NCBI RefSeq assembly: GCF_014174395.1
Contig: NZ_JABEQD010000009.1
Span: forward strand, 1 to 64,000
Length of the DNA stretch: 64,000 nucleotides
Direction of reading: 5' to 3'
Source: Gluconacetobacter aggeris
Lineage (GTDB): Bacteria; Pseudomonadota; Alphaproteobacteria; Acetobacterales; Acetobacteraceae
The first letter of the stretch is position 1. Every line of letters begins with the position of its first letter. The notes beneath the pieces are model-generated. The model ran no database searches. It saw nothing but the letters and a program-made list of their open reading frames with translations, and had not been told where the DNA came from. The position numbers and the translations under genes are program-made. Below, piece by piece: positions 1-64,000 of this stretch.

Positions 1-870
1 CGCCATCTGGTTCGGCGCGGTAAACTGCGCCCTGGGATCGGCGCGCAGCAATTCCACCGGCGAGGTTCCCGGCCCGTTCAGCACCGAATTGGCCAGGTCG
101 AGGCTGCCATGCACGTCCGTCGCCTGCCCCTTCCAGCCAAGGTCCGCATACAGGCTCTGGATGTCGGTGCTTTGCAGGTCCCGCCAGCCCTCCTCATGCA
201 CCTCCCGGCCGGCGACATAAAAACCCCAATCGCCCCGGCGCGCGGCATAATCGCCCTGGGCCACGATGCGCCCGAACGAACCGCCGGACAGATCGGCCTC
301 GCCGCCGGCGGCGGTATTGAATGCGTTCTTCATCCGCACATTCAGCGCACCGCCCAGCGCGTTCAGGCCGAAGACAGGGTTCGGCCCCTCCACCGCCACC
401 CGCTCGATCGCCAGATCCGGGATCAGGTCCCAGTTCACCGTGTCGCCAAAGGCCTGGTTGAAGCGCACACCATCAAGATAGACCGCAACACCCTGCGACG
501 TGCCCTGCAACGGCGACGCCTGGAAGCCGTTCATGACGATGGTGGGCTGATACGGATTCCCCGCCGGCGCATTGAGGCTGACACCCGCCAGACGGCTGTC
601 CAGCGCATGCAGCATGTCGGCGGTGCCGGTCCCTTGCAGGTCATGCGCGGTCAGGATGGCGGTCGCGGCCGGCAGACGGTCACGGTCGATGCCGGAACCC
701 GGCAGTGGCGAGGTTCCGATGACGGTAATGTCCTCCGCCTGCATACCGGCGGACACGCCACCCCGGGCCACTTCCGGCGCCGTCTGCGCCAGCACCGCGC
801 GGGCGGGCAGAAAGCAGAGCGTGACCGAGGCCAGATACAGGGCCCTCCGTCCAGTCGTCTTCTCAAACAT
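1..870 (-). CDS. TonB-dependent outer-membrane receptor, N-terminal part (runs off window start)
   Basis: The frame is open from the ATG at 870 to the window edge, giving 290 codons without a stop, so the C-terminal barrel is missing. Residues 1-29 form a signal peptide with a probable cut at AVLA|QT. Residues about 45-165 are a plug domain, with stretches such as VYLDGVRFNQAFGDTVNWDL and VFGLNALGGALNV that are typical of TonB receptors. The family imports scarce ligands (siderophores, cobalamin, metal chelates, sometimes PQQ) across the outer membrane using TonB energy. The ligand cannot be read from the sequence. It is divergent from a two-component system, 68 bases apart, and sits beside a PQQ alcohol dehydrogenase module; import of a metal complex or PQQ is therefore an inference only. 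The sequence AAGAAGAA upstream of the ATG could serve as a weak ribosome site. Confidence 0.88.
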   Translation of the reverse strand, partial: MFEKTTGRRALYLASVTLCFLPARAVLAQTAPEVARGGVSAGMQAEDITVIGTSPLPGSGIDRDRLPAATAILTAHDLQGTGTADMLHALDSRLAGVSLNAPAGNPYQPTIVMNGFQASPLQGTSQGVAVYLDGVRFNQAFGDTVNWDLIPDLAIERVAVEGPNPVFGLNALGGALNVRMKNAFNTAAGGEADLSGGSFGRIVAQGDYAARRGDWGFYVAGREVHEEGWRDLQSTDIQSLYADLGWKGQATDVHGSLDLANSVLNGPGTSPVELLRADPRAQFTAPNQMA

Positions 871-938
871 GCGTTTATTCTTCTTTTTTGATTGGCATGC
901 CACGCGGTTCATCAGATCGAACGGGGCCAGGGAAGTCG

Positions 939-2357
939 ATGGGACATTTTCCCGAAAATCATAAAAATCATCCGCCCGGCACTGCATTCTTCCCGTTCCG
1001 CCCCATCGGTGCGCGCCTGCGGCTGCTGGAGCGCCTGCTGCTGGCACTCATAGTGGCCACGATGATCGGCCTGGTGGCCGGCTCCGGCCTCGCGGCGTGG
1101 CAGGCCGCCCGCTCGATCCGGGTGGAGCTGGTCGCCGCCCTGGCCAATGCCCGCGCCGATATCAGCGCGATGCCCCCACCATCGGCCCCGTCCGCCGCCC
1201 GCTGGCTGGCGGAACTGTGCGACAGTTTCGACGGCAATCGCCACATCCAGGCCCGCATCACGGATCAGGCCGGGCGCGTGCTGCGCCAGTCCCAACTGGC
1301 TGCCGGGCCCCGCCCGCCCGCCTGGTTCCTGCACGCCACCACGCCGCCCATGGCCCCGGTCACGCTCGCCCCGGCCAGCCTGCCCGCCGGATGGCGGCTG
1401 CACCTGCAAGCGGATGCGACCAACGAGGCGGCGGAACGCTGGGGCGAACTCCGGGTGCAGATCGCCACCATCACGCTGCTGGTCCTGCTGATCGCCGGAT
1501 CATGCTGCGTCATCATGGTGCGCGGCCTGCGCCCGCTGGCCACCCTGTCCAACGGCTATGCCCGGATCGCGGCGGGCGACGAGGGGGTGGAACTCCCCGA
1601 AAGCGGCCCGGCCGATATCGCCGCACAGGCCGCGTCCTTCAATCGCATGGCCCAGGCGCTGCGCACGGCCACCGCCCAGAATCGCCACCTTCAGGACCAG
1701 CTCGCACGCGTCGCGGAGGAAGAACGCGCCGACATCGCGCGCGACCTGCATGACGAGGTCGGCCCCCTGCTGTTTGGAATCACGACCTTCGCGGCCACCC
1801 TCGCCCGCTCCGCCGCCGAAGGCCGCCACGACGCCATCCCCGCGCAGGTGCGCGCCATACAGGACGCCACCGGCTCCATCCAGCGCACCCTGCGCGCGAT
1901 CCTGCAACGGCTGCACGGCACGCCGGGACGCGGGCTGCCCGAAGCCCTGGAGGCGATCGTCCTGTTCTGGAACAATGTCGCCCCGCACATCATCTTCACG
2001 CTTTCCTGCGATCCATCGCTCGGCACCCTGGACGGAGCAGAACGCGACGCCCTGTTTCACGTGGCACAGGAAGCTGTCTGCAACGCCGCCCGCCACGGAC
2101 ATCCTTCGCGCATCGCGCTGCGGGCCGGACGCGATGGCGGGCGGATCATCCTCTCGGTCCGTGACGACGGCACCACCGGCCCCAGCGCACCGGGTCTCGG
2201 GCTCGCCGGCATGTGCCGCCGCCTCTCGGATCTGGGCGGCCATCTGGACATCAGGCGCGACCAAGGCTGGACCGTCACCGCCAGCCTACCCGATCCGGAC
2301 GCCCTTCCCCCATCGGCCAACACCCGCACCATGGCGCCGGAGGCGCACAACGCATGA
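939..2357 (+). CDS. NarL-family sensor histidine kinase
   Basis: A 472-residue membrane sensor kinase. TM1 is at about residues 32-56, followed by a periplasmic segment of roughly 110 residues, TM2 at about 174-194, a HAMP domain at about 195-245, and a HisKA_3 dimerisation domain with the phospho-accepting His271 in ARDLHDEVGPLL. An HATPase domain follows, with an N-box (EAVCNAARHG, Asn382) and a glycine-rich GLGLAG loop. The start at 939 is preferred because AGGGAAG lies just upstream; an in-frame start at 888 is possible. The stop overlaps the response regulator start (ATGA), so the pair is translationally coupled. The short periplasmic sensor region has no domain I recognise. Its place beside the PQQ dehydrogenase genes suggests it controls them, as kinases such as PedS2 do in Pseudomonas; this is inferred from position. 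Confidence 0.9.
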   Translation: MGHFPENHKNHPPGTAFFPFRPIGARLRLLERLLLALIVATMIGLVAGSGLAAWQAARSIRVELVAALANARADISAMPPPSAPSAARWLAELCDSFDGNRHIQARITDQAGRVLRQSQLAAGPRPPAWFLHATTPPMAPVTLAPASLPAGWRLHLQADATNEAAERWGELRVQIATITLLVLLIAGSCCVIMVRGLRPLATLSNGYARIAAGDEGVELPESGPADIAAQAASFNRMAQALRTATAQNRHLQDQLARVAEEERADIARDLHDEVGPLLFGITTFAATLARSAAEGRHDAIPAQVRAIQDATGSIQRTLRAILQRLHGTPGRGLPEALEAIVLFWNNVAPHIIFTLSCDPSLGTLDGAERDALFHVAQEAVCNAARHGHPSRIALRAGRDGGRIILSVRDDGTTGPSAPGLGLAGMCRRLSDLGGHLDIRRDQGWTVTASLPDPDALPPSANTRTMAPEAHNA

Positions 2358-3001
2358 AAATCCTGCTGGTGGACGACCATACGGTGGTGCGCGCCGGCCT
2401 GGGGCAACTGCTTTCAACGGCCCTGGGCGCCACGATCCTGGAAGCCGCCGACACCCCGACCGCCCATGACCTCGCCCTGCGCACGCGGCCGGATCTGGTG
2501 GTGCTGGATCTGGGCCTGCCCGGCGCCGGCGGCCTGTGGCTGCTGCCCCGCCTGCACGATGCCGGCCTGCGCGTGCTGGTCCTGAGCATGCACGCCGACC
2601 CGATCTATGCCCGCCGCGCACTGGATGCCGGGGCCACAGGCTATGTCTCGAAGACGATCGGCCCCGACGACCTGCTGGACGCCATCCGGCAGGCCATGGA
2701 CGGACAATGCTATGTCGAATCCGGAATCGCCTCCATGCTCAGCGAACATCGCGACGTGCTGGGCCGCGATTTCGGGCGCCTGACGGCCCGCGACCTGGAT
2801 ATCATGCGGTTTCTGGGCGAGGGACGCAGCCTGTCCGACATCGCGGCGACACTGGGCGTCAGCTACAAGACGGTGGCCAACACCGCCGGCATGATCAAGA
2901 CCAAGCTGGGCGTCGCACGCACCGCCGACCTGGTCCGTCTGGCCATTGCCATGCCGGTGGGCTGGACCATCGGCGGGCGGGAAAACCGGGAAACGGTTTG
3001 A
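2354..3001 (+). CDS. LuxR/NarL-type response regulator
   Basis: A 215-residue regulator with a receiver domain (residues 1-118: acidic pair DD at 7-8, phospho-acceptor Asp52 in VVLDLGLPG, conserved Lys100) and a C-terminal LuxR-type helix-turn-helix (about 148-208) with the segment LSDIAATLGVSYKTVANTAG. It starts inside the stop codon of the kinase gene, so both are made from one mRNA. LuxR-type regulators of this kind (AgmR/ErbR, PedR2) govern quinoprotein alcohol dehydrogenases in other proteobacteria. The same role here is inferred from the neighbouring genes. Its own binding site is not identified. Confidence 0.92.
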   Translation: MKILLVDDHTVVRAGLGQLLSTALGATILEAADTPTAHDLALRTRPDLVVLDLGLPGAGGLWLLPRLHDAGLRVLVLSMHADPIYARRALDAGATGYVSKTIGPDDLLDAIRQAMDGQCYVESGIASMLSEHRDVLGRDFGRLTARDLDIMRFLGEGRSLSDIAATLGVSYKTVANTAGMIKTKLGVARTADLVRLAIAMPVGWTIGGRENRETV

Positions 3002-3019
3002 CGCCTGCGGCAGGGTTCG

Positions 3020-3062
3020 GAGTCTTCTTTTTCTGAAGAAAAAGAAGCAAAAAGACTTTTAT
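3020..3062. repeat. 43-base hairpin repeat, copy 1
   Basis: Identical over 43 bases to 28679-28721. Its core is a perfect inverted repeat, CTTCTTTTTC-TGAA-GAAAAAGAAG, followed by CAAAAAGACTTTTA. It lies 18 bases after the stop of the response regulator gene and could end transcription in either direction, although the stem is A/T-rich. It is markedly lower in GC than the surrounding genes. Confidence 0.85.
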
Positions 3063-3146
3063 TCGTTTTGGCCATCGTCTGGGTGGCGGCCATCCACAAG
3101 ACCGTGCGGAACGATCCGGGGGCACGAATGCCCCCGGACGAAAACA

Positions 3147-4751
3147 TCAGAAGAACAGGATCGCGCCGCCCGAGACGGTATTGTCACTGGCCGAATTGCC
3201 GTTATGCGCCGCTGCTTGCGTATGGGCATATTCCGCCACCAGCTTCAGCCAGTCGGTCAGATCGTAATAGGCCGCACCAACCTCGGACTGGTTGCGACGC
3301 ACCAGCCCGGTCGCGGTATCCCCCGACGCCAGATAAAGGTTGCTGACGCCATAACTGCCCACCAGCTTGAAGCGCTTGGTGAAGTTGTAGGCGCCCTGCA
3401 CGTAATACCCTTCCGAATCACGCTTGTGCCCGTTCGGCGCAATGCCGTCGAAGAACAGGCCCGTCGTGCCTAGGCCGCTGCCGCGATAGTAATAGACCAC
3501 GGCCTGAGCGGGGCCATAGGTCAGCTTGGCACCGATTTCGCCGGCCTCGGCCATGGCACCACGCCGGTCCGTTTCCGCCAGCAGGCCGCTCGTCAGACCC
3601 TGCTGATGCTGGATCAGGAAGCTGGACCAGATCCGGGTACTCAGCTCGCCGATCTTGAAATCGTACGTGATCTTGCCCTGGACCATCGGCGAACTGTGCT
3701 GCGTCGACTGCGCCGACAGGCCACCACCGGCAAAATTGAACGCATCCAGCGGCTGGAAGACACCAACCGACCCCTGGAAGCCGGCAATGACCGGCGACGC
3801 ATAGGAAATCTGCGGAATCCAGTCGGCATAGACATAGCCCAGGCCGATCCGGCCCAACGAGGTATTGGCCGGAGCCGTATTGCTGCCCGTCGTGCCGACG
3901 CTGAGCAGCGTCGCATCGTTCAGGATCGCGTCGGAACCGAACAGCGCCAGATCGCGGCCGAGCTTGACGGTGCCGAAGCTCTTCGTTCCCGCCGTCAGAT
4001 AGACCTGACGCAGATCGATGCCCGCCGTGCCCAACCCGACCGAACTGCCGCCGGAATTGGCATTGAACGCGCCCGGATTGGCGTTGTTGAGGCCGGGATA
4101 CAGGCCCAGCACCGCCGACAGGTCGATCCCCGACTGCGTCGTCGACAGTTTGAGGACGAAACCGGCCGGCAGCAGCCCGTTGCGCACCGCCGACGAATCG
4201 AATCCGCTGCCCCCGCTCGACAGCCCGCCCGCCACCGGCAGGCCGTGCCCTGGCGAATTGTAGCTGTAGAACCCGTTCACGAAACCGGAGAAATTGATAT
4301 CGATCTGGCCGGCCTTGAAGGTCAGCCCCTTGCCCGCGACATAAGGGGCAACCCGGACCACGCTGGGGCTGTCGATCGTGCTGCGTGCCGCCAGCATCGA
4401 GGCCTCGGCGGCGCGGGCGCTGGCCGCGGCACTGTCGGCTGCCCGCTGGGCGGCGAGCACCGCCGGCATCACCGCGCCATCCGCGGCGGCCTCGGTCGTG
4501 ACCGCGCCATGGCGTGCCGCCGCACCCCGCCCCCGTCGCGGAGCCTGGGCCGAGGCCGGCTCCACCGCATGATGGCGATGCTTGGCCAGCAGGGTCGAAT
4601 ATTCGACCTGCGTCAACGCACCCTTGGCCCGCAGGATATCTAGAAGATCGCTGTAATCGTCAGCCCTGGCGCAGCGGGCCGACAGCATGGACACGCCGCC
4701 AGCGGCCAGAACGGCCGTCAAACCCACCTGTGCCCAATGTCTTGCCGACAT
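3147..4751 (-). CDS. DcaP-like outer-membrane porin
   Basis: A 534-residue secreted protein. The start at 4751 (MSARHWAQ) gives a signal peptide ending near ARCARA|DD; GGAG lies upstream. After it comes a short conserved helix (DYSDLLDILRAKGALTQVEY), then a low-complexity region rich in Ala and His/Arg, then a long beta-strand region with alternating residues ending in AILFF, the terminal aromatic typical of outer-membrane barrels. This layout matches DcaP-like trimeric porins, which pass small anionic solutes. It lies downstream of the dehydrogenase operon on the same strand, 169 bases from the preceding gene, so it may feed substrate to the periplasmic enzyme. The substrate is not determinable here. 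Confidence 0.82.
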   Translation of the reverse strand: MSARHWAQVGLTAVLAAGGVSMLSARCARADDYSDLLDILRAKGALTQVEYSTLLAKHRHHAVEPASAQAPRRGRGAAARHGAVTTEAAADGAVMPAVLAAQRAADSAAASARAAEASMLAARSTIDSPSVVRVAPYVAGKGLTFKAGQIDINFSGFVNGFYSYNSPGHGLPVAGGLSSGGSGFDSSAVRNGLLPAGFVLKLSTTQSGIDLSAVLGLYPGLNNANPGAFNANSGGSSVGLGTAGIDLRQVYLTAGTKSFGTVKLGRDLALFGSDAILNDATLLSVGTTGSNTAPANTSLGRIGLGYVYADWIPQISYASPVIAGFQGSVGVFQPLDAFNFAGGGLSAQSTQHSSPMVQGKITYDFKIGELSTRIWSSFLIQHQQGLTSGLLAETDRRGAMAEAGEIGAKLTYGPAQAVVYYYRGSGLGTTGLFFDGIAPNGHKRDSEGYYVQGAYNFTKRFKLVGSYGVSNLYLASGDTATGLVRRNQSEVGAAYYDLTDWLKLVAEYAHTQAAAHNGNSASDNTVSGGAILFF

Positions 4752-4920
4752 CTGACAAACTCCGTTGTTTCTTGTTTTTATTATAACGCGTTCGCCTATG
4801 GCGCGAACTACCAATTACGCCGCGCCTGTACAGGCTCCGGTAACGTTCTGGAGGGCACGCAGCCGCATCTGTTCACGGTCCGGTCCGGCCTGCAACCTGG
4901 CCGGACCGGGTCCCCGCTTC

Positions 4921-6108
4921 CTAATCCCCGCTATAGACCAGCGGCACCGTCGATGATTTGGCCCCGTCGAACGTCAGTTCGGCCGAACCGGCAGGCATGC
5001 CGTTCTGCTGCAGCAGAAACGCCATGATGTTCACATAGACATCGTGCGGCAGGCTGGCCGGCTGGGTCGCCGGCATATTCTGCGACACGATCGTGAACAC
5101 GTCGCCAACATGGAAATTCGCCTTGGGCGAGGCGAAATTCTTGCCCTTGAGCGCGGGGCCGGCCATCCCCTCCAGATTGTCGCCATGGCATTGCGCGCAA
5201 TTATCGGCATAGGCCTTCTTGCCTGCATCGGCCTGCGCCGCCGTAAAGAGCGCCGGCTTCGCCCCACCAGCAGCAGGCGTTGCCGGAGCGGCCGCCGGGG
5301 CCGCCGGCGCTTCCGCCGCCGCGAGGACGATCGGGTTGGCCGGCGACATGGCATAAGGGCGCAGCAGCGCCGCCAATTGGCCGGACCGCCGCAGCGCCGC
5401 GATGCTCTTCTGGAAAGACGCCGCCGCAGCAGCACCCTGCGGGCCATACAGCGCCACCACGTCCCAGTCGGCATGGGGTTCGCTCAGCGCGTGCATGCAA
5501 TAGTCACGCGCCTTTTCCCCACCGGGCAGATAGGCCACCGCACTGGCGCGCCAGACCATCGCCGCCCGATCCGTGCGATGGACCACGCTCGCAATGGTCT
5601 GCGCATCGGTCGGATAGATATCGGCGTGGACATTGGGATGTTTCACGAAATACAGGTTCGGCGCCGTCAGGTAGGTCACCGCCACATCCGTCCCGTTCGG
5701 CAGGGCCGCCAGCGTTTCGGCCTCGTGGCCGCGCGGCGTCACCAGCACGAATCCCATCCGTGCATAGGGCGCCGTCGCCCGCATCCCCTCTGGCACCGCG
5801 CCATGCGTGGCATCGACGGGAAAGCCCAGCACCAGCGCACAGCGCGAGGCCGCGAGCGTGCTGAATTTCCGGACATCGAATCCGTCATCGTCCCCCGCGC
5901 CACTGCCGTCGAACGTATAGATCGCGGCATCGGTGCCCTGCTGGCGGGCCACCGCCTGGACAACCCGGCGATCCATCGCATGGGCCGGGTTGGAGGAATC
6001 GATGCAGACCGAAACCGTGGCCCCGGCCGGCCGCGCGGCAAGCACGGCACCGACGGCTACGGCGCAGGCCAGGGCGCGGCGCGACAGGCGGGCAATATTC
6101 ATGCGCAT
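4921..6108 (-). CDS. Fused XoxJ-like periplasmic binding domain and cytochrome c
   Basis: A 395-residue secreted protein. A signal peptide (about 1-30, cut near AGA|TV) precedes a domain at about 31-260 resembling the extracellular solute-binding-like proteins MoxJ/XoxJ that accompany methanol dehydrogenases. An Ala/Pro-rich linker (about 260-290) leads to a class I cytochrome c with CAQCH at 304-308 and a candidate axial Met345 in NMPATQ. The start is fixed by AAGGAGG five bases upstream; this ribosome site overlaps the TAA of the upstream dehydrogenase gene, so the two are co-expressed. In known systems the J protein and the G cytochrome are separate; here one chain could both activate the dehydrogenase and take its electrons. 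The domain assignment is confident; the function is inference. Confidence 0.85.
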   Translation of the reverse strand: MRMNIARLSRRALACAVAVGAVLAARPAGATVSVCIDSSNPAHAMDRRVVQAVARQQGTDAAIYTFDGSGAGDDDGFDVRKFSTLAASRCALVLGFPVDATHGAVPEGMRATAPYARMGFVLVTPRGHEAETLAALPNGTDVAVTYLTAPNLYFVKHPNVHADIYPTDAQTIASVVHRTDRAAMVWRASAVAYLPGGEKARDYCMHALSEPHADWDVVALYGPQGAAAAASFQKSIAALRRSGQLAALLRPYAMSPANPIVLAAAEAPAAPAAAPATPAAGGAKPALFTAAQADAGKKAYADNCAQCHGDNLEGMAGPALKGKNFASPKANFHVGDVFTIVSQNMPATQPASLPHDVYVNIMAFLLQQNGMPAGSAELTFDGAKSSTVPLVYSGD

Positions 6109-6118
6109 GCGGTCCTCC

Positions 6119-7870
6119 TTACAGCGCGAAGACATAGAGATGGCCACCCAGCGGAATCGAGCGGACACGCGGGTCCTTCGCCATGTCGCCGCCCCAGATC
6201 GGCACACCGCCGCCCCAACCGGCATAGACGCCGACATATTGCCTGTCGCCGACCTTCCAGGTGCTGGGCACGCCAAGGACACCCGACGACATTTTCGGAC
6301 TCTTCCACAGCACGGAACCCGTTTTCGCGTCGAAGGCATACAGATAGCCGTCGGCGCTGCCCGAGAAGACCAGCCCGCCCGCCGTCGCCAGCATTCCCCC
6401 GTTCCACGGCAGCGCGGATTTGAACGACCAGGCCTGCTTGCCGGAATTCAGGTCGATGGCCTGGACCGAACCCCATTCATCGGGATGTTCCGGATCGCGC
6501 ATGACGGTAAAGGTCTCGCCCAGGAACGGCAGGCCGGCCTTGTACGAAACCGAGGCCCCCTTCATCTTCATGCAGGTGTGCAGTGTCGGCACATAAGCGA
6601 AATGGGTCTGCGGATCGACGGCGATCGGCCACCAGTTCTTGCCGCCCAGGAAGCTGGGGCAGGTAAAGATCTCCTTGTCCACGTCCGGCCGCATGGCGGG
6701 GTCGGTCATCGGCCTGCCATCCTTGAAGCCGGAAACCGACGTCGCATGCGCGAATTTTTCAGCGTAGATCAGTTTCCCGTTCGTACGGTCGACCGCATAG
6801 AACCAGCCATTGCGGCTGGCGCTGACCAGCGCCTTGTACGCCTTGCCCTGGTAGGTCAGGTCGGTCAGGACCGGCTCGTTCGTGCCGTCATAATCCCATG
6901 TATCGTTCGGCGTGTACTGGTAATGCCACTTGATCTTGCCGGTCGCCGGGTTCAGCGCGATCACGCTGTCGGTATAGAGATTGTCGCCCGGCCGCAGCAC
7001 CGCCAGCCACGGCCCCGGATTGCCCACGCCCCAGATCAGCGAGTCGGTCTGCGGGTCGTAACTGCCGGTCAGCCAGGTGGCGCCACCACCGGTCTTGTAG
7101 GCCCCCTTGGGCCAGGTATCGCCGCCCGGTTCGCCCGGAGCCGGAATCGTCGACTGCCGCCAGATCTGCTTGCCGGTCTTGGCATCCAGCGACGCAATGA
7201 AGCCCCGCCCGCCATACTCGCCACCCGAGACGCCGACAATGACATGGCCCTTGACCACCAGCGGCGCCAGCGTCATCGCATAGCCCAGGTCCGGCGCCTC
7301 CAGCGCCTGGTCCCACACCACCTTGCCGGTCGTGGCATCCAGCGCCAGCACATGATTGTCCAGCGTGGCCATGTAGACATTGCTGCCATACAGCGCGACG
7401 CCACGGTTCACCACGTCGCAGCAGATCGTCTTCAGCCCCACATCGGACAGGTCGCGCTGATATTTCCACAGCAGCTTGCCGGTGCTGGCCTGAAAGGCCA
7501 GCAGCCCGTTCTTCGGCGTGGTGATGAACATGTAATCGCCATTGACGATCGGCGGCGCCTCATGCCCGCTCTTCGAGCCCGTCTCATAATCCCAGGCGGG
7601 CTTGAGCTGGGCGACATTGCCCGCGTTGATGCCGTCCAGGACCGAATAGCCCGTGCTGGAATAATCATGCCGGTACATCAGCCAGCCATTGTCCTGCGCC
7701 GCGTGGCCCAGCCGCTCGCTCGTCACCGGCTGATAGGGGCCGGCCGGGTCTTCCGCCCGGACGGGGGATGTAACCGTCAGCGCGGTCGCACAGGCCAGTG
7801 CGACCGGCAGGGCCAGCACCGCATTGCGCAGGGGCCGCCTGGTGACGCTGGTACGGTAAGCAAACTTCAT
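6119..7870 (-). CDS. PQQ-dependent alcohol dehydrogenase, probably lanthanide-type
   Basis: A 583-residue periplasmic quinoprotein of the methanol/ethanol dehydrogenase family (eight-bladed propeller with repeated W-motifs such as LDATTGKVVW). The start at 7870 (MKFAYRTS) gives a signal peptide cut near VRA|ED. Active-site features visible are the vicinal disulfide Cys150-Cys151, metal ligands Glu218 and Asn284, the catalytic base Asp326 in NDTWDYDGTNE, and a second Asp328 two residues on. In this family Asp at that place marks lanthanide-using enzymes (XoxF, ExaF/PedH), whereas calcium enzymes usually have Ala or Ser. There is no CXXCH, so it is not a quinohemoprotein and must pass electrons to a separate cytochrome, most simply the one encoded next. 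The substrate (ethanol, methanol or another alcohol) is not fixed by sequence reading. Confidence 0.93.
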   Translation of the reverse strand: MKFAYRTSVTRRPLRNAVLALPVALACATALTVTSPVRAEDPAGPYQPVTSERLGHAAQDNGWLMYRHDYSSTGYSVLDGINAGNVAQLKPAWDYETGSKSGHEAPPIVNGDYMFITTPKNGLLAFQASTGKLLWKYQRDLSDVGLKTICCDVVNRGVALYGSNVYMATLDNHVLALDATTGKVVWDQALEAPDLGYAMTLAPLVVKGHVIVGVSGGEYGGRGFIASLDAKTGKQIWRQSTIPAPGEPGGDTWPKGAYKTGGGATWLTGSYDPQTDSLIWGVGNPGPWLAVLRPGDNLYTDSVIALNPATGKIKWHYQYTPNDTWDYDGTNEPVLTDLTYQGKAYKALVSASRNGWFYAVDRTNGKLIYAEKFAHATSVSGFKDGRPMTDPAMRPDVDKEIFTCPSFLGGKNWWPIAVDPQTHFAYVPTLHTCMKMKGASVSYKAGLPFLGETFTVMRDPEHPDEWGSVQAIDLNSGKQAWSFKSALPWNGGMLATAGGLVFSGSADGYLYAFDAKTGSVLWKSPKMSSGVLGVPSTWKVGDRQYVGVYAGWGGGVPIWGGDMAKDPRVRSIPLGGHLYVFAL

Positions 7871-8092
7871 CTTGGATCTCCCGCAACACTCTTCCGGTAG
7901 GAATCGTCCGCACGGCATTTCAGCTTCCGGGAAATGAAAGTCGCGCCCAACCGTCCGCAACGCCGTCCGGCCGAGGGCCGGATAAGCGTAACGACAGGAA
8001 CATGGCGCAAGATCCGTAAGTAATCCCCGACAAAACCGTTCATGACGATGCTCCACCTGCACGTTCGTCGTTCTTATGTGTCAGGCCCCTCA

Positions 8093-8107
8093 GCATTTGC
8101 CGGTCCA
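8093..8107 (-). promoter_or_regulatory. sigma54-like -24/-12 boxes for the dehydrogenase operon
   Basis: On the minus strand the sequence reads TGGACCGGCAAATGC, with GG and GC separated by ten bases as sigma54 promoters require. The -24 half is imperfect (consensus TGGCAC). Transcription would start about 210 bases before the dehydrogenase ATG. The palindrome at 8151-8168 lies upstream, where an enhancer-binding activator could sit. Prediction only. Confidence 0.25.
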
Positions 8108-8114
8108 GGCGTTT

Positions 8115-8126
8115 CTGTCACGACAG
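8115..8126. promoter_or_regulatory. Short palindrome CTGTC-AC-GACAG
   Basis: A perfect 5+2+5 palindrome that shares its TGTC/GACA ends with the two larger sites at 8151-8168 and 8453-8470. It is probably a half-strength or unrelated site. Confidence 0.3.
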
Positions 8127-8150
8127 CGAAAAGGCATGGGGCCGGCGGAC

Positions 8151-8168
8151 TGTCGCAAAACTGCGACA
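8151..8168. promoter_or_regulatory. Operator-like palindrome TGTCGCA-N4-TGCGACA
   Basis: A perfect 7+4+7 inverted repeat, flanked further by GGAC and AGTCC, which extend the symmetry. Sites of the form TGTCGCA/TGCGACA are typical of Fis-family sigma54 activators such as AcoR. No such activator is encoded in this window, so the binding protein is unknown. Confidence 0.55.
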
Positions 8169-8297
8169 AGTCCGGAGCCGGTCGCGCAAGAACAGGGCCG
8201 GAAAACCATGGTGCAACGCAGAAAATCGCGGACGGCGCTTTTATTCCCCCGCGGCATCGATACGGATTGACTATAATCACGTTTCAGAGATTATGGC

Positions 8298-8312
8298 CGG
8301 CACGATGAAAGC
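8298..8312 (+). promoter_or_regulatory. sigma54-like -24/-12 boxes for the oxidase operon
   Basis: The sequence CGGCACGATGAAAGC keeps GGCACG of the -24 box and the GG-N10-GC spacing; the -12 half (AAGC) is poor. It would start a transcript about 340 bases before the diheme cytochrome gene. Prediction only. Confidence 0.22.
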
Positions 8313-8350
8313 GCCCCTGTTCCTGTCTCTCTATTGCGTGGCCTGACCGG

Positions 8351-8427
8351 AAATGTGGGCTGGTGCGCCAGGGCGCCGCGCAAGCGGCACGTCCACCATG
8401 TGCTTCCGAGCCTCGGCGCGGACCGGA
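8351..8427. repeat. Partial copy of structured intergenic repeat
   Basis: Aligns over about 77 bases with 23303-23379, sharing the core GCCGCGCAAGCGGCACG, the neighbouring GGGCTGGTG and the later CTTCCGAG. It keeps a GCCGC-GCAA-GCGGC hairpin. The long terminal inverted repeats of the other copy are not conserved here. Confidence 0.6.
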
Positions 8428-8452
8428 TTTCCATCCCCTGATCGCGCGCGCC

Positions 8453-8470
8453 TGTCTCAATTCTGCGACA
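8453..8470. promoter_or_regulatory. Operator-like palindrome TGTCTCA-N4-TGCGACA
   Basis: A second copy of the 7+4+7 site at 8151-8168 with one mismatch between arms. Flanking CC and GG extend the arms to nine bases. It lies about 190 bases before the diheme cytochrome start. Confidence 0.5.
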
Positions 8471-8663
8471 GGTCACGTATCCGGATCGAAACCACCCCCG
8501 TGACAGGCCAGCGGCAACATCGGAAAGTCGCAGCCGAAGAGCGAGCGGGCCAATAAGCAAGAATACCAGGAACCGCGATGCAGGGGGATTGCGGGCGATG
8601 CCCGGTTTCCGGCAATCGCCTGTAGCTTATCATATCGGCAAGACACCCGAACGGGAGAAAGGC

Positions 8664-9374
8664 ATGCACCAGGCGGCGGAAAGCATCATCCGTCCAGGCC
8701 GGCGACGGGCTGGCGTATTGACGCTCTTGGGACTCACCCTGCTGGCCGCGCAACCGTCCCGCGCGGCCGATACCCCCGATCCGGCGGCGGGGCGGACAAT
8801 CGCGGAAAGCGGCGTCCTGACCGGCCATGTCGGCTGCTCGGCCTGCCACCTGATGAACGGTGCCGGACAGCCCGAGATGGGCATACCGCGCCTGGCAGGC
8901 TTCTCGGCCGCCTATCTGGAGCAGCAGCTGGGCTTCTTCGCGTCCGACAAGCGCAGCAACAACTGGATGGCCCCCTATGCGCGGATGCTGACCCGGAAGC
9001 AGATGCAGGACGTCGCCGCCTATTATGCCAGCCTGCCCGAACCGCCCCCGGCCGAGAACGACCCGGCCGGCGACACATTGCGCGCGCGCGGCAAGGAGAT
9101 CTTCCAGAAAGGGGACATGCCCCACGGCGTGATGCCATGCGGCGGCTGTCATGGCCCGGCGGGCCAGGGCATGGGCAGCTTCGCCCCGCATCTGGCCGGG
9201 CAGTCCGCCCCCTATCTGCTGGAACAGTTGCGGCAATGGCAGCAGGGCAGGGATCGCGACCCGATGGGCAAGATAATGGTGAAGGAAACCCACGCGATGG
9301 CCGACACCGACATGCAGGCCGTCGCGGCCTACCTGCAAAGCCTGCCGGCACCGGACACGGGAGCCACGAAATGA
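8664..9374 (+). CDS. Diheme cytochrome c (c4-like)
   Basis: A 236-residue secreted protein. The start at 8664 (MHQAAESI) is preferred over an in-frame ATG at 8589 because GGGAGAAAGG precedes it; it leaves a signal peptide cut near SRA|AD. Two heme c sites are visible: CSACH in the first half and CGGCH in the second. Each half has the GRxLAG-like and Met-bearing segments of cytochrome c4-type domains. It opens the oxidase operon and overlaps the next gene by ATGA, so it is the likely electron donor to the CuA centre of the oxidase. By position it may accept electrons from the cytochrome domain of the divergent alcohol dehydrogenase operon. Confidence 0.9.
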   Translation: MHQAAESIIRPGRRRAGVLTLLGLTLLAAQPSRAADTPDPAAGRTIAESGVLTGHVGCSACHLMNGAGQPEMGIPRLAGFSAAYLEQQLGFFASDKRSNNWMAPYARMLTRKQMQDVAAYYASLPEPPPAENDPAGDTLRARGKEIFQKGDMPHGVMPCGGCHGPAGQGMGSFAPHLAGQSAPYLLEQLRQWQQGRDRDPMGKIMVKETHAMADTDMQAVAAYLQSLPAPDTGATK

Positions 9375-9529
9375 GCACACCGACCACACATGATGACGGG
9401 AATGACGGCATCGCCCCGCCCGTGATGGAGGTCCGGCCGGTCGGCACCTGGGTTGTCAGCTTCGTGCTGCTGGCGGCGACGCTGACGGTCTGGGTCCTGG
9501 TCTCGGTGATCTTCCTGCATCGCGCGTGA
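9371..9529 (+). CDS. Small single-TM protein, probable oxidase subunit IIa
   Basis: A 52-residue protein with a polar N-terminus rich in Asp and Pro and one transmembrane helix (about residues 27-49, WVVSFVLLAATLTVWVLVSV). It overlaps the cytochrome gene by ATGA and ends 16 bases before subunit II, with GGGAGAGGAA between. ba3-type oxidases of Thermus carry a similar one-helix subunit IIa that supplies the helix lacking from subunit II. The match here rests on size, topology and position rather than recognisable sequence identity. Confidence 0.7.
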   Translation: MSTPTTHDDGNDGIAPPVMEVRPVGTWVVSFVLLAATLTVWVLVSVIFLHRA

Positions 9530-9545
9530 CGGGAGAGGAACGGTT

Positions 9546-10076
9546 ATGGACAACAAAACGGGCATGAGCCCATTCGAAGCCGCCTTCCATGCCTCGGCCG
9601 AACGGCACGAGCGGTTCTGGATCTTCGGCGTGCTGGTCATGCTGGTACTGCTGACGATCGGGACGATGTTCTACGTCGTCCATGATTACGGCCTGGTAAC
9701 CGGCACCCATTCCTACGCGGCCGACCCGCAGGCCCCGGCGCGCGAAGCCGCGTTCCAGGACGGCAAGGTGGTCCGCACCGGCCCGAATAGCTATGCGGTC
9801 TATATGGTCGGCCGCGCCTGGCACTGGGCGCCGGACGTGATCCATGTGCCCGAAGGGGCCGAAATCACCTTCTACGTCACCAGCGCCGACGTGCTGCATG
9901 GTTTCGAGATCCAGGGCACGCCGGTCAACCTGACGGCGGTACCGGGCGTGGTCGGCACGGTGAAATACACGTTCCGCCATGCCGGACTGTTCCGCATCAT
10001 CTGCAACGAATATTGCGGCATGTTCCACCACGCCATGGTGGCCCGCATCATCGTCGATCCGGCAGGCACACCATGA
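9546..10076 (+). CDS. Cytochrome c oxidase subunit II (CuA), ba3-like
   Basis: A 176-residue protein with one N-terminal TM helix (about 25-48) and a cupredoxin domain. The CuA ligand cluster CNEYCGMFHHAM near the C-terminus gives the two Cys, His and Met ligands; the earlier His is in VLHGFEI. It receives electrons from cytochrome c on the periplasmic side. Its length and single anchor fit ba3 (family B) oxidases rather than the two-helix aa3 type. It overlaps subunit I by ATGA. ATG at 9546 follows GGAGAGGAACGG. Confidence 0.93.
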   Translation: MDNKTGMSPFEAAFHASAERHERFWIFGVLVMLVLLTIGTMFYVVHDYGLVTGTHSYAADPQAPAREAAFQDGKVVRTGPNSYAVYMVGRAWHWAPDVIHVPEGAEITFYVTSADVLHGFEIQGTPVNLTAVPGVVGTVKYTFRHAGLFRIICNEYCGMFHHAMVARIIVDPAGTP

Positions 10077-11818
10077 GCATGGAAATCACAGCCGACACAC
10101 TCCCGTCCGCCCTGGCCCGGTCCGACTCCGACCGCGCCGCCGCCAGCATGCACCGGCTGATGCTGGCCTTCCTGATCACGGGCTTCTCCGCCCTGCTGAT
10201 CGGGGCGACCATCGGCCCGCTCCAGGCATTGAATTACGGTGGGGTCGACGCCTATCCCGCCCTGCGCCCGCTGCTGCAGAGCTATTACCAGGGCCTGACC
10301 ATCCATGGAGTGATGAACGGGTACGTCTTCACCTTCTTCATCACCTGCGGGCTGCTGGTCTACCTGCCGGCCCGCGAACTGGGCGTGGCGCCCAATCTCG
10401 TGATGTGGCGCACCTGTTTCGCGATCATGGCGGTGGGTGCGCTGTGCGTACTCTATGCCATGGCCGACAATTCCTCGTCGGTGCTGTGGACATTCTATCC
10501 GCCGCTGAAGGGCAGCCCGTTCTTCTATATCGGCATCACGCTCCTGGCCCTGGGCAGCACCATGCCGCTGCCGATCCTGCTGGAGATGCGCGCGACCTGG
10601 CGCCGGCACCGCCCCGGCGAAATCACGCCGCTGGTCACGTACATGTCGCTCACCACCATGCTGATGTGGGGCCTGGCCGGCGTGGGCGTGATGGCCGAAC
10701 TGGTGCTCCAGCTCGACCCGTGGTCGCTGGGGCTGATCGGCACCGTCGACCCGATCATCAACCGCACGCTGTTCTGGCTGACGGGCCACCCGATCGTCTA
10801 TTTCTGGCTGATGCCGGCCTATGTCTCATGGTACGGCCTGCTGTCGCGCCAGGTCGGCGGCAAGCTGATCTCCGATCCGATGGCGCGGATCACCTTCGCC
10901 CTCCTGATGATCTTCGCGCTGCCCGTGGGCACGCACCATCAATTCTCCGATCCGGGCTTCTCGTCGATCTGGCGCGGCATCCTGGTGGTGCTGACCATGT
11001 CGGTGGCCACCCCCAGCCTGGTCACCGCCTTCACCATCGGGCTGAGCCTGGAATATGCCGGCCGCCTGCGCGGCGGACAGGGCTGGTTCGGCTGGTTCCG
11101 CGCCCTGCCCTGGGGCGATCCCAGCGTGGCGGCACAGCTCCTCGCGGCGATCACCTTCATCCTTGGCGGCGCCACGGGCATCGTCAACGGCAGCTGGCAG
11201 CTCAACGCCATCGTCCATAACACCACCTTCATCCCCGGCCATTTCCACGTCACCGTCGGCAGCGTCACCGCCATGACCCTCATGGCGATCAGCTTCTGGA
11301 TGGTGCCCCATCTGACCGGCCGCCAACTGATCAGCCGCCGGCTGGCGCTGTTCTCCGTCTGGACCTGGTTCGTCGGCATGACGATCTTCGCCATCGGCAT
11401 GACATGGGCCGGCCTCTACGGCGTGCCGCGCCGGGCATGGGTCTCGGCCCTCCCCCACGACACCTATCACGCGCTCTATGGTGCGGCATCGGTCCCGCTG
11501 GCACTGGTGGCGGCAGGCGGTGTCCTGCTGTGGGTGGCCAGCTATGCGTTCTTCGCCGTCTTTTTCGGCAGCATCCTGTTCGGCCGGCGCGCGGCCCCTC
11601 CGCCCGTTCCCTTCGCCCAGTCCTTCGGCGGCCCGGCCAGCTCCACCATCGACTCGCCGCCCAACCCGGCCCAGTCGGCCTCGCCCCTGATCCGCGCGCT
11701 GGATCATGTGTGGCTGTTGACCGGCATCACGGTCCTGGCGACCCTCGCCGCCTATATCCCGATCCTCTGGCCGTTCCTGCATCATGTGACGCGGGCACCG
11801 GGCTGGATTCTCTGGTAG
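10073..11818 (+). CDS. Cytochrome c oxidase subunit I, ba3-like
   Basis: A 581-residue multi-helix heme-copper oxidase core. Visible ligands are the low-spin heme His in TIHGVMNGYVF, the CuB His and cross-linked Tyr in GHPIVYFWLMPAY, the CuB His pair in GTHHQF and the heme His pair in GHFHVTVGSV. The HPxVYFWLMPAY form and the single-anchor subunit II place it with family B (ba3) oxidases. It reduces oxygen to water and pumps protons. The start is set by the overlap with subunit II. Confidence 0.93.
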   Translation: MSMEITADTLPSALARSDSDRAAASMHRLMLAFLITGFSALLIGATIGPLQALNYGGVDAYPALRPLLQSYYQGLTIHGVMNGYVFTFFITCGLLVYLPARELGVAPNLVMWRTCFAIMAVGALCVLYAMADNSSSVLWTFYPPLKGSPFFYIGITLLALGSTMPLPILLEMRATWRRHRPGEITPLVTYMSLTTMLMWGLAGVGVMAELVLQLDPWSLGLIGTVDPIINRTLFWLTGHPIVYFWLMPAYVSWYGLLSRQVGGKLISDPMARITFALLMIFALPVGTHHQFSDPGFSSIWRGILVVLTMSVATPSLVTAFTIGLSLEYAGRLRGGQGWFGWFRALPWGDPSVAAQLLAAITFILGGATGIVNGSWQLNAIVHNTTFIPGHFHVTVGSVTAMTLMAISFWMVPHLTGRQLISRRLALFSVWTWFVGMTIFAIGMTWAGLYGVPRRAWVSALPHDTYHALYGAASVPLALVAAGGVLLWVASYAFFAVFFGSILFGRRAAPPPVPFAQSFGGPASSTIDSPPNPAQSASPLIRALDHVWLLTGITVLATLAAYIPILWPFLHHVTRAPGWILW

Positions 11819-11828
11819 GCCACGCGGC

Positions 11829-12434
11829 GTGACGGCACTTGCGCCACCGCTCCGCCAGTCCCTGCGGCGCGCCGCCTGCGCGGTGGCCGCCATCCTGGCC
11901 CTCCTGGTGCTCCATGCCGGCTGGAGCGGCGGCTTCGGCCGGTTCGGCTCCCCGGTCGCACCGGCCCCGGCCCCGAGCCTCGCATTGCGCGACGATCTGG
12001 GCCGCCCGTTCGACCCGGCAACGCTGCACGACCGGGCAACGCTGGTCTATTTCGGCTATGTACGCTGCCCCGATGTCTGCCCGACCGTGCTGGGGGCGCT
12101 GGAACCCGTCTTCGCCCGACTGGGCCCAGACGCGGCGCGGACAGCCATCCTGTTCGTCACGCTGGACCCGGCGCATGACACGCCCGCCGTACTGCACGGC
12201 TTCCTCTCCCAGTTCCAGCCGGCCCCGACCGGCCTGACCGGCCCCCCCGCCGATGTGGCCGCGATAGCCCGCGCCTGGGGAATCGGCTGGACGGGAACCG
12301 ACGGCCATATCAACCACAATTCAGTCCTCATGCTGGTCGGCCCCGACGGGCGGATGCGTGCCCGCTACGGCATGACCCAGTTGAACGATCCGGATGCGAT
12401 GGCCGCCGACATCCGCGCGGTTCTCCCCCGATGA
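11829..12434 (+). CDS. SCO1/SenC-family copper chaperone
   Basis: A 201-residue thioredoxin-fold protein. A GTG start at 11829 gives an N-terminal membrane anchor (about 13-32). The copper site is visible as CPDVC with the distant His in HINHNSV. SCO proteins load copper into CuA of subunit II, which fits its place directly after the oxidase genes. It overlaps the next gene by ATGA. Confidence 0.92.
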   Translation: MTALAPPLRQSLRRAACAVAAILALLVLHAGWSGGFGRFGSPVAPAPAPSLALRDDLGRPFDPATLHDRATLVYFGYVRCPDVCPTVLGALEPVFARLGPDAARTAILFVTLDPAHDTPAVLHGFLSQFQPAPTGLTGPPADVAAIARAWGIGWTGTDGHINHNSVLMLVGPDGRMRARYGMTQLNDPDAMAADIRAVLPR

Positions 12435-13174
12435 GGGGCTGGAGCCCCCTGCTTCAGGCCGGCTGGGTCGCCGCCGGGCTGCTCATGGGCACCGCGATCC
12501 TGCTGCTGGCCGCCCGGCACCGCCGGCCGGCATGGCGGCTGACGGCGGGCGGCACCGGCACGCTGCTGCTGGCGGCCTCCTGCCTGGGGCTGCGTGACCC
12601 CCTCGCATCGATGACGCAGTACACCACTGCCCTCATGGTCATGGGTCAGGTCGTTCCCCCCTTCCTGCTGCTGGCCCTCGCCGGCCCCACGACCAGGCAG
12701 GCCGCCCCCGTCCGGGTCGCGGGCTGGACGCGCGACCCCGGGGTGGCGGCGGCGCTGTTCGGCGGCCTGGCTGTAGCGACCGGCCTGCCATCAATCCTGG
12801 ACCGCTCGCTGGCCAACGCCCTGTTCAGCGCGCCCCTGGGCCTGCTGGACCTGCTGGCCGGCCTGCTGTTCTGGGCCCAGTTGATGCCGGGCAGCCGCGT
12901 GATCCGGCACGATCCGATGGCCGGCGCCTACGCGCTGCTGGGCAGCCTGCCGATGACGGTCGTGGCCGTGATATGGATGACGGCGCCGCGCGTGCTCTAC
13001 GCCCCCTATCTCGACGTACTGTGCCGATGGGACCTGACCCCGCTTCAGGATCAGCACTGGGCGGGTTTCGTCATGCTGGTGGCGGGCCTGCCGCTCCAGG
13101 TCGTGGGCGCATGGCTGCTGGTCGCGACCCAGGGGCAGAAACCCCCGCCGGCCTTGACCGGCCCCGCCGAATGA
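12431..13174 (+). CDS. CtaG (Caa3-type) oxidase assembly protein
   Basis: A 247-residue integral membrane protein with about six or seven TM helices, matching the Caa3_CtaG family by layout and by segments such as MTQYTTALMVMGQVVPPFLL and DQHWAGFVMLVAGLP. The family helps build CuB oxidases. It is last in the five-gene overlapping string 8664-13174, so its expression is tied to the oxidase. It is distinct from Cox11-type CtaG, which is a soluble-domain copper chaperone. Confidence 0.85.
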   Translation: MRGWSPLLQAGWVAAGLLMGTAILLLAARHRRPAWRLTAGGTGTLLLAASCLGLRDPLASMTQYTTALMVMGQVVPPFLLLALAGPTTRQAAPVRVAGWTRDPGVAAALFGGLAVATGLPSILDRSLANALFSAPLGLLDLLAGLLFWAQLMPGSRVIRHDPMAGAYALLGSLPMTVVAVIWMTAPRVLYAPYLDVLCRWDLTPLQDQHWAGFVMLVAGLPLQVVGAWLLVATQGQKPPPALTGPAE

Positions 13175-13332
13175 TTTTATCTGCGCGCATGATCACCCCG
13201 TCCTTCCTGTCCGGACTGTATTACGCGCCGCATTCATAGCGGCGGGGGCTTGTCATGTGTTCAACCGCTGCGTCGTCAGCGGTCGAACAATCGAGATTCC
13301 TCCCGACAACGCAGCTTCCCGAAAGCAGTGTC

Positions 13333-14118
13333 ATGTCAGACGGATCTCTTCCCTCTTCTCCCCAGATCGGCCTGTTCGGCTTCGGCGCCTTCGGGCGGCT
13401 GATCGCCCCCCACCTGGCCGCCCACTGCCCCGTCCGCGTCCACGATCCCCTTCTGCCGCCGGGCCCCCTCATGCCGGGGATGGCGGCGACGAATCTGGAA
13501 GATGCCGCCGCCTGCCCGATCGTGATCCTGGCGGTTCCGGTCGCGCGGATGCAGGCGGTCGCGCGCGCGATCGCTCCCCACCTGCCCCGCCACGCGCTGG
13601 TGGCCGATGTCGGCTCGGTCAAGATCCTGCCGGCGGAGATCCTGTGCCGGGAACTGCCGGACCATGTCCGCATCATCGCGACCCATCCCCTGTTCGGCCC
13701 CCAGAGCGCGCGGGACGGCATCGCCGGCCACCGCATCGTGCTCTGCCCGCTCCGGCGGACCAGGCCCGGCGCCGTGGCCGCGTTCCTGCGCCGGACCCTG
13801 GGGCTGGACGTCATCCTGACCACGCCCGACGCCCATGACCGCGACGCCGCGATGGCGCAGGGCCTGACCCACCTGCTGGCGCGCATCCTCTCCGAGATGG
13901 GCCCGATGCCCGAACGGATCAGCACCAGCAGCTTCGACCTGATCCGCGCCGCCACCGCCATGGTGCGGGACGACGCGCCGGACGTCTCTCACGCCATCGC
14001 GCACCTCAATCCCCACGCAGGCGCGGTGCGCCGGCGCTTCCTCGCCATCGCCGGCCGAATCGCGGAAAGTGATGACGCGAAGGACGCAGCCCCCTTCCCC
14101 GAAAGGGCGTTCGGGTGA
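13333..14118 (+). CDS. Prephenate/arogenate dehydrogenase family (TyrA-like)
   Basis: A 261-residue enzyme with an N-terminal Rossmann fold (GLFGFGAFGRL, residues about 13-23) and the TyrA signature THPLFGPQSA, with the conserved His. The family oxidatively decarboxylates prephenate or arogenate in tyrosine synthesis. The ATG at 13333 is chosen because it sits directly before the Rossmann strand; an in-frame upstream frame begins at 13255. No ACT domain is present. It is not linked to other aromatic genes here, so its exact substrate is open. Confidence 0.82.
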   Translation: MSDGSLPSSPQIGLFGFGAFGRLIAPHLAAHCPVRVHDPLLPPGPLMPGMAATNLEDAAACPIVILAVPVARMQAVARAIAPHLPRHALVADVGSVKILPAEILCRELPDHVRIIATHPLFGPQSARDGIAGHRIVLCPLRRTRPGAVAAFLRRTLGLDVILTTPDAHDRDAAMAQGLTHLLARILSEMGPMPERISTSSFDLIRAATAMVRDDAPDVSHAIAHLNPHAGAVRRRFLAIAGRIAESDDAKDAAPFPERAFG

Positions 14119-14153
14119 AAGATGATACGGTCTTGGACAGGGAGAAGAAGATC

Positions 14154-14489
14154 ATGGCAACGATCGACCCCGTGACCTATGTCGTCGCCGACGCGCACAC
14201 GGCGCGCCTGCTCCGCCACGAAGGACCCGCGCTGCACACCATCCGGCACATCGCGACCACCGAACAGTTCGCCACCACGATCGCCGCGACGCTGAACCAC
14301 GGCGTGACCGACGGCACGATCAGCCGCTTCGTCCTGGCCGCGCCGGGCCATCTCCTGCACGCCATCCGCGCCGACCTGACCGCCGCCGCCCAGGACAGGC
14401 TGATCCTGGCCGTGTCCAAGGAACTGGCACAACTGCCGGACCACGAACTGATCGATCATTTCGACATACCGGCGACCGGCTGGCCATAA
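14154..14489 (+). CDS. Short host-attachment (BaeRF-like) family protein
   Basis: A 111-residue protein. GGGAGAAGAAG precedes the ATG at 14154. It begins with a VVADAHTARLL strand and ends with VSKELAQLPDHELIDHF, both resembling the ends of the host attachment protein family, related to peptide release factor folds. Usual members are about 140-150 residues, with a variable loop after the first strand pair; here that loop is nearly absent. Function in this organism is unknown. It follows the TyrA-like gene by 35 bases. Confidence 0.6.
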   Translation: MATIDPVTYVVADAHTARLLRHEGPALHTIRHIATTEQFATTIAATLNHGVTDGTISRFVLAAPGHLLHAIRADLTAAAQDRLILAVSKELAQLPDHELIDHFDIPATGWP

Positions 14490-14511
14490 CCCACGCAATG
14501 GACCGCCGGGG

Positions 14512-14838
14512 CTAAGCTTCGGCGCCCACGCCCTCCGCGCCCGACCCGTTCAGGCCGGAGCGCTTGGCCCATGCATCCAGATCGAGAAAGGCCTCGATCA
14601 TCCGTTCCAGCGCGATCGCGCGGTTCGGCAGGTCCGGCTGCCGTGCCTGCCAGTCCTCGACACGCCGGAGAACGGAACCGTTGAGCGTAACCGTCACGAT
14701 CTCACTGTCTGCGACCACCCGCGACGACGAGGGCACATGGACGGTCCGTACCGTCTGCAAGGCCACCTGCAATCCCGAAACCTGGGCACGCAGTGCGGTC
14801 AGGTGCGACAGGATCTCGATGGCGGTCAGATCACGCAT
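14512..14838 (-). CDS. Predicted ribbon-helix-helix-like protein
   Basis: A 108-residue protein. The ATG at 14838 follows a strong GGAGGAAACGG. Residues about 1-35 form an amphipathic helix (LTAIEILSHLTALRAQVSGL). Residues about 50-90 read as a strand then two helices (IVTVTLNGSVLRRVEDW, then NRAIALERMIEAFLD), the order seen in ribbon-helix-helix DNA-binding proteins. This is a fold guess from pattern, not a recognised family. It is convergent with the upstream gene. Confidence 0.55.
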   Translation of the reverse strand: MRDLTAIEILSHLTALRAQVSGLQVALQTVRTVHVPSSSRVVADSEIVTVTLNGSVLRRVEDWQARQPDLPNRAIALERMIEAFLDLDAWAKRSGLNGSGAEGVGAEA

Positions 14839-15031
14839 GACCGTTTCCTCCGAACCAGACAGGGAGCAAAAAAGGGGGCCGTCAACCGATTTCGTAGCGC
14901 GCCGTGCCCACGATGGTTGCATCTGCCGCCCAGCGCCGGCATGGCGCCCCTTCTGGACAGCCACGGACGTTCCCGGTCATATGCGCCATCGGCGGGCCAG
15001 CGCCCGGACAAAAGCCTGATGGATTCGACCA

Positions 15032-16306
15032 GTGAGACAGAGCGGCCATGCCGGAAACCCGGATGCGGGGATCGGAATCCTTTTCGCATTCGAAAATCCG
15101 CTCCCCAGTGCCGAGGCCGACGCCGAAGTCTTCATCACCACCGCCCGCTACCTGGCCCGCCTGGCGCCCCGCGCGCGGCTGCACGTCCCCATGCGCGACC
15201 AGGCGGCCTGCGCGGCCATGGGCAAGGCCACGGGGCTGGCGGTGGTACGGGCCTGGGCACCGCTGGGCCCGGCCGTCCTGCGCCATCTGATGTGCGGCCT
15301 GACCATCGTCTGCCGCCGGGCCTTCCGTCAGGCGGACCTGGTCTATACCCGCAACCTGTGGATCGCCTGGATGGCCATCCGGTTCGGCCAGCGCGTGGTC
15401 TTCGACCATTACCGCCCCTGGCCCGACCAGATCCCGCCGCTGCGCCGCTGGCTCCACCGGCTGATGAGCCATCCGCGCTTCATCCTCAATATCTGCCATT
15501 CGGACTATACGCGGCGGAAATATCTGGAACTCGGCGTGCCCGCCGCCAAATTGCGCTGCATCCATAATGGCTTCGAGCCCGAGCGGCTGGATGCGCGCCC
15601 CACGCCGGAAGCCGCGCGACAGGCCCTGTCCATCCCTCCCGCCGCCCGGACGGTCGTCTATACGGGCCGGATCAACCGGCGAAAGGGGCTGGACGTGGTC
15701 ATCGAGGCGGCGCGCCTGCTGCCCGACCGGCTGTTCATCCTGGTCGGCTCCTACGGCGACGGCCCGATCGAAGAGAAGGCCCGCCCCCTGCCCAACGTGC
15801 GGATCGTGCCGTTCCAGCAGCCCGAGACCCTGGGCCTGTATGTCGCCGCCGCCGATGTCCTGCTGATCCCGCCTTCGCTCCAGCCCCTGACGCGCTTCGG
15901 CTCGACCGTCCTGCCGCTCAAGCTGTTCTTCTATATGGCATCGGGCCGCCCCATCCTGGCCGGGGACACGCCAGACGTGCGGGAAATCCTGCGCCACGGG
16001 GTCAATGCCTGTCTCTGCCAGCCAGACTCCCCCTCCGCCCTCGCGGAAGCGGTGCGGCAGATGACCGACGACCCCATGCTCTGCGCCCGCCTCGCCGAGG
16101 CCGCGCTGGCGGAAAGCCGCACCCTGACCTGGGAGGCCCGCGCCACCCGGATCATGACCGCGATCTCCGAACGCCTGGATGCCCCGGCCGATCCGGTCAT
16201 ACCCTGGCAAGCGCCCCAATGGCGCCTCTATCGGCGCCAGTGCTGGTGCTGGCTGAAACATCTGCTGCGCACCGGGTCGCCCATCCTCCCGCCCTCCGGC
16301 ACATGA
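15032..16306 (+). CDS. GT4-family glycosyltransferase
   Basis: A 424-residue two-domain glycosyltransferase. The C-terminal half has the retaining GT4 layout: VVYTGRINRRKGLDVVIEA, then LFILVGSYGDG, then YVAAADVLLIPPS and LKLFFYMASGRPILAGD with the sugar-nucleotide contacts. No signal peptide, so it is cytoplasmic or peripheral. The acceptor is unknown; surface polysaccharide or glycolipid synthesis is likely. The start is uncertain: GTG at 15032 is the first in-frame option and lacks a clear ribosome site. Confidence 0.82.
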   Translation: MRQSGHAGNPDAGIGILFAFENPLPSAEADAEVFITTARYLARLAPRARLHVPMRDQAACAAMGKATGLAVVRAWAPLGPAVLRHLMCGLTIVCRRAFRQADLVYTRNLWIAWMAIRFGQRVVFDHYRPWPDQIPPLRRWLHRLMSHPRFILNICHSDYTRRKYLELGVPAAKLRCIHNGFEPERLDARPTPEAARQALSIPPAARTVVYTGRINRRKGLDVVIEAARLLPDRLFILVGSYGDGPIEEKARPLPNVRIVPFQQPETLGLYVAAADVLLIPPSLQPLTRFGSTVLPLKLFFYMASGRPILAGDTPDVREILRHGVNACLCQPDSPSALAEAVRQMTDDPMLCARLAEAALAESRTLTWEARATRIMTAISERLDAPADPVIPWQAPQWRLYRRQCWCWLKHLLRTGSPILPPSGT

Positions 16307-16325
16307 CCCGGCCGGGGCAACGGGT

Positions 16326-16354
16326 TTGACGAAAGCAGGCCGCTCTTTTATTCT
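16326..16354 (+). promoter_or_regulatory. sigma70 promoter for lptF-lptG
   Basis: TTGACG, a 17-base spacer and TATTCT give a near-consensus housekeeping promoter. The start would be near 16361, leaving a leader of about 85 bases before lptF. Confidence 0.6.
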
Positions 16355-16447
16355 TGGGCAATCAGGGGTGCGTTCACACGCGGCACAGGCCGCGCCCGTC
16401 CGGCGTGACAGGACGGAGGGACCGGTTCGTGCGCCCCGGCGCGACGC

Positions 16448-17569
16448 GTGTCCCCGACAGACGGTTTTCATACCTTGATCATTCGCAACTATCTTCTGCG
16501 CGAAATCGGGAAGCCCCTGGCGGCCATGCTGGTGGTATGCATGGCCCTGTTCGCCGGCTACAGCGCCGCCGATTTCCTGTCGGACGCCGTAAACGGCCTG
16601 CTGTCCACCAACACGATCGTGGAGCTGATCGTGCTCAAGCTCCTGATCAGCCTGGAAGTGCTGGTGCCGGTGGCGCTGTACCTGTCGATCGTGCTGGCGC
16701 TGGGCACGCTGTACGGCAATTCCGAAATCACGGCGCTGCATGCCCTGCGGGTCACCCCCACCATGCTGCTGCGCCATGTCATGGTCCTGGCCGGATGCGT
16801 CGCCATCGGGGTCGGCCTTCTGTCACTGATCGTGCGCCCCTGGGCCTATGAGCGGCTGCATGCCCTCTCGCGCAGCGCCGAACTGACGCTGGACGTCGAC
16901 GCGATGCAGCCCGGCACCTTCTATGTCGTACAGAATGGCGCGCGCGTCATCTTCCTCACCCGGCGCCAGGGCCCCAACGGCCCGGCCCAGGATATCTTCG
17001 TCCAGTTGCGCCGCCCCACGGACATACGGATCATCCATGCCGAACTCGGCTATCCGGTGGCCGAAGAGGGCAATGGCCGCACCGATCTCTATGTACGGCT
17101 GAAGAACGCCCATATCTACGATATCGGCACCAGCCCCGGGGCACACGATCAGGTCCTGACCGCGCGCGAAATCACCCAGGACCCGAATCGCCATGTCGTG
17201 GAAGCGCCGAACGACAGTTCGGTCACCGCCGGCAGCCTGCGCATCGCCACCTCGCACAAACCGGCGGACGTGGCGGAATTCCAGTGGCGCCTGTCCACCC
17301 CCCTGACCACCATGCTGCTGGCGATGCTGGCCGTGCCGCTGGCCCGGGGGCGCCCCCGGCAGAATCGCTACGGCAAACTGGGGACCGCGATCCTGATCTT
17401 CTTCGTCTATTACCTGCTCTATACCTCCGCCCGAACCTGGGTCCAGCACGGCATGGTCGCCCCCGTTCCCGGCATCTGGTGGGCGCCCGCCCTGCTGGCG
17501 GCCCTGACGGGGTTCATGCTGCGCGGCCAGATCGCCGAGCTGCTGTCACGGCGGGATGACGCGGCATGA
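16448..17569 (+). CDS. lptF: LPS export permease LptF
   Basis: A 373-residue inner-membrane protein with TM helices at about 18-40, 60-80, 100-122 and again at 280-350, with a periplasmic beta-jellyroll-like section between, as in LptF/LptG. It forms the transmembrane part of the LptB2FGC ABC transporter that extracts lipopolysaccharide. The GTG at 16448 is used; a TTG at 16475, nearer the conserved LIIRNYLLRE stretch, is possible. It overlaps lptG by ATGA. The order lptF-lptG is standard. Confidence 0.88.
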   Translation: MSPTDGFHTLIIRNYLLREIGKPLAAMLVVCMALFAGYSAADFLSDAVNGLLSTNTIVELIVLKLLISLEVLVPVALYLSIVLALGTLYGNSEITALHALRVTPTMLLRHVMVLAGCVAIGVGLLSLIVRPWAYERLHALSRSAELTLDVDAMQPGTFYVVQNGARVIFLTRRQGPNGPAQDIFVQLRRPTDIRIIHAELGYPVAEEGNGRTDLYVRLKNAHIYDIGTSPGAHDQVLTAREITQDPNRHVVEAPNDSSVTAGSLRIATSHKPADVAEFQWRLSTPLTTMLLAMLAVPLARGRPRQNRYGKLGTAILIFFVYYLLYTSARTWVQHGMVAPVPGIWWAPALLAALTGFMLRGQIAELLSRRDDAA

Positions 17570-18645
17570 GAATGAGACGTTTCGATCGCTATATCCAGCT
17601 CGTCACGCTGCGGGCCTTCGTCCTGGTCGCCGTCGGGCTGACGGCGCTGTTCAGCCTGCTGGAATTCGTGGACCAGCTCTCCTTCGTCGGCCAGGGGCAT
17701 TATCACCTGGCCGACGCCGCCGCCTATACCGCCCTGCTGGCTCCGGCACGGTTCATGCAGGTCACCCCCATCGCCATGCTGCTGGCCTGCCTGCTGGGCC
17801 TGGGCGGCCTTGCCAAACATTCGGAACTGACTGCCCTGCAGGGGATCGGCCTGTCGGAAATGCAGATCATCGGCGCGGTGCTGCGCCTGATCGTGCCGAC
17901 GATCGTGCTGCTGTTCCTGGTCGGGCAGTTCATCGTCCCCTCGGCCCGCCACATGGCCCAGGTAGGCCGGACCGCCGCCCTGACGGCGGGCACGGCGAAT
18001 GCCGCGGACGACAGCGCCTTCTGGGCCCATGGCGACCAACAGTTCCTCGGCGTCCACCGCTTCATGAACGAAACGCTGGGCGAGGATATCGACATCTACC
18101 GTTTCGACGATCAGGGCGCGCTGACGCAATATCTGCACGCGGCCCGCGCCACCATCGGCGCGGACGATGACTGGGTCCTGGCGGACGTCACACGCAAGGA
18201 CATCGTCGCCGACCAGTTCCACACCAGCCATCAGGACAGCATGATCTGGCATGCCTTCCTGTCGTCGCGGCAGATCCGTTTCCTCAGCCTGCCGCCCGAG
18301 AGCGTGCCGCCCATCGCGCTGTATCGCTACATCCAGGACCTGAAGCGACACCACCTGCCGGCCACGCGCTATGAGCAGGAACTCTGGTCGCGCATCAGCA
18401 CGCCATTCGCCATGATCGCGCTGATCGCCTGCGCGGCCCCCTTCGTCTTCGGACCGCCCCGCTCGCAGAATCTCGGCTATCGCATGGCGATCGGCATCGC
18501 GATCGCCATCGTGTTCTCACTGGGACAGGAAATCACCAGCCGGCTGGGCCTGCTGCTGGATCTGAACCCGGCCATCACGGCCCTGACGCCCCCGATCCTG
18601 CTGATGCTGTCCGCGGCCTTCCTCTTCATCCACACCAGGGAATAA
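17566..18645 (+). CDS. lptG: LPS export permease LptG
   Basis: A 359-residue partner of LptF with the same topology: N-terminal FDRYIQLVTLRAFVLV and three TM helices, a central periplasmic domain, and C-terminal TM helices with the family stretch STPFAMIALIACAAPFVFGP. Its start overlaps the lptF stop. It acts in the LptB2FGC complex. LptB, A and C are not in the window. Confidence 0.92.
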   Translation: MRMRRFDRYIQLVTLRAFVLVAVGLTALFSLLEFVDQLSFVGQGHYHLADAAAYTALLAPARFMQVTPIAMLLACLLGLGGLAKHSELTALQGIGLSEMQIIGAVLRLIVPTIVLLFLVGQFIVPSARHMAQVGRTAALTAGTANAADDSAFWAHGDQQFLGVHRFMNETLGEDIDIYRFDDQGALTQYLHAARATIGADDDWVLADVTRKDIVADQFHTSHQDSMIWHAFLSSRQIRFLSLPPESVPPIALYRYIQDLKRHHLPATRYEQELWSRISTPFAMIALIACAAPFVFGPPRSQNLGYRMAIGIAIAIVFSLGQEITSRLGLLLDLNPAITALTPPILLMLSAAFLFIHTRE

Positions 18646-18674
18646 GAGGCCCTTTCAAAAACCCCGCAGCGCCG

Positions 18675-19631
18675 TCAGGGCGCGGCGGGCGCCTTGGCCT
18701 CGACCACAAAGGCCGCCTGGTCGCGGCGGCGGCCGGCCGGGCCCGGCAGATCGGTGTCCAGCCCATCCAGCCCGGCCGTGAACGCGGCATCACACGCGCG
18801 CTGCCGGGCCAGCAATATCATCAGGATCGCCGTAAAACCCACGATCTCGAACATGAAATAGGCCAGCGGCACACGGCAGAAAACGCACAGGAAGATGCCG
18901 ATCGTCCGATAATTGGCCGACAGGATCGACCAGCCGCGCAACAGCGGCGCAAAGGCCTCGCGATAGGCGGTGCGGATCACCGGCGCGCGGTCGGGATGCG
19001 CCGCCAGCAGGCCGGTCAGGCGCTGGTTCAGCCCCGCCTCTCCGCCCGCGGCGGTCAGCGCCTCGAGCCGATTATAGAGCCCGAACAGCAGGTCGCCCAT
19101 GCGCCGGCCCGAACGAACCTTCGCCCGCGCCATAGGTGCCACGCCACGGGCCCAGCCCCAGAAATTATAATCCTGCCGCTGCCGTTCATAGGCGGCGGAC
19201 TGCACCGCATGGCACAGGCCGGCCAGCACGACCAGCGCCCACACCCACGCCCCGTAAAGGGCGGAAAGAGCCAGCGCCAGCCCGACATAGACCGACACGA
19301 ACGTCACATAATCGCAGATGCCATCCAGAATCTTGCCGATCTGCGACTGCTTGCCCGTCAGCCGCGCCAACTGGCCGTCCGCGCCGTCCATGACATGCCA
19401 GATGATCATGAGCAGGAACCCGCCGACCGCGTAACGCGGATCGCCGACATGGTGATAGGCCACCCCCGCCAGCACACCCGCCGCCATGCCGCAGAGCGAC
19501 ACCGCATTGGGCGCCACCCCCATGCGGGCAAAATGCCGCGTCAGCCACCCCGAGACCGGATGGATGACATACAAATTGGTCAGTTCTTCGATTTCCGACG
19601 TGCGCCGCACGGGATCTGTCTGCTGCAACAC
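18675..19631 (-). CDS. CDP-alcohol phosphatidyltransferase (CDP-inositol using?)
   Basis: A 318-residue membrane enzyme with the family motif D-x2-DG-x2-AR-x8-G-x3-D-x3-D, seen as DGADGQLARLTGKQSQIG followed by KILDGICD, plus about six TM helices. It lies 58 bases downstream of an inositol-1-phosphate cytidylyltransferase-like gene and an inositol-phosphate synthase gene on the same strand. In hyperthermophiles the matching trio makes di-myo-inositol phosphate through CDP-inositol. In this mesophilic setting the acceptor may be inositol phosphate or a lipid alcohol; the product is unknown. The C-terminal 40 residues are polar and look dispensable. Confidence 0.85.
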   Translation of the reverse strand: MLQQTDPVRRTSEIEELTNLYVIHPVSGWLTRHFARMGVAPNAVSLCGMAAGVLAGVAYHHVGDPRYAVGGFLLMIIWHVMDGADGQLARLTGKQSQIGKILDGICDYVTFVSVYVGLALALSALYGAWVWALVVLAGLCHAVQSAAYERQRQDYNFWGWARGVAPMARAKVRSGRRMGDLLFGLYNRLEALTAAGGEAGLNQRLTGLLAAHPDRAPVIRTAYREAFAPLLRGWSILSANYRTIGIFLCVFCRVPLAYFMFEIVGFTAILMILLARQRACDAAFTAGLDGLDTDLPGPAGRRRDQAAFVVEAKAPAAP

Positions 19632-19689
19632 GACTGGCGCCCTTGTTTCCTCGTCCCCCTGACCCCGTGGGGGGCCAGGGCAATGCCTG

Positions 19690-20406
19690 TCAAAGCAGCC
19701 CTTGGGCCATCAGGCGTTCGGCCTTGTCATAGGCCACCGGGTCATCGACGTCGATCCACAGACGCTCGCCGATATCGAGGACATAGGCCTTGTGCCAGCG
19801 GGCCAGCGTGTTCATGGCGCCGGAAATACTGTCCTCGCCCTCGGCCTGGCTGCTCTCCAGGGCATCGAACATGGAAGGCGTGCACCGGAAGATCCCGGTG
19901 TCGAACGCATTGAATTCCGTCAGCGACTTGCCGATGCGCCCGATCCGACCGTCCCGGCACAATACCCGCGTCACATCGTCCGGATCGTTCAGCATGCGCT
20001 CGACATTGCTGTCGATACCCAGCGTCACCCCGTCCCGGCCGGCCGGAATCGACGCCATCAGGCGATTGATGTCCGGGTCCAGCACGTGGTCGCACATCGT
20101 CAGCAGAAACGGCCCGTCAAGGAACGGCCGGGCACAGAGGACGGAAACCCCGTTGGCGCGGTCCCACGCCGGATTATGGACATGGGTGACACGCACCCCG
20201 TCACATTCCGCCATGCCGTCCAGGGCCGCGCACAATTCGTCGCCGCGATAGCCATTGATGATGACGAATTCATCGACCCCGCCACGGCGGGCGCGGTCGA
20301 TGACCTCGGCGATCAGGGGTCGCCCCCGGATCGGGACCAGGGGCTTGAGCGGCCCCTTGTCACGCAGGCGACTGCCCTGCCCGGCGGCGACGATCAGGCA
20401 CTTCAT
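19690..20406 (-). CDS. Nucleotidyltransferase, probable CTP:inositol-1-phosphate cytidylyltransferase
   Basis: A 238-residue enzyme with the nucleotidyltransferase signature VAAGQGSRLRDKGPLKPLVP at the N-terminus and LTMCDHVLDPD, a metal-binding Asp region. Its start shares one base with the stop of the inositol-3-phosphate synthase gene (TGATG), so the two are coupled. Together with the phosphatidyltransferase downstream this matches the CDP-inositol route. Sugar-1-phosphate nucleotidyltransferases share the motif, so the substrate comes from context. Confidence 0.8.
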   Translation of the reverse strand: MKCLIVAAGQGSRLRDKGPLKPLVPIRGRPLIAEVIDRARRGGVDEFVIINGYRGDELCAALDGMAECDGVRVTHVHNPAWDRANGVSVLCARPFLDGPFLLTMCDHVLDPDINRLMASIPAGRDGVTLGIDSNVERMLNDPDDVTRVLCRDGRIGRIGKSLTEFNAFDTGIFRCTPSMFDALESSQAEGEDSISGAMNTLARWHKAYVLDIGERLWIDVDDPVAYDKAERLMAQGLL

Positions 20407-21533
20407 CAGGCGGGAACGGCCTCGGTCGAATGGGTGGCGATGAACGCCTCGACCATCTTGTGCGCCTCGTCATCCGTGTACTGGACCAGCGGATGCTTGC
20501 AGAAATAGGCGCTGGGCGCCGCCAGGACCCCACCCACGCCGGAATCCAGCGCCAGCTTGCAGCAGCGGATCATGTCGATGGCGACACCGGCCGAGTTCGG
20601 CGAATCCTGCACCGACAGGCGCAGCTCCAGCTCCAGCGGCACGTTGCCGAAGGCGTGGCCTTCCATGCGGATGAAGCAGACCTTGTTGTCGTTCTGCCAC
20701 GGCACATAGTCGCTGGGGCCGACATGGATGTCCTCGTTCTCCATGCGCGTCTTCGCGACGGCCTGCACGGCTTCGGTCTTCGAGGTCTTCTTCGACGCCA
20801 GACGTTCCTGATTCTTCATGTTCAGGAAGTCGGTGTTGCCGCCCGTGTTGAGCTGGTACGTGTGCAGCATCTTGACGCCGCGCTTGGCGAACAGGTCGGT
20901 CAGCACGCGATGGACGATGGTCGCGCCCAGCTGCGACTTGATGTCGTCCCCGATGATCGGCACGTTGCGCTCGGCAAAGCGGGCGGCATATTCCGGGTCG
21001 CTGGCGATGAAGACGGGGATGTTGTTGATGAAGCCGACACCGGCCTCCAGCGCGCATTCGGCGTAGAAGCGGGTGGCCTTCTCCGAGCCGACCGGCAGGT
21101 AGTTCACCAGGATCTCGGCGCCGCTGCGGCGCAGCTCCGCCACCACGTCCTCACGGGTCGGCTCGGCCGCATCGGCGCGCACGAAGCTGCGCTTCTCGTC
21201 ATGGTTGGCCATGTGCTCGGACAGGCCGTCCAGCACCGCGCCCATGCGCACGGTCACGCCACTGTCGGGGATGTTCGGCTCGAACTTCACGACGCAATTG
21301 GGGGCAGCGAAGATGGCGCGGCTGACATCGGTGCCGACCTTGCGCGCGTCGATATCGAACGCGGCCACAACCTCGATATCACTGGGACGATAGCCGCCGA
21401 GGCTCTCGTGCATCAGGCCGATGACTTCCTCGTTGTGGCGGTTCGGGCCGTAATAGTGAATGCCCTGGATCAGGGCGCTGGCACAGTTGCCGACGCCCAC
21501 GATCGCGATACGGATACCGCCCTTAGTCTTCAT
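20406..21533 (-). CDS. ino1: Inositol-3-phosphate synthase
   Basis: A 375-residue enzyme converting glucose-6-phosphate to myo-inositol-3-phosphate with NAD. The N-terminal Rossmann motif is [13 protein letters not shown], and the family segments [32 protein letters not shown] and [10 protein letters not shown] are visible. The start at 21533 (MKTKGG) follows AGGGAAAC. It is first in the three-gene inositol cluster. Length and motifs fit the bacterial/archaeal short form. Confidence 0.93.
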
Positions 21534-22102
21534 AATGTTTCCCTGCCCTCTTCGAGACCATAATAAACCAACAGTCGTGACGGCCGCCGGCCGCACGACG
21601 AATCAAAAAGCACATTGTCGCCTGAACGGGCCCGGTATCGGCATGCGACGCGGCATTGAACCACGGGGTCGCCATGACCGCGCTCACTCCCTGGTGCGAT
21701 CCGTGCCGATCGCCACGAGCCTCCTGCTCTTTTGCCAAGCATCGGGGAAATCCGACGCCAGATCAAGAATGCGTCCCTGTCAGGTCCCCCTCGGCCAGCG
21801 CTGCCACGGGCCTGATTCGGACGCACCCACGGCTCGGGTGCGATCTTTTCCGGCCCTTATGTTACACAGTTCGATGGTCTTTTAGTTAATTTAAGTTAAT
21901 CTCTCATTGGGCAAAAACACATCGCCCCACCCATGGAACGCGAGGCAACTTTCCCCATATCTTCATAAAAACAATTTTTTATGGACAATCCACCCCTGGT
22001 AGGAAAACAGGCATAACCCGGAGACGCTGCCTTCGTTTTGTCATATTTGACATAAAATAAAATCAATCTCCCACGAAACTCGGGCCGCCGGTTACATTTG
22101 CT
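21534..22102. other. 569-base gap, partly AT-rich, no gene seen
   Basis: It lies between two leftward genes. Positions about 21870-22080 are much richer in A and T than the neighbours. A small inverted repeat, TGTCA-TATT-TGACA, sits at 22039-22052. The part nearest 21534 must carry the promoter of the inositol cluster, but no clear -35/-10 pair stands out. No frame with a ribosome site was found. Confidence 0.6.
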
Positions 22103-23242
22103 TCATCTCGCCCGAAAGATCGCGGTCGCAGCGGCCACGTTGCGCGCCGTCACACGGACATTGATCGCCGCCTCCGCCAGGGCCTCTTCCAGCGTGCAGG
22201 GCCGGTTGACGACGCTGAAGACGGCATCGATCCCATGGGCATGCACCCTGGCCGCATCCGCGCCCAGCGACCCGGCGATGCCGATCACCGGCCGCCCATG
22301 CCGCCGGGCCACCCGGGCCACGCCGATCGGCGCCTTGCCGTGCACGGTCTGCCCGTCGATCCGACCCTCGCCGGTAATCACCAGGTCGGCATCGGCCACA
22401 ATGGCGTCCAGCCCCAGCGCCTCCATCACAATCTCCACCCCCGGCCGCAAGGTGGCATCCAGGAATGCCAGCGCCGCCGCCCCCAGCCCGCCCGCCGCGC
22501 CGCCACCGGGAACGGCATCGACCGCGCGCCCCGTCGCCGCCGCGATCTGATCCGCATATCCCGCCAGCGCACCATCCAGCAGGCGCACCATCTCCGGCGT
22601 CGCCCCCTTCTGCGGGCCAAAGACCGAGGAGGCCCCGAAGGGACCGGTCAGCGGATTATCGACATCGCAGGCCACCTCGATCCGGCAGCCGGCCAGCCGG
22701 GCATCGAGGCCCGAAAGGTCGATGCGCGCCAGCCGGGCCAGTTCCCCGCCGCCGAACGGCAGCTCGACACCGTCCCGATCGCGCAGCGACGCACCCAGCG
22801 CCTGCGCCATGCCGGCGCCACCATCATTGGTGGCACTGCCGCCGAGTCCCAGAATGACGTGCCGGCATCCTTCATCGAGCGCCCCCAGGATCAGTTGCCC
22901 GACGCCATAGGTCGTGGCCGTCATCGGGTTGCGCCGGTCGCGCGGCACCAGCATCAGCCCTGCGGCAGCGGCCATCTCCACCACCGCCGTCCGCCCGTCA
23001 CCCAGAATGCCGAACGCCGCCGTGACCGGCGCGCCCAGCGGCCCCGTCACCTCCCGGGTCAGCATCCGCCCACTCGTCGCCAGAACCAGCGACTCCGCCG
23101 TGCCTTCCCCCCCATCGGCGGCCGGCAGCTTTACATAAGTCGCGTCCGGATAGATCTCGCGGAACCCATCCTCGATCGCATCGGCCACCTGCAGCGCCGG
23201 CAGGCTTTCCTTGAAGGAATCACACACGATCACGATCTTCAT
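22103..23242 (-). CDS. Glycerate 2-kinase (GarK/GlxK family)
   Basis: A 379-residue kinase that phosphorylates D-glycerate with ATP. Family segments are CDSFKESLPALQVADAI, the phosphate-binding LGGSATNDGGAGMAQALG and DLVITGEGRIDGQT. ATG at 23242 follows GGGAGGGGGCGG; a GTG one codon earlier is possible. The upstream neighbour on the same strand is a transporter, 208 bases away with a structured repeat between, and a CdaR-type regulator is divergent from that transporter. In E. coli CdaR responds to glycerate, which fits a glycerate or sugar-diacid catabolic locus. Confidence 0.92.
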   Translation of the reverse strand: MKIVIVCDSFKESLPALQVADAIEDGFREIYPDATYVKLPAADGGEGTAESLVLATSGRMLTREVTGPLGAPVTAAFGILGDGRTAVVEMAAAAGLMLVPRDRRNPMTATTYGVGQLILGALDEGCRHVILGLGGSATNDGGAGMAQALGASLRDRDGVELPFGGGELARLARIDLSGLDARLAGCRIEVACDVDNPLTGPFGASSVFGPQKGATPEMVRLLDGALAGYADQIAAATGRAVDAVPGGGAAGGLGAAALAFLDATLRPGVEIVMEALGLDAIVADADLVITGEGRIDGQTVHGKAPIGVARVARRHGRPVIGIAGSLGADAARVHAHGIDAVFSVVNRPCTLEEALAEAAINVRVTARNVAAATAIFRAR

Positions 23243-23285
23243 CACCGCCCCCTCCCTTGTTTTTGATCATGCCACCCGAGCCTCG

Positions 23286-23452
23286 GAAAGCGTGGCTGGA
23301 CATGGGGGCTGGTGAGCGAGAGTGCCGCGCAAGCGGCACGCCCGTCGTGCGTTTCCGAGCACCGGAGCGGAGCGGCCTTGATGGAAGTGAGCACCGGAGC
23401 ACAGGAAACGCGCGCCGGATCGCCGCCAGCGCGCATGTCCAGCCGCGCTTTC
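23286..23452. repeat. Nested palindromic intergenic element
   Basis: Its ends, 23286-23304 and 23434-23452, are inverted repeats matching at 18 of 19 bases (one end reads GAAAGCGTGGCTGGACATG). Inside are a hairpin GTGCCGC-GCAA-GCGGCAC (23322-23339), an inner pair GCGTTTCC/GGAAACGC (23349-23356 and 23404-23411), and a 12-base direct repeat GAGCACCGGAGC (23357-23368 and 23389-23400). The right end overlaps the stop of the transporter gene. A relative lies at 8351-8427. No target-site duplication is evident. Confidence 0.75.
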
Positions 23453-24767
23453 AGCGGTTGACGCGGGTGGGGGGCATGCGCAGCACAAGCACCACCCCCA
23501 GCACCGCCATCGCCGCCAGCAGGGCCAGCGCCCCGTCGGTCCGCTGCGTCGCGTCCTTGATCCAGCCCACCAGATACGGGCTGACGAACCCTGCCAGTTG
23601 CCCCATCGAATTGATCAGCGCCAGCCCGCCCGCCGCCGCCGCCGGGCTCAGGTAACCGCTGCAAAGCGGCCAGAACATCGGCAGGCCGGTCAGCGCCCCC
23701 GCGGTCGCCACCGTCAACGCCCCCAGCGCCACAGGCATCGAATCCGGGAACCGGGCCGCCAGCGCCAGCCCACCCGCCGCCATCAGCAGCGGAACCGCCA
23801 GATGCCACCGCCGCTCGCGCATCCGGTCCGCCGAACGGCCCATGACGATCATGAACAGGCTGGCCCCGACATACGGCACCGCGCTCAGCCAGCCGATCGT
23901 CGCCGCGTCATGGATGCCGCTGGAGCGGATGATCGTCGGCAGCCAGAAATTGATCGCATAGACCCCGGCCTGGATGCAGAAATACAGCAGCCCCAGCATC
24001 CAGACCGCCGGATTGCGCAGCACGGCGCCGAAACTGTCGGCCAGTTGCTTCGGCTGCTCCAGCCGGTCGCGCCGCAAGGCCTCGCCGACCGCCATCCGCT
24101 CCTCCGGCGCCAGCCAGGCCGCCTGCTCGATCGTGTCGCTCAGCAGCATCACCATGCCGATGCCCAGTGCCACGGTCGGCAGTCCCTGCAGCAGGAACAG
24201 CCACTGCCACGCCGCCAGCCCACCGGGCGCCGAAGCGAAATGCGACAGCATCCACCCCGATAACGGGCCGCCCACCACGCCGGAGAGCGGAATCGCCGAC
24301 ATGAACAGGGTCAGCGCCCGGCCCTGCCGTTCGGAGGGGAACCACCGCGTCAGATACAGCACCAGCCCGGGAAAGAACCCCGCCTCGGCCGCCCCGGTCA
24401 CGAAGCGCAACAGGTAGAAGCTGATCGGACCGGTCACGAACATCTGCGCCGCCGACAGCAGGCCCCACAGGACCATGATCAGCGCCAGCCACCGCCGCGC
24501 GCCCACGCGCTGCAGCATCAGGTTGCTGGGCACGCCGCAGGCGATATAGCCAAGGAAGAAGATCCCGGCCCCAAGCCCATAGGCCCGTTCGGACATGTGC
24601 AGCGCGTCGAGCATGTCCAGCTTGGCGAAGCCGACATTCACCCGGTCCAGGTAATTGAACAGGTAACAGACGAAAATATAGGGCACCACCCTGCCCGCGA
24701 CCTTGCGAAAAGTCGCGTCCAGCCGGCCCACCGCCGGCGACGAGAGTGCGGAGGCTGCGTGCATCAT
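23451..24767 (-). CDS. MFS transporter, anion:cation symporter type
   Basis: A 438-residue permease with 12 predicted TM helices. The segment YLFNYLDRVNVGFAKLDM and the loop YLTRWFPSERQGRA are typical of the ACS family (tartrate, glucarate, phthalate and similar organic acids). The start is MM at 24767/24764 behind GGGGAAG. It precedes the glycerate kinase gene and faces a CdaR-type regulator, so glycerate, tartronate or an aldarate is the probable cargo. Its last codons fall inside the palindromic element downstream. Confidence 0.85.
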   Translation of the reverse strand: MMHAASALSSPAVGRLDATFRKVAGRVVPYIFVCYLFNYLDRVNVGFAKLDMLDALHMSERAYGLGAGIFFLGYIACGVPSNLMLQRVGARRWLALIMVLWGLLSAAQMFVTGPISFYLLRFVTGAAEAGFFPGLVLYLTRWFPSERQGRALTLFMSAIPLSGVVGGPLSGWMLSHFASAPGGLAAWQWLFLLQGLPTVALGIGMVMLLSDTIEQAAWLAPEERMAVGEALRRDRLEQPKQLADSFGAVLRNPAVWMLGLLYFCIQAGVYAINFWLPTIIRSSGIHDAATIGWLSAVPYVGASLFMIVMGRSADRMRERRWHLAVPLLMAAGGLALAARFPDSMPVALGALTVATAGALTGLPMFWPLCSGYLSPAAAAGGLALINSMGQLAGFVSPYLVGWIKDATQRTDGALALLAAMAVLGVVLVLRMPPTRVNR

Positions 24768-24913
24768 TCTTCCCCGATGCTTGTTTTTTCTTGCCCGGCC
24801 ACGTTCCGGGGGCGGGACGCGGGCGGGGGCTCCGGACACCATGCGGCAGCCGGGCCATTGAAGCGACCCTACGGGCAGAAGCGGTCCGCCGTCTTGGTGC
24901 ATCCGCATGATAA

Positions 24914-24947
24914 ATATGCCAGAATCGGCACAAAATTCTGGGCATAT
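24914..24947. promoter_or_regulatory. Candidate CdaR operator
   Basis: The inverted repeat ATATGCCAGAAT, nine bases, ATTCTGGGCATAT (one extra G in the right arm) lies between the divergent transporter and regulator genes, ending 12 bases before the regulator ATG. It is an AT-leaning island in a GC-rich setting. Binding by the adjacent regulator is inferred from position. Confidence 0.5.
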
Positions 24948-24958
24948 GACAGAGCAGC

Positions 24959-26197
24959 ATGAAGACACCGGAACCAACCGCCCATACCGCCACGCCCGAC
25001 GGCATCGGGCGTCCGGACATCGACCCCGCCCTGGCCCAGGCGATCGTCGACCGGTCGATGGCCATCACCGGCTGCAACATCAACGTGATGGACGCCCGCG
25101 GCATCATCATCGCCAGTGGCGACCCCGCCCGGCTGGGCCAGGTCCATGACGGGGCCCTCCTGGTCCTGGCGCGCAGCAGCGCGGTCGAGATCGAAGCCCG
25201 CGCCGTCCGGCAGTTCGGCGGCGCCCGGCCGGGCGTCAACCTGCCGCTGCGGATCGGCCGGACGGTCGTGGGCTGTGTGGGGCTGACCGGCGCCCCCGGC
25301 TCGCTGCGCCCCTATGCCGAGCTGGTCCGCATGGCGGCCGAGACGATGCTGGAGCATGCGCGCCAGAACCGCACCCTCTCGCGCGACGCCCGCCTGCGCG
25401 AGGAACTGGTGCTGAGCCTGGTGCGCGAGGTCCCCACCCCGCCGGCCCTGGCCCGCTCGGCGGCGCGCCTGGGCATCGACCTGCGGCAGCCACGGGTGGC
25501 CGCGATCATCGAAATCCGCTCCGAAGGGCCGGACGCCGCGGCATTGCTGGGCGAACGGCACCAGTTGATCAACCTGCTCGGCGAGCCGGAGCGCGGGAAT
25601 CTGGTGGCACCGCTCTCCCTGGCCGAAATCGCGGTGCTGAAACCGGCCCTTACCGCCAAAGGCATCTGGAGCCTGGACTGGCATCGCGAATGGGCGCGCC
25701 GCCTGCTGGCCCGCGCCCGCGCCACCACCGGGCTCGACCTGCGCCTCGCGCTGGGCGGGTTCGTCGACGGGGCCGACGGGCTGGTGCGCTCCTTCCACAC
25801 GGCCCGGGCAACGCTGGATGTCGGACGGCGCCTGCACCCGGAACGCGAACTCCTGTTCTACGAGGAAATGCGCCTGGCCGTCCTGCTGGACGCCCCGTCC
25901 CAGGATTGGCGGACCCAGGAATTGCGTGCCCCGTTGCACCCGCTGCTCGGGGCCACGGGCCACGCGATGCTGCTGCACACGCTGCGGGTCTGGCTGGCCC
26001 ACGGCATGCGGCCCCAACCCACCGCTGCCGCCCTCGGGCTGCATCGCAACAGCCTGGACTACCGCCTGCGGCGGATCGAAAGCATCTGCGGCGTCGACCT
26101 GACCGCCAGCAAGGATATCGTCGCGCTGTATCTGGCACTGCACCTGACCCCCGACAGGGCGCCCCTGGAACACGGCCTTTCCGAAGGCGCCACATAA
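24959..26197 (+). CDS. CdaR-type sugar-diacid/glycerate regulator
   Basis: A 412-residue regulator. Residues about 20-150 form the putative sugar-diacid recognition domain (AIVDRSMAITGCNINVMDARG). A middle region of about 130 residues follows, and a PucR-type helix-turn-helix ends the protein (LRVWLAHGMRPQPTAAALGL then HRNSLDYRLRRIESICGVDL). CdaR proteins activate glycerate and aldarate catabolic genes. It is divergent from the transporter and kinase genes, with a palindrome between. The ribosome site is weak. Confidence 0.88.
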   Translation: MKTPEPTAHTATPDGIGRPDIDPALAQAIVDRSMAITGCNINVMDARGIIIASGDPARLGQVHDGALLVLARSSAVEIEARAVRQFGGARPGVNLPLRIGRTVVGCVGLTGAPGSLRPYAELVRMAAETMLEHARQNRTLSRDARLREELVLSLVREVPTPPALARSAARLGIDLRQPRVAAIIEIRSEGPDAAALLGERHQLINLLGEPERGNLVAPLSLAEIAVLKPALTAKGIWSLDWHREWARRLLARARATTGLDLRLALGGFVDGADGLVRSFHTARATLDVGRRLHPERELLFYEEMRLAVLLDAPSQDWRTQELRAPLHPLLGATGHAMLLHTLRVWLAHGMRPQPTAAALGLHRNSLDYRLRRIESICGVDLTASKDIVALYLALHLTPDRAPLEHGLSEGAT

Positions 26198-26449
26198 CGC
26201 CGCGTCCGGTTACAGACCGTTGCTTTCCCCCCGGCCATGCGAAAGGCGAGGCCCCCACCCGGATGCGCGACGTCACGCCCGACCAGGCGACGATCGGCGA
26301 CGAGCAGCACTGACCGCATTCCAGAGGCCGCAGTCCCGAATCGCCAGGTCCGTCACGGAAACCCCGCTGCGCAACCCCCATCGGCCCCGGGCGTTTTACG
26401 CCGTGCCAGCCTCCGGCCCGAGAGGCCACGAACCAGAGGAATCACGGAG

Positions 26450-26629
26450 ATGGGCGAACTCAAGGACAAGATCAAAGGCCACGCCGACAAGATGGTCGGC
26501 GAGATCAAGCGCAATGTCGGCAAGGCGATCAGGAATCCCAATCTGGAAGCCGAAGGCGAGGCGCAGAAGATGAAAGGCTCCGCCGAGAAGGCGAAAGGTG
26601 CCGTAAAGGGCACGATCAACAAATTCTGA
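26450..26629 (+). CDS. CsbD-family small stress protein
   Basis: A 59-residue, highly charged, Lys/Glu/Gly-rich helical protein: MGELKDKIKGHADKMVGEIK at the start and KMKGSAEKAKGAVKGTINKF at the end, with the KxKG repeats typical of CsbD. The family is common and stress-induced, of unknown molecular function. AGAGGA lies a few bases before the ATG. Longer open frames overlapping it are not favoured. Confidence 0.85.
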   Translation: MGELKDKIKGHADKMVGEIKRNVGKAIRNPNLEAEGEAQKMKGSAEKAKGAVKGTINKF

Positions 26630-26659
26630 TCACCAGGCGCGCAAGATCGCCGGGGCCTG

Positions 26660-27121
26660 TCACAATGGCAGGTCCCGCCGGTCGCAGATCGCCTCCATCG
26701 CCATGTAGGATGTGACGGTATCCAGTTCGACCCGCGCGATCAGCGCGCGATAGATGGCATCGAACGCATTCATGTCCGTCGTCACGATCTTCAGCATGTA
26801 ATCGTAATCGCCGGCGATCCGGTAGAAATCGATCACATTGGGCACCGACACCACCGCCTCGCGAAACCGGTCCAGCCAGTCCCGGGAATGGTGGCGGGTG
26901 CGCACCATCACAAACACCGTCAGCCCCAGCCCCACGGAATCGGGATCGAGCAGCACCGTCTGCTGACGGATCAGCCCGCGCTCGCGCAACGCATGCAGCC
27001 GCCGCCAGCAGGCATTCTGCGACAGCCCGATCCGCTCGGCCAGTTCGCGCTGCGACAGTCCGGCATCGCGTTGCAGCGCCTGAAGCAATGCCCGATCAAA
27101 ATGATCCAGTTTTTCGCCCAT
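26660..27121 (-). CDS. Lrp/AsnC-family transcriptional regulator
   Basis: A 153-residue regulator with an N-terminal winged helix (LSQRELAERIGLSQNACWRR, residues about 22-41) and a C-terminal RAM ligand-binding domain (YRIAGDYDYMLKIVTTDMNA). It is divergent from a class V aminotransferase gene with 105 bases between starts, a common arrangement for a local regulator of an amino-acid enzyme. The effector is not evident. Confidence 0.92.
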   Translation of the reverse strand: MGEKLDHFDRALLQALQRDAGLSQRELAERIGLSQNACWRRLHALRERGLIRQQTVLLDPDSVGLGLTVFVMVRTRHHSRDWLDRFREAVVSVPNVIDFYRIAGDYDYMLKIVTTDMNAFDAIYRALIARVELDTVTSYMAMEAICDRRDLPL

Positions 27122-27226
27122 GCCCGATCATATGACCCAATTTCTGCCATTTCAATCGAGAGAATGATAAAGTTCTTCTACCAAATCCCGTCTATTTTTT
27201 CGCCATCGATTGATTGGAGGCGGACG

Positions 27227-28729
27227 ATGCGCGACGGACAGGATCTCTTCACGGATTTCACGATGTCCCTGCAGGCGGGCGGGCTCGACGGTCTCCGCGC
27301 CGGGCTGATCGGCGAAGGCGCCCCCGTCCCCGGCCCCTTCGGCGTGCAGAAGCTCATCTATGCCGACTACGTCGCCTCGGGCCGGGCCCTGCGCCAGGTC
27401 GAGGACTTCATGATGGATCATGTCCTGCCCTGGTACGCCAACAGCCATACCGAGGCCTCGTTCTGCGGCCGGCATGTCAGCCGCCTGCGCCATGCCGCAC
27501 GCGCCGCCATCGCCCGCCTCTGCGGCGCCGGCGAAGGATTTTCGACCATCTTCACCGGCTCGGGCGCCACGGCGGGGCTGAACCGGCTGGTGGCCCTGCT
27601 CGGCGTACCGCAAGCCGCGCGCAGCAGCGCCGCCCCGATCGTGTTCATCGGCCCCTACGAACATCATTCCAACATCCTGCCCTGGCGCGAAAGCGGCGCC
27701 GAGATCGTCGAAATCGACGAGGCCGCCGAGGGCGGACCGGACCTGGCGCATCTGGCGGCCTCCCTGACGGAAGCCGGCCCGTCACGCCTGAAGATCGGCG
27801 CCTTCTCGGCCGCATCCAACGTCACCGGCATCGTCACCGATACCGATGCCGTCACGGCGCTGCTGAAGGCCCACGGCGCCCTTGCCGTCTGGGACTATGC
27901 CGGCGGCGGCCCATACCTGCCGATCGACATGAAGCCCGGCACGGAATGGGAAAAGGACGCCATCGTGGTCTCGCCCCACAAATTCGTCGGCGGCCCAGGC
28001 GCCTCGGGCATCACGATCGTCCGCGATGCCGCCGTCACGCTGCACCGCCCGGTCGTCACCGGCGGCGGCACGGTGCGTTTCGTCTCCCCCTGGGGCCATG
28101 ATTATGCCGACGCCATCGCAACGCGCGAGGAAGCCGGCACCCCCAACGTGACCGGCGACATCCGCGCCGCCCTCGCCTTCCTGGTCAAGGACGCGATCGG
28201 GCAGGATGTCATGAATGCCCGCCACGACACGCTGTACCGCGCGGCGCGGGCCGTCTGGGACCACAACCCCAACCTCGTGATCCTGGGCAACCCGCGCGCC
28301 ACACGGCGGCTGCCGATCTTCTCGATGCAGGTCCACGACCGGCAGCGCGGCGGCATGCTCCACCAGCAGCTCTTCACCCGCATGCTGTCCGACTGCTACG
28401 GCATCCAGGCGCGCGGCGGCTGCGCCTGTGCCGGCCCCTACGCCCACCGGCTGCTCGGCATCGACCGCACGGAATCCGACACGTTGCGCGCCGCGATCCT
28501 CTCGGGTGAGGAAATGCGCAAACCCGGCTGGACGCGCCTGAATTTCAGCGTGCTGATGGATGACGCAAAAGCGGCACGGATTATCACCGCCGTGGACGAA
28601 CTGGCCCGCGCGCCGTATCCGGTGGCTGATTTTTACAAGGCGGACCCTGCCACCGCACGGTTTCATGCGATGGCAGGAGAGTCTTCTTTTTCTGAAGAAA
28701 AAGAAGCAAAAAGACTTTTATCCGTTTAG
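27227..28729 (+). CDS. Class V aminotransferase / cysteine desulfurase-like PLP enzyme
   Basis: A 500-residue PLP enzyme. ATG at 27227 follows GGAGG. It shows a substrate segment YADYVASGRALRQVEDF, a PLP-lysine stretch IVVSPHKFVGGPGASG, a Thr-rich GGGTVRF loop and a late Cys motif RGGCACAGPYAHRLLG like the active Cys loop of cysteine desulfurases. The true reaction is unknown; desulfurase, lyase or transaminase activity are all possible. The last 16 residues (ESSFSEEKEAKRLLSV) and the stop are encoded by the 43-base intergenic repeat and its flank, so the original C-terminus was probably different. An Lrp regulator is divergent. Confidence 0.85.
   Translation: MRDGQDLFTDFTMSLQAGGLDGLRAGLIGEGAPVPGPFGVQKLIYADYVASGRALRQVEDFMMDHVLPWYANSHTEASFCGRHVSRLRHAARAAIARLCGAGEGFSTIFTGSGATAGLNRLVALLGVPQAARSSAAPIVFIGPYEHHSNILPWRESGAEIVEIDEAAEGGPDLAHLAASLTEAGPSRLKIGAFSAASNVTGIVTDTDAVTALLKAHGALAVWDYAGGGPYLPIDMKPGTEWEKDAIVVSPHKFVGGPGASGITIVRDAAVTLHRPVVTGGGTVRFVSPWGHDYADAIATREEAGTPNVTGDIRAALAFLVKDAIGQDVMNARHDTLYRAARAVWDHNPNLVILGNPRATRRLPIFSMQVHDRQRGGMLHQQLFTRMLSDCYGIQARGGCACAGPYAHRLLGIDRTESDTLRAAILSGEEMRKPGWTRLNFSVLMDDAKAARIITAVDELARAPYPVADFYKADPATARFHAMAGESSFSEEKEAKRLLSV
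28679..28721. repeat. 43-base hairpin repeat, copy 2, inside a coding region
   Basis: Identical to 3020-3062. Here it is in frame with the aminotransferase gene and is translated, ending eight bases later at a TAG. The hairpin could also act as a terminator immediately at the end of the gene. Confidence 0.85.
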
Positions 28730-28779
28730 GCTCCTTACGAGGCCCGCAGAACAGTCCTTAACAGATCAAACGTTTTTTG

Positions 28780-28801
28780 GTTCTTTTTTTCAAAAAAGAA
28801 C
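28780..28801. terminator. Bidirectional hairpin between convergent genes
   Basis: The arms GTTCTTTTTT and AAAAAAGAAC are perfectly complementary around a two-base loop, seven bases before the thiC stop. T-runs lie on both strands. It probably ends both the aminotransferase and thiC transcripts. Confidence 0.6.
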
Positions 28802-28808
28802 AGAAACC

Positions 28809-30710
<1,902 letters not shown>

Positions 30711-30774
30711 TCATGGAGGGGGCGCGCCGGCGCGAAATGTCATGACGGACGGCGCATCACGGCGCCGCACTCAA

Positions 30775-30868
30775 TTCCCATCCCTTCGCCGGCATGACCC
30801 GGATCAGGTTCGACGGGTCAGGGGGAAAACACCCCTCTCTCAGCCGCTCGCATGCGACTCCCCGGAGA
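30775..30868 (-). promoter_or_regulatory. TPP (THI-element) riboswitch of thiC
   Basis: On the minus strand the leader contains GGGGAGTCGC, then GCGGCTGAGAG, then CCCTGACCCGTCGAACCTGA and GGGTCATGCCGGCGAAGGGA. These are the conserved blocks of the TPP aptamer in the right order. It ends about 80 bases before the thiC ATG. Thiamine pyrophosphate is expected to shut off thiC. Confidence 0.95.
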
Positions 30869-30968
30869 ACGGGGCGATCTTAGTCCCGGCCCGAGGGATG
30901 GGGTCAAGAGCAACCGGCATGCGCCGATGGCGCCACGCGTCACATTCTCGCGCGGCGCCACCGTCCAC

Positions 30969-32588
30969 TCATACCGCGCGGGGGCGGATCGCGGCCTGCC
31001 GCACCTCGGGCGCACAAGCGTCGCGGAAGGTCTCGAAATTCTTCTCGAACCGCTCCGCGAGGTCCGCGGCCGCGCGCGCATAGGCCGCCGAATCGGCCCA
31101 GGTCGAGGCCGGGTCCAGCAGGCTGTCCGGCACACCGGGCACATGGGTCGGGATCGACAGGCCGAAATGCTCCTCGACCCGGAAGGGCACGTCATCCAGC
31201 CGCCCGTCCAGCGCGGCATTGACCAGCGCACGCGTCTGGGCCAGCGCGATCCGCCGGCCGGTCCCGTACGGCCCGCCGGTCCAGCCGGTATTCACCAGCC
31301 AGCACGTCACCGGCGTGCGCGCCAGGCTGGCCGCCAGCCGTTCGCCATACAGTTCGGGCGGGCGCGGCAGGAACGGCGCGCCGAAACAGGCGCTGAAGGT
31401 CGCCTGCGGCTCCTTCCCCAGCCCCTTCTCGGTCCCGGCGATCCGCGCCGTATAACCCGAGAGGAAATGATACACCGCCTGCGCCGGGGTCAGCCGCGCA
31501 ATGGGGGGCAGTACGCCGAACGCATCGGCCGTCAGCATCACCACATGGCGCGGCACCCCGCCCCGGCCGTCCGGACTGGCATTGGCCACGAAATCGATCG
31601 GGTAGCAGGCGCGCGTGTTCTCCGTCAGCCCGCCATGCATGAAGTCCGGCACGCCGTCGCGATCGGCCACCACATTCTCCAGCACGGTGGCGAACCGGTG
31701 CGATGCATCCCAGATCTCCGGCTCGGCCTCGCGCTTCAGGCCGATCACCTTGGCGTAGCAACCCCCTTCGACATTGAACACGCCATCCTTCGACCAGCCA
31801 TGCTCGTCATCGCCGATCAACCGGCGCGAGGCATCGGAAGACAGCGTGGTCTTGCCGGTGCCCGACAAGCCGAAGAACAGGGCCACATCGCCGCCAGGCC
31901 CGATATTGGCCGAGCAATGCATGGGCATGACATCCTGCTCCGGCAGCAGCCAGTTCATGACCGTGAAGATGGATTTCTTGATCTCGCCGGCATACTGGGT
32001 GCCGGCAATCACCACCAGCCGCTGCTCCAGCGACAGGATCACGCCCGTGCCGCTGCGCACCCCATGCCGCGCCGGGTCGAGTTCAAGGTCCGGCGCATGC
32101 AGGATCACGAAATCCGGCTCGAACCCCGGCAGGTCGGACGAAGGCGGCCGGATGAACATGTTGCGCGCGAACAGCGCATGCCATGCATGGGTCGTCACCA
32201 GGCGGACGCGGATGCGATGGGCCGGGTCGGCACCCGCATACAGGTCCTGGGTAAACAGTTCCTGCCCGGCCAGATAGCCGCGCACATGGTCGCAGACCCG
32301 CAGGAACGAATCCGCCGGCAGCGCCGCGTTGATCGCCCCCCACCAGACGCCGTCGCGGGTCGAGGGCTCGTCGACGATGAACTTGTCCTGTACCGAACGG
32401 CCGGTATGCAGGCCGGTGCGCACCATCAGCGCCCCGCCGGAAGACAAGGCGCCCTCGTCCCGGCGGATCGCACGCCCGATCAGTTCGGGCGCATGGAGAT
32501 TGGCATGCACGGCCCCGACAGGATTCAGGCCGGTGCCCCTTATCGCGTGTTCTGAACCCGCAGGCCGGAATATATTATTGTTGTTCAT
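30969..32588 (-). CDS. pckA: Phosphoenolpyruvate carboxykinase (ATP)
   Basis: A 539-residue gluconeogenic enzyme converting oxaloacetate and ATP to PEP. Walker A is GLSGTGKTTLSSD. Other family stretches are RTGLHTGRSVQDKF, AGTQYAGEIKKSIFTVMNW, the metal-binding DDEHGW and NTGWTGGPYGTGRR. The ATG at 32588 follows GGGAAACGGAAAAAG. It is divergent from a sugar transporter, 301 bases apart. Confidence 0.96.
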   Translation of the reverse strand: MNNNNIFRPAGSEHAIRGTGLNPVGAVHANLHAPELIGRAIRRDEGALSSGGALMVRTGLHTGRSVQDKFIVDEPSTRDGVWWGAINAALPADSFLRVCDHVRGYLAGQELFTQDLYAGADPAHRIRVRLVTTHAWHALFARNMFIRPPSSDLPGFEPDFVILHAPDLELDPARHGVRSGTGVILSLEQRLVVIAGTQYAGEIKKSIFTVMNWLLPEQDVMPMHCSANIGPGGDVALFFGLSGTGKTTLSSDASRRLIGDDEHGWSKDGVFNVEGGCYAKVIGLKREAEPEIWDASHRFATVLENVVADRDGVPDFMHGGLTENTRACYPIDFVANASPDGRGGVPRHVVMLTADAFGVLPPIARLTPAQAVYHFLSGYTARIAGTEKGLGKEPQATFSACFGAPFLPRPPELYGERLAASLARTPVTCWLVNTGWTGGPYGTGRRIALAQTRALVNAALDGRLDDVPFRVEEHFGLSIPTHVPGVPDSLLDPASTWADSAAYARAAADLAERFEKNFETFRDACAPEVRQAAIRPRAV

Positions 32589-32889
32589 TCTTTTTCCGTT
32601 TCCCGATCATTGTTTCCCCGATGTGCCGTCCGGGGATGGCGAGTGTGACCCGATCAGCGTGGCAACCTCCCGATCGATGTCCCCTCGCTCCGTCACAAAT
32701 TCGTGATCGCATTTTCCAGTATTGTCCTGCCTCTCCTCTTGGTCTCTCCCTGACTGCGCATTCCCTGGTCGGAAAGTTTCTTGAAAGACGATAGCAAACT
32801 ATCACAAATTCGTCTGAAACCGCCGTCTTTTTGTACCGGACACCCTGCTTTTCTTTGATTTTTTCCGAATCAGTTCATAAAATAACTAA
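32589..32889. promoter_or_regulatory. 301-base divergent region pckA / sugar transporter
   Basis: No gene is seen. It carries two copies of TCACAAATTCGT on the plus strand (32693-32704 and 32802-32813). The first lies in an imperfect palindrome ending in GTGA. There is also a small inverted repeat GATAG-CAAA-CTATC. A shared carbon-source regulator could bind these, but none is identified. The transporter promoter is listed separately. Confidence 0.45.
32855..32883 (+). promoter_or_regulatory. sigma70 promoter giving a leaderless transporter mRNA
   Basis: TTGATT, a 17-base spacer and TAAAAT. The expected start, about seven bases after the -10 box, falls on or next to the A of the transporter ATG at 32890. 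No ribosome site precedes that ATG. Confidence 0.5.
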
Positions 32890-34278
32890 ATGAATGATAT
32901 AGAAAATTCGCAGGCCAAGCTGCTTATCGATGTCATCGCGGGCATTTCCGCCGCCGGCGGGCTGCTGTTCGGGTACGACACCGGCATCATCTCCGCGGCC
33001 CTGCTGCAGATCACCCCGCAATTCCATCTGGATATCGGCGGCCAGCAGATCGTCACCTCGGCCATCATCGCCGGGGCGCTGGTGGGCTGCCTGGGGGCTG
33101 CGCCCCTGTCCGACCGCGGCGGCCGGCGGCGCACCGTCATGGTGGCCGCCGCAATCTTCATCCTCGGTACGCTCGTCGCCTCACTGGCCAACGGTACCTG
33201 GATGCTGACCGCGGCACGCTTCGTGCTGGGACTGGCGGTGGGCGCGGCATCGCAGATCGTGCCGCTCTACATCTCCGAGCTGGCCCCGGCCCACCGGCGC
33301 GGGCGCCTGGTGGGCCTCTTTCAGCTCGCGGTGGTCAGCGGGCTCCTGGTCTCGTTCGTCACCGGCTACCTGCTCCGGCATGAAAGCTGGCGGCTCATGT
33401 TCGGGCTGGGGATCATTCCCGCCGTGATCCTGCTGCTGGGCATGGCCTTCCTGCCCAACAGCCCGCGCTGGCTGGCCATGCAGGGCGATTTCGAGGGCGC
33501 GCGGACCGTCCTGCGCCGGGTGCGCGCAAGCCACCACACGGCAGAGGAAGAACTGCAAAGCATCATCGACGCGCACGACCGGCAGGAACCCTGGTCGGAA
33601 CTGGCCCGCCCATGGGTGCGCCCCGCCCTGGTGGCCGCGATCGGCGTCGCCCTGCTCTGCCAGCTCAGCGGCATCAATGCCGTCCTCTATTATGCCCCCA
33701 CCATCTTTTCCGGCGCCGGGTTCGGCCAGGGCTCGGCCCTCCTCACCTCGGTCGCGGTCGGGATCGCGATCATCGTCGCGACATTGTTCGGCAACTGGGC
33801 GGTCGAGGCGATCGGCCGGCGTGCCCTGCTGCTGTGGTTCCTGCCGGGGGCCAGCCTGTGCCTGCTGGTACTGGCCGAGCTGTTCCACATGCAGGCGTCG
33901 GGGGGCACCTCGCATCCCTGGCTGATGGTGGCGTCGCTGCTGGGCTATGCGGTGCTGAATGTCGGCAGCCTGTCGGTCACCATCTGGATCATCGGGGCCG
34001 AGGTCTTTCCGCTCTCGGTGCGCGGCAAGGGCATGGGCCTGGCGGCGGCGGCGCATTGGGGGGCCGACCTGCTGATCTCGATGACGACCCTGTCGATGGT
34101 CCAGGGGTTCGGCGCCGGCGGCACCTTCCTGCTGTTCGGGCTGATCAATGCCCTGGCCTACCTGTTCGTGCTGCGCTTCGTCCCCGAAACGCGCGGCCTG
34201 TCGCTGGAGGAGATCGAGGGCCGGCTGCGTGCCGGCACCTTCCTGCGCACGGCGAGCGGCCAACAGTTGGGCCGGTAA
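32890..34278 (+). CDS. Sugar porter family MFS transporter
   Basis: A 462-residue permease with 12 TM helices of the GalP/XylE/Glf type. Signatures are GGLLFGYDTGIISAAL in TM1, DRGGRRR after TM2, FLPNSPRWLAMQGD before the central loop, QLSGINAVLYYAPTI in TM7 and FVPETRGLSLEEIE at the C-terminus. It imports a hexose, pentose or polyol by proton symport or facilitated diffusion. The ATG lacks a ribosome site and coincides with the predicted transcript start. It is divergent from pckA. Confidence 0.92.
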   Translation: MNDIENSQAKLLIDVIAGISAAGGLLFGYDTGIISAALLQITPQFHLDIGGQQIVTSAIIAGALVGCLGAAPLSDRGGRRRTVMVAAAIFILGTLVASLANGTWMLTAARFVLGLAVGAASQIVPLYISELAPAHRRGRLVGLFQLAVVSGLLVSFVTGYLLRHESWRLMFGLGIIPAVILLLGMAFLPNSPRWLAMQGDFEGARTVLRRVRASHHTAEEELQSIIDAHDRQEPWSELARPWVRPALVAAIGVALLCQLSGINAVLYYAPTIFSGAGFGQGSALLTSVAVGIAIIVATLFGNWAVEAIGRRALLLWFLPGASLCLLVLAELFHMQASGGTSHPWLMVASLLGYAVLNVGSLSVTIWIIGAEVFPLSVRGKGMGLAAAAHWGADLLISMTTLSMVQGFGAGGTFLLFGLINALAYLFVLRFVPETRGLSLEEIEGRLRAGTFLRTASGQQLGR

Positions 34279-34384
34279 CGTCGGGGGCTCCAGAAGCCCC
34301 TCCCGCCGCACGACCGCTTGTCGGCGGCCGGCCGGGCGACTATGCCGACAGGATTCGCCCTCCCACGCCGGACGAGGCCCGCCC

Positions 34385-35530
34385 ATGACCGTCCCCCGCA
34401 TCGATCCCTTCCATGCCGTCGGGCTCAGCACCCTGGCCCACCAGATGGCGGCGGAAGGGCGCGACATCGTGCATATGGAATTCGGCCAGCCCTCGACCGG
34501 CGCGCCGAAGGCGGCCATCGCCGAGGCCCACCGCGTCCTGGACAGCGACGCGATGGGCTATTGGGAGAGCGCGCCGCTCAAGGCGCGCATCGCCCGCCAT
34601 TATCGGGAAACCTATGGCGCCACCGTCCAGCCCGAACAGATCTGGCTGACCTGCGGGGCCTCGCCGGCCTTCGTCCTGGCACTGAACAGCGCCTTCAGGC
34701 CCGGCGCGCGAGTCGCGCTGGCCCGGCCGGGCTATGTCGCCTACCGCAACACATTGCGGGCCCTGTATATGGAACCGGTCGAGATCCCCTGCGGCCCGGC
34801 CGAACGTTTCCAGCTCTCGGCTTCCGCCATCGCGGCGCTGGACCCGCCGCCGGACGGCATCATCCTGGCCAGCCCCGCCAACCCCACCGGCACGATCCTG
34901 TCGGAAGCCGAGATGCAGGCCATCGTCGCTCTCTGCCGCGACCGGGGCATCCGCATCGTCTCCGACGAGATCTATCATGGGCTGAGCTATGTCGGCCCGG
35001 TCCGCTCGATCCTGCAGGACGAGCCCGAGGCGCTGGTCGTCAACAGCTTCTCGAAATATTTCAGCATGGCCGGCTGGCGGCTGGGCTGGCTGGTCGCCCC
35101 CCCGTCGCTGATCGAGGCGGTGCGAACGCGCGTGGGCAACATGTTCCTCACCCCGCCCTCGCTCAGCCAGCATGCCGGACTGGTCGCCTTCGACTGCCGC
35201 GAGGAGCTGGAGGGCCATGTCCGCATGTACCGCCACAATCGCGACCTGCTCCTGGAACGCCTGCCGGAACTGGGGATCGACCGCATCGCACCGCCCGACG
35301 GCGCCTTCTACATCTATGCCGATATCGGGCATCTGACGAATGACAGCCTGGCCTTCTGCGCCCGGCTGCTGGCCGATACCGGCGTCGCCACCGCGCCAGG
35401 GCTGGATTTCGACCCCGTCGAGGGCAATCGCTTCATGCGCTTCAGCTTCGCGGTCTCGACCGACCGGCTGGAAGAAGCCCTGCGCCGCATGGTCCCCTGG
35501 TTCGCCCGCGCGGGCGGGGCGGGGCGCTGA
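34385..35530 (+). CDS. Class I/II aminotransferase
   Basis: A 381-residue PLP-dependent aminotransferase. The PLP lysine is in NSFSKYFSMAGWRLGW; the cofactor-binding ASPANPTG and SDEIYHGLSY are visible, and the N-terminal FGQPSTGAPKAA is typical of the aspartate/aromatic type. The ATG at 34385 is used; an open frame continues upstream into the transporter gene but is not coding. Substrate is unknown. It follows the transporter by 106 bases. Confidence 0.88.
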   Translation: MTVPRIDPFHAVGLSTLAHQMAAEGRDIVHMEFGQPSTGAPKAAIAEAHRVLDSDAMGYWESAPLKARIARHYRETYGATVQPEQIWLTCGASPAFVLALNSAFRPGARVALARPGYVAYRNTLRALYMEPVEIPCGPAERFQLSASAIAALDPPPDGIILASPANPTGTILSEAEMQAIVALCRDRGIRIVSDEIYHGLSYVGPVRSILQDEPEALVVNSFSKYFSMAGWRLGWLVAPPSLIEAVRTRVGNMFLTPPSLSQHAGLVAFDCREELEGHVRMYRHNRDLLLERLPELGIDRIAPPDGAFYIYADIGHLTNDSLAFCARLLADTGVATAPGLDFDPVEGNRFMRFSFAVSTDRLEEALRRMVPWFARAGGAGR

Positions 35531-35591
35531 CCGGCGCCTCGCCACGCCTGCAACGCCTTGCCAGGATTGTATAACGTCCTAACATGACGCC

Positions 35592-36548
35592 ATGTTTCGA
35601 TCCCTGCGCTGGTTGCCGTTTTGCATCCCCCTCGGCCTCGGCGCATGCGCTGATACCGGCTCCTGCACCGTCGCCTCGGTTGGCGATCTGGATGTCCTGA
35701 ACGATCGCGGCTCCCCGGTCGTCAAGGCGACCGTCAATGGGCATCCCGTGGCACTCATCGTCGATACCGGTGCCATCGTCAGCAGCCTATGGCCGCAGCA
35801 GGTCGACAAGCTCGACCTGTCTTCCAGCTTCCGGCAGGTCCGCCTGCTCGGTGTCGGCGGCGAAACCATCGGCACGATCGTCACGGCCCATACGGTCGGC
35901 CTGGGCAGTGCGACGGCTTCGAATGTATCCTTCGTCGCCGTCGGCAGGCTGATGGACGGCCGCACCATCAAGGGGCGCCCCATTGTCGGGCTTCTCGGCG
36001 CCGACTTCCTGTCCAGTTACGATGTCGTCTTCGACCTGCCGAACCACCGGGTCAATCTGTACGATGTCCATGGCTGCAAGGGCCTCATCCCGCATTGGAC
36101 CGGCGCCTATTACGAAGTCCCCACCGACCATGACGGCAGGGACCAGACCAAGATCATCGTCCGCGTCAAACTCGATAACCATGCCATGGACGCGATTCTC
36201 GACAGCGGCGCGTCCAAGACCCTGATTTCCGCGGACGATGCCGCAGAGGCAGGCGTCAGGAAATCCGACCTCGCCAATGATCGCAAGGGTATCGGCTTCG
36301 GCATCGACGACGAGAAAACAGCCCGGTTCCTGCACAGGTTCGACAGTCTTGAACTCGGCCCCTTCCGCTTCAACCATCCCGTCCTGATGATCGGCGAGAC
36401 CGATCACAGCCTTATGGGGGCGGAATTCCTCCGCCGCCATCGGGTCTGGATTCCCAGGGACCGGACCGGGATCTTCGTTCAACCGATCGCCGCCCTCCCA
36501 CCCTATCAGCCACCACCACCATCGGCGCCGCCGGCACCGCACGCCTGA
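35592..36548 (+). CDS. Lipoprotein with two retropepsin-like aspartic protease domains
   Basis: A 318-residue protein with a lipobox LGAC (Cys19), so probably anchored to a membrane in the periplasm. Two retropepsin-like half-units follow, each with an active-site triad and a later Gly-rich flap or strand: VALIVDTGAIVSS (Asp58-Thr-Gly) with GLLGADFLSSYDVVFD, and DAILDSGASKTLI (Asp204-Ser-Gly) with LMGAEFLRRHRVWI. One chain carrying both halves could fold as a single active site, as pepsins do, without dimerising. The substrate is unknown. A Pro-rich tail ends the protein, and the last 43 bases overlap the convergent transporter gene. Confidence 0.82.
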   Translation: MFRSLRWLPFCIPLGLGACADTGSCTVASVGDLDVLNDRGSPVVKATVNGHPVALIVDTGAIVSSLWPQQVDKLDLSSSFRQVRLLGVGGETIGTIVTAHTVGLGSATASNVSFVAVGRLMDGRTIKGRPIVGLLGADFLSSYDVVFDLPNHRVNLYDVHGCKGLIPHWTGAYYEVPTDHDGRDQTKIIVRVKLDNHAMDAILDSGASKTLISADDAAEAGVRKSDLANDRKGIGFGIDDEKTARFLHRFDSLELGPFRFNHPVLMIGETDHSLMGAEFLRRHRVWIPRDRTGIFVQPIAALPPYQPPPPSAPPAPHA

Positions 36549-37846
36549 CGACAGGCCGGTATCAAAGGCGCGCCTCCAGCGGCACGCCCGTCACGGCGCA
36601 GCATCAGGCCGCAATAGGCCAGAATGACCAGATAGGCCGGCCCCGCGACCAGAACAAAGGCCGCCTGCGTCCCGCAGGGCCCCGCCAGATGCACGAAAAC
36701 CTGCGGCAGCACGCCCCCACCGCAAAATGCCATCACCAGCAATGCGGCGGCATGGTCGGCATGCCGGCCCATCGTCCGCATGACCGCCGGGAACAGCGCC
36801 GGCATGATCATCGCGTTGGCAAAGCCGAGCAGCGCCACGCACGACACGGAAGGCAGGCCCGCCGTCATCCACGCCGCCCCGCACAGGGCCAGCCCCATGG
36901 CGCAGCAGAGCCCCATATAACGTTCCTGCGACACCAGGCGCGGCACCACCACCATGCCGGCCAGATATCCCGCCAGCATCGCCGCCAGGGTCGCGGCGGT
37001 AAAATATTTGGTCACGTCCAGCGACAGGCCGAAGGACCGGCCATACAGGCCGATCGCATCCCCGGCCATCACCTCCACGCCCACATAGAGAAACGTGCTG
37101 AACACCCCCAGGGCCAGCAGGAACAGGCCCCCATCACGCCCGTCGGCCGGCACAGCCGCCTCCGACCCGATCCCGATATCCGGCAGGCGCGACCGCAGGA
37201 CCCACACCGCCATCACCACCAGCAGCACGGCCATGAACAGGTATGGCGCATGCACCGCGCGGGTGAAATGCGTCAGCACGGCATCCCGCGCCGCCGGGGA
37301 CGGCGCCCCCTGAACCAGGGTGGCGATACCGCCGATATCGCGCATCACCAGGGAAGCGAAGACCAGCGGCGCCAGGATGCCGGCGAATTTGTTCGCGGTC
37401 CCCATGATCGCAATCCGCTGCGCCGCACGATCGTGCGGCCCCAATAGCGTGACGTAAGGATTCACCGTCACCTGCAACAGCGACAGGCCGGCCCCGATGA
37501 CCGCCAGCCCCGCCAGCGCGCCAGGATACCAGCGCCCGGTCACGCATTCGCCGAACAAGGCCGTGCCGGCCGCCATCACCATCAGCGCGATCGCCATGCC
37601 GGCCTTCAGCCCCGTTCGGCGCGCCAGCAGCGTCGCGGGCAACGGAAAAACGAAATAAGCCAGATAGAAACAGGACGGCACCAGAAAGGCCGCGACATCG
37701 CTGAGGCTGAAGGCAAGCTGCACGAACGTGATCAGCGGCCCGTTCAGCCAGGTGACGAAGCCGATGCTGAAGAACAGCAGCGCCATGACGACGATCGGCC
37801 GCCAGCCATGGGCCCCCGCCGGACTGGCGACGGAAATATGCTTCAT
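36506..37846 (-). CDS. FucP/GluP-like MFS sugar transporter
   Basis: A 446-residue permease with about 12 TM helices. The N-terminal VTWLNGPLITFVQLAFSLSD and the stretch LLQVTVNPYVTLLGP match the fucose/glucose-galactose:H+ symporter group. The start at 37846 (MKHISVAS) follows GGGGAC. The C-terminus is rich in Gly and Cys and lies over the end of the convergent protease gene by 43 bases. Cargo is probably a hexose or deoxy-hexose. Confidence 0.85.
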   Translation of the reverse strand: MKHISVASPAGAHGWRPIVVMALLFFSIGFVTWLNGPLITFVQLAFSLSDVAAFLVPSCFYLAYFVFPLPATLLARRTGLKAGMAIALMVMAAGTALFGECVTGRWYPGALAGLAVIGAGLSLLQVTVNPYVTLLGPHDRAAQRIAIMGTANKFAGILAPLVFASLVMRDIGGIATLVQGAPSPAARDAVLTHFTRAVHAPYLFMAVLLVVMAVWVLRSRLPDIGIGSEAAVPADGRDGGLFLLALGVFSTFLYVGVEVMAGDAIGLYGRSFGLSLDVTKYFTAATLAAMLAGYLAGMVVVPRLVSQERYMGLCCAMGLALCGAAWMTAGLPSVSCVALLGFANAMIMPALFPAVMRTMGRHADHAAALLVMAFCGGGVLPQVFVHLAGPCGTQAAFVLVAGPAYLVILAYCGLMLRRDGRAAGGAPLIPACRQACGAGGADGGGG

Positions 37847-37912
37847 GCCAGTCCCCACATCGCGCACGCTCGCCGCATCCAACCCTGCATCAACCTCGCC
37901 CGGCGCCGGAGG

Positions 37913-38182
37913 TCACGCGCGATCGTCACCCCAGCGCCACCTCCAGCCTCCTTCCGTCTTCGCCGCGCAGACCACGAGAAAGACAGCCAGGATGACGGGA
38001 ATGATTACGATTTCGACAAAAACCGCAATGGCGGAATGAAAAAAGAGAGGAATGGCCGAAGCGGACAGAACGGCCCCGAGGAACAGCAGCAGCGTCACCC
38101 ATCCCTGCCACGCGACAGGCAGGCCCGCACCGATGCCATGACGCTTCGCGGCAAACCATTTCTTCGATGATGGAACGGGCAT
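37913..38182 (-). CDS. Small two-helix membrane protein, function unknown
   Basis: An 89-residue protein. Two TM helices are at about 28-48 and 53-75, preceded by a basic N-terminus (SSKKWFAAKRHGIGAGLP) and followed by a basic tail. ATG at 38182 has GGAG eight bases upstream; a GTG three codons earlier is possible. The AGLPVAWQGWV segment looks like small conserved membrane proteins common in alphaproteobacteria. No function can be assigned. Confidence 0.55.
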   Translation of the reverse strand: MPVPSSKKWFAAKRHGIGAGLPVAWQGWVTLLLFLGAVLSASAIPLFFHSAIAVFVEIVIIPVILAVFLVVCAAKTEGGWRWRWGDDRA

Positions 38183-38274
38183 CCGGGCCACTCCGCGTCA
38201 CAGGAAAACCACGCACGCATCGGAGCATATCATCACCCCGGCTGACCAGCCCTGAAGAGCCCCCAAACCGCGCC

Positions 38275-38943
38275 TTACAACCCGTGCAGCGTCGCCAGCC
38301 AGGGCGTCGCGGCCCCCAGGCCACGTACCGCCAGCATGCCGGCCAGCGCCAGCATCACCGCCGCGACGATCCCGTCCAGCACGCGCCACGCGGCCGGGCG
38401 GGCAAAGATCGGGCGCAGCAGGCGCGCGCCGAATCCCAGCCCGGTAAACCACAAGGCGCTGGCGGTCGCCGCCCCGGCCACGAACAGCGGCCTCGCCCCA
38501 CCCGGCAACCCGCCGCCCACCGCCCCCATCAGCAGCACCGTGTCCAGATAGACATGCGGGTTCAGATAAGTGAACGCCGCGGCCCGCCCCAGCGTGCCGG
38601 CCAGGCTATCCTGTCCCGCGTCCCCGTCGGCCACCATTGCGGCAGGGGCAAAGGCACGCCGCAGGGCACCAAGCCCGTACCACGCCAGAAACACCGCGCC
38701 GCCCAGGGACATGACCCAGATCAGCGCCGGCAGCCTCTGCACGATCACCCCCATCCCCAGCACACCGGCCGAGACCAGCAGCATGTCGGACAGGGTGCAG
38801 AACATCACCACCGGCACGACATGCCGCCGGAGCAGCCCCTGGCGCAGGACGAACAGGTTCTGGGCGCCGATGGCGACGATCAGGGCGGCCGCAAGGCCGA
38901 ACCCGCTGGCAAAGCCGGAAGGAATCAACATGGCCGCTTCCAT
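38275..38943 (-). CDS. argO: LysE/ArgO-family amino-acid exporter
   Basis: A 222-residue membrane protein with six TM helices. The family stretch AALIVAIGAQNLFVLRQGLLRRH in TM1 and the late AFTYLNPHVYLDTVLLMGAVGG are diagnostic of LysE/ArgO exporters of lysine or arginine. It is divergent from a LysR-type regulator of the matching ArgP/LysG kind over a 63-base gap. A second in-frame ATG at 38931 is an alternative start. Confidence 0.9.
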   Translation of the reverse strand: MEAAMLIPSGFASGFGLAAALIVAIGAQNLFVLRQGLLRRHVVPVVMFCTLSDMLLVSAGVLGMGVIVQRLPALIWVMSLGGAVFLAWYGLGALRRAFAPAAMVADGDAGQDSLAGTLGRAAAFTYLNPHVYLDTVLLMGAVGGGLPGGARPLFVAGAATASALWFTGLGFGARLLRPIFARPAAWRVLDGIVAAVMLALAGMLAVRGLGAATPWLATLHGL

Positions 38944-38967
38944 GCCGGGCGATGGTCGCGTAATCCA

Positions 38968-38993
38968 GCTTAATTCTCTTCACCTGATTAAGC
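38968..38993. promoter_or_regulatory. LysR-type operator between exporter and regulator
   Basis: A perfect inverted repeat, GCTTAAT-N12-ATTAAGC, in the 63-base divergent gap. It has the T-N11-A core spacing of LysR-type sites and is the only AT-rich patch there. Binding by the adjacent ArgP-like protein is inferred. Confidence 0.65.
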
Positions 38994-39006
38994 GGAGCTA
39001 AATCCG

Positions 39007-39903
39007 ATGCTGGATTACGCCGCGCTGGCCGCCGTCGCCGCCGTCGCGCGGGAGGGCAGTTTCGAACGCGCGGCGGCGGCGCTGGGCGTCACGGCCTCGG
39101 CGGTGTCGCAGCGGGTGCGTACGCTGGAAGACCGGCTGGGCGCCGTGCTGATCGTGCGCGGGCAACCCTGCGACGTTACCGCGATCGGCGCGCGGCTGTG
39201 CGCCCATGTCGAACGGGTCCGCCTGCTGGAGGGCGAAATGGCATCCGCCCTGCCCGGGCTGGCCAGCCAGATCGCCGAGTCCGGGCCGCCGACGATCCGC
39301 GTCGCGGTCAATGCCGACAGCCTCGCCACCTGGTTCATCCCCGCCATCGCAGGCTTTGCCGGGCGCGGCGACCGGCTGGTCGACCTGGTCATCGCGGGCG
39401 AGGACCATACGGCCGAACGGCTGCGCACGGGCGACGTGCTGGCCGCCGTGACCACCGACCACACACCCGTCCAGGGGTGCCGCACCGTCCCGCTGGGCGC
39501 CCTGCGCTACGCGGCAACGGCCTCACCCGCCTTCGTGGCGCAATGGTTCACGAACGGCGTCGATGCCGAGTCCCTGGCCCGGGCCCCGGTCCTGCGGTTC
39601 GATCGCCGGGACGATCTGCACGCCCGCTGGGCCCGCACCCTCTTCGGGCCGGAACCGGACATGCCGACGCACTGGATTCCCTCCACCCACGGCTTCATCG
39701 ACGCCGCCCTGGCCGGAATGGGCTGGTGCATGAACCCCATCCCCCTGGTCGCCAGCCACCTGCGCACCGGGCAACTGGTCAGCCTGACGCCAAACCACCA
39801 TCTGGACGTGCCGCTCTACTGGCAGCACGCCCGCATCGGCACCCGGCTGCTGGACGCCCTGACGCGCGAGGTCGTCGCGGCAGCGCAGGATGGCCTGCTT
39901 TAG
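39007..39903 (+). CDS. argP: LysR-family regulator, ArgP/LysG type
   Basis: A 298-residue regulator with an N-terminal winged helix (GSFERAAAALGVTASAVSQR, residues about 18-37) and a two-lobed effector domain. The stretch VNADSLATWFIPAIA is typical of ArgP/LysG, which sense lysine or arginine and switch on the exporter gene. It is divergent from that exporter with a palindrome between. Confidence 0.88.
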   Translation: MLDYAALAAVAAVAREGSFERAAAALGVTASAVSQRVRTLEDRLGAVLIVRGQPCDVTAIGARLCAHVERVRLLEGEMASALPGLASQIAESGPPTIRVAVNADSLATWFIPAIAGFAGRGDRLVDLVIAGEDHTAERLRTGDVLAAVTTDHTPVQGCRTVPLGALRYAATASPAFVAQWFTNGVDAESLARAPVLRFDRRDDLHARWARTLFGPEPDMPTHWIPSTHGFIDAALAGMGWCMNPIPLVASHLRTGQLVSLTPNHHLDVPLYWQHARIGTRLLDALTREVVAAAQDGLL

Positions 39904-39960
39904 GCAGACTGCAAGCAGACTGCGTCAAAAGCCCCGGCGACGGCCGGCCACCACGGCCGG

Positions 39961-41469
39961 TCAGCGGAACGCGAGATGAACCGGTGCCAGCCCGGCCTGC
40001 GCCGGGGGCGCCGAGACGGCATTGACCACCGCCGGATCGAACACCCGCAGGAAGCTGGTGGGATGAATGCCCATCCACAGCGTGACCAGCGCGCAGGGCA
40101 CCAGTACCGCCAGTTCCGGCCCGGTCAGGTCACGCAGCATCGCCACCACGCCACGCCCCGGCGCGCCGAACATCACCCGGCGATACAGCACCAGCATATA
40201 GACCGCACCGAGGATCATGCTGCTGCCCGCCAGGAACGCGATCCAGAACGAAACATGGATCGCCCCCACCATCACCAGCCATTCGCCGACGAAGGCACCC
40301 GTCCCGGGCAGGCCGATATTGGCCATGACGAACAGCATCCCCAGCGTCGCCAGCACCGGCATCTTGTGCGCCACACCCGAGAACGCGTCGATCGACCGCG
40401 TCTCGGCCCGCCAGGACACGGCGGCCACGCAGAAGAACAGGGCGGTAATGATCACGCCATGCGACAGCATCTGGAAGATCGCGCCATCAATGCCCTCGGG
40501 CGTGAGGGTGAACAGGCCGACCGCGATCACCCCCATATGCGAGAACGAGGAATAGGCGATCAGCCGCTTCATGTCCGTCTGCGCCAGGGCGACGATGGCG
40601 GCATAGATCACGGCGACGACGCCCAGCGTCAGCACATAGGGCGCGAACAGCCGCGCCGCGTCGGGGAACATCAGCACGCCGAAACGCAGCAGCCCATAGG
40701 CGCCGGCCTTCGACAGCACGCCCGACAGCAGCGCCGTCGTGGGCGTGGGCGCCTCGGTATAGGCATCCGGCAGCCACGCATGCAGCGGGAACAGCGGCAG
40801 CTTCACCCCGAAGGCCAGGATGAAGCCCAGCAGCAGCCAGCACTGCATGGAAGGCGCGAAATTCGCATGCATCAGCGCGGGAATGTCGGTGGTGCCGGTC
40901 ATGGTCCACATCGCCAGCAGCGCCAGCAGCATGAACAGCGACCCGCCGAAGGTGAACAGGAAGAACTGCATCGAGGCCCAGACCCGCTTCGGCCCGCCCC
41001 ATACGCCGATCATCAGGCTGCCCGGAATCAGCGTCGCCTCATAGAACACGTAGAAGAGAACCAGGTCCAGCGCCGAGAACAGGCCGACCAGCGTGGTTTC
41101 CAGCAGCAGCAGCGCGACCATGTAGTCGCGCACCCGGGTCGTCACCAGCTTCCACCCGCCGATCACCGCCAGCGGCGTCAGGAAGGTGGACAGCAGCACG
41201 AACAGCAGGCTGATCCCGTCGACCCCGGTATGGTACGAAACGCCGAACGACGCCGCCCAGTCCGCCTGCTGCACGAACTGAAAGCCCGGCACCTGCGGAT
41301 CGAACGCGCCCCACATCACCACCGACAGCGCGAAGACCAGCAGGCTGGTCCACAGCGCCACCCATCGCGACGCGGTCTCGATCGCCTCGGAGGTGCCGCG
41401 CATCAGGAAGATGGCAAGCGCGCCGCCCAGCGGCAGATACGTGACCAGGGAGAGCAGGATGGGATGCAC
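39961..41469 (-). CDS. nuoM: NADH-quinone oxidoreductase subunit M-like protein (isolated)
   Basis: A 502-residue antiporter-like membrane protein with about 14 TM helices. The conserved Glu is in LFYVFYEATLIPGSLMIG, the proton-channel Lys is in AFGVKLPLFPLHAWLPDAYTE and a further motif is TDMKRLIAYSSFSHMG. It starts with GTG. It is full-length for NuoM and highly conserved, yet none of the other nuo genes is beside it: mutL lies upstream and argP converges. It may be a displaced member of the main complex I set or part of another complex. Confidence 0.9.
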   Translation of the reverse strand: MHPILLSLVTYLPLGGALAIFLMRGTSEAIETASRWVALWTSLLVFALSVVMWGAFDPQVPGFQFVQQADWAASFGVSYHTGVDGISLLFVLLSTFLTPLAVIGGWKLVTTRVRDYMVALLLLETTLVGLFSALDLVLFYVFYEATLIPGSLMIGVWGGPKRVWASMQFFLFTFGGSLFMLLALLAMWTMTGTTDIPALMHANFAPSMQCWLLLGFILAFGVKLPLFPLHAWLPDAYTEAPTPTTALLSGVLSKAGAYGLLRFGVLMFPDAARLFAPYVLTLGVVAVIYAAIVALAQTDMKRLIAYSSFSHMGVIAVGLFTLTPEGIDGAIFQMLSHGVIITALFFCVAAVSWRAETRSIDAFSGVAHKMPVLATLGMLFVMANIGLPGTGAFVGEWLVMVGAIHVSFWIAFLAGSSMILGAVYMLVLYRRVMFGAPGRGVVAMLRDLTGPELAVLVPCALVTLWMGIHPTSFLRVFDPAVVNAVSAPPAQAGLAPVHLAFR

Positions 41470-41649
41470 GTCGGTCTCATCGTCCGTGAAAGATGGCGAA
41501 GCCTATCCCCGTTCCGGCAGCGAGACCACCCGGGCGCCGCATCACGTTCTCCCGAGCAGCATCGGTTTTCGGCGCTTTACGCAACCACGGCCACGCGCTG
41601 ACGTTGAGGCAGCCCCGCATTTTCCACCGCCCGCGGGCCATCGCGGTGC

Positions 41650-43536
41650 CTACCGCCGCCCGAACAGCGTTTCCAGGTCCGCGCGGCTCAGCTTCAGCCA
41701 GGTCGGCCGCCCGTGCGAACAGGTGCCGGCACGCGGCGTCCGTTCCATGTCGCGCAGCAGCGCGTCCATCTCCGCCCGCGTCAGGCTGCGTCCGGCCCGC
41801 ACGCTGCCGTGGCAGGCCATCCGGGCCAGGATGGCATCCAGCCGCCCGTCCAGCGCCTGCACCTCGTCCGCGTCGGCCAGATCGTCCTCGGCCATTTCCT
41901 CGGCCATGTCCCGCAGCAGCCCGGCCGGGTCGTCGGTGCCCAGCAGCGCCGGCAGGGCCCGCACCAGCACCGCGTCGCCGCCGAACGGCTCGATCTCCAC
42001 CCCCAGCGCCGACAGCGTGCCGGCCCGGGACAGCACGGCCTCGGCCTGCCCGCGCGGCAGGGTCACCACTTCGGGCAGCAGCAGCCGCTGGGCGCGCAGC
42101 GTACCATCCAGATACTGGGCCCGCAGCCGCTCATGCGTCAGGCGTTCATGCGCGGCATGCTGGTCCACCAGCACCAGCGCCCCGTCACCCGACACCGCGA
42201 TGACATAGGTCCCCATCACCTGCGCCACCGGCGCGCCCAGCGGATAATCCGCCGGGTCGGCCAGCACGGCACCCTCATCTTCCAGCGGCGCCGCGCCCTT
42301 GCCCGCCCCCGCTGCCGGCGGCACGGCCGGCAACACCGGGTCCAGAACACGCGCGGCCGGCCGGTCGCCCAGATCGAGTCGCCCGCCGGAAAACGCCGCC
42401 GGCCCCGGCGCCGCAAAGACCGGCGCCGCCGGACGCGCGGGCGCGGGATCGGCCGGCGGATACCAGATCCGCGCCGGCCCCGCCGCGCGCGACTGCAACA
42501 GCCCCGGCCGCACCCCGGCCACGCCGGCCCCGCCCCCCAGCGCCCTGCCCAACGCGCCGATCACCAGTCCCCGCACCGCGGCCGGGTCGGCAAAGCGCAG
42601 CTCGGTCTTCGCCGGATGGACATTCACATCGACCATGTCGGGCGGAATGGTCAGCGACAGCGCCACCACCGCATGCCGCCCATGCTCGATCACATGCCGG
42701 TAGCCGACACGCACCGCCGTGCGCAGCACCGGATCGACCACCGGCCGGCCATTGACCAGCAGGATCTGCCCCGCCGCCGTCGCCCGATGCACCGACGGCC
42801 CGCAGGCGAATCCGCTCAGCACCAGATCGCCCTTCACCCCCTCCACCGGCAGCATGCCGTCCGCGCCCTCGGTCTCCAGAATGGCCGCCACACGCGCCGC
42901 CATGTCCTGGCCCGGCAGGTCGAACACCACCCGGTCGTCCAGTTGCAGGCGAAACGCGACATGCGGCACCGACAGGGCCAGCCGGCGCACCGTGATGTCG
43001 GCATGGCCGCCCTCGACCCGGGGACTCTTGAGGAATTTCCGCCGCGCGGGCGTGGCGAAGAACATATCCTCCACCACTACGCGGGTCCCGGCCGGGCCGG
43101 CACAGGGCGCGGGCGCGCTCACCAGCCCGCCTTCCACCGTCACCCGCCACGCACTGTCCGCCCCATGCGGGCGCGAGGTCACCGACAGGCGCGCCGCCGC
43201 CCCGATCGAGGGCAGCGCCTCACCCCGGAAACCCAGGGTCTCGATCCGCACCAGCGTCTCGTCGCGCAGTTTCGAGGTACAATGCCGCTCGACCGCCAGC
43301 ATCAGATCGTCCGGCGTCATGCCGCACCCGTCATCGACCACTTCGATCCGGTTGATCCCGCCCTGTTCCAGCAGGATCGCGATCCGCCGCGCACCGGAAT
43401 CGATCGCGTTCTCGACCAGTTCCTTCAACGCGGCAGCGGGACGTTCGATGACTTCGCCCGCGGCAATGCGGTTGACCACCTGTTCCGACAGACGCCGGAT
43501 CACCGGTCGGGCGGGCAGGCTGGACGAATCGCTCAT
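41650..43536 (-). CDS. mutL: DNA mismatch repair protein MutL
   Basis: A 628-residue protein. The N-terminal GHKL ATPase has NRIAAGEVIERPAAALKELV, DDGCGM and GFRGEALPSI motifs. A variable Ala/Pro/Gly linker runs over about residues 330-440. The C-terminal domain has the endonuclease motif DQHAAHERLTHE, so it nicks DNA itself, as expected in bacteria without MutH, and the terminal RACHG-type stretch (MACHGSVRAGRSL). It acts with MutS. Full length. Confidence 0.96.
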   Translation of the reverse strand: MSDSSSLPARPVIRRLSEQVVNRIAAGEVIERPAAALKELVENAIDSGARRIAILLEQGGINRIEVVDDGCGMTPDDLMLAVERHCTSKLRDETLVRIETLGFRGEALPSIGAAARLSVTSRPHGADSAWRVTVEGGLVSAPAPCAGPAGTRVVVEDMFFATPARRKFLKSPRVEGGHADITVRRLALSVPHVAFRLQLDDRVVFDLPGQDMAARVAAILETEGADGMLPVEGVKGDLVLSGFACGPSVHRATAAGQILLVNGRPVVDPVLRTAVRVGYRHVIEHGRHAVVALSLTIPPDMVDVNVHPAKTELRFADPAAVRGLVIGALGRALGGGAGVAGVRPGLLQSRAAGPARIWYPPADPAPARPAAPVFAAPGPAAFSGGRLDLGDRPAARVLDPVLPAVPPAAGAGKGAAPLEDEGAVLADPADYPLGAPVAQVMGTYVIAVSGDGALVLVDQHAAHERLTHERLRAQYLDGTLRAQRLLLPEVVTLPRGQAEAVLSRAGTLSALGVEIEPFGGDAVLVRALPALLGTDDPAGLLRDMAEEMAEDDLADADEVQALDGRLDAILARMACHGSVRAGRSLTRAEMDALLRDMERTPRAGTCSHGRPTWLKLSRADLETLFGRR

Positions 43537-43620
43537 GGAATCAGGCTAGACCATCCGCCCGAAGGGGCGAACTCCTTTTCGGCTGGGGGCAGCCCGGAGC
43601 GGGGGCCAAACAAAACAAAC

Positions 43621-43646
43621 AAAAAAGGACCGGCCATGGCCGGTCC
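43621..43646 (-). terminator. Intrinsic terminator after the lspA-linked lipoprotein gene
   Basis: A perfect nine-base stem GGACCGGCC-AT-GGCCGGTCC (43627-43646) followed on the minus strand by TTTTTTGTTTGTTTTG. It lies 45 bases after the lipoprotein stop and separates that gene from mutL. Confidence 0.9.
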
Positions 43647-43690
43647 CCTGTCCTGGCCGGCCGGAATACCGGCCGGACCCTCCCTGGATG

Positions 43691-44218
43691 CTACTTGCTC
43701 GAGCCCTTGCTCTTGACGGTCGGCGTGGCGCCCTGGGTCGGGCTGTTACCCAGCGCCGCATTCTGGCGCAGACGGCGATTCTCGGCCTCGCCATCCACCT
43801 CGCCGCCGGCTCCCCCGCCGTTCCAGAACATCAGCTGGTTGATGAAGCCCTGCCCCGCCTGGCCAAGCTCGCCCTTGTCGGAGCTTTGCGATGCCGCATC
43901 GGCCTCGTTCACCAGCGCGGCCTGGCCGGCGCTGGGCGTGCCGTCGGCACCCTGCAACGCCACGTTGGGCGAGAGCGTCTCCAGCGCCTGCAATCGCGGG
44001 CTTTCATCCTGCGGCCGCGACGCGTCGCTGTGCGGAACCGCCAGCTCCTGGGTCGGCGGCATCGACAGCGGGGCGCGCGTCGTCACCGTATACTCATCCG
44101 GCGAATCGCGTTCCAGGCCGAAGGCCCGATTGAGGTCCGAGCCGGAGCAACCGGCAAGAAGGACTCCGCCCGACAGCAGAAGTGCGAACGGAAGCAGACG
44201 AGGGAATAGGGGCGCCAT
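43691..44218 (-). CDS. DUF3035-like outer-membrane lipoprotein
   Basis: A 175-residue lipoprotein. The start at 44218 (MAPLFPRLLP) gives a signal peptide with lipobox LLAGC. The body is Ala/Gln/Ser-rich, with ERDSPDEYTVTTRAPLSMPP near the N-terminus, a stretch typical of the alphaproteobacterial family usually encoded right after lspA. It lies 10 bases from lspA. Its role is not established here. Confidence 0.75.
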   Translation of the reverse strand: MAPLFPRLLPFALLLSGGVLLAGCSGSDLNRAFGLERDSPDEYTVTTRAPLSMPPTQELAVPHSDASRPQDESPRLQALETLSPNVALQGADGTPSAGQAALVNEADAASQSSDKGELGQAGQGFINQLMFWNGGGAGGEVDGEAENRRLRQNAALGNSPTQGATPTVKSKGSSK

Positions 44219-44228
44219 GCTTCGCTTT

Positions 44229-44765
44229 CTACCGCTCCTGCCCGGTTCCGGCAAGGCCGCGCCGCTCGGTCAGGCTGTCGAACAGCAAAATGGCGACACC
44301 GCAATCGATCGAGGCATCGGCCAGGTTGAACACGTAGAAACTGTGCCCATACGCATGCAGGTGCACGAAATCGACCACCGCCCCGTAATGGAGCCGGTCG
44401 ATCACATTGCCGATCGCCCCACCCATGACCGCGCCCAGCCCGCCGGCCACCCAGGGACGGGTCGTCCGCGCCAGCCAGATCGTCAGCACCAGCACCACCG
44501 CCAGGGCCAGCGCGGTGAAGACGATGCGCCCCATCCCCGCCAGCCCGCCCAGCATGCCGAAGGTGATCGCGTGGTTCCACACCATGGTCAGGTTGAAGAA
44601 CGGCAGCACCGGAACCGACACCCGGTTCGGCAGGTCCAGGCCGTACAGAATCCAGTATTTGCTGCCCTGATCCAGCAGCAGCACCAGGACGAACAGCGCG
44701 GCGCCGATGGCGCGGCAGCGCCAGGCCGGCCGGGGCGCGCCGGCGGCCAGCACGGCTTCGCTCAC
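44229..44765 (-). CDS. lspA: Prolipoprotein signal peptidase II
   Basis: A 178-residue membrane protease that removes lipoprotein signal peptides. Four TM helices; the catalytic Asp pair is in GGAIGNVIDRL and YVFNLADASID. The GTG start at 44765 overlaps the ileS stop (GTGA), which argues against a longer open frame upstream. ileS-lspA is a widespread pair. Confidence 0.94.
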   Translation of the reverse strand: MSEAVLAAGAPRPAWRCRAIGAALFVLVLLLDQGSKYWILYGLDLPNRVSVPVLPFFNLTMVWNHAITFGMLGGLAGMGRIVFTALALAVVLVLTIWLARTTRPWVAGGLGAVMGGAIGNVIDRLHYGAVVDFVHLHAYGHSFYVFNLADASIDCGVAILLFDSLTERRGLAGTGQER

Positions 44766-47659
44766 GCGCCGCCCCGCGCGTCGACGACGGCAACACAGCG
44801 CAGGCACAGTTCGGGATGGCCCGCATGGCTCCCGACCTCGTCCAGCACCTTCCAGCAGCGGGCACATTTATGCCCCGACGCCGCCGAGATGCGCGGCACG
44901 CCATGGGCACCGACCGCACCGCCGTCACGCGCCTCGCCCTCGGCCCCGCCGGAGAGGAAGATCGACGCCGCCCCCGGCTCCACCGTGATCGACGCCTGCG
45001 ACACGATGGCCAGTTCGCACCAGTCGACATCGGCGAAACGCCCGGCCTCCTCCTCCGACAGTTTCAGGTCCAGGGCGGCCTGAAGCGACGACCCCACGAT
45101 GCCGCCACGCCGCGCGGCCTCGATCTCGGTCGTCACGACACGGCGCACGCCGCGCAGCGTCGCCCAGCGATCGGCCAGATCCGGACGGATCCACTCTTCC
45201 GGCAGCGAAGGGAAGGATTGCAGATGCACGCTCTCCCCCTCGCCGAAACGCGCCGTCCACGCTTCCTCAGCGGTAAAGACCAGCACCGGCGCCAGCCACG
45301 CGCACAGGCAGCGATGCAACTGGTCGAGCACCGTACGCGCGGCCCGGCGGCGCAGGCTGTCGGTGCCGTCGCAATAGAGCGCATCCTTGCGCACGTCGAA
45401 ATAGAAGGCCGACAGGTCGGTGGCGCAGAACCCGTGCAGGGCGGCATAGACGCCGACCCATTCATGCGTCTTCACCGCACGGTCGATCTGCGCGCCCAGC
45501 TCGGTCAGGCGGTGCAGCACCCATTGCTCCAACTCGGGCATCTGCTCGTACGGCACGCGCTCGGCATCGGTAAAGCCGTCCAGCGCGCCCAGCAGCCAGC
45601 GCAGCGTATTGCGCAACCGGCGATACAGCTCGCCCTGCTGCTTCAGGATCTCGCTGCCGATCCGCAGGTCTTCGTTGGTGTCGGAATTCATCACCCACAG
45701 GCGCAGGATATCCGCACCCAGCGAGTCGTTCACGTCCTGCGGCGCCACGACATTGCCCAGCGACTTGGACATCTTGCGGCCCTGCTCGTCGAGCACGAAG
45801 CCGTTGGTCACCAGCGCGCGATAAGGCGCGATCCCCCGCGTGCCCACACTTTCCAGCAGCGAGGACTGGAACCAGCCGCGATGCTGGTCCGATCCTTCCA
45901 GATACAGGTCCGCCGGAAACGGCATGCCGTCGCGCCCCAGCACGAACGCATGGGTCGATCCGCTCTCGAACCACACATCGACGATGTCGAACACCTGCTC
46001 GTACTCGTCGGGGTTGCGTTCGTTGCCCAGGAACCGGCTGGCCGGCGCGCTGTACCACACATCCGCGCCCTCGGTGCGGAAGGCGTCCACGATGCGCTGC
46101 ATCACCGCCGGGTCGCGCAGCACCTCGCCGCTCCGCTTCTCGACGAACACCGCGATCGGCACGCCCCATGCCCGCTGGCGGCTGATGCACCAGTCCGGGC
46201 GCCCGGCAACCATCGCGGTCAGGCGGTTGCGCGCCTGGGCCGGCACGAAGGTCACATCCTCCAGCGCCTTCAGCGCGCGGGCCCGCAATTCTCCCTCGCC
46301 ATCCATGCGGATGAACCATTGCGGCGTGGCGCGATAGATCACCGGCGCCCGCGACCGCCAGGAATGGGGATAGGAATGAACCAGCGTCGACCGCGCAACC
46401 AGCCCGGCCGGCGCGGCGCCATCATTATTGGCCCGCTCCATCGCCTGCGTCAGGGCCGCGCAGACCGGGTCGGCGGCCTTGAAGACGTGCACGCCGGCAA
46501 ACAGCGGCACCCAGTCGGCATAGCGCCCGTCATCCAGGACCAGTTCCGGCACCTCGATCCCGTTCGCCACCGTCAGGGCGAAATCGTCCTCGCCATGCGC
46601 TGGCGCCATGTGGACCAGGCCGGTGCCGGCATCGGTGGTGACGAAATCGCCGCCCAGCAGCGGCACGTCGAAATCATAGCCCTCGCCACGCAGCGGATGG
46701 GCGCAGATCGCGCCCGCCAGCGCCTCGCCCGGCATGGTGTAGAGCACGTAATGCTCGGTGATCCCGGCGGCGGCGCAGAACGGCGCGATCAGCGCCTCGG
46801 CCACCAGCAGGCGGGCCCCCGGCTCCAGCAGCGCGCTGTCGGTCACGCCATCGACGCGCAGCACCGCATAGGTGATCTCGGGCCCGAAGGCGATGGCGCG
46901 GTTGCCGGGGATGGTCCAGGGCGTGGTCGTCCAGATCACGGCCGAAACGTCCTGGAGCGCATGCGCCGGCGTGGGGTCGTGGATGAACGGGAACGCGACA
47001 TGGATCGTGGTCGATTCATGGTCGCGATATTCGATTTCGGCCTCGGCGAGCGCCGTCTTCTCCACCGGGCTCCACATCACCGGGCGCAGGCCGCGATAGA
47101 GCAGCCCGTTCAGCAGAAAGCGGCCGATTTCCTCGACGATCGTCGCCTCCGAGGAAAAATCCATCGTGGCATAGCGCTCGTCCCATTCGGCCTGCACCCC
47201 CAGGCGGCGGAACTCGGCGGCCTGGATCTCGACCCATTTCGCGGCATAGGCCCGGCATTCGGCACGGAACTGAAGAACCGGCACCGAATCCTTGTCGCGG
47301 CCGGACTTGCGATATTCCTCCTCGATCTTCCATTCGATCGGCAGGCCGTGGCAGTCCCAGCCGGGACGGTAATGCACCGCGAAACCGGCCATGCGATGGG
47401 CACGGTTGACCACATCCTTCAGGATCTTGTTCAGCGCGTGGCCGATATGCAGGTGGCCGTTCGCATAAGGCGGCCCGTCATGCAGCATGAAGGACGGCCG
47501 GCCTTCCGCCTGCGCGCGCAGCAGCCCGTCCAGGCCGCTCGCCGCCCAGTGCGCCAGAATCTCCGGCTCCCGCTTCGGCAGGCTGCCCCGCATGGGGAAG
47601 CTGGTTTTCGGCAGGAATACCGTATCCCGATAGAGATCCTGTGACTTCGTCTCGGTCAT
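44762..47659 (-). CDS. ileS: Isoleucyl-tRNA synthetase
   Basis: A 965-residue class I synthetase. The HIGH motif is at residues 71-74 (NGHLHIGHALN), KMSKS is in GRKMSKSLGN, the editing domain lies between them, and the C-terminal zinc cluster shows CARCWK and CLRC. The start at 47659 (MTETKSQD) follows AGGGTC; the longer frame upstream is not favoured. It charges tRNA-Ile and leads the ileS-lspA-lipoprotein string. Confidence 0.97.
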   Translation of the reverse strand: MTETKSQDLYRDTVFLPKTSFPMRGSLPKREPEILAHWAASGLDGLLRAQAEGRPSFMLHDGPPYANGHLHIGHALNKILKDVVNRAHRMAGFAVHYRPGWDCHGLPIEWKIEEEYRKSGRDKDSVPVLQFRAECRAYAAKWVEIQAAEFRRLGVQAEWDERYATMDFSSEATIVEEIGRFLLNGLLYRGLRPVMWSPVEKTALAEAEIEYRDHESTTIHVAFPFIHDPTPAHALQDVSAVIWTTTPWTIPGNRAIAFGPEITYAVLRVDGVTDSALLEPGARLLVAEALIAPFCAAAGITEHYVLYTMPGEALAGAICAHPLRGEGYDFDVPLLGGDFVTTDAGTGLVHMAPAHGEDDFALTVANGIEVPELVLDDGRYADWVPLFAGVHVFKAADPVCAALTQAMERANNDGAAPAGLVARSTLVHSYPHSWRSRAPVIYRATPQWFIRMDGEGELRARALKALEDVTFVPAQARNRLTAMVAGRPDWCISRQRAWGVPIAVFVEKRSGEVLRDPAVMQRIVDAFRTEGADVWYSAPASRFLGNERNPDEYEQVFDIVDVWFESGSTHAFVLGRDGMPFPADLYLEGSDQHRGWFQSSLLESVGTRGIAPYRALVTNGFVLDEQGRKMSKSLGNVVAPQDVNDSLGADILRLWVMNSDTNEDLRIGSEILKQQGELYRRLRNTLRWLLGALDGFTDAERVPYEQMPELEQWVLHRLTELGAQIDRAVKTHEWVGVYAALHGFCATDLSAFYFDVRKDALYCDGTDSLRRRAARTVLDQLHRCLCAWLAPVLVFTAEEAWTARFGEGESVHLQSFPSLPEEWIRPDLADRWATLRGVRRVVTTEIEAARRGGIVGSSLQAALDLKLSEEEAGRFADVDWCELAIVSQASITVEPGAASIFLSGGAEGEARDGGAVGAHGVPRISAASGHKCARCWKVLDEVGSHAGHPELCLRCVAVVDARGGA

Positions 47660-47808
47660 GACCCTGAATTTCTGACTGGCAACAATGGATAACGATGTGA
47701 CGGGAGGATCATTCCCTCCCCTCGCGGCCCCAACCTTATGCGGAGCCGCACGGCGGATGGTCAAGCTCGGCCGCTCTCGCTCGCCGGCCCGCATCTTCGG
47801 TCAGGCCC

Positions 47809-48756
47809 TCAGGCGCCGGTCCGCGCCAGCCGGTCGAGATAGGCACGGGCGGTCGCCGCATCCTCGGCGATCTGCGCCTTCAGCGCGTCGAGCCCCTCGA
47901 AGCGCCGCTCCTCGCGCAGCAGCGTATGCAGCGCGACCGACAGGGTCTGCCCGTACAGATCCCCCTCGAAATCCAGCAGATGGACTTCCAGCCGGCTCTC
48001 CTGCCCGTCATCGATGGTCGGCCGGCGGCCGATATTGGCGACACCCGGCCAGGTCCGGCCGTCCGGCAGCCGCACGGTCACGGCATAGACGCCGCGCGCC
48101 GGCTCCAGATGCCGGCCCAGCGGCACGTTGGCGGTGGGAAAGCCCAGCAGCCGCCCGCGCTTGTCGCCATGCTGCACCACGCCCCGGATCGCCCAGGGGC
48201 GTCCCAGTTCCTCGGCCGCCCGCTCGGGATAGCCGTCCTGCAACAGCCGGCGAATGCGCGTCGAGGAATAGGGTCCCCCCTCGTCGGCCAATGCCGGTAC
48301 CGTGGTCATCCCGATCCCCAGCTCCTCGGCCCGCTCGGCCAGGAACGCGGCATTGCCGCCCCGGCGATGGCCGAAGGCGAAATCGGCGCCGCAGGCCAGG
48401 TGACGCAGACCCAGCCCCTCATGCAGCACATCGGTCACGAACCGCTCGGCGGTCATGGCGCTGAACGCGGCATCGAAGGGAATCTGAAAGACATGGCGCA
48501 CGCCCAGCGCGGACAGGGCGGCCAGCCGTTCCTCGGCCAGGGTCAGGCGAAAGGGCGGGTCCTGCGGGCGGAACAATTCGCGCGGATGGGGCTCGAAAGT
48601 CACCACCGCCAGCCCCAGATCGGGCCGCGCCGTATGCAGCGTATGCAGCAGATGGGCATGGCCCAGATGCACGCCGTCGAAATTGCCCAGCGCCGCCGCC
48701 ATGCCCCGCGCCTCGGCGGGGATATGGCGCCAGCCAGTATGCAGGTGCGCCCTCAT
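47809..48756 (-). CDS. ribF: Bifunctional riboflavin kinase / FAD synthetase
   Basis: A 315-residue enzyme making FMN and FAD from riboflavin. The N-terminal FAD synthetase part has ALGNFDGVHLGHAHLL and the YSSTRIR loop; the C-terminal flavokinase part has GDKRGRLLGFPTANVPL and GVANIGRRPT. It overlaps mtnC by ATGA, so it shares a transcript with the methionine-salvage genes. Confidence 0.95.
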   Translation of the reverse strand: MRAHLHTGWRHIPAEARGMAAALGNFDGVHLGHAHLLHTLHTARPDLGLAVVTFEPHPRELFRPQDPPFRLTLAEERLAALSALGVRHVFQIPFDAAFSAMTAERFVTDVLHEGLGLRHLACGADFAFGHRRGGNAAFLAERAEELGIGMTTVPALADEGGPYSSTRIRRLLQDGYPERAAEELGRPWAIRGVVQHGDKRGRLLGFPTANVPLGRHLEPARGVYAVTVRLPDGRTWPGVANIGRRPTIDDGQESRLEVHLLDFEGDLYGQTLSVALHTLLREERRFEGLDALKAQIAEDAATARAYLDRLARTGA

Positions 48757-49475
48757 GGCGCGTCAGGCAGGGCGAACAGGCGCGCCACCTCGTCCAGGGT
48801 CGCGGCCACCGGGTGCGTCTCGCCCGGGCGGGTGCCGTCCTCCGGCCGGGCGAGCTGGCAGGTCCGCAGGCCGGCCGCCGCCGCCGCGTCCAGCTCGGCC
48901 ACGATGTCGGACAGGAACAGCGTCCGCCCGGCCACCCAGCCGGCCTCGGCCAGAATCGCGCGATAACTCTCCGCCTCGCGCTTGCCGCCGATCCGCAGGT
49001 CATGGAACCCGTCGAACAGGCCGCGCACGTCGCCCTCGGTCGTATGGCCATAGATCAGGCGCTGCGCCGCCTCGGAACCCGAGGAATAGACCGCCAGCCG
49101 CAGCCCGCCCGCATGCCAGCGCCGCAGGGCCGGCAGCACGTCGGGATACAGCGCGGCCTGCAAGGCGCCGGTGCGGTAGCCCTCCGCCCATGCCAGCCCC
49201 TGCAACGCCTTCAGCGGGCCGATCTTCTCGTCCCGATCCATCCAGGCATTCAACTGCGCCAGCGGCGCCACGCCGGGGGCCAGCGCCGCGATCTCGGCCA
49301 CCGCCTCCCGTACCGCCGGCTCGTCGCCGCGCGTGGCCAGCAGCCCAGGCAATGCCTGACGGGCATAGGGAAAGAGAACCTGATGCACGAAGGCGACCGG
49401 AATCGTCGTACCTTCGATATCCAGCAGGACAGAGTCGATCCCGCCCGCCTGCGTCACCGCTTCCGCCACGATCAT
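48753..49475 (-). CDS. mtnC: Enolase-phosphatase E1 (methionine salvage)
   Basis: A 240-residue HAD-family enzyme that enolises and dephosphorylates diketo-methylthiopentyl-phosphate. The HAD nucleophile is in VLLDIEGTTIP; the later VYSSGSEAAQ and FLSDIVAELDAA are motifs II and IV. The ATG at 49475 lies seven bases after the mtnD stop with GAGGAGCGG before it. It overlaps ribF. Confidence 0.93.
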   Translation of the reverse strand: MIVAEAVTQAGGIDSVLLDIEGTTIPVAFVHQVLFPYARQALPGLLATRGDEPAVREAVAEIAALAPGVAPLAQLNAWMDRDEKIGPLKALQGLAWAEGYRTGALQAALYPDVLPALRRWHAGGLRLAVYSSGSEAAQRLIYGHTTEGDVRGLFDGFHDLRIGGKREAESYRAILAEAGWVAGRTLFLSDIVAELDAAAAAGLRTCQLARPEDGTRPGETHPVAATLDEVARLFALPDAP

Positions 49476-49482
49476 CCGCTCC

Positions 49483-50022
49483 TCAGGCCGCCGGAAAGCG
49501 CTGGGCGATATCGTCGCCCGTATATTGGGCAATCCAGCCGGTCTTGTCGGTAAAGACCCGCAACGCCACGACATCGGGCTCCATCCCGGCATCGAACCAG
49601 TGCGGAATGCCGGCAGGGACCGAAATCAGGTCGCCCGCGACGCAATGCACGTCATAGACGCTGCCCCCGACATGCAGCACGAAATTGCCCCAGCCATGGA
49701 CGAAGAACCGGACCTCGTCCTCGCTGTGGATATGTTCCGACAGGAATTTCGCCCGCAATTCGGCCAGGTTCGGCGTCCGGGTGGTAATCCGCACCACATC
49801 GGCCGACCCCGCCCCGGTCGCACCCATCAGCTCGTCCAGATAGGGGCGATAGGCCTCCAGCACCGCATCGGGCGCGGCATCGGGCGGCGGCACCACCGGG
49901 CTGTTCCAGCGTTCGAAACGCACGCCGATGCCCCGCAGCGTCTCGGCCATCTCCGGCGCGCTCTCGGTACGCAGCACGATATGCCCCGGATCGTCGTCGC
50001 GATAGACGGTCAGGCGACTCAT
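49483..50022 (-). CDS. mtnD: Acireductone dioxygenase
   Basis: A 179-residue cupin. The metal ligands are in SEHIHSEDEVRFFVHG (HxHx5E) and later AGIPHWFD. It oxidises acireductone to the keto acid precursor of methionine (Fe form) or to an off-pathway product (Ni form). The ATG overlaps the mtnB stop. Confidence 0.95.
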   Translation of the reverse strand: MSRLTVYRDDDPGHIVLRTESAPEMAETLRGIGVRFERWNSPVVPPPDAAPDAVLEAYRPYLDELMGATGAGSADVVRITTRTPNLAELRAKFLSEHIHSEDEVRFFVHGWGNFVLHVGGSVYDVHCVAGDLISVPAGIPHWFDAGMEPDVVALRVFTDKTGWIAQYTGDDIAQRFPAA

Positions 50023-50645
50023 CGGCCGAGCTTCCTCTTTTCCAGTTCGCAGGCCAGCAGGAATTCCAGCCCCTCCAGCCGCGCCAGCGCCATATCCATC
50101 GTGGGGCCCCACACATACACGCCGTGGCCGCGAATCACGTAGCCCGCCGGCATCCGCCCCAGATCGGGCGCCACCACCGTACACAGCCGCGCAATGTCCT
50201 GGTCGTTGTCGAACACCGGCACGCGCACGCTGGCCGCGTGGGTGGCCTGCCCCTCGAACACCTTCTGGACCTCATAGTCCGCCAGGGTGATCGCGCCATC
50301 CGTCGCCGCCATCGACAGCACGGTCGAGGCGACGGAATGGCCATGCAGCACCGCCCCGATGGCCGGGTCATGCGCGTAGAGCTGGCAATGCAGCAGCGTC
50401 TCGGCACTGGGCCGGTCGCCGGCATGCACGGCCCTGCCATCCATCCCGACCTCGATCACGCCGTCCGGGGTCAGGAATCCCTTGTGCCCACCCGACCGTG
50501 TGATCGCGATCCGCCCGTCCGGCAGGCGGCGGCTGATATTGCCGGCCGTGGCCGGCACCCAGCCGAACCGGTCCATCCGCCGGCCGGCACCGATGATGTC
50601 CTGCACCGCATCGGCCCACAGATCGGTCGTCGTCATCTGGTCCAT
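50019..50645 (-). CDS. mtnB: Methylthioribulose-1-phosphate dehydratase
   Basis: A 208-residue class II aldolase-like zinc enzyme. The zinc His pair is in AVLHGHSVAST and a later His in RGHGVYVWG. It dehydrates methylthioribulose-1-phosphate in methionine salvage. It heads the mtnB-mtnD-mtnC-ribF overlapping string. mtnA and mtnP are not in the window. Confidence 0.93.
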   Translation of the reverse strand: MDQMTTTDLWADAVQDIIGAGRRMDRFGWVPATAGNISRRLPDGRIAITRSGGHKGFLTPDGVIEVGMDGRAVHAGDRPSAETLLHCQLYAHDPAIGAVLHGHSVASTVLSMAATDGAITLADYEVQKVFEGQATHAASVRVPVFDNDQDIARLCTVVAPDLGRMPAGYVIRGHGVYVWGPTMDMALARLEGLEFLLACELEKRKLGR

Positions 50646-50684
50646 ATCGTCACATGATCCCGAATCGTTCGCCCGGCCACAGGC

Positions 50685-50951
50685 TCAGGGGGTCGAAGAC
50701 CCCGACGGACGGCCCGATGCCGAGAAGCTGGCATCGCGCTGCGCACCGGCCGCCGGCCCCGGCGGGGCGATATGCCCGCCCGATCCGCTATTCGCGTTTT
50801 CCATGCTCTCGTCGTCGGCCATGTTCTTCTTGAACGATTTCACGCCGCGCGCGACATCGCCCATCAGCGTGCTGATCTTGCCGCCGCCACCGAACAGGAC
50901 CAGCACCACCGCCAGAACGATCAGCCAGTGCCAGATGCTCAAGCTACCCAT
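50685..50951 (-). CDS. tatA: Twin-arginine translocase subunit TatA
   Basis: An 88-residue protein with one short TM helix ([20 protein letters not shown]), an amphipathic helix ([16 protein letters not shown]) and a polar, disordered tail. It forms the pore-lining oligomer of the Tat export system. ATG at 50951 follows GAGGGTG. tatB and tatC are not adjacent. Confidence 0.92.
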
Positions 50952-51095
50952 AACACACACCCTCGTTTCCGCGCCTTGGCGCCGTCGGCTTCGGGGCCGG
51001 CACCGGCCGTCCCGACAGTTCCGACATGACATGGACCCCGATATGACATGGAACCGGGAGGCCCACCATGCAAGCGCCGCCTGCCCCGCGCCCGG

Positions 51096-51587
51096 TCACG
51101 CGTCCGGCGACGGACGATCCGGCAGATCGCGCGAGATGAACCCATATGTGGGATAGACGCTTTTACCCAGGCTGTGAACCGGCTGCCACCACACCCTGAC
51201 CGCCGACCAGTCATTGGCCTGCGAGACATCGACCACCGGAATGCCATGATCGATGCGCCCCGGCACCCAGTTCGCCTGATCGACCAGGATCGCCCGCGAC
51301 CCACGCACCTGCCGCACGACCGAGACATGCCCGTCCGGCAACCGATGGGTGGAGCGGAACACCAGCACCTCGCCCGGCGCGGGCACATGCGTATGCGCAT
51401 ACGCACCTTCGGACTGCCGCCACCAGCCGGCGGCGGCGCCACTCAGCCGCAACCCGGTGACCGAGCGGGCATAGGGCGCGCACTGCACCGAACCGTTCCA
51501 GCCATGGCCGCTCCCGCCGCCACAGGCCGCCAGCGGCAGCAGGCCGCACAGCATCAGCCCGCGCGCAACCCATCCTCCGGCCCTCAC
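51096..51587 (-). CDS. CHAP-domain lipoprotein
   Basis: A 163-residue protein with a lipobox LAAC and a CHAP (Cys/His amidohydrolase or peptidase) domain: the Cys is in VQCAPYARSVTG and the His in LPDGHVSVVRQV. CHAP proteins usually cleave peptidoglycan peptides. Start GTG overlaps the recX stop by GTGA. Cell-wall turnover is a likely role. Confidence 0.85.
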   Translation of the reverse strand: MRAGGWVARGLMLCGLLPLAACGGGSGHGWNGSVQCAPYARSVTGLRLSGAAAGWWRQSEGAYAHTHVPAPGEVLVFRSTHRLPDGHVSVVRQVRGSRAILVDQANWVPGRIDHGIPVVDVSQANDWSAVRVWWQPVHSLGKSVYPTYGFISRDLPDRPSPDA

Positions 51588-52267
51588 GCCGATTTCATCC
51601 GGATAATCCGGTCCTCGGCTTCCTCGGGGTCCATGTCCAGCGCCGCCTCGGCCGTCGCGCGGCCGAACCCGGCCCGGGCCATGGCATCCAGCGCCTTGCG
51701 GCGCCGCACTGCCTCTTCGTCGCCCGATACCGCGTCCTCGCCCCCTTCCGGGACGGGGGCAAAGGGCCCGGCACGGCGCCGGCGCGCAAAGATCAGGGCC
51801 GCCGCCAGCTCCATTTCCTGCCCGTCCTGCCCACGCTCGCCCAGCGTCTCATCCAGCACGGTGCCGACAATGTCCGCCTCCACCCCCCGCGCCGCCAGAT
51901 GCGCCTGCACCGCGCGGCGCGACCGGCCGGATCGCGTCAGCGACCGCGCGCGCGACCCGGCGAACGCCGCGTCGTCCACCGCCCCCAGGGCCACCATTTC
52001 CGCCACCACCTGTTCGATCACGGCGCCCAGCGGCGCGGCCCGGGCTTCCACATTTTCCGACAGTTCGCCGCCCTCGACGGCGCGCCGGGCCCAGCGCTGC
52101 ACGCGGCGCTCCAGCACCTGCGTCAAACCGGCGCGCGTGGTGCCGAAACGGGCCAGATGCGCCAGGGCGGTCGCGCGCAGGGATGCGCGATCCGGCACCG
52201 GCCCGGCCACCCGGCGCCCACCCGCTGTCGTTCCACGTGCGGCCTGATCGTTCATGCGAACGATCAT
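51584..52267 (-). CDS. recX: RecX-family regulatory protein
   Basis: A 227-residue, Arg/Ala-rich helical protein with three-helix repeats typical of RecX: ATALAHLARFGTTRAGLTQV, FAGSRARSLTRSGRSRRAVQ and IVGTVLDETL. RecX limits RecA filaments. It is longer and more divergent than usual, and recA is not adjacent, so this is a family call. The start is ATG 52267 or 52255. Confidence 0.75.
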   Translation of the reverse strand: MIVRMNDQAARGTTAGGRRVAGPVPDRASLRATALAHLARFGTTRAGLTQVLERRVQRWARRAVEGGELSENVEARAAPLGAVIEQVVAEMVALGAVDDAAFAGSRARSLTRSGRSRRAVQAHLAARGVEADIVGTVLDETLGERGQDGQEMELAAALIFARRRRAGPFAPVPEGGEDAVSGDEEAVRRRKALDAMARAGFGRATAEAALDMDPEEAEDRIIRMKSA

Positions 52268-52293
52268 GCCATAAAATGTCGGGAATCGCGATA

Positions 52294-52320
52294 GTTACGT
52301 ATCGCAAGTAACGTATCGCA
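52294..52320. repeat. Tandem near-repeat upstream of recX
   Basis: Two tandem copies of a 14-base unit, GTTACGTATCGCAA and GTAACGTATCGCA(G), lie 27 bases before the recX start. They are AT-rich against a GC-rich background and may be a promoter-proximal operator. No LexA-type site is evident. Confidence 0.5.
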
Positions 52321-52345
52321 GGGGGGCATCCCGCAACCGCGCCGG

Positions 52346-53023
52346 TCAGGTCGGGCGGCCGAATGCCTTCAGATGCAGCCGCTCGCCATTGGCGCGGCCG
52401 CCATCCACCATCGGGTCCAGCGCCATCACGCGCTGCCAGGCCCGCTCGGCCGCCTGCCAGTCGCCACGCTGCTCTTCGACCGCCGACAGCAGCCGCCATG
52501 CCACCGCATCCCGCCCGTCGCGCTGCAAGGCCACCCCCAGATCGGCGATCGCCCCGGTCAGGTCCCGCGCCGCCAGCCGCGCCTGCGCCCGGTCGCGCCA
52601 CAGGATCGCGACATCCGGTTGCAGGACCAGCGCATCATCCAGGTCCTCGACCGCACCCAGCGCCTTGCCGTCGGCCAGATGCGCCATGGCCCCCCGTTGC
52701 AGCAGGCGCGTGGTGGGCGAGAGCGCATGCCGCCGCGCCCGCTCCAGGCGCGCTTCCAGATCGGCAGCCGCAGCGCGCGAGGTCGCGGCCGCCAGTTGGG
52801 CCGTCAGGGCGGACAGATCCGGAGTCGAAGCCGGGCCGGACTGCGCCGGATGCCCCGCGCCAGGCGCATCCGCCCGTGCCGGCATCGCGCCGCCCAGCCA
52901 CAGCAGCGCCGCCAGCATGGCGCGTACGCGCGAAAACCCGCGCCAACCACCCGCAATACGGGGGCAGGCACGGGTTTTCGCGTCACCAAAGAAGAACGGT
53001 ACGGCCAAGGCCGTCCGCGACAT
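52346..53023 (-). CDS. Secreted TPR-repeat protein
   Basis: A 225-residue protein with a hydrophobic stretch (MLAALLWLGGAMPARA|DA) and then about three TPR-like helix pairs (ADGKALGAVEDLDDALVLQP, RDLTGAIADLGVALQ, GDWQAAERAWQRVMALDP). It probably acts as a periplasmic scaffold; the partner is unknown. The ATG at 53023 touches the rpmJ stop (TGAATG). An ATG at 52918, nearer the signal peptide and past a hairpin, is a real alternative. Confidence 0.7.
   Translation of the reverse strand: MSRTALAVPFFFGDAKTRACPRIAGGWRGFSRVRAMLAALLWLGGAMPARADAPGAGHPAQSGPASTPDLSALTAQLAAATSRAAAADLEARLERARRHALSPTTRLLQRGAMAHLADGKALGAVEDLDDALVLQPDVAILWRDRAQARLAARDLTGAIADLGVALQRDGRDAVAWRLLSAVEEQRGDWQAAERAWQRVMALDPMVDGGRANGERLHLKAFGRPT
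52929..52982. terminator. Long-stem hairpin after rpmJ
   Basis: Twelve-base perfect arms, CGCGAAAACCCG and CGGGTTTTCGCG, around a 30-base loop with its own CCCG/CGGG pairing. It lies 42-95 bases after the rpmJ stop. No T-run follows, so it may be an attenuator or RNA-stabilising stem rather than a full terminator. Confidence 0.45.
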
Positions 53024-53149
53024 TCAGCCCTGGCGGGCCTTCATGCGGGGGTTCTTCTTGTTGATGACATAGACCTTGCCATGACGACGGACCACACGGC
53101 AGTCCTTGTCACGAACCTTGGCCGACTTCAGGCTGTTTCTGATCTTCAT
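53024..53149 (-). CDS. rpmJ: Ribosomal protein L36 (zinc-free type)
   Basis: A 41-residue protein reading [20 protein letters not shown] at the start and [14 protein letters not shown] at the end, clearly L36. Only one Cys (17) is present, so the zinc site of the classical form is absent, as in the C-minus paralogue. ATG at 53149 follows GAGGG. Confidence 0.95.
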
Positions 53150-53256
53150 GACCCGACCCTCACTGGCGGCGGTAAACCGCGAAGACGGGCCGAATACCGG
53201 GCGAGCGCCCCCGAGTCAACCATGCAGCCCCCTCTCCACCCTTCCGGGCTGCATTT

Positions 53257-54189
53257 TCATCCCACCGCCGGCACCTCCAGGGCCGGCGGCCGGACATGCG
53301 GGGCCAGCAGTCGGAACTCGCCCGCGCGGGGCGAACGGGCCCGCCAGCCCAGCCCGATGGTGCGCCAGGCCTGGCACCCCGTTACCGGCCGCACGGCCAC
53401 CGGAAGGTCGCGCAGAATGCCCGACTCCACGGCCAGGCGCGGCAGCAGCGCGATCCCCAGCCCCTCCGCCACCATCTCGACCAGTGTATAGAGCGAGGTC
53501 ACGACGAATTCCTCCTCGCCATCCGTGCTGGTCCAGCCCCGCTCCTGCCGGCACAGCGCCAGGGTCTGGTCGCGCAGGCAATGCCCGTCCTCCAGCAGCA
53601 CCATCCGCTCGCCCGCGATGCGCTCCACCGGAATCGACTCCAGCGCCGCCAGCGGATGATTGGCCGGCAGCACCAGCATGAACTCGTCCCGCCACAGCGG
53701 CAGCGTCTCCGCCCCCTCGCACGGGCAGGGCATGGCCAGCAGCACCAGGTCCAGCCGGCCCAGGGCCAGCTTGTCCAGCACATTGCCCGTCAGGTCCTCG
53801 TTCACCGACAGCCGGATCTGCGGAAAATGCCGGCGCAGCCGCGCGACCAGCCCCGGCACCACAAAGGGCCCGATGGTCGGGATCACCCCGATCCGCAGCA
53901 GCCCCGTCATCGGCGCGCGCGAGGCATCGGCCACATCCTGCACCCCCTGCAGGGCCTCCAGCGCAAATCGCGCCCGTGCGGCAACCTCGTCCCCGATGGG
54001 GGTAAAGACCACACGCTTGCCGACATTCCGGTCCAGCAGTTGAATATCGAGCTGCCGTTCCAGCGCCAGGATGCCGGCCGACAGCGTGGATTGCGTCACC
54101 GCGCAGGCCTGGGCGGCACGGCCGAAATGCCGCAGTTCCGCCAGCGTGATCAGATAGCGCAGTTGCTGCGCGGAAGGCAGTGGCGTCAT
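53257..54189 (-). CDS. oxyR: Hydrogen-peroxide regulator OxyR
   Basis: A 310-residue LysR-type regulator. The winged helix has FGRAAQACAVTQSTLSAGIL. The redox pair is Cys204 and Cys213 in DGHCLRDQTLALC, matching the peroxide-sensing cysteines of OxyR. It is divergent from ahpC with 131 bases between starts, the standard arrangement for its own regulon. Confidence 0.94.
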   Translation of the reverse strand: MTPLPSAQQLRYLITLAELRHFGRAAQACAVTQSTLSAGILALERQLDIQLLDRNVGKRVVFTPIGDEVAARARFALEALQGVQDVADASRAPMTGLLRIGVIPTIGPFVVPGLVARLRRHFPQIRLSVNEDLTGNVLDKLALGRLDLVLLAMPCPCEGAETLPLWRDEFMLVLPANHPLAALESIPVERIAGERMVLLEDGHCLRDQTLALCRQERGWTSTDGEEEFVVTSLYTLVEMVAEGLGIALLPRLAVESGILRDLPVAVRPVTGCQAWRTIGLGWRARSPRAGEFRLLAPHVRPPALEVPAVG

Positions 54190-54320
54190 CGATCGGTTCG
54201 ATCATCCAGATATAAATTATTCATTGGCATGATATCGACTTCGGAGCCATAGATACAACCCATGCCGTGACCGCCTGGTGTGGCCACGGTCACGACCACC
54301 TCTACAAGGGAGCAAAACCG

Positions 54321-54863
54321 ATGCTGACAGTCGGCGATAAATTTCCGGAATTCGATCTGGCGGCCGTCCCCGGCGGCCCGGAAGGGCTGAAGGGCGATTT
54401 CGTCCAGATTTCGGACAAGACCGATGCGGGCAAGTGGAAGCTCGTCTTCTTCTGGCCGAAGGATTTCACGTTCGTCTGCCCGACCGAAATCGTCGCCTTC
54501 GGCAAGCTGGCCGGCGAGTTCAAGGACCGCGACACCGTGGTCTACGGCGTCTCGATCGACAGCGAGTTCGTGCACCTGAACTGGCGCCTGCACCATGAAG
54601 ACCTCAAGGGCCTTCAGATCCCGATGCTGGCCGACATCAAGCGCGAGCTGTCTTCGGCCCTGGGCGTCCTGTCGGCTGCGGCCGGCGTTGCCAACCGCGC
54701 GACCTTCCTGGTCGATCCGGAAGGCATCATCCGCCACGTCAGCGTCAACGACCTGTCGGTCGGCCGCAACCCGCAGGAAATCCTGCGCATCCTGGACGCG
54801 CTGCAGAGCGACGAGCTGTGCCCGTGCAACTGGAAGCAGGGCGAAGCCTTCCTGAAGCCCTGA
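54321..54863 (+). CDS. ahpC: Alkyl hydroperoxide reductase / peroxiredoxin AhpC
   Basis: A 180-residue 2-Cys peroxiredoxin reducing peroxides. The peroxidatic Cys53 is in DFTFVCPTEI; the resolving Cys is Cys167 or Cys169 in DELCPCNW. ATG at 54321 follows AAGGGAGCAAA. AhpD is downstream and OxyR is divergent, so AhpD rather than AhpF is the likely reductant. Confidence 0.96.
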   Translation: MLTVGDKFPEFDLAAVPGGPEGLKGDFVQISDKTDAGKWKLVFFWPKDFTFVCPTEIVAFGKLAGEFKDRDTVVYGVSIDSEFVHLNWRLHHEDLKGLQIPMLADIKRELSSALGVLSAAAGVANRATFLVDPEGIIRHVSVNDLSVGRNPQEILRILDALQSDELCPCNWKQGEAFLKP

Positions 54864-54905
54864 TCCTTCCCGGTCAGGACGGTCCGGCCCCATGGCCGGA
54901 CCACC

Positions 54906-54932
54906 CCGCCCGTCCGGATCGCGGACGGGCGG
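54906..54932 (+). terminator. GC-rich hairpin between ahpC and ahpD
   Basis: An 11-base perfect stem, CCGCCCGTCCG and CGGACGGGCGG, around a five-base loop, 43 bases after the ahpC stop. No T-run follows, so it may be a partial terminator that lets some transcripts reach ahpD, or an RNA end-protecting stem. Confidence 0.45.
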
Positions 54933-55087
54933 CACGCGGGCCCTGCCCGCGACGGGGCCCGGCTCGCCAAGCGGCGACGTCCCGATGACGTTGACGGGCA
55001 GCGCCCGTCCCCCTGTTTTCCATTTGCCGGAGCCCTCCCGCGACCGCCCGTCCGGCCGGGTGCCTCCGCCCAGCAGGTCTGTCCGCC

Positions 55088-55630
55088 ATGTCGATCGAAT
55101 CCCTCAAGGACCGCCTTCCCGATTACGCGAAGGATCTCAAGCTCAATCTCGGCTCCCTGGCCAACGACGTCACCCTGTCGTCGCAGCAGCTGGCCGGCAC
55201 CTTCGTCGCCTCGGCCCTCGCCGCGCGCAACGATGACGTCACGCGCGCCATCGTGGCCGAATACCAGTCCGTCCTGTCGCCCGAAGCCCTGGACGCCGCC
55301 AAGGCCGCCGCCGCGATCATGGGCATGAACAACATCTATTACCGCTTCGTGCATATGGTCGAAGGCGACTACGCCAAGATGCCCGCGCGCCTGCGGATGA
55401 ACGTCATCGGCCGCCCCGGCGTCGAGAAGCTGGATTTCGAACTGTGGTCCCTCGCCGTCTCGGCCATCAATGGCTGCGGCATGTGCGTCGAAAGCCACGA
55501 GCGCGTGGTGCGCGAAGGCGGCCTGTCGGCCGAACAGGTCCAGACCGCGGTCCGCATCGCCGCCACGGTCCACGCGGTCGCCGTGACGCTGGAGGGTGCC
55601 AGGACCCTGGGCGACGCAGGCACGAACTAA
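55088..55630 (+). CDS. ahpD: Alkylhydroperoxidase AhpD
   Basis: A 180-residue all-helical protein. The redox motif CGMC (Cys130, Cys133) with His137 in [12 protein letters not shown] is the AhpD active site. In actinobacteria AhpD reduces AhpC using lipoate-linked partners. It lies 224 bases after ahpC. Start ATG 55088. Confidence 0.95.
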
Positions 55631-55778
55631 GCATGGCTTGGCCTGCCCGGCGCATCGATGCATCGGGCAGGTTTTCCGGCGCCTGTCATTTTTTTCTCAC
55701 GCAGGCTGTTGCCAGAATCGCCGGGCTTTGTTAATTCGCCCTCCACACACGGACGAGGGGTGCGAACCCCAAGCCGAT

Positions 55779-55855
<77 letters not shown>

Positions 55856-55877
55856 CCCTTTCCAAAAAAAGCGGTTT

Positions 55878-56981
55878 TCAAGGCGCCTTGTAGGTCACGC
55901 GATAGATCGCGCCGGCCAGGTCGTCGCTCACCAGCACACTGCCATCCGCCAGCGGCTGCACGTCCGCCGGCCGTCCCCAGGGCGTCTCGTCGTTCTGGAA
56001 CCCGTCCAGCAGCGGCGTATAGGACGCCACCGCGCCATCGGCGCCGAATCGCACCGCCATCACCCGATAGCCCGCCAGCCGGCTGCGATTCCACGACCCA
56101 TGCTCCGCGATCAGCGCGCCGCCGCGATAGGAATCGGGGAACATGCCCCCTTTATAGAAACGCATCCCCACCGCCCCCACATGCGCCCCCAGTTTCAGCA
56201 CCGGCGGGGTGAAGGCACGGCAATCCTGCCCACGCCCGAAAACCGGGTCCAGGATGTCGCCCTGATGGCAGAAGGGATAACCGAAGGACTGGCCGGGATG
56301 GTCCAGCCGGTTCAGCTCGTCACTGGGAATATCATCGCCCAGCAGGTCGCGCCCATTATCGGTGAACCACAGCCTCCCCGTGCCCGGCTGCCAGTCGAAC
56401 CCGACACTGTTGCGGATGCCCCAGGCCATATCCTCGCGGCCGGACCCGTCCGCATTCATCCGCATCAGCTTGCCGAAACGATGGCCGACATCGCAGATAT
56501 TGCACGGCGCGCCGATCGGCACATACAGCTTGCCGTCGGGCCCGAAGGCGATGAATTTCCAGCCGTGATCGCCCATCCGCCATGGCAGGCCGGTCACGGC
56601 CACCTCGGGCTTCGGCGGGTCGTCCAGATGGTCCTCGATCCCGCGCAGCACCACGATGTCCCGCACGTCGGAAATATACAGGTCGCCCTCATGAAAGGCG
56701 ACGCCCACCGGCATGGTCAGCCCGCGCGCCACGATCCGCACCCGCGTGGCCCGCTCGGGCCCACCCGTCACCGCATAGACCACGCCCCCGCTCATCGAGC
56801 CCACGAACAGCGTGCCCCGCGCCCCCACCGCCATTTCCCGCGCCGAAGGAACCTGGTCGGTATAGACCGAGACATGGAACCCCGCCGGCAGGCGCAGCCG
56901 CTCGACCGGCGGCGCGGCCCACCCGCCCGCTGGCACCGCCAGCATGGCCCCCAGGCAGGCGATCAGCCCATATCGCGCCAT
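55878..56981 (-). CDS. PQQ-dependent sugar dehydrogenase-like (GSDH family)
   Basis: A 367-residue secreted protein with a signal peptide cut near GWA|AP and the six-bladed propeller of soluble aldose/sorbosone dehydrogenases: LPAGFHVSVYTDQVPSAREM, FIAFGPDGKLYVPIGAPCNI, RNSVGFDWQPGTGRLWFTDN and AEHGSWNRS. These hold the catalytic His and PQQ/calcium contacts. Real activity is not proved by homology, since many GSDH-like proteins are uncharacterised. ATG at 56981 follows AGAGGAG. Confidence 0.85.
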   Translation of the reverse strand: MARYGLIACLGAMLAVPAGGWAAPPVERLRLPAGFHVSVYTDQVPSAREMAVGARGTLFVGSMSGGVVYAVTGGPERATRVRIVARGLTMPVGVAFHEGDLYISDVRDIVVLRGIEDHLDDPPKPEVAVTGLPWRMGDHGWKFIAFGPDGKLYVPIGAPCNICDVGHRFGKLMRMNADGSGREDMAWGIRNSVGFDWQPGTGRLWFTDNGRDLLGDDIPSDELNRLDHPGQSFGYPFCHQGDILDPVFGRGQDCRAFTPPVLKLGAHVGAVGMRFYKGGMFPDSYRGGALIAEHGSWNRSRLAGYRVMAVRFGADGAVASYTPLLDGFQNDETPWGRPADVQPLADGSVLVSDDLAGAIYRVTYKAP

Positions 56982-57000
56982 CACGCGTCTCCTCTGCCGG

Positions 57001-57480
57001 TCACATCATGGTGGCCCGCGCCAGCTTCAACGCCAGGGCCTCGGCCCCCTGCCGCACATCCGCCCATGTCACGTCGAAAGCCCGCGCGTCCCCGTAATAC
57101 GGATCGGCCACGCCCTGCCCCTCCCGCCCCGGCACATGATCCAGCAGCAGCGAGAGTTCGGCCTCCGAATCGATAGGCCGGCGACTGCGCAATATCTTCA
57201 GATGGCCCGGATCGAGGGCGACGATATGGGTAAAGGTCCGGAAATCGGCCGCGCTGACCATCCGCGCCCGATAATCGGCGATATCGAGCCCATGCCGCCG
57301 CGCCACCGCCTGCGCCCGCCGGTCGGGCGCCTCGCCCCGATGCCAGTCGCCGGTCCCGGCCGAATCGACCAGCCCCTCCAGCCCATGGCGTTCGGCCGCC
57401 ACCCGAAACGCCGCCTCGGCCAGCGGCGAGCGGCAGATATTGCCGGTACAGACAAACAGAACGGCGGGACGCATGGACAT
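57001..57480 (-). CDS. Low-molecular-weight protein-tyrosine phosphatase
   Basis: A 159-residue phosphatase with the P-loop VCTGNICRSP and the general acid Asp in DPYYGD. Such enzymes act on tyrosine-phosphorylated kinases of polysaccharide export or on arginine phosphate; the target is not clear. It lies 19 bases upstream of the sugar dehydrogenase gene on the same strand. Confidence 0.93.
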   Translation of the reverse strand: MSMRPAVLFVCTGNICRSPLAEAAFRVAAERHGLEGLVDSAGTGDWHRGEAPDRRAQAVARRHGLDIADYRARMVSAADFRTFTHIVALDPGHLKILRSRRPIDSEAELSLLLDHVPGREGQGVADPYYGDARAFDVTWADVRQGAEALALKLARATMM

Positions 57481-57573
57481 CGCGCGGCTTCCATCATCGA
57501 CGGGCGCACCGGAGCGCCCGATCCGTCATGATGGACAGGGACACGCTCCGCTGTCGAGCCACCAGTGTGGCTT

Positions 57574-58431
57574 TCAGCCATCCACCTCATGATCCAGCCC
57601 GATATCCAGCGCCCGCACCGTATGGGTCAGCCAGCCGACCGACAGGATATCCACCCCCGTCGCGGCAATCCCGGGCGCGCTATCGGGCGTGATCCCGCCC
57701 GAGGCCTCGGTCACGGCGCGCCCGTTCACCATGGCAACGGCCTCGCGCAACTGGTCGGGATTCATGTTGTCCAGCAGGTACGCATCCGCTCCCCCCGCCC
57801 GCAGCGCCTGCGCCAACTGGTCGAGCGTATCGACTTCCAGCTCGATACTCACCAGATGCCCCGCCCGCGCCCGCGCCGCCGCCAGCGCATGCGCCACATC
57901 GCCGCCAGCCAGCGCGATGTGATTGTCCTTGATCAGGATCGCATCATCCAGCCGAAAGCGATGATTCGCCCCGCCACCGGCCCGCACCGCATATTTCTGG
58001 ATCGCCCGCATCCCCGGCAGCGTCTTGCGCGTACAGCACACGCGCGCCTTCGTCCCCGCGACGGCACGGACGATCCCGGCCGTGGCGGTGGCGATCCCGC
58101 ACAGATGCGACAGGAAATTCAGCGCCACCCGCTCGCCGCCCAGAATCGCCGGCGCCGGCCCGGTGACGCGCGCAATCCGCTCACCGGACGCCACCGCGCT
58201 GCCATCCGGCCGCTCGATCTCGAAGCGCACCGACGGGTCCATCAGCGTGAAGGCCAGCCGGGCCAGTGCCAGCCCCGCCACCACGCCGGGCTGCCGCGCC
58301 ACCAGGGCGGTGCGGAGCCTCTGGCCGGGCGCCGCCAGCGCATCGGTCGTCAGGTCGCCGCCGCAACCGAGATCCTCCAGCAATCCCGCACGCACCAGCG
58401 GTTCCAGCATCAGGTCGGGCAAAGGGGTCAT
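57574..58431 (-). CDS. nadC: Nicotinate-nucleotide pyrophosphorylase
   Basis: A 285-residue enzyme converting quinolinate and PRPP to nicotinate mononucleotide. Family stretches: LLEDLGCGGDLTTDAL, LNFLSHLCGIATAT, CTRKTLPGMRAIQKYAVRAG and the C-terminal EASGGITPD. It overlaps nadB by ATGA and ends the nadA-nadB-nadC operon. Confidence 0.96.
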   Translation of the reverse strand: MTPLPDLMLEPLVRAGLLEDLGCGGDLTTDALAAPGQRLRTALVARQPGVVAGLALARLAFTLMDPSVRFEIERPDGSAVASGERIARVTGPAPAILGGERVALNFLSHLCGIATATAGIVRAVAGTKARVCCTRKTLPGMRAIQKYAVRAGGGANHRFRLDDAILIKDNHIALAGGDVAHALAAARARAGHLVSIELEVDTLDQLAQALRAGGADAYLLDNMNPDQLREAVAMVNGRAVTEASGGITPDSAPGIAATGVDILSVGWLTHTVRALDIGLDHEVDG

Positions 58432-59969
58432 GGCACGGTCAATCCATCGGCAGGAGTAAGGACAGGCTCGCCGGACGACAGGTCGGCCAGCATGGTCAGG
58501 GTCCGCGCCAGCGTCAGGCGCGAATGCACGGCGGTCCCGGCGGTTCGCGGATAATCGGTACGATAATGGCCACCACGGCTTTCCCGGCGCTCCAGCGCCG
58601 CCAGGCACAGCATGGCCCCGACCAGCGCACGATCGTCAGTGGCCACATGCGGTGCCAGCGCCCGCGCGGCGCGGGCCAGCCCGGCACCATCGCGCAGAAT
58701 GCCGGCGGCACGGCCAAGGCAGGCGTGAATATCCGCCAGCCCCACCCCGTCCCCGGCATCGGGCGCCGGCTCCCCGACCGGACGCGGCATGGGCAGCGAA
58801 GCGGCATCCAGGTCACGCGCCACGAACCCTGCGCAGACGAAAGCCTCCAGCAGCGAATTGCTGGCCAGCCGGTTGGCGCCGTGCAGCCCGGTCGACGCCG
58901 CCTCACCGCAGGCCCACAGGCCGGGCACGGTGCTGCGCCCGTTCAGGTCGGTCTCGATCCCGCCCATATGGTAATGCACAGCCGGCCGCACCGGCATCGG
59001 CTGGCGGTCGGGGTCCAGCCCCCGCGCCGCACAGGCACGCGCGATCCCGGGAAAATGCCGCGCAAACGCCCCCCGCGTGGCCGTCCGCGCATCCAGCAAC
59101 ACCTGATGCCCGGCCGCCAGATGGGCCTCGATCGCACGCGCCACCACGTCGCGCGGCGCAAGCTCGTCGGTAAAGCGCGCCCCGGTCTCATCCACCAGGA
59201 TCGCGCCGGCCCCCCGCACCGCCTCGCTGACCAGCGCCCGCGGCGCACCGGCCGGCCCATCGGCCAGCGCCGTGGGATGAAACTGCACGAACTCCATGTC
59301 GCGCAGCACCGCCCCCGCCCGCGCCGCGCAGGCCAGCCCCATTCCCTGCCCACCCACCGGGCTGGTGGTGGCGGGAAACAGCGCCCCCACCCCGCCGGTG
59401 GCGATGACGCAGGCAGCCGTCGGCAAGGCCCGCACCACGCCGCCCCGCATGAACTCGACCCCGACCACCCGCCCGTCCCGCAGGACCAGGCGGCGCAGCG
59501 CAGCCCCCTCGATCACCGTAATGCGCGGCGTGGCCCATACCCGCGCCACCAGCGCCCGCATGATCTCGGCCCCGGTGCCGTCGCCCCGCGCATGGGCTAT
59601 ACGCGCGCGGGCATGCGCGGCCTCCAGATGCAGGTCGGGCTGCCCGTCGGCACCCAGGTCGAAGACCACGCCCAGCGACCGCAACCCCGCCACCGCCTCC
59701 GGGCCCGCCCCGACAATGGCGGCAACGGCGTCCGGGTCGCACAGCCCGGCACCGGCGGCCAGCGTGTCCGCCGCATGCAGGGCCACCGAATCATCCGTCC
59801 CGATCGCCGCCGCGATCCCGCCCTGCGCCAGCGCACTGGCGGCATCCCGCCCCAGCGGCGCGGGCGACAGCAGCACGCAGGGCCGGTCCATCAGCAGCGC
59901 GGTCGCCAGACCGGCCAGCCCGCCCCCGGCAATGACCGGCTGCCCGGCCAGGGCGGCGAGAGCGGTCAT
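58428..59969 (-). CDS. nadB: L-aspartate oxidase
   Basis: A 513-residue FAD enzyme oxidising aspartate to iminoaspartate. The FAD site is GGGLAGLATALLMDR, and the HPTALA stretch, RGAGAILVDE and HYHMGGIETDLNGR follow the succinate dehydrogenase/NadB fold. It overlaps nadA and nadC by four bases each. Confidence 0.96.
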   Translation of the reverse strand: MTALAALAGQPVIAGGGLAGLATALLMDRPCVLLSPAPLGRDAASALAQGGIAAAIGTDDSVALHAADTLAAGAGLCDPDAVAAIVGAGPEAVAGLRSLGVVFDLGADGQPDLHLEAAHARARIAHARGDGTGAEIMRALVARVWATPRITVIEGAALRRLVLRDGRVVGVEFMRGGVVRALPTAACVIATGGVGALFPATTSPVGGQGMGLACAARAGAVLRDMEFVQFHPTALADGPAGAPRALVSEAVRGAGAILVDETGARFTDELAPRDVVARAIEAHLAAGHQVLLDARTATRGAFARHFPGIARACAARGLDPDRQPMPVRPAVHYHMGGIETDLNGRSTVPGLWACGEAASTGLHGANRLASNSLLEAFVCAGFVARDLDAASLPMPRPVGEPAPDAGDGVGLADIHACLGRAAGILRDGAGLARAARALAPHVATDDRALVGAMLCLAALERRESRGGHYRTDYPRTAGTAVHSRLTLARTLTMLADLSSGEPVLTPADGLTVP

Positions 59970-60949
59970 GCCGCCAGCATCCGTTCGACCGCGCGGCGCC
60001 CGCCCGCCACCAGATGCGCCGGGATCGTCACCTCATGGCTCATGGTCTCCAGCGCATGGCGGATGGCCCGCAGGGTGATGCGCTTCATGTGCGGGCACAG
60101 ATTGCACGGCCGGACGAACTCCACCTCCGGATGCGCGGCAGCGAGATTGTCGCTCATGGAACATTCGGTCACCAGCAGCACCTTGCGATGCGCGCCACCG
60201 GCGACGAAATCCGACATCGCGGCCGTCGAGCCCGAAAAATCGGCCTCCGCCACCACGCCGGGCGGGCATTCCGGATGCGCCAGCACCGCGACGTCCGGAT
60301 TGTCGGCGCGCCAGTCGCGGATCTCCTGCGGCGTGAAGCGCTCATGCACCTCGCAATGGCCGCGCCAGGTGATGATCTCGACCCCGGTTTCCCGCTGCAC
60401 GTTCTGGGCCAGGAACTCGTCGGGGATCATGATCACCCGCGGCACGCCCAGGCTTTCCACGATCCGCCGCGCATTGGCCGAGGTGCAACAGATGTCGCTC
60501 TCCGCCTTCACCTCGGCGGTACTGTTCACATAGGTCACCACCGGCACGCCGGGATGGGCGCGGCGCAGGGCCCGCACATCCTCGGCGGTGATCGAGTCCG
60601 CCAGCGAACATCCCGCTTCCAGCGACGGCATCAGCACCGTGCGGTCGGGGTTCATCAGCTTCGCCGTCTCGGCCATGAAATGCACGCCGGCCATCACGAT
60701 CACCTCGGCATCCAGCCCCTGCGCGTCGCGCGCCAGGGCCAGGCTGTCGCCCCGAATGTCGGCGATGCAGTGAAAGATCTCGGGCGTCTGGTAATTATGG
60801 GCCAGGATCACCGCACGGCGCCGCCGCTTCAGCTCCAGGATGGCCGCGATGTCGTCGGCGAACAGATCCCATTCCAGGCGCGGGACGACACGGGCGACAC
60901 GATCATAGAGCGCATCGAGCTGGGACGGAGCGGCAAGGGTTTCGGACAT
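59966..60949 (-). CDS. nadA: Quinolinate synthase A
   Basis: A 327-residue 4Fe-4S enzyme condensing iminoaspartate with DHAP to quinolinate. The three cluster Cys lie in EAGCSLAD, AHPECPPGV and PCNLCPHMK. Segment ILAHNYQTPEIFHCIADIRG is typical. ATG at 60949 follows GGAGGAGACC; a GTG one codon earlier is possible. A perfect palindrome lies 18 bases upstream. Confidence 0.96.
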   Translation of the reverse strand: MSETLAAPSQLDALYDRVARVVPRLEWDLFADDIAAILELKRRRRAVILAHNYQTPEIFHCIADIRGDSLALARDAQGLDAEVIVMAGVHFMAETAKLMNPDRTVLMPSLEAGCSLADSITAEDVRALRRAHPGVPVVTYVNSTAEVKAESDICCTSANARRIVESLGVPRVIMIPDEFLAQNVQRETGVEIITWRGHCEVHERFTPQEIRDWRADNPDVAVLAHPECPPGVVAEADFSGSTAAMSDFVAGGAHRKVLLVTECSMSDNLAAAHPEVEFVRPCNLCPHMKRITLRAIRHALETMSHEVTIPAHLVAGGRRAVERMLAA

Positions 60950-60967
60950 CACGGTCTCCTCCGACCT

Positions 60968-60988
60968 TTATGCTCATGTTGAGCATAA
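60968..60988. promoter_or_regulatory. NadQ-like operator upstream of nadA
   Basis: A perfect 9+3+9 palindrome, TTATGCTCA-TGT-TGAGCATAA. It sits at the probable nadA start site, next to a TATATT-like -10 box on the minus strand, so a bound repressor would block the operon. The next gene upstream encodes NadQ. Confidence 0.75.
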
Positions 60989-61192
60989 TATAGATACATA
61001 ACGTCGTCCTTGTGCTGTTCAACCCGCCCGCCGCGCGCGTCAACCCATGCCGGCGCGCGTCCTAAAACCCATCACGGAAAAAACGCCGACATTCCAGTTC
61101 ACTGATCCCGTCAAACATATCCGTGAACGCCGCATTCAACAGCATTTTCTAAAGAAGGCACGCAAAGCCGGCCCGCATTGTCGGTCAGGTTT

Positions 61193-62080
61193 TCAGACCG
61201 GGCGCGCCAACGGCAGTTTCGACCCCGCAATCCGCCGCGCGCCCATCACCTCGCGCCGGAAGCGGAACAGCCGCGCCGGCCGGCCGCGCGTGTCCGGCGC
61301 CACCTCGCCCGTCTCCTCGATCAGGTCCTGCTGGGCCACCAGCCGGCGGAAATTCTGCTTGTGCATCGGCTGGCCAGCCACCGCCTCGACCGTGCGCTGC
61401 AGGTGCAGCAGCGTGAAACTGTCGGGCATCAGCTCGTAGATCACCGGCCGGTAGCGGATCTTGGCCCGCAGCCGCGCCATCGCGGTGGCCAGCACGCGCC
61501 GCTCGTCGCGCGCCATGCTCAGGCCCGGCAGCACCGCCGCCCCCGGCGGCGCGGATTCCGGCACCAGCGCCGCCTCCCACAGCAATTCGTAGCGCTGCAG
61601 CACCAGCTCGTCGTCCCAGCCCAGCCCATCCAGCCCGAAGGTCAACGCCACACGCTGGCGCCGCGCCTCCTGCCCGGCGGCCGAGGGCGCCCGCCCGGCC
61701 CAGTCCTCCAGCAGCCGCACGATACGCTGCACCAGCGCGCGGCCTTCAGGCGCCGTCTGGTCCTCCCACGGGAAATAATCGTACCAGCCCCGCCAGCCGC
61801 GCTCGCCCCGGCGGGTGCGGGTCAAGGCGAGGTAGGAGATCATGACCCGCCGCTCATCCGGCCCGCCATCGACCGGCGCATCGGCAAATGTATAAAGCTG
61901 CTCCACATGCCCCAGCGCATGGCCGGTCTGGTGCTCCACCCACAGGCGCAAACCCGTCTGCAGCGACCGATGCCCCGCTTCCAGCGGCCCGGAGGGCAGC
62001 AGGCGGCCGCCTTCCAGCGTCAGCACCATCGGCCGGTCGTCGCTGACCGCGATCAGGACCGCGATCAATTCCGGGGGCAT
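61193..62080 (-). CDS. nadQ: NadQ-type NAD-biosynthesis regulator
   Basis: A 295-residue protein. The N-terminal half is Nudix-related but lacks a clear Nudix box (SGPLEAGHRSLQTGLRLWVE). The C-terminal part holds a winged helix (FTLLHLQRTVEAVAGQPMHK then NFRRLVAQQDLIEETGE). The overall pattern matches the alphaproteobacterial NadQ family, which controls nadABC. ATG at 62080 follows AAGGAAA. It lies 243 bases upstream of nadA on the same strand, with the palindrome between. Nudix hydrolysis is unlikely. Confidence 0.85.
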   Translation of the reverse strand: MPPELIAVLIAVSDDRPMVLTLEGGRLLPSGPLEAGHRSLQTGLRLWVEHQTGHALGHVEQLYTFADAPVDGGPDERRVMISYLALTRTRRGERGWRGWYDYFPWEDQTAPEGRALVQRIVRLLEDWAGRAPSAAGQEARRQRVALTFGLDGLGWDDELVLQRYELLWEAALVPESAPPGAAVLPGLSMARDERRVLATAMARLRAKIRYRPVIYELMPDSFTLLHLQRTVEAVAGQPMHKQNFRRLVAQQDLIEETGEVAPDTRGRPARLFRFRREVMGARRIAGSKLPLARPV

Positions 62081-62274
62081 GGCGCATTTCCTTCGGCTGG
62101 CGTGGCGGGGGCACGGGCGGCAAAGCCCGGCTATCGGGCCATATCACCGCGCGGCCGGCAAAAAAACCGCGAATGGGGGCGCTTGATATGGTCCCGGTTC
62201 CGCACCACGGTCATCAGGGCCGCCGCAACCCGCGCGATGCCCGCCGGGGCCGGATCGGCAGGAGAGGATGCGCC

Positions 62275-63039
62275 ATGTCGACCCATTCGGGCACGTTCGT
62301 CTGGTACGAACTGATCGCCGGCGACCCAGCGGCCGCCGAGTCGTTTTATTGCACCGTCATCGGCTGGCACGCGCGCGATGCCGGGGTGCCCGGCATGGCC
62401 TACCGTATCCTGAGCGCCGCGGAACGCCCGGTGGCCGGCATCCTCGGCCTGCCGGACCTGGACGCCGCCGCCCGGCCGGGCTGGATCGGCTATATCGGCG
62501 TGGAGAATGTCGATGCTGCCAGCGCACGGATCGCCGCCGCCTCCGGCGCCATCCTGCACGCCCCGGACGATATCCCCGGCGTCGGCCGCTTCGCGGTCGT
62601 CACCGATCCGCAGGGCGCCCCCTTCGCCCTGTTCCAGGGCAATGGCGAAGCACCGATGCCGCCGGCCCCGGAAGGCACGCCCGGCCATGTCGCATGGCAC
62701 GAACTCTATGCAAGCGACGGAGAGGCGGCCTTCGCCTTCTATGCCGGCCAGTTCGGCTGGACCAAGGCCGACGCGCTGGATATGGGCCCGCGGGGGATCT
62801 ACCAGATGTTCGCCACCGGCGGACCGCCAGTGGGCGGCATGATGACGGAACCCGACGCGGCAGCGCCATTCTGGCTGTTCTATATCGCCGTCGAGGCCCT
62901 GGATGCCGCGCTGGAACGCGTCGCACAGGCGGGCGGCCACGCCATCCAGGGGCCCATGGAAGTTCCCGGCGGACAGTGGATCGCCCAATGCCGCGACCCC
63001 GAGGGCACGCTGTTCGCGCTGGTGGCCCCCCACCGCTGA
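62275..63039 (+). CDS. Two-domain VOC (glyoxalase/bleomycin-resistance fold) protein
   Basis: A 254-residue protein made of two VOC modules (about 5-120 and 130-250), each beginning with an FVWYEL/AWHELY strand and ending with a DPEGTLFAL-like strand. ATG at 62275 follows AGGAGAGG. VOC proteins bind divalent metal and act in diverse ways, so no reaction is assigned. It is convergent with the ABC gene. Confidence 0.85.
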   Translation: MSTHSGTFVWYELIAGDPAAAESFYCTVIGWHARDAGVPGMAYRILSAAERPVAGILGLPDLDAAARPGWIGYIGVENVDAASARIAAASGAILHAPDDIPGVGRFAVVTDPQGAPFALFQGNGEAPMPPAPEGTPGHVAWHELYASDGEAAFAFYAGQFGWTKADALDMGPRGIYQMFATGGPPVGGMMTEPDAAAPFWLFYIAVEALDAALERVAQAGGHAIQGPMEVPGGQWIAQCRDPEGTLFALVAPHR

Positions 63040-63063
63040 ACCGCCCGCCCCGCCTCTGCCGCG

Positions 63064-64000
63064 TCAGCCGACGGTCACACGCGGCAATTCCTGCCCGCTC
63101 GCCACGGGGGGCGCGCCGGCCAGCGGCGCGCCATCGCGAAACAGGCGCGCCCGCCCGATATCGAGCCCCAGCCCCTCGGTCCCCACCTGGCCCAACCGCT
63201 CCGGCAGGACGAGGATCTCGACCTCCCGCGTGCCCAGCGCCACCGCCAGCCGCCGCAATCCCCCCTGCCCGCCGGTCAACGGTATGGCCCGGGCCGCCCC
63301 ACCCGCCGCCACCAGCCGCGCCTCATGCGGGCGCAGGTAGGCCGTCGCCGGCCCATCGCCGGCGCCAACGGCAAAGGACAGGACATTCGGGTCGTCGGGC
63401 AGGAACCGCCCGTGGGCGACCTGGCCCGGGAATTCCAGCGCCTCGCCCAGAAATTCCATCACGAACGGCGTGGCGGGTGCGGCATCCAGCGTCTCGGCCG
63501 CCGCCTCCTGCACGACGCGCCCGTTCTGCATCACCACCAGCCGGTCGGCCACTTCCAGCGCCTCGTCATGGTCGTGGGTCACCAGCACCGTCGTCAGGCC
63601 AAGCTGGTCGTGCAGCCCGCGCAGCCAGCGACGGATCTGCCGCCGCACGATCGGGTCCAGCGCGCCGAACGGCTCGTCCAGCAGCAGCAGGCCCGGCTTC
63701 GTCGCCAGCGCGCGCGCCAGCGCCACGCGCTGCCGCTGCCCGCCGGACAACTGGTCCGGATAGGCCCCGCCCAGCGTCGGCAACTGGATCAGCTCCAGCA
63801 ATTCGGCCACCCGGGCGGCAATCGCCCCCCGATCCGGCCGCTCCCCCCGGGGCAGCACATCCAGCCCGAAGGAGATATTGCGCGCCACCGTCATGTGGCG
63901 GAACAGCGCATAATTCTGGAACACGAAGCCGATCCGCCGCTCGCGCATCGGGCGCCCCGCCAGCACCCGGCCATCGACCAGCACCGTGCCCTCATAAGGC
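63064..64000 (-). CDS. cysA: Sulfate/thiosulfate ABC transporter ATPase (CysA-like), C-terminal part
   Basis: The frame runs to the window end; the Walker A part is missing beyond it. Visible are FVFQNYALFRHMTVARNISF (Q-loop region), the signature LSGGQRQRVALARAL, Walker B LLLDEPFGALD with VTHDHDEALEVADR, and a C-terminal TOBE-like regulatory domain. Q-loop and TOBE forms match CysA. The stop at 63064 fixes the end; the start lies outside. Confidence 0.85.
   Translation of the reverse strand, partial: PYEGTVLVDGRVLAGRPMRERRIGFVFQNYALFRHMTVARNISFGLDVLPRGERPDRGAIAARVAELLELIQLPTLGGAYPDQLSGGQRQRVALARALATKPGLLLLDEPFGALDPIVRRQIRRWLRGLHDQLGLTTVLVTHDHDEALEVADRLVVMQNGRVVQEAAAETLDAAPATPFVMEFLGEALEFPGQVAHGRFLPDDPNVLSFAVGAGDGPATAYLRPHEARLVAAGGAARAIPLTGGQGGLRRLAVALGTREVEILVLPERLGQVGTEGLGLDIGRARLFRDGAPLAGAPPVASGQELPRVTVG

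Follow-up and report, generated by a model that had tools for sequence, protein, structure and literature searches.

Several described systems share parts with the locus analysed here. Operons of the xoxF-xoxJ-xoxG type and cytochrome cGJ of Methylacidiphilum, a known fusion of the G and J proteins (PMC8498564, PMC6688271), combine a PQQ dehydrogenase of the lanthanide type with a J protein and a cytochrome. The exa/ped systems of Pseudomonas comprise PedE/PedH, PedF, PedG, an aldehyde dehydrogenase and PedS2-PedR2. According to a 2026 review, the terminal acceptor for PedF is still unknown (PMC12997753), and the oxidase partner of PQQ-dehydrogenase cytochromes is an open question. PMC4013037 places PQQ dehydrogenases beside the cytochrome c oxidase operon of alphaproteobacteria (COX operon type a-II), which is aa3-type with a COX1-COX4 fusion. 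A further relative is the TsdBA system, which is linked to a ba3-like oxidase.

The present locus offers a candidate for the missing oxidase partner, encoded beside the dehydrogenase and preceded by a palindrome common to both. It resembles the xoxF-xoxJ-xoxG operons and cGJ in its set of dehydrogenase, J-like domain and cytochrome, but its dehydrogenase falls outside the XoxF clade and an oxidase operon adjoins it; moreover, J precedes G in the fusion, whereas the published name xoxG:J suggests the reverse order. With exa/ped it shares its best solved dehydrogenase relative (6zcw, which we take to be PedH), a nearby ExaC-type aldehyde dehydrogenase, J-like and cytochrome partners, a two-component system with a LuxR-type regulator and a porin; in contrast to exa/ped, J and G are fused and a terminal oxidase lies at the locus. 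As in TsdBA, the c4-like protein matches the N-terminal half of 5lo9, presumably a TsdB-TsdA fusion, and the order of oxidase, Sco and CtaG is the same in tsdA-bearing loci, but a tsdA-like gene is absent. Unlike the type a-II operon, the oxidase here is of the B family. No title or abstract beginning among the literature surveyed describes this combination.

Gene content of the locus

The window, the whole stretch of 64,000 nucleotides that was analysed, comes from a Gluconacetobacter of the liquefaciens group. Two divergent operons occupy positions 3147-13174, and every named gene corresponds to an open reading frame at the place given:

1..912, minus strand: TonB-dependent receptor, N-terminal part, cut by the contig end (90% to L256:1893-4292)
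888..2357, plus strand: sensor histidine kinase, HAMP-HisKA_3-HATPase (kept in 9 of 10 module loci)
2354..3001, plus strand: LuxR-type response regulator (kept in 9 of 10 module loci)
3147..4814, minus strand: putative outer-membrane porin (a label only, without family match)
4921..6102, minus strand: J-G fusion, a putative, diverged XoxJ/PedG-like binding domain plus monohaem cytochrome c (cytochrome Pfam match, one CxxCH)
6119..7870, minus strand: PQQ-dependent alcohol dehydrogenase, probably lanthanide-type (WDYDG; TIGR03075, PDB 6zcw, D-x-D)
8151..8168, no strand: palindrome TGTCGCAAAACTGCGACA, dehydrogenase side
8267..8294, plus strand: weak sigma-70-like promoter match, oxidase side (1 found, 0.3 expected)
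8453..8470, no strand: second palindrome copy TGTCTCAATTCTGCGACA, 1 mismatch, oxidase side
8589..9374, start perhaps 8664, plus strand: diheme cytochrome, c4/TsdB-like (two CxxCH; PDB 5lo9, 6q2u)
9371..9529, plus strand: 52-aa single-helix protein between c4 and CoxB
9546..10076, plus strand: oxidase subunit II, CoxB (PF00116), CuA motif CNEYCGMFHHAM
10073..11818, plus strand: oxidase subunit I, CoxA, B-family, ba3-like (PF00115; Thermus ba3 as best match; ligand motifs)
11829..12434, plus strand: SCO1/SenC copper chaperone (PF02630; CPDVC)
12431..13174, plus strand: Caa3_CtaG assembly factor (PF09678)

The gene set of the original prediction proved real, since family and structure searches back the PQQ dehydrogenase (ADH), the cytochrome domain of the J-G fusion (JG), the diheme cytochrome, CoxB, CoxA, SCO1/SenC and Caa3_CtaG. 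Its gene bounds were partly revised: the dehydrogenase likely starts at 7870 instead of 8062, JG starts at 6102, and c4 perhaps starts near 8664 and not at 8589.

The dehydrogenase scored 601.5 bits with TIGR03075, and its best PDB chain was the quinoprotein ethanol dehydrogenase 6zcw (429 bits). The window protein and all 28 rows of its clade carry WDYDG, in which another Asp follows the catalytic one at a distance of two residues (the alignment omits near-identical rows and two weak PQQ rows, L006 and L007), whereas L213 and L216, taken as Ca-type MxaF, carry DYA at this place. The D-x-D motif agrees with the earlier call of a lanthanide-type active site and suggests that the enzyme probably uses such a metal. 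Membership in XoxF was considered and rejected: the S. meliloti row L223, which reaches 1091 bits against XoxF 6oc5, groups apart from the window dehydrogenase (support 96/88; tree built without 11 further PQQ-dehydrogenase rows), and the latter reaches only 351 bits with chains named XoxF and 357 with 4mae. As to PedH/ExaF, the best PDB match is 6zcw, and the tree holds no row named PedH or ExaF.

JG is a single-chain fusion, as in cytochrome cGJ, with one CxxCH at residue 303. Against expectation for a fused J domain, it gave no match to TIGR03871 or TIGR03870 at the curated cut-offs. Split homologues of its N-terminal half matched TIGR03871 below cut-off (E 8e-3 to 2e-7), at 16-31 bits versus cut-offs of 212 and 258 for the two families. 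This half thus appears to be at most a diverged relative of the J domain. An AlphaFold model of JG was set aside (mean pLDDT 39.8 on a 10-row alignment).

The 18 best PDB rows for CoxA were Thermus-ba3-type chains (502-527 bits), and motifs and PDB search revealed the CuB/haem ligands in subunit I and a CuA subunit II, as in B-family (ba3) enzymes; by sequence, the oxidase is of the B family and ba3-like. The best PDB match of the c4-like protein is 5lo9 (residues 4-190, in the N-terminal half), followed by the c4 cytochrome 6q2u. The 52-aa protein is possibly a small oxidase subunit; the other Gluconacetobacter loci have homologues, as do some of the oxidase-only loci, and tblastn found none in L122, L124 and L136.

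The locus had also been called self-contained, a description that found no support: its immediate surroundings encode an ExaC-type aldehyde dehydrogenase, the TonB receptor, the two-component system and a GAF-HTH regulator, and pqqC is found elsewhere in the genome. Nor did support emerge for the suggested low-substrate role. The receptor is related to a TonB_dep_Rec/Plug protein at L256:1893-4292. The ExaC-type gene of G. liquefaciens (L256) scored 927 bits with NF050026 (cut-off 900), and the copy in the window's genome (L252) is 96% alike. Because this acetaldehyde dehydrogenase lies in the same neighbourhood, ethanol or another short alcohol is a likelier substrate than methanol. Profile searches gave no Pfam or NCBIfam match for the porin frame, homologues of which (49-52%) lie near ADH-JG without oxidase at L101, L102, L108 and L109. 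A named sensor domain was sought in the histidine kinase and none was found.

Recurrence of the module and the shared palindrome

Neighbours were examined in 40 of 80 named loci. The arrangement of dehydrogenase and JG beside c4 and oxidase, hereafter the module, was present in ten loci: seven of Gluconacetobacter (window included), two of Acetobacter and one of Acidomonas methanolica. The last has the lowest identity to the window (72% for the dehydrogenase, 67% for CoxA), and because the arrangement recurs down to this level, it is not due to chance. Both trees place Acidomonas first and then the other module loci, with support of 95/79 for the dehydrogenase and only 83/90 for the oxidase (module plus G376; CoxA tree without row L140). 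Genome G376 has the oxidase but no ADH-JG. It is read as having lost ADH-JG, since the AU test on the CoxA tree rejects a grouping of the ten module loci that excludes it (p 0.0165).

The two halves differ in how often they occur alone. At least 26 genomes of the family carry ADH-JG (candidates to E 1e-10, at most four per genome scored), and 14 of the 26 have no ba3 relative above 500 bits; JG must therefore use other acceptors there. Conversely, only 2 of the 14 genomes with such a ba3 relative lack ADH-JG. The expectation that one operon would rarely be found without the other thus holds for the oxidase and fails for the dehydrogenase. One of these 14 genomes, G196, has a 49% oxidase with no c4, Sco or CtaG matches. 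Both halves are present in 12 genomes, on different contigs in 4 of them. The c4-ba3 loci, counted only where c4 gave a match, numbered 26, the 10 module loci and 16 others (oxidase-only; two from Methylobacterium brachiatum). Of 385 genomes searched across the class, one contained this ba3 at E<=1e-120, the window's own.

In 9 of 10 module loci a palindrome (consensus TGTCGCA-N4-TGCGACA, 0-1 mismatch) adjoins each divergent operon. It was not found in the module locus of Acidomonas, a stretch that also gave no two-component system, porin match or regulator match. These gaps count against a dedicated branch, for the isolation of which Acidomonas is otherwise the best case. Where no oxidase adjoins the dehydrogenase, the palindrome precedes that gene in 6 of 21 loci; it precedes c4 at none of the 16 oxidase-only loci. 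Beyond the two locus copies, no fit without mismatch occurs in the window's genome; 0.24 matches per 64 kb are expected by chance at <=2 mismatches. One-mismatch copies are weak evidence alone (11 in this genome versus 3 for a reversed-pattern control), and both the window's genome and that of G. liquefaciens have one between the GAF-HTH regulator gene and the ExaC-type gene. The sigma-70-like match sits in a block conserved in seven Gluconacetobacter. The palindrome common to both operons is new evidence for a functional link between them.

Genomes with the palindrome carry a GAF-HTH regulator without a sigma-54 domain (7/7 scanned), and loci without it carry a regulator with that domain (6/6 scanned). 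This pairing suggests that the GAF-HTH regulator probably binds the palindrome. The earlier suggestion that the branch may be metal-regulated gained no support, as the palindrome tracks a regulator outside the known metal sensors. AcoR-like regulators at related loci contain a sigma-54 domain, which brought sigma-54 control into consideration; it was rejected for the window, whose genome encodes a regulator lacking that domain.

A proposed dedicated route from alcohol to oxygen and its rivals

We assign a probability of roughly 0.65 to the reading that these genes are co-regulated and make up a respiratory branch dedicated to passing electrons from alcohol to oxygen. An alcohol would be oxidised in the periplasm by the lanthanide-type PQQ dehydrogenase; electrons would pass to the haem of JG, to the diheme c4/TsdB-like cytochrome, to CuA and through the ba3-like oxidase to oxygen, bypassing quinone. 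The GAF-HTH regulator, a short protein whose gene adjoins that of the aldehyde dehydrogenase, would probably act on the palindrome in front of all three gene sets, those for the dehydrogenase, the oxidase and the aldehyde dehydrogenase. The earlier proposal of a separate branch gains from the adjacency in ten loci, the palindrome beside both operons in nine and the absence of a bc1/ACIII match in Acidomonas. That it differs from the usual acetic-acid-bacterial route also stands, as the window's genome separately encodes two cyo-like quinol oxidases, and an open frame of 829 aa in it specifies a PQQ-ADH homologue. If the reading is true, acetic acid bacteria run a quinone-free, probably rare-earth-dependent alcohol branch beside the classical one.

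It is unlikely, but deserves weight, that c4-ba3 is instead a high-affinity cytochrome c oxidase of general use, supplied with electrons by bc1 or other carriers, with which the dehydrogenase merely shares a promoter region and a growth condition. Other feeds exist in the window's genome, which encodes bc1 and an NrfD-linked aa3-like oxidase, so c4-ba3 could draw from quinol; cytochrome c1 was found in 11 of 11 same-genus genomes tested and bc1 cytochrome b in both Acetobacter, and G376 retains the oxidase without ADH-JG. However, c4 is preceded by a palindrome copy only at loci with ADH-JG next to it, and Acidomonas retains the module with no match to cytochrome c1, the cytochrome b C-domain or NrfD, hence to neither bc1 nor ACIII.

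Acidomonas also bears on the improbable case that JG feeds a general c pool open to any oxidase, with the neighbouring ba3 as one outlet among several. Such a pool would fit the 14 of 26 genomes with ADH-JG and no ba3, as well as the aa3-like oxidase of the window's genome. In Acidomonas, however, ba3 is the only evident c oxidase, since two of the other PF00115 matches look like a cyo quinol oxidase and a qNorB-like protein (names from sequence starts) and the remaining one falls below the cut-off. Acidomonas has a separate methanol-oxidase chain. That two mobile operons became neighbours by chance, although each half is also found apart elsewhere, is strongly disfavoured by the ten loci, the compatible trees and the conserved palindromes, and we give it hardly any credence.

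The dedicated branch may have arisen by exchange of its electron donor. Oxidase replacement in acetic acid bacteria was reportedly described by Matsutani in 2014. The oxidase cluster probably descends from a cluster whose c4 worked for a TsdA-like thiosulfate dehydrogenase, the gene for which has since gone. At slightly under even odds, we propose that the oxidase and diheme cytochrome, ancestrally serving that enzyme, lost it, acquired a copy of the operator used by the alcohol regulator and became the private, quinone-independent terminal oxidase of the lanthanide alcohol dehydrogenase; a respiratory chain would then have been rewired through its donor. A swap between the two dehydrogenases, presumably in this direction, is suggested because a TsdA-like gene is present in 14 of the 16 oxidase-only loci and in none of the 10 module loci, window included.

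Gene content of the locus and type of the dehydrogenase

All genes that the original prediction had assigned to an alcohol-to-oxygen electron chain were found where it had placed them, and the observation of the locus as a whole was confirmed. Searches with hmmscan and against PDB sequences identified the dehydrogenase as a PQQ enzyme of the methanol/ethanol family, showed that the fusion protein (JG) contains a cytochrome c domain, and revealed a c4-like diheme cytochrome, a CuA motif in subunit II (CoxB), Thermus ba3 as the nearest relative of subunit I (CoxA) and assembly genes of the SCO1/SenC and Caa3_CtaG families. The putative porin gave no family match. The features referred to below are:

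6119-7870, minus strand: PQQ dehydrogenase (ADH)
8151-8168: first copy of the palindrome TGTCGCA-N4-TGCGACA
8453-8470: second copy of the palindrome, with one mismatch
8589-9374, plus strand: c4-like diheme cytochrome

PQQ dehydrogenases adjoining aa3-type oxidase operons have already been described (PMC4013037), so this kind of system is known; the locus is a variant of that pairing in which the neighbouring oxidase is ba3-like instead of aa3-type. The genome belongs to the liquefaciens group of Gluconacetobacter, and its CoxA shares 97% identity with the G. tumulicola protein in a searched set from which records nearly identical to the window's own may be absent. A Host_attach/baeRF family 12 protein is encoded at 14115-14489, about 1 kb beyond the module.

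The WDYDG sequence of the dehydrogenase contains the Asp-x-Asp motif characteristic of enzymes of the lanthanide type. The presumed ligand residues Glu and Asn also align with 6zcw, which is titled quinoprotein ethanol dehydrogenase and is presumably PedH. In a tree including no row named PedH or ExaF, the D-x-D motif was present in all 28 rows of the clade of the dehydrogenase; two rows taken as MxaF have DYA instead. Identity with XoxF was rejected because an S. meliloti XoxF-like protein (1091 bits against a solved XoxF) falls outside this clade. The enzyme is, by its motif, a predicted lanthanide-type dehydrogenase and, by the tree, not a XoxF.

The N-terminal half of JG weakly resembles J proteins and the C-terminal half contains one CxxCH. 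Seven of eight scanned J homologues encoded by separate genes match TIGR03871 well below the cut-off (E 8e-3 to 2e-7). Fused J-G proteins are present in further genera of the Acetobacteraceae, and a Caballeronia plasmid encodes one with 33% identity. The G/J fusion known from Methylacidiphilum likewise carries both domains in one chain (PMC8498564, PMC6688271).

Recurrence of the arrangement and neighbours of the oxidase

The divergent arrangement was found in ten loci by inspection of named genomes and tblastn: in Gluconacetobacter the window, G. tumulicola, G. takamatsuzukensis, G. asukensis, G. liquefaciens, G. dulcium and G. sacchari, and in other genera Acetobacter sacchari, A. nitrogenifigens and Acidomonas methanolica. 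In the Acidomonas locus, tblastn matched no porin homologue. In Acetobacter sacchari, two TonB-dependent receptor genes directly follow ctaG (L122:13255-18162).

In 397 genomes of the family, JG matches extending over the J part were counted in at least 26 and ba3 relatives scoring more than 500 bits in 14; both occur together in 12, in eight of them adjacently. The expected co-conservation of the two operons thus held in one direction: only 2 of the 14 oxidase genomes lack ADH-JG, but 14 of the 26 ADH-JG genomes lack the oxidase. No p-value is attached to these counts since the genomes are interrelated. A search for this ba3 oxidase in 385 genomes of the Alphaproteobacteria gave a match at E<=1e-120 in the window's genome alone.

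Loci combining c4 with a ba3-like oxidase numbered 26, the ten module loci and 16 others. A TsdA-like gene lies between c4 and CoxB in 14 of the 16 and in none of the ten. It matches thiosulfate dehydrogenase structures and the C-terminal half of 5lo9, which we take to be a TsdB-TsdA fusion and whose N-terminal half is matched by c4. The two loci without it belong to Azospirillum oryzae and to a genome of the same genus as the window (G376), where the oxidase has neither ADH-JG nor a TsdA-like gene as neighbour. The TsdA-like cytochrome gene (L123:8343-9314 and 13 other ba3 loci, in Methylobacterium, Paraburkholderia, Acidiphilium, Lichenicoccus and others) and the c4-ba3 cluster constitute a candidate thiosulfate-to-oxygen module.

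The module loci grouped together with G376 in the oxidase tree (83/90), Acidomonas branching first. Acidomonas was also first among the module loci in the dehydrogenase tree (95/79), with Lichenicoccus as sister (98/95). A single origin of the module, followed by loss of ADH-JG in G376, would fit both trees, in neither of which the module node is strongly supported.

Palindromes and a candidate regulator

Alignment of the divergent region revealed two conserved blocks, which are the two copies of the palindrome. Without mismatch, the pattern TGTCNCANNNCTGCGACA occurs only at these two places in the whole genome; at up to two mismatches, 0.24 palindromes are expected in the window. Both copies are present at 0-1 mismatch in nine of the ten module loci, the Acidomonas locus having none. 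Among 21 dehydrogenase loci without an adjoining oxidase, six carry one palindrome upstream (0-1 mismatch) at a distance of 70 to 1804 bases; L086, L101 and L102 have an aldehyde dehydrogenase gene in this interval. The other 15 have none, one of them offering just 186 bases for the search. Of 2000 stretches of 2.5 kb drawn at random from the same loci, with known sites left in, 131 contained a 0-1 mismatch site. Upstream of c4 no palindrome was found in the 16 oxidase-only loci; L131 has one 2-mismatch place, beyond ctaG. Given its presence in some dehydrogenase-alone loci and its absence upstream of c4 in oxidase-only loci, the palindrome seems to belong originally to the dehydrogenase operon and to be present a second time where the oxidase became its neighbour.

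One-mismatch palindromes also occur elsewhere in the window genome:

in the interval separating the gene of a GAF-HTH_8 regulator from that of an ExaC-type acetaldehyde dehydrogenase
flanked by an E1-component (acetoin-type) dehydrogenase operon on one side and a second GAF-HTH regulator on the other
next to a membrane PQQ dehydrogenase, with a third HTH_8 protein nearby
at a position corresponding to one that precedes a TonB receptor in G. liquefaciens
at C8:131074

The membrane-PQQ-dehydrogenase, E1-component and TonB-counterpart sites lie in L253, L254 and L255 (contigs C1, C5 and C10). The first four of these places all recur in G. liquefaciens. Taken alone, the one-mismatch sites are weak, because the reversed pattern also gave matches in this genome (0 and 3, against 6 and 5 for the palindrome, forward and reverse).

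Regulators from palindrome genomes (L252, L256, L086, L101, L107, L108, L109) were GAF-HTH proteins without a sigma-54 domain in seven of seven cases, and those from palindrome-less loci (L088, L090, L092, L105, L106, L113) had this domain in six of six; by alignment, the L102 regulator is a short form. The stretch searched in the remaining palindrome-less loci gave no such regulator match, bar one of 28% in L221; in module loci other than those of the window genome and G. liquefaciens, the regulator lay beyond this stretch or was not found. We infer from these sequence patterns that the GAF-HTH regulator may bind at the palindrome, and the palindrome-bearing genes beyond the module possibly form a regulon.

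In the G. liquefaciens genome, genes for the GAF-HTH regulator, ExaC and a TonB receptor form one group, and the start of the receptor adjoins the histidine kinase. Next to the porin, nine of the ten module loci carry genes for this kinase and a LuxR-type response regulator, Acidomonas being the exception. In the window genome the TonB receptor gene is cut by the contig end: its N-terminal part occupies window 1-912, and its C-terminal end is found where contig C2 (L252) stops. C2 and the window's contig C9 are therefore neighbours in the genome, with the regulator/ExaC/TonB stretch divided between them.

Respiratory background

The proposal of a dedicated respiratory branch was strengthened by the shared palindrome, by the exclusivity of the tsdA-like gene and by Acidomonas; the electron transfer itself we only infer. 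In Acidomonas, neither cytochrome c1 nor the cytochrome b C-domain nor NrfD was matched, so quinol feed of its ba3-like oxidase via known complexes appears hardly possible. Its other COX1-family genes are cyo quinol oxidase-like, qNorB-like and one sub-cut-off match. An MxaF-like enzyme is present, and beside the module (L124:384-4051) lie another D-x-D PQQ dehydrogenase and a cytochrome that weakly matches the PedF type; the MxaF-like enzyme and this additional dehydrogenase may share the ba3-like oxidase.

The window genome also contains two cyo-like quinol oxidases, an NrfD-linked aa3-like oxidase and a fragmentary COX1 (types assigned from sequence and neighbours), as well as bc1 and pqqC. 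The fragmentary COX1 (L230, contig C3, ~141.4-142.5 kb) is located near a heme O synthase-like gene and is perhaps a decayed oxidase operon. One cyo-like quinol oxidase operon has a large PQQ-ADH homologue about 2.3 kb away (L234, C3:40000-52000).
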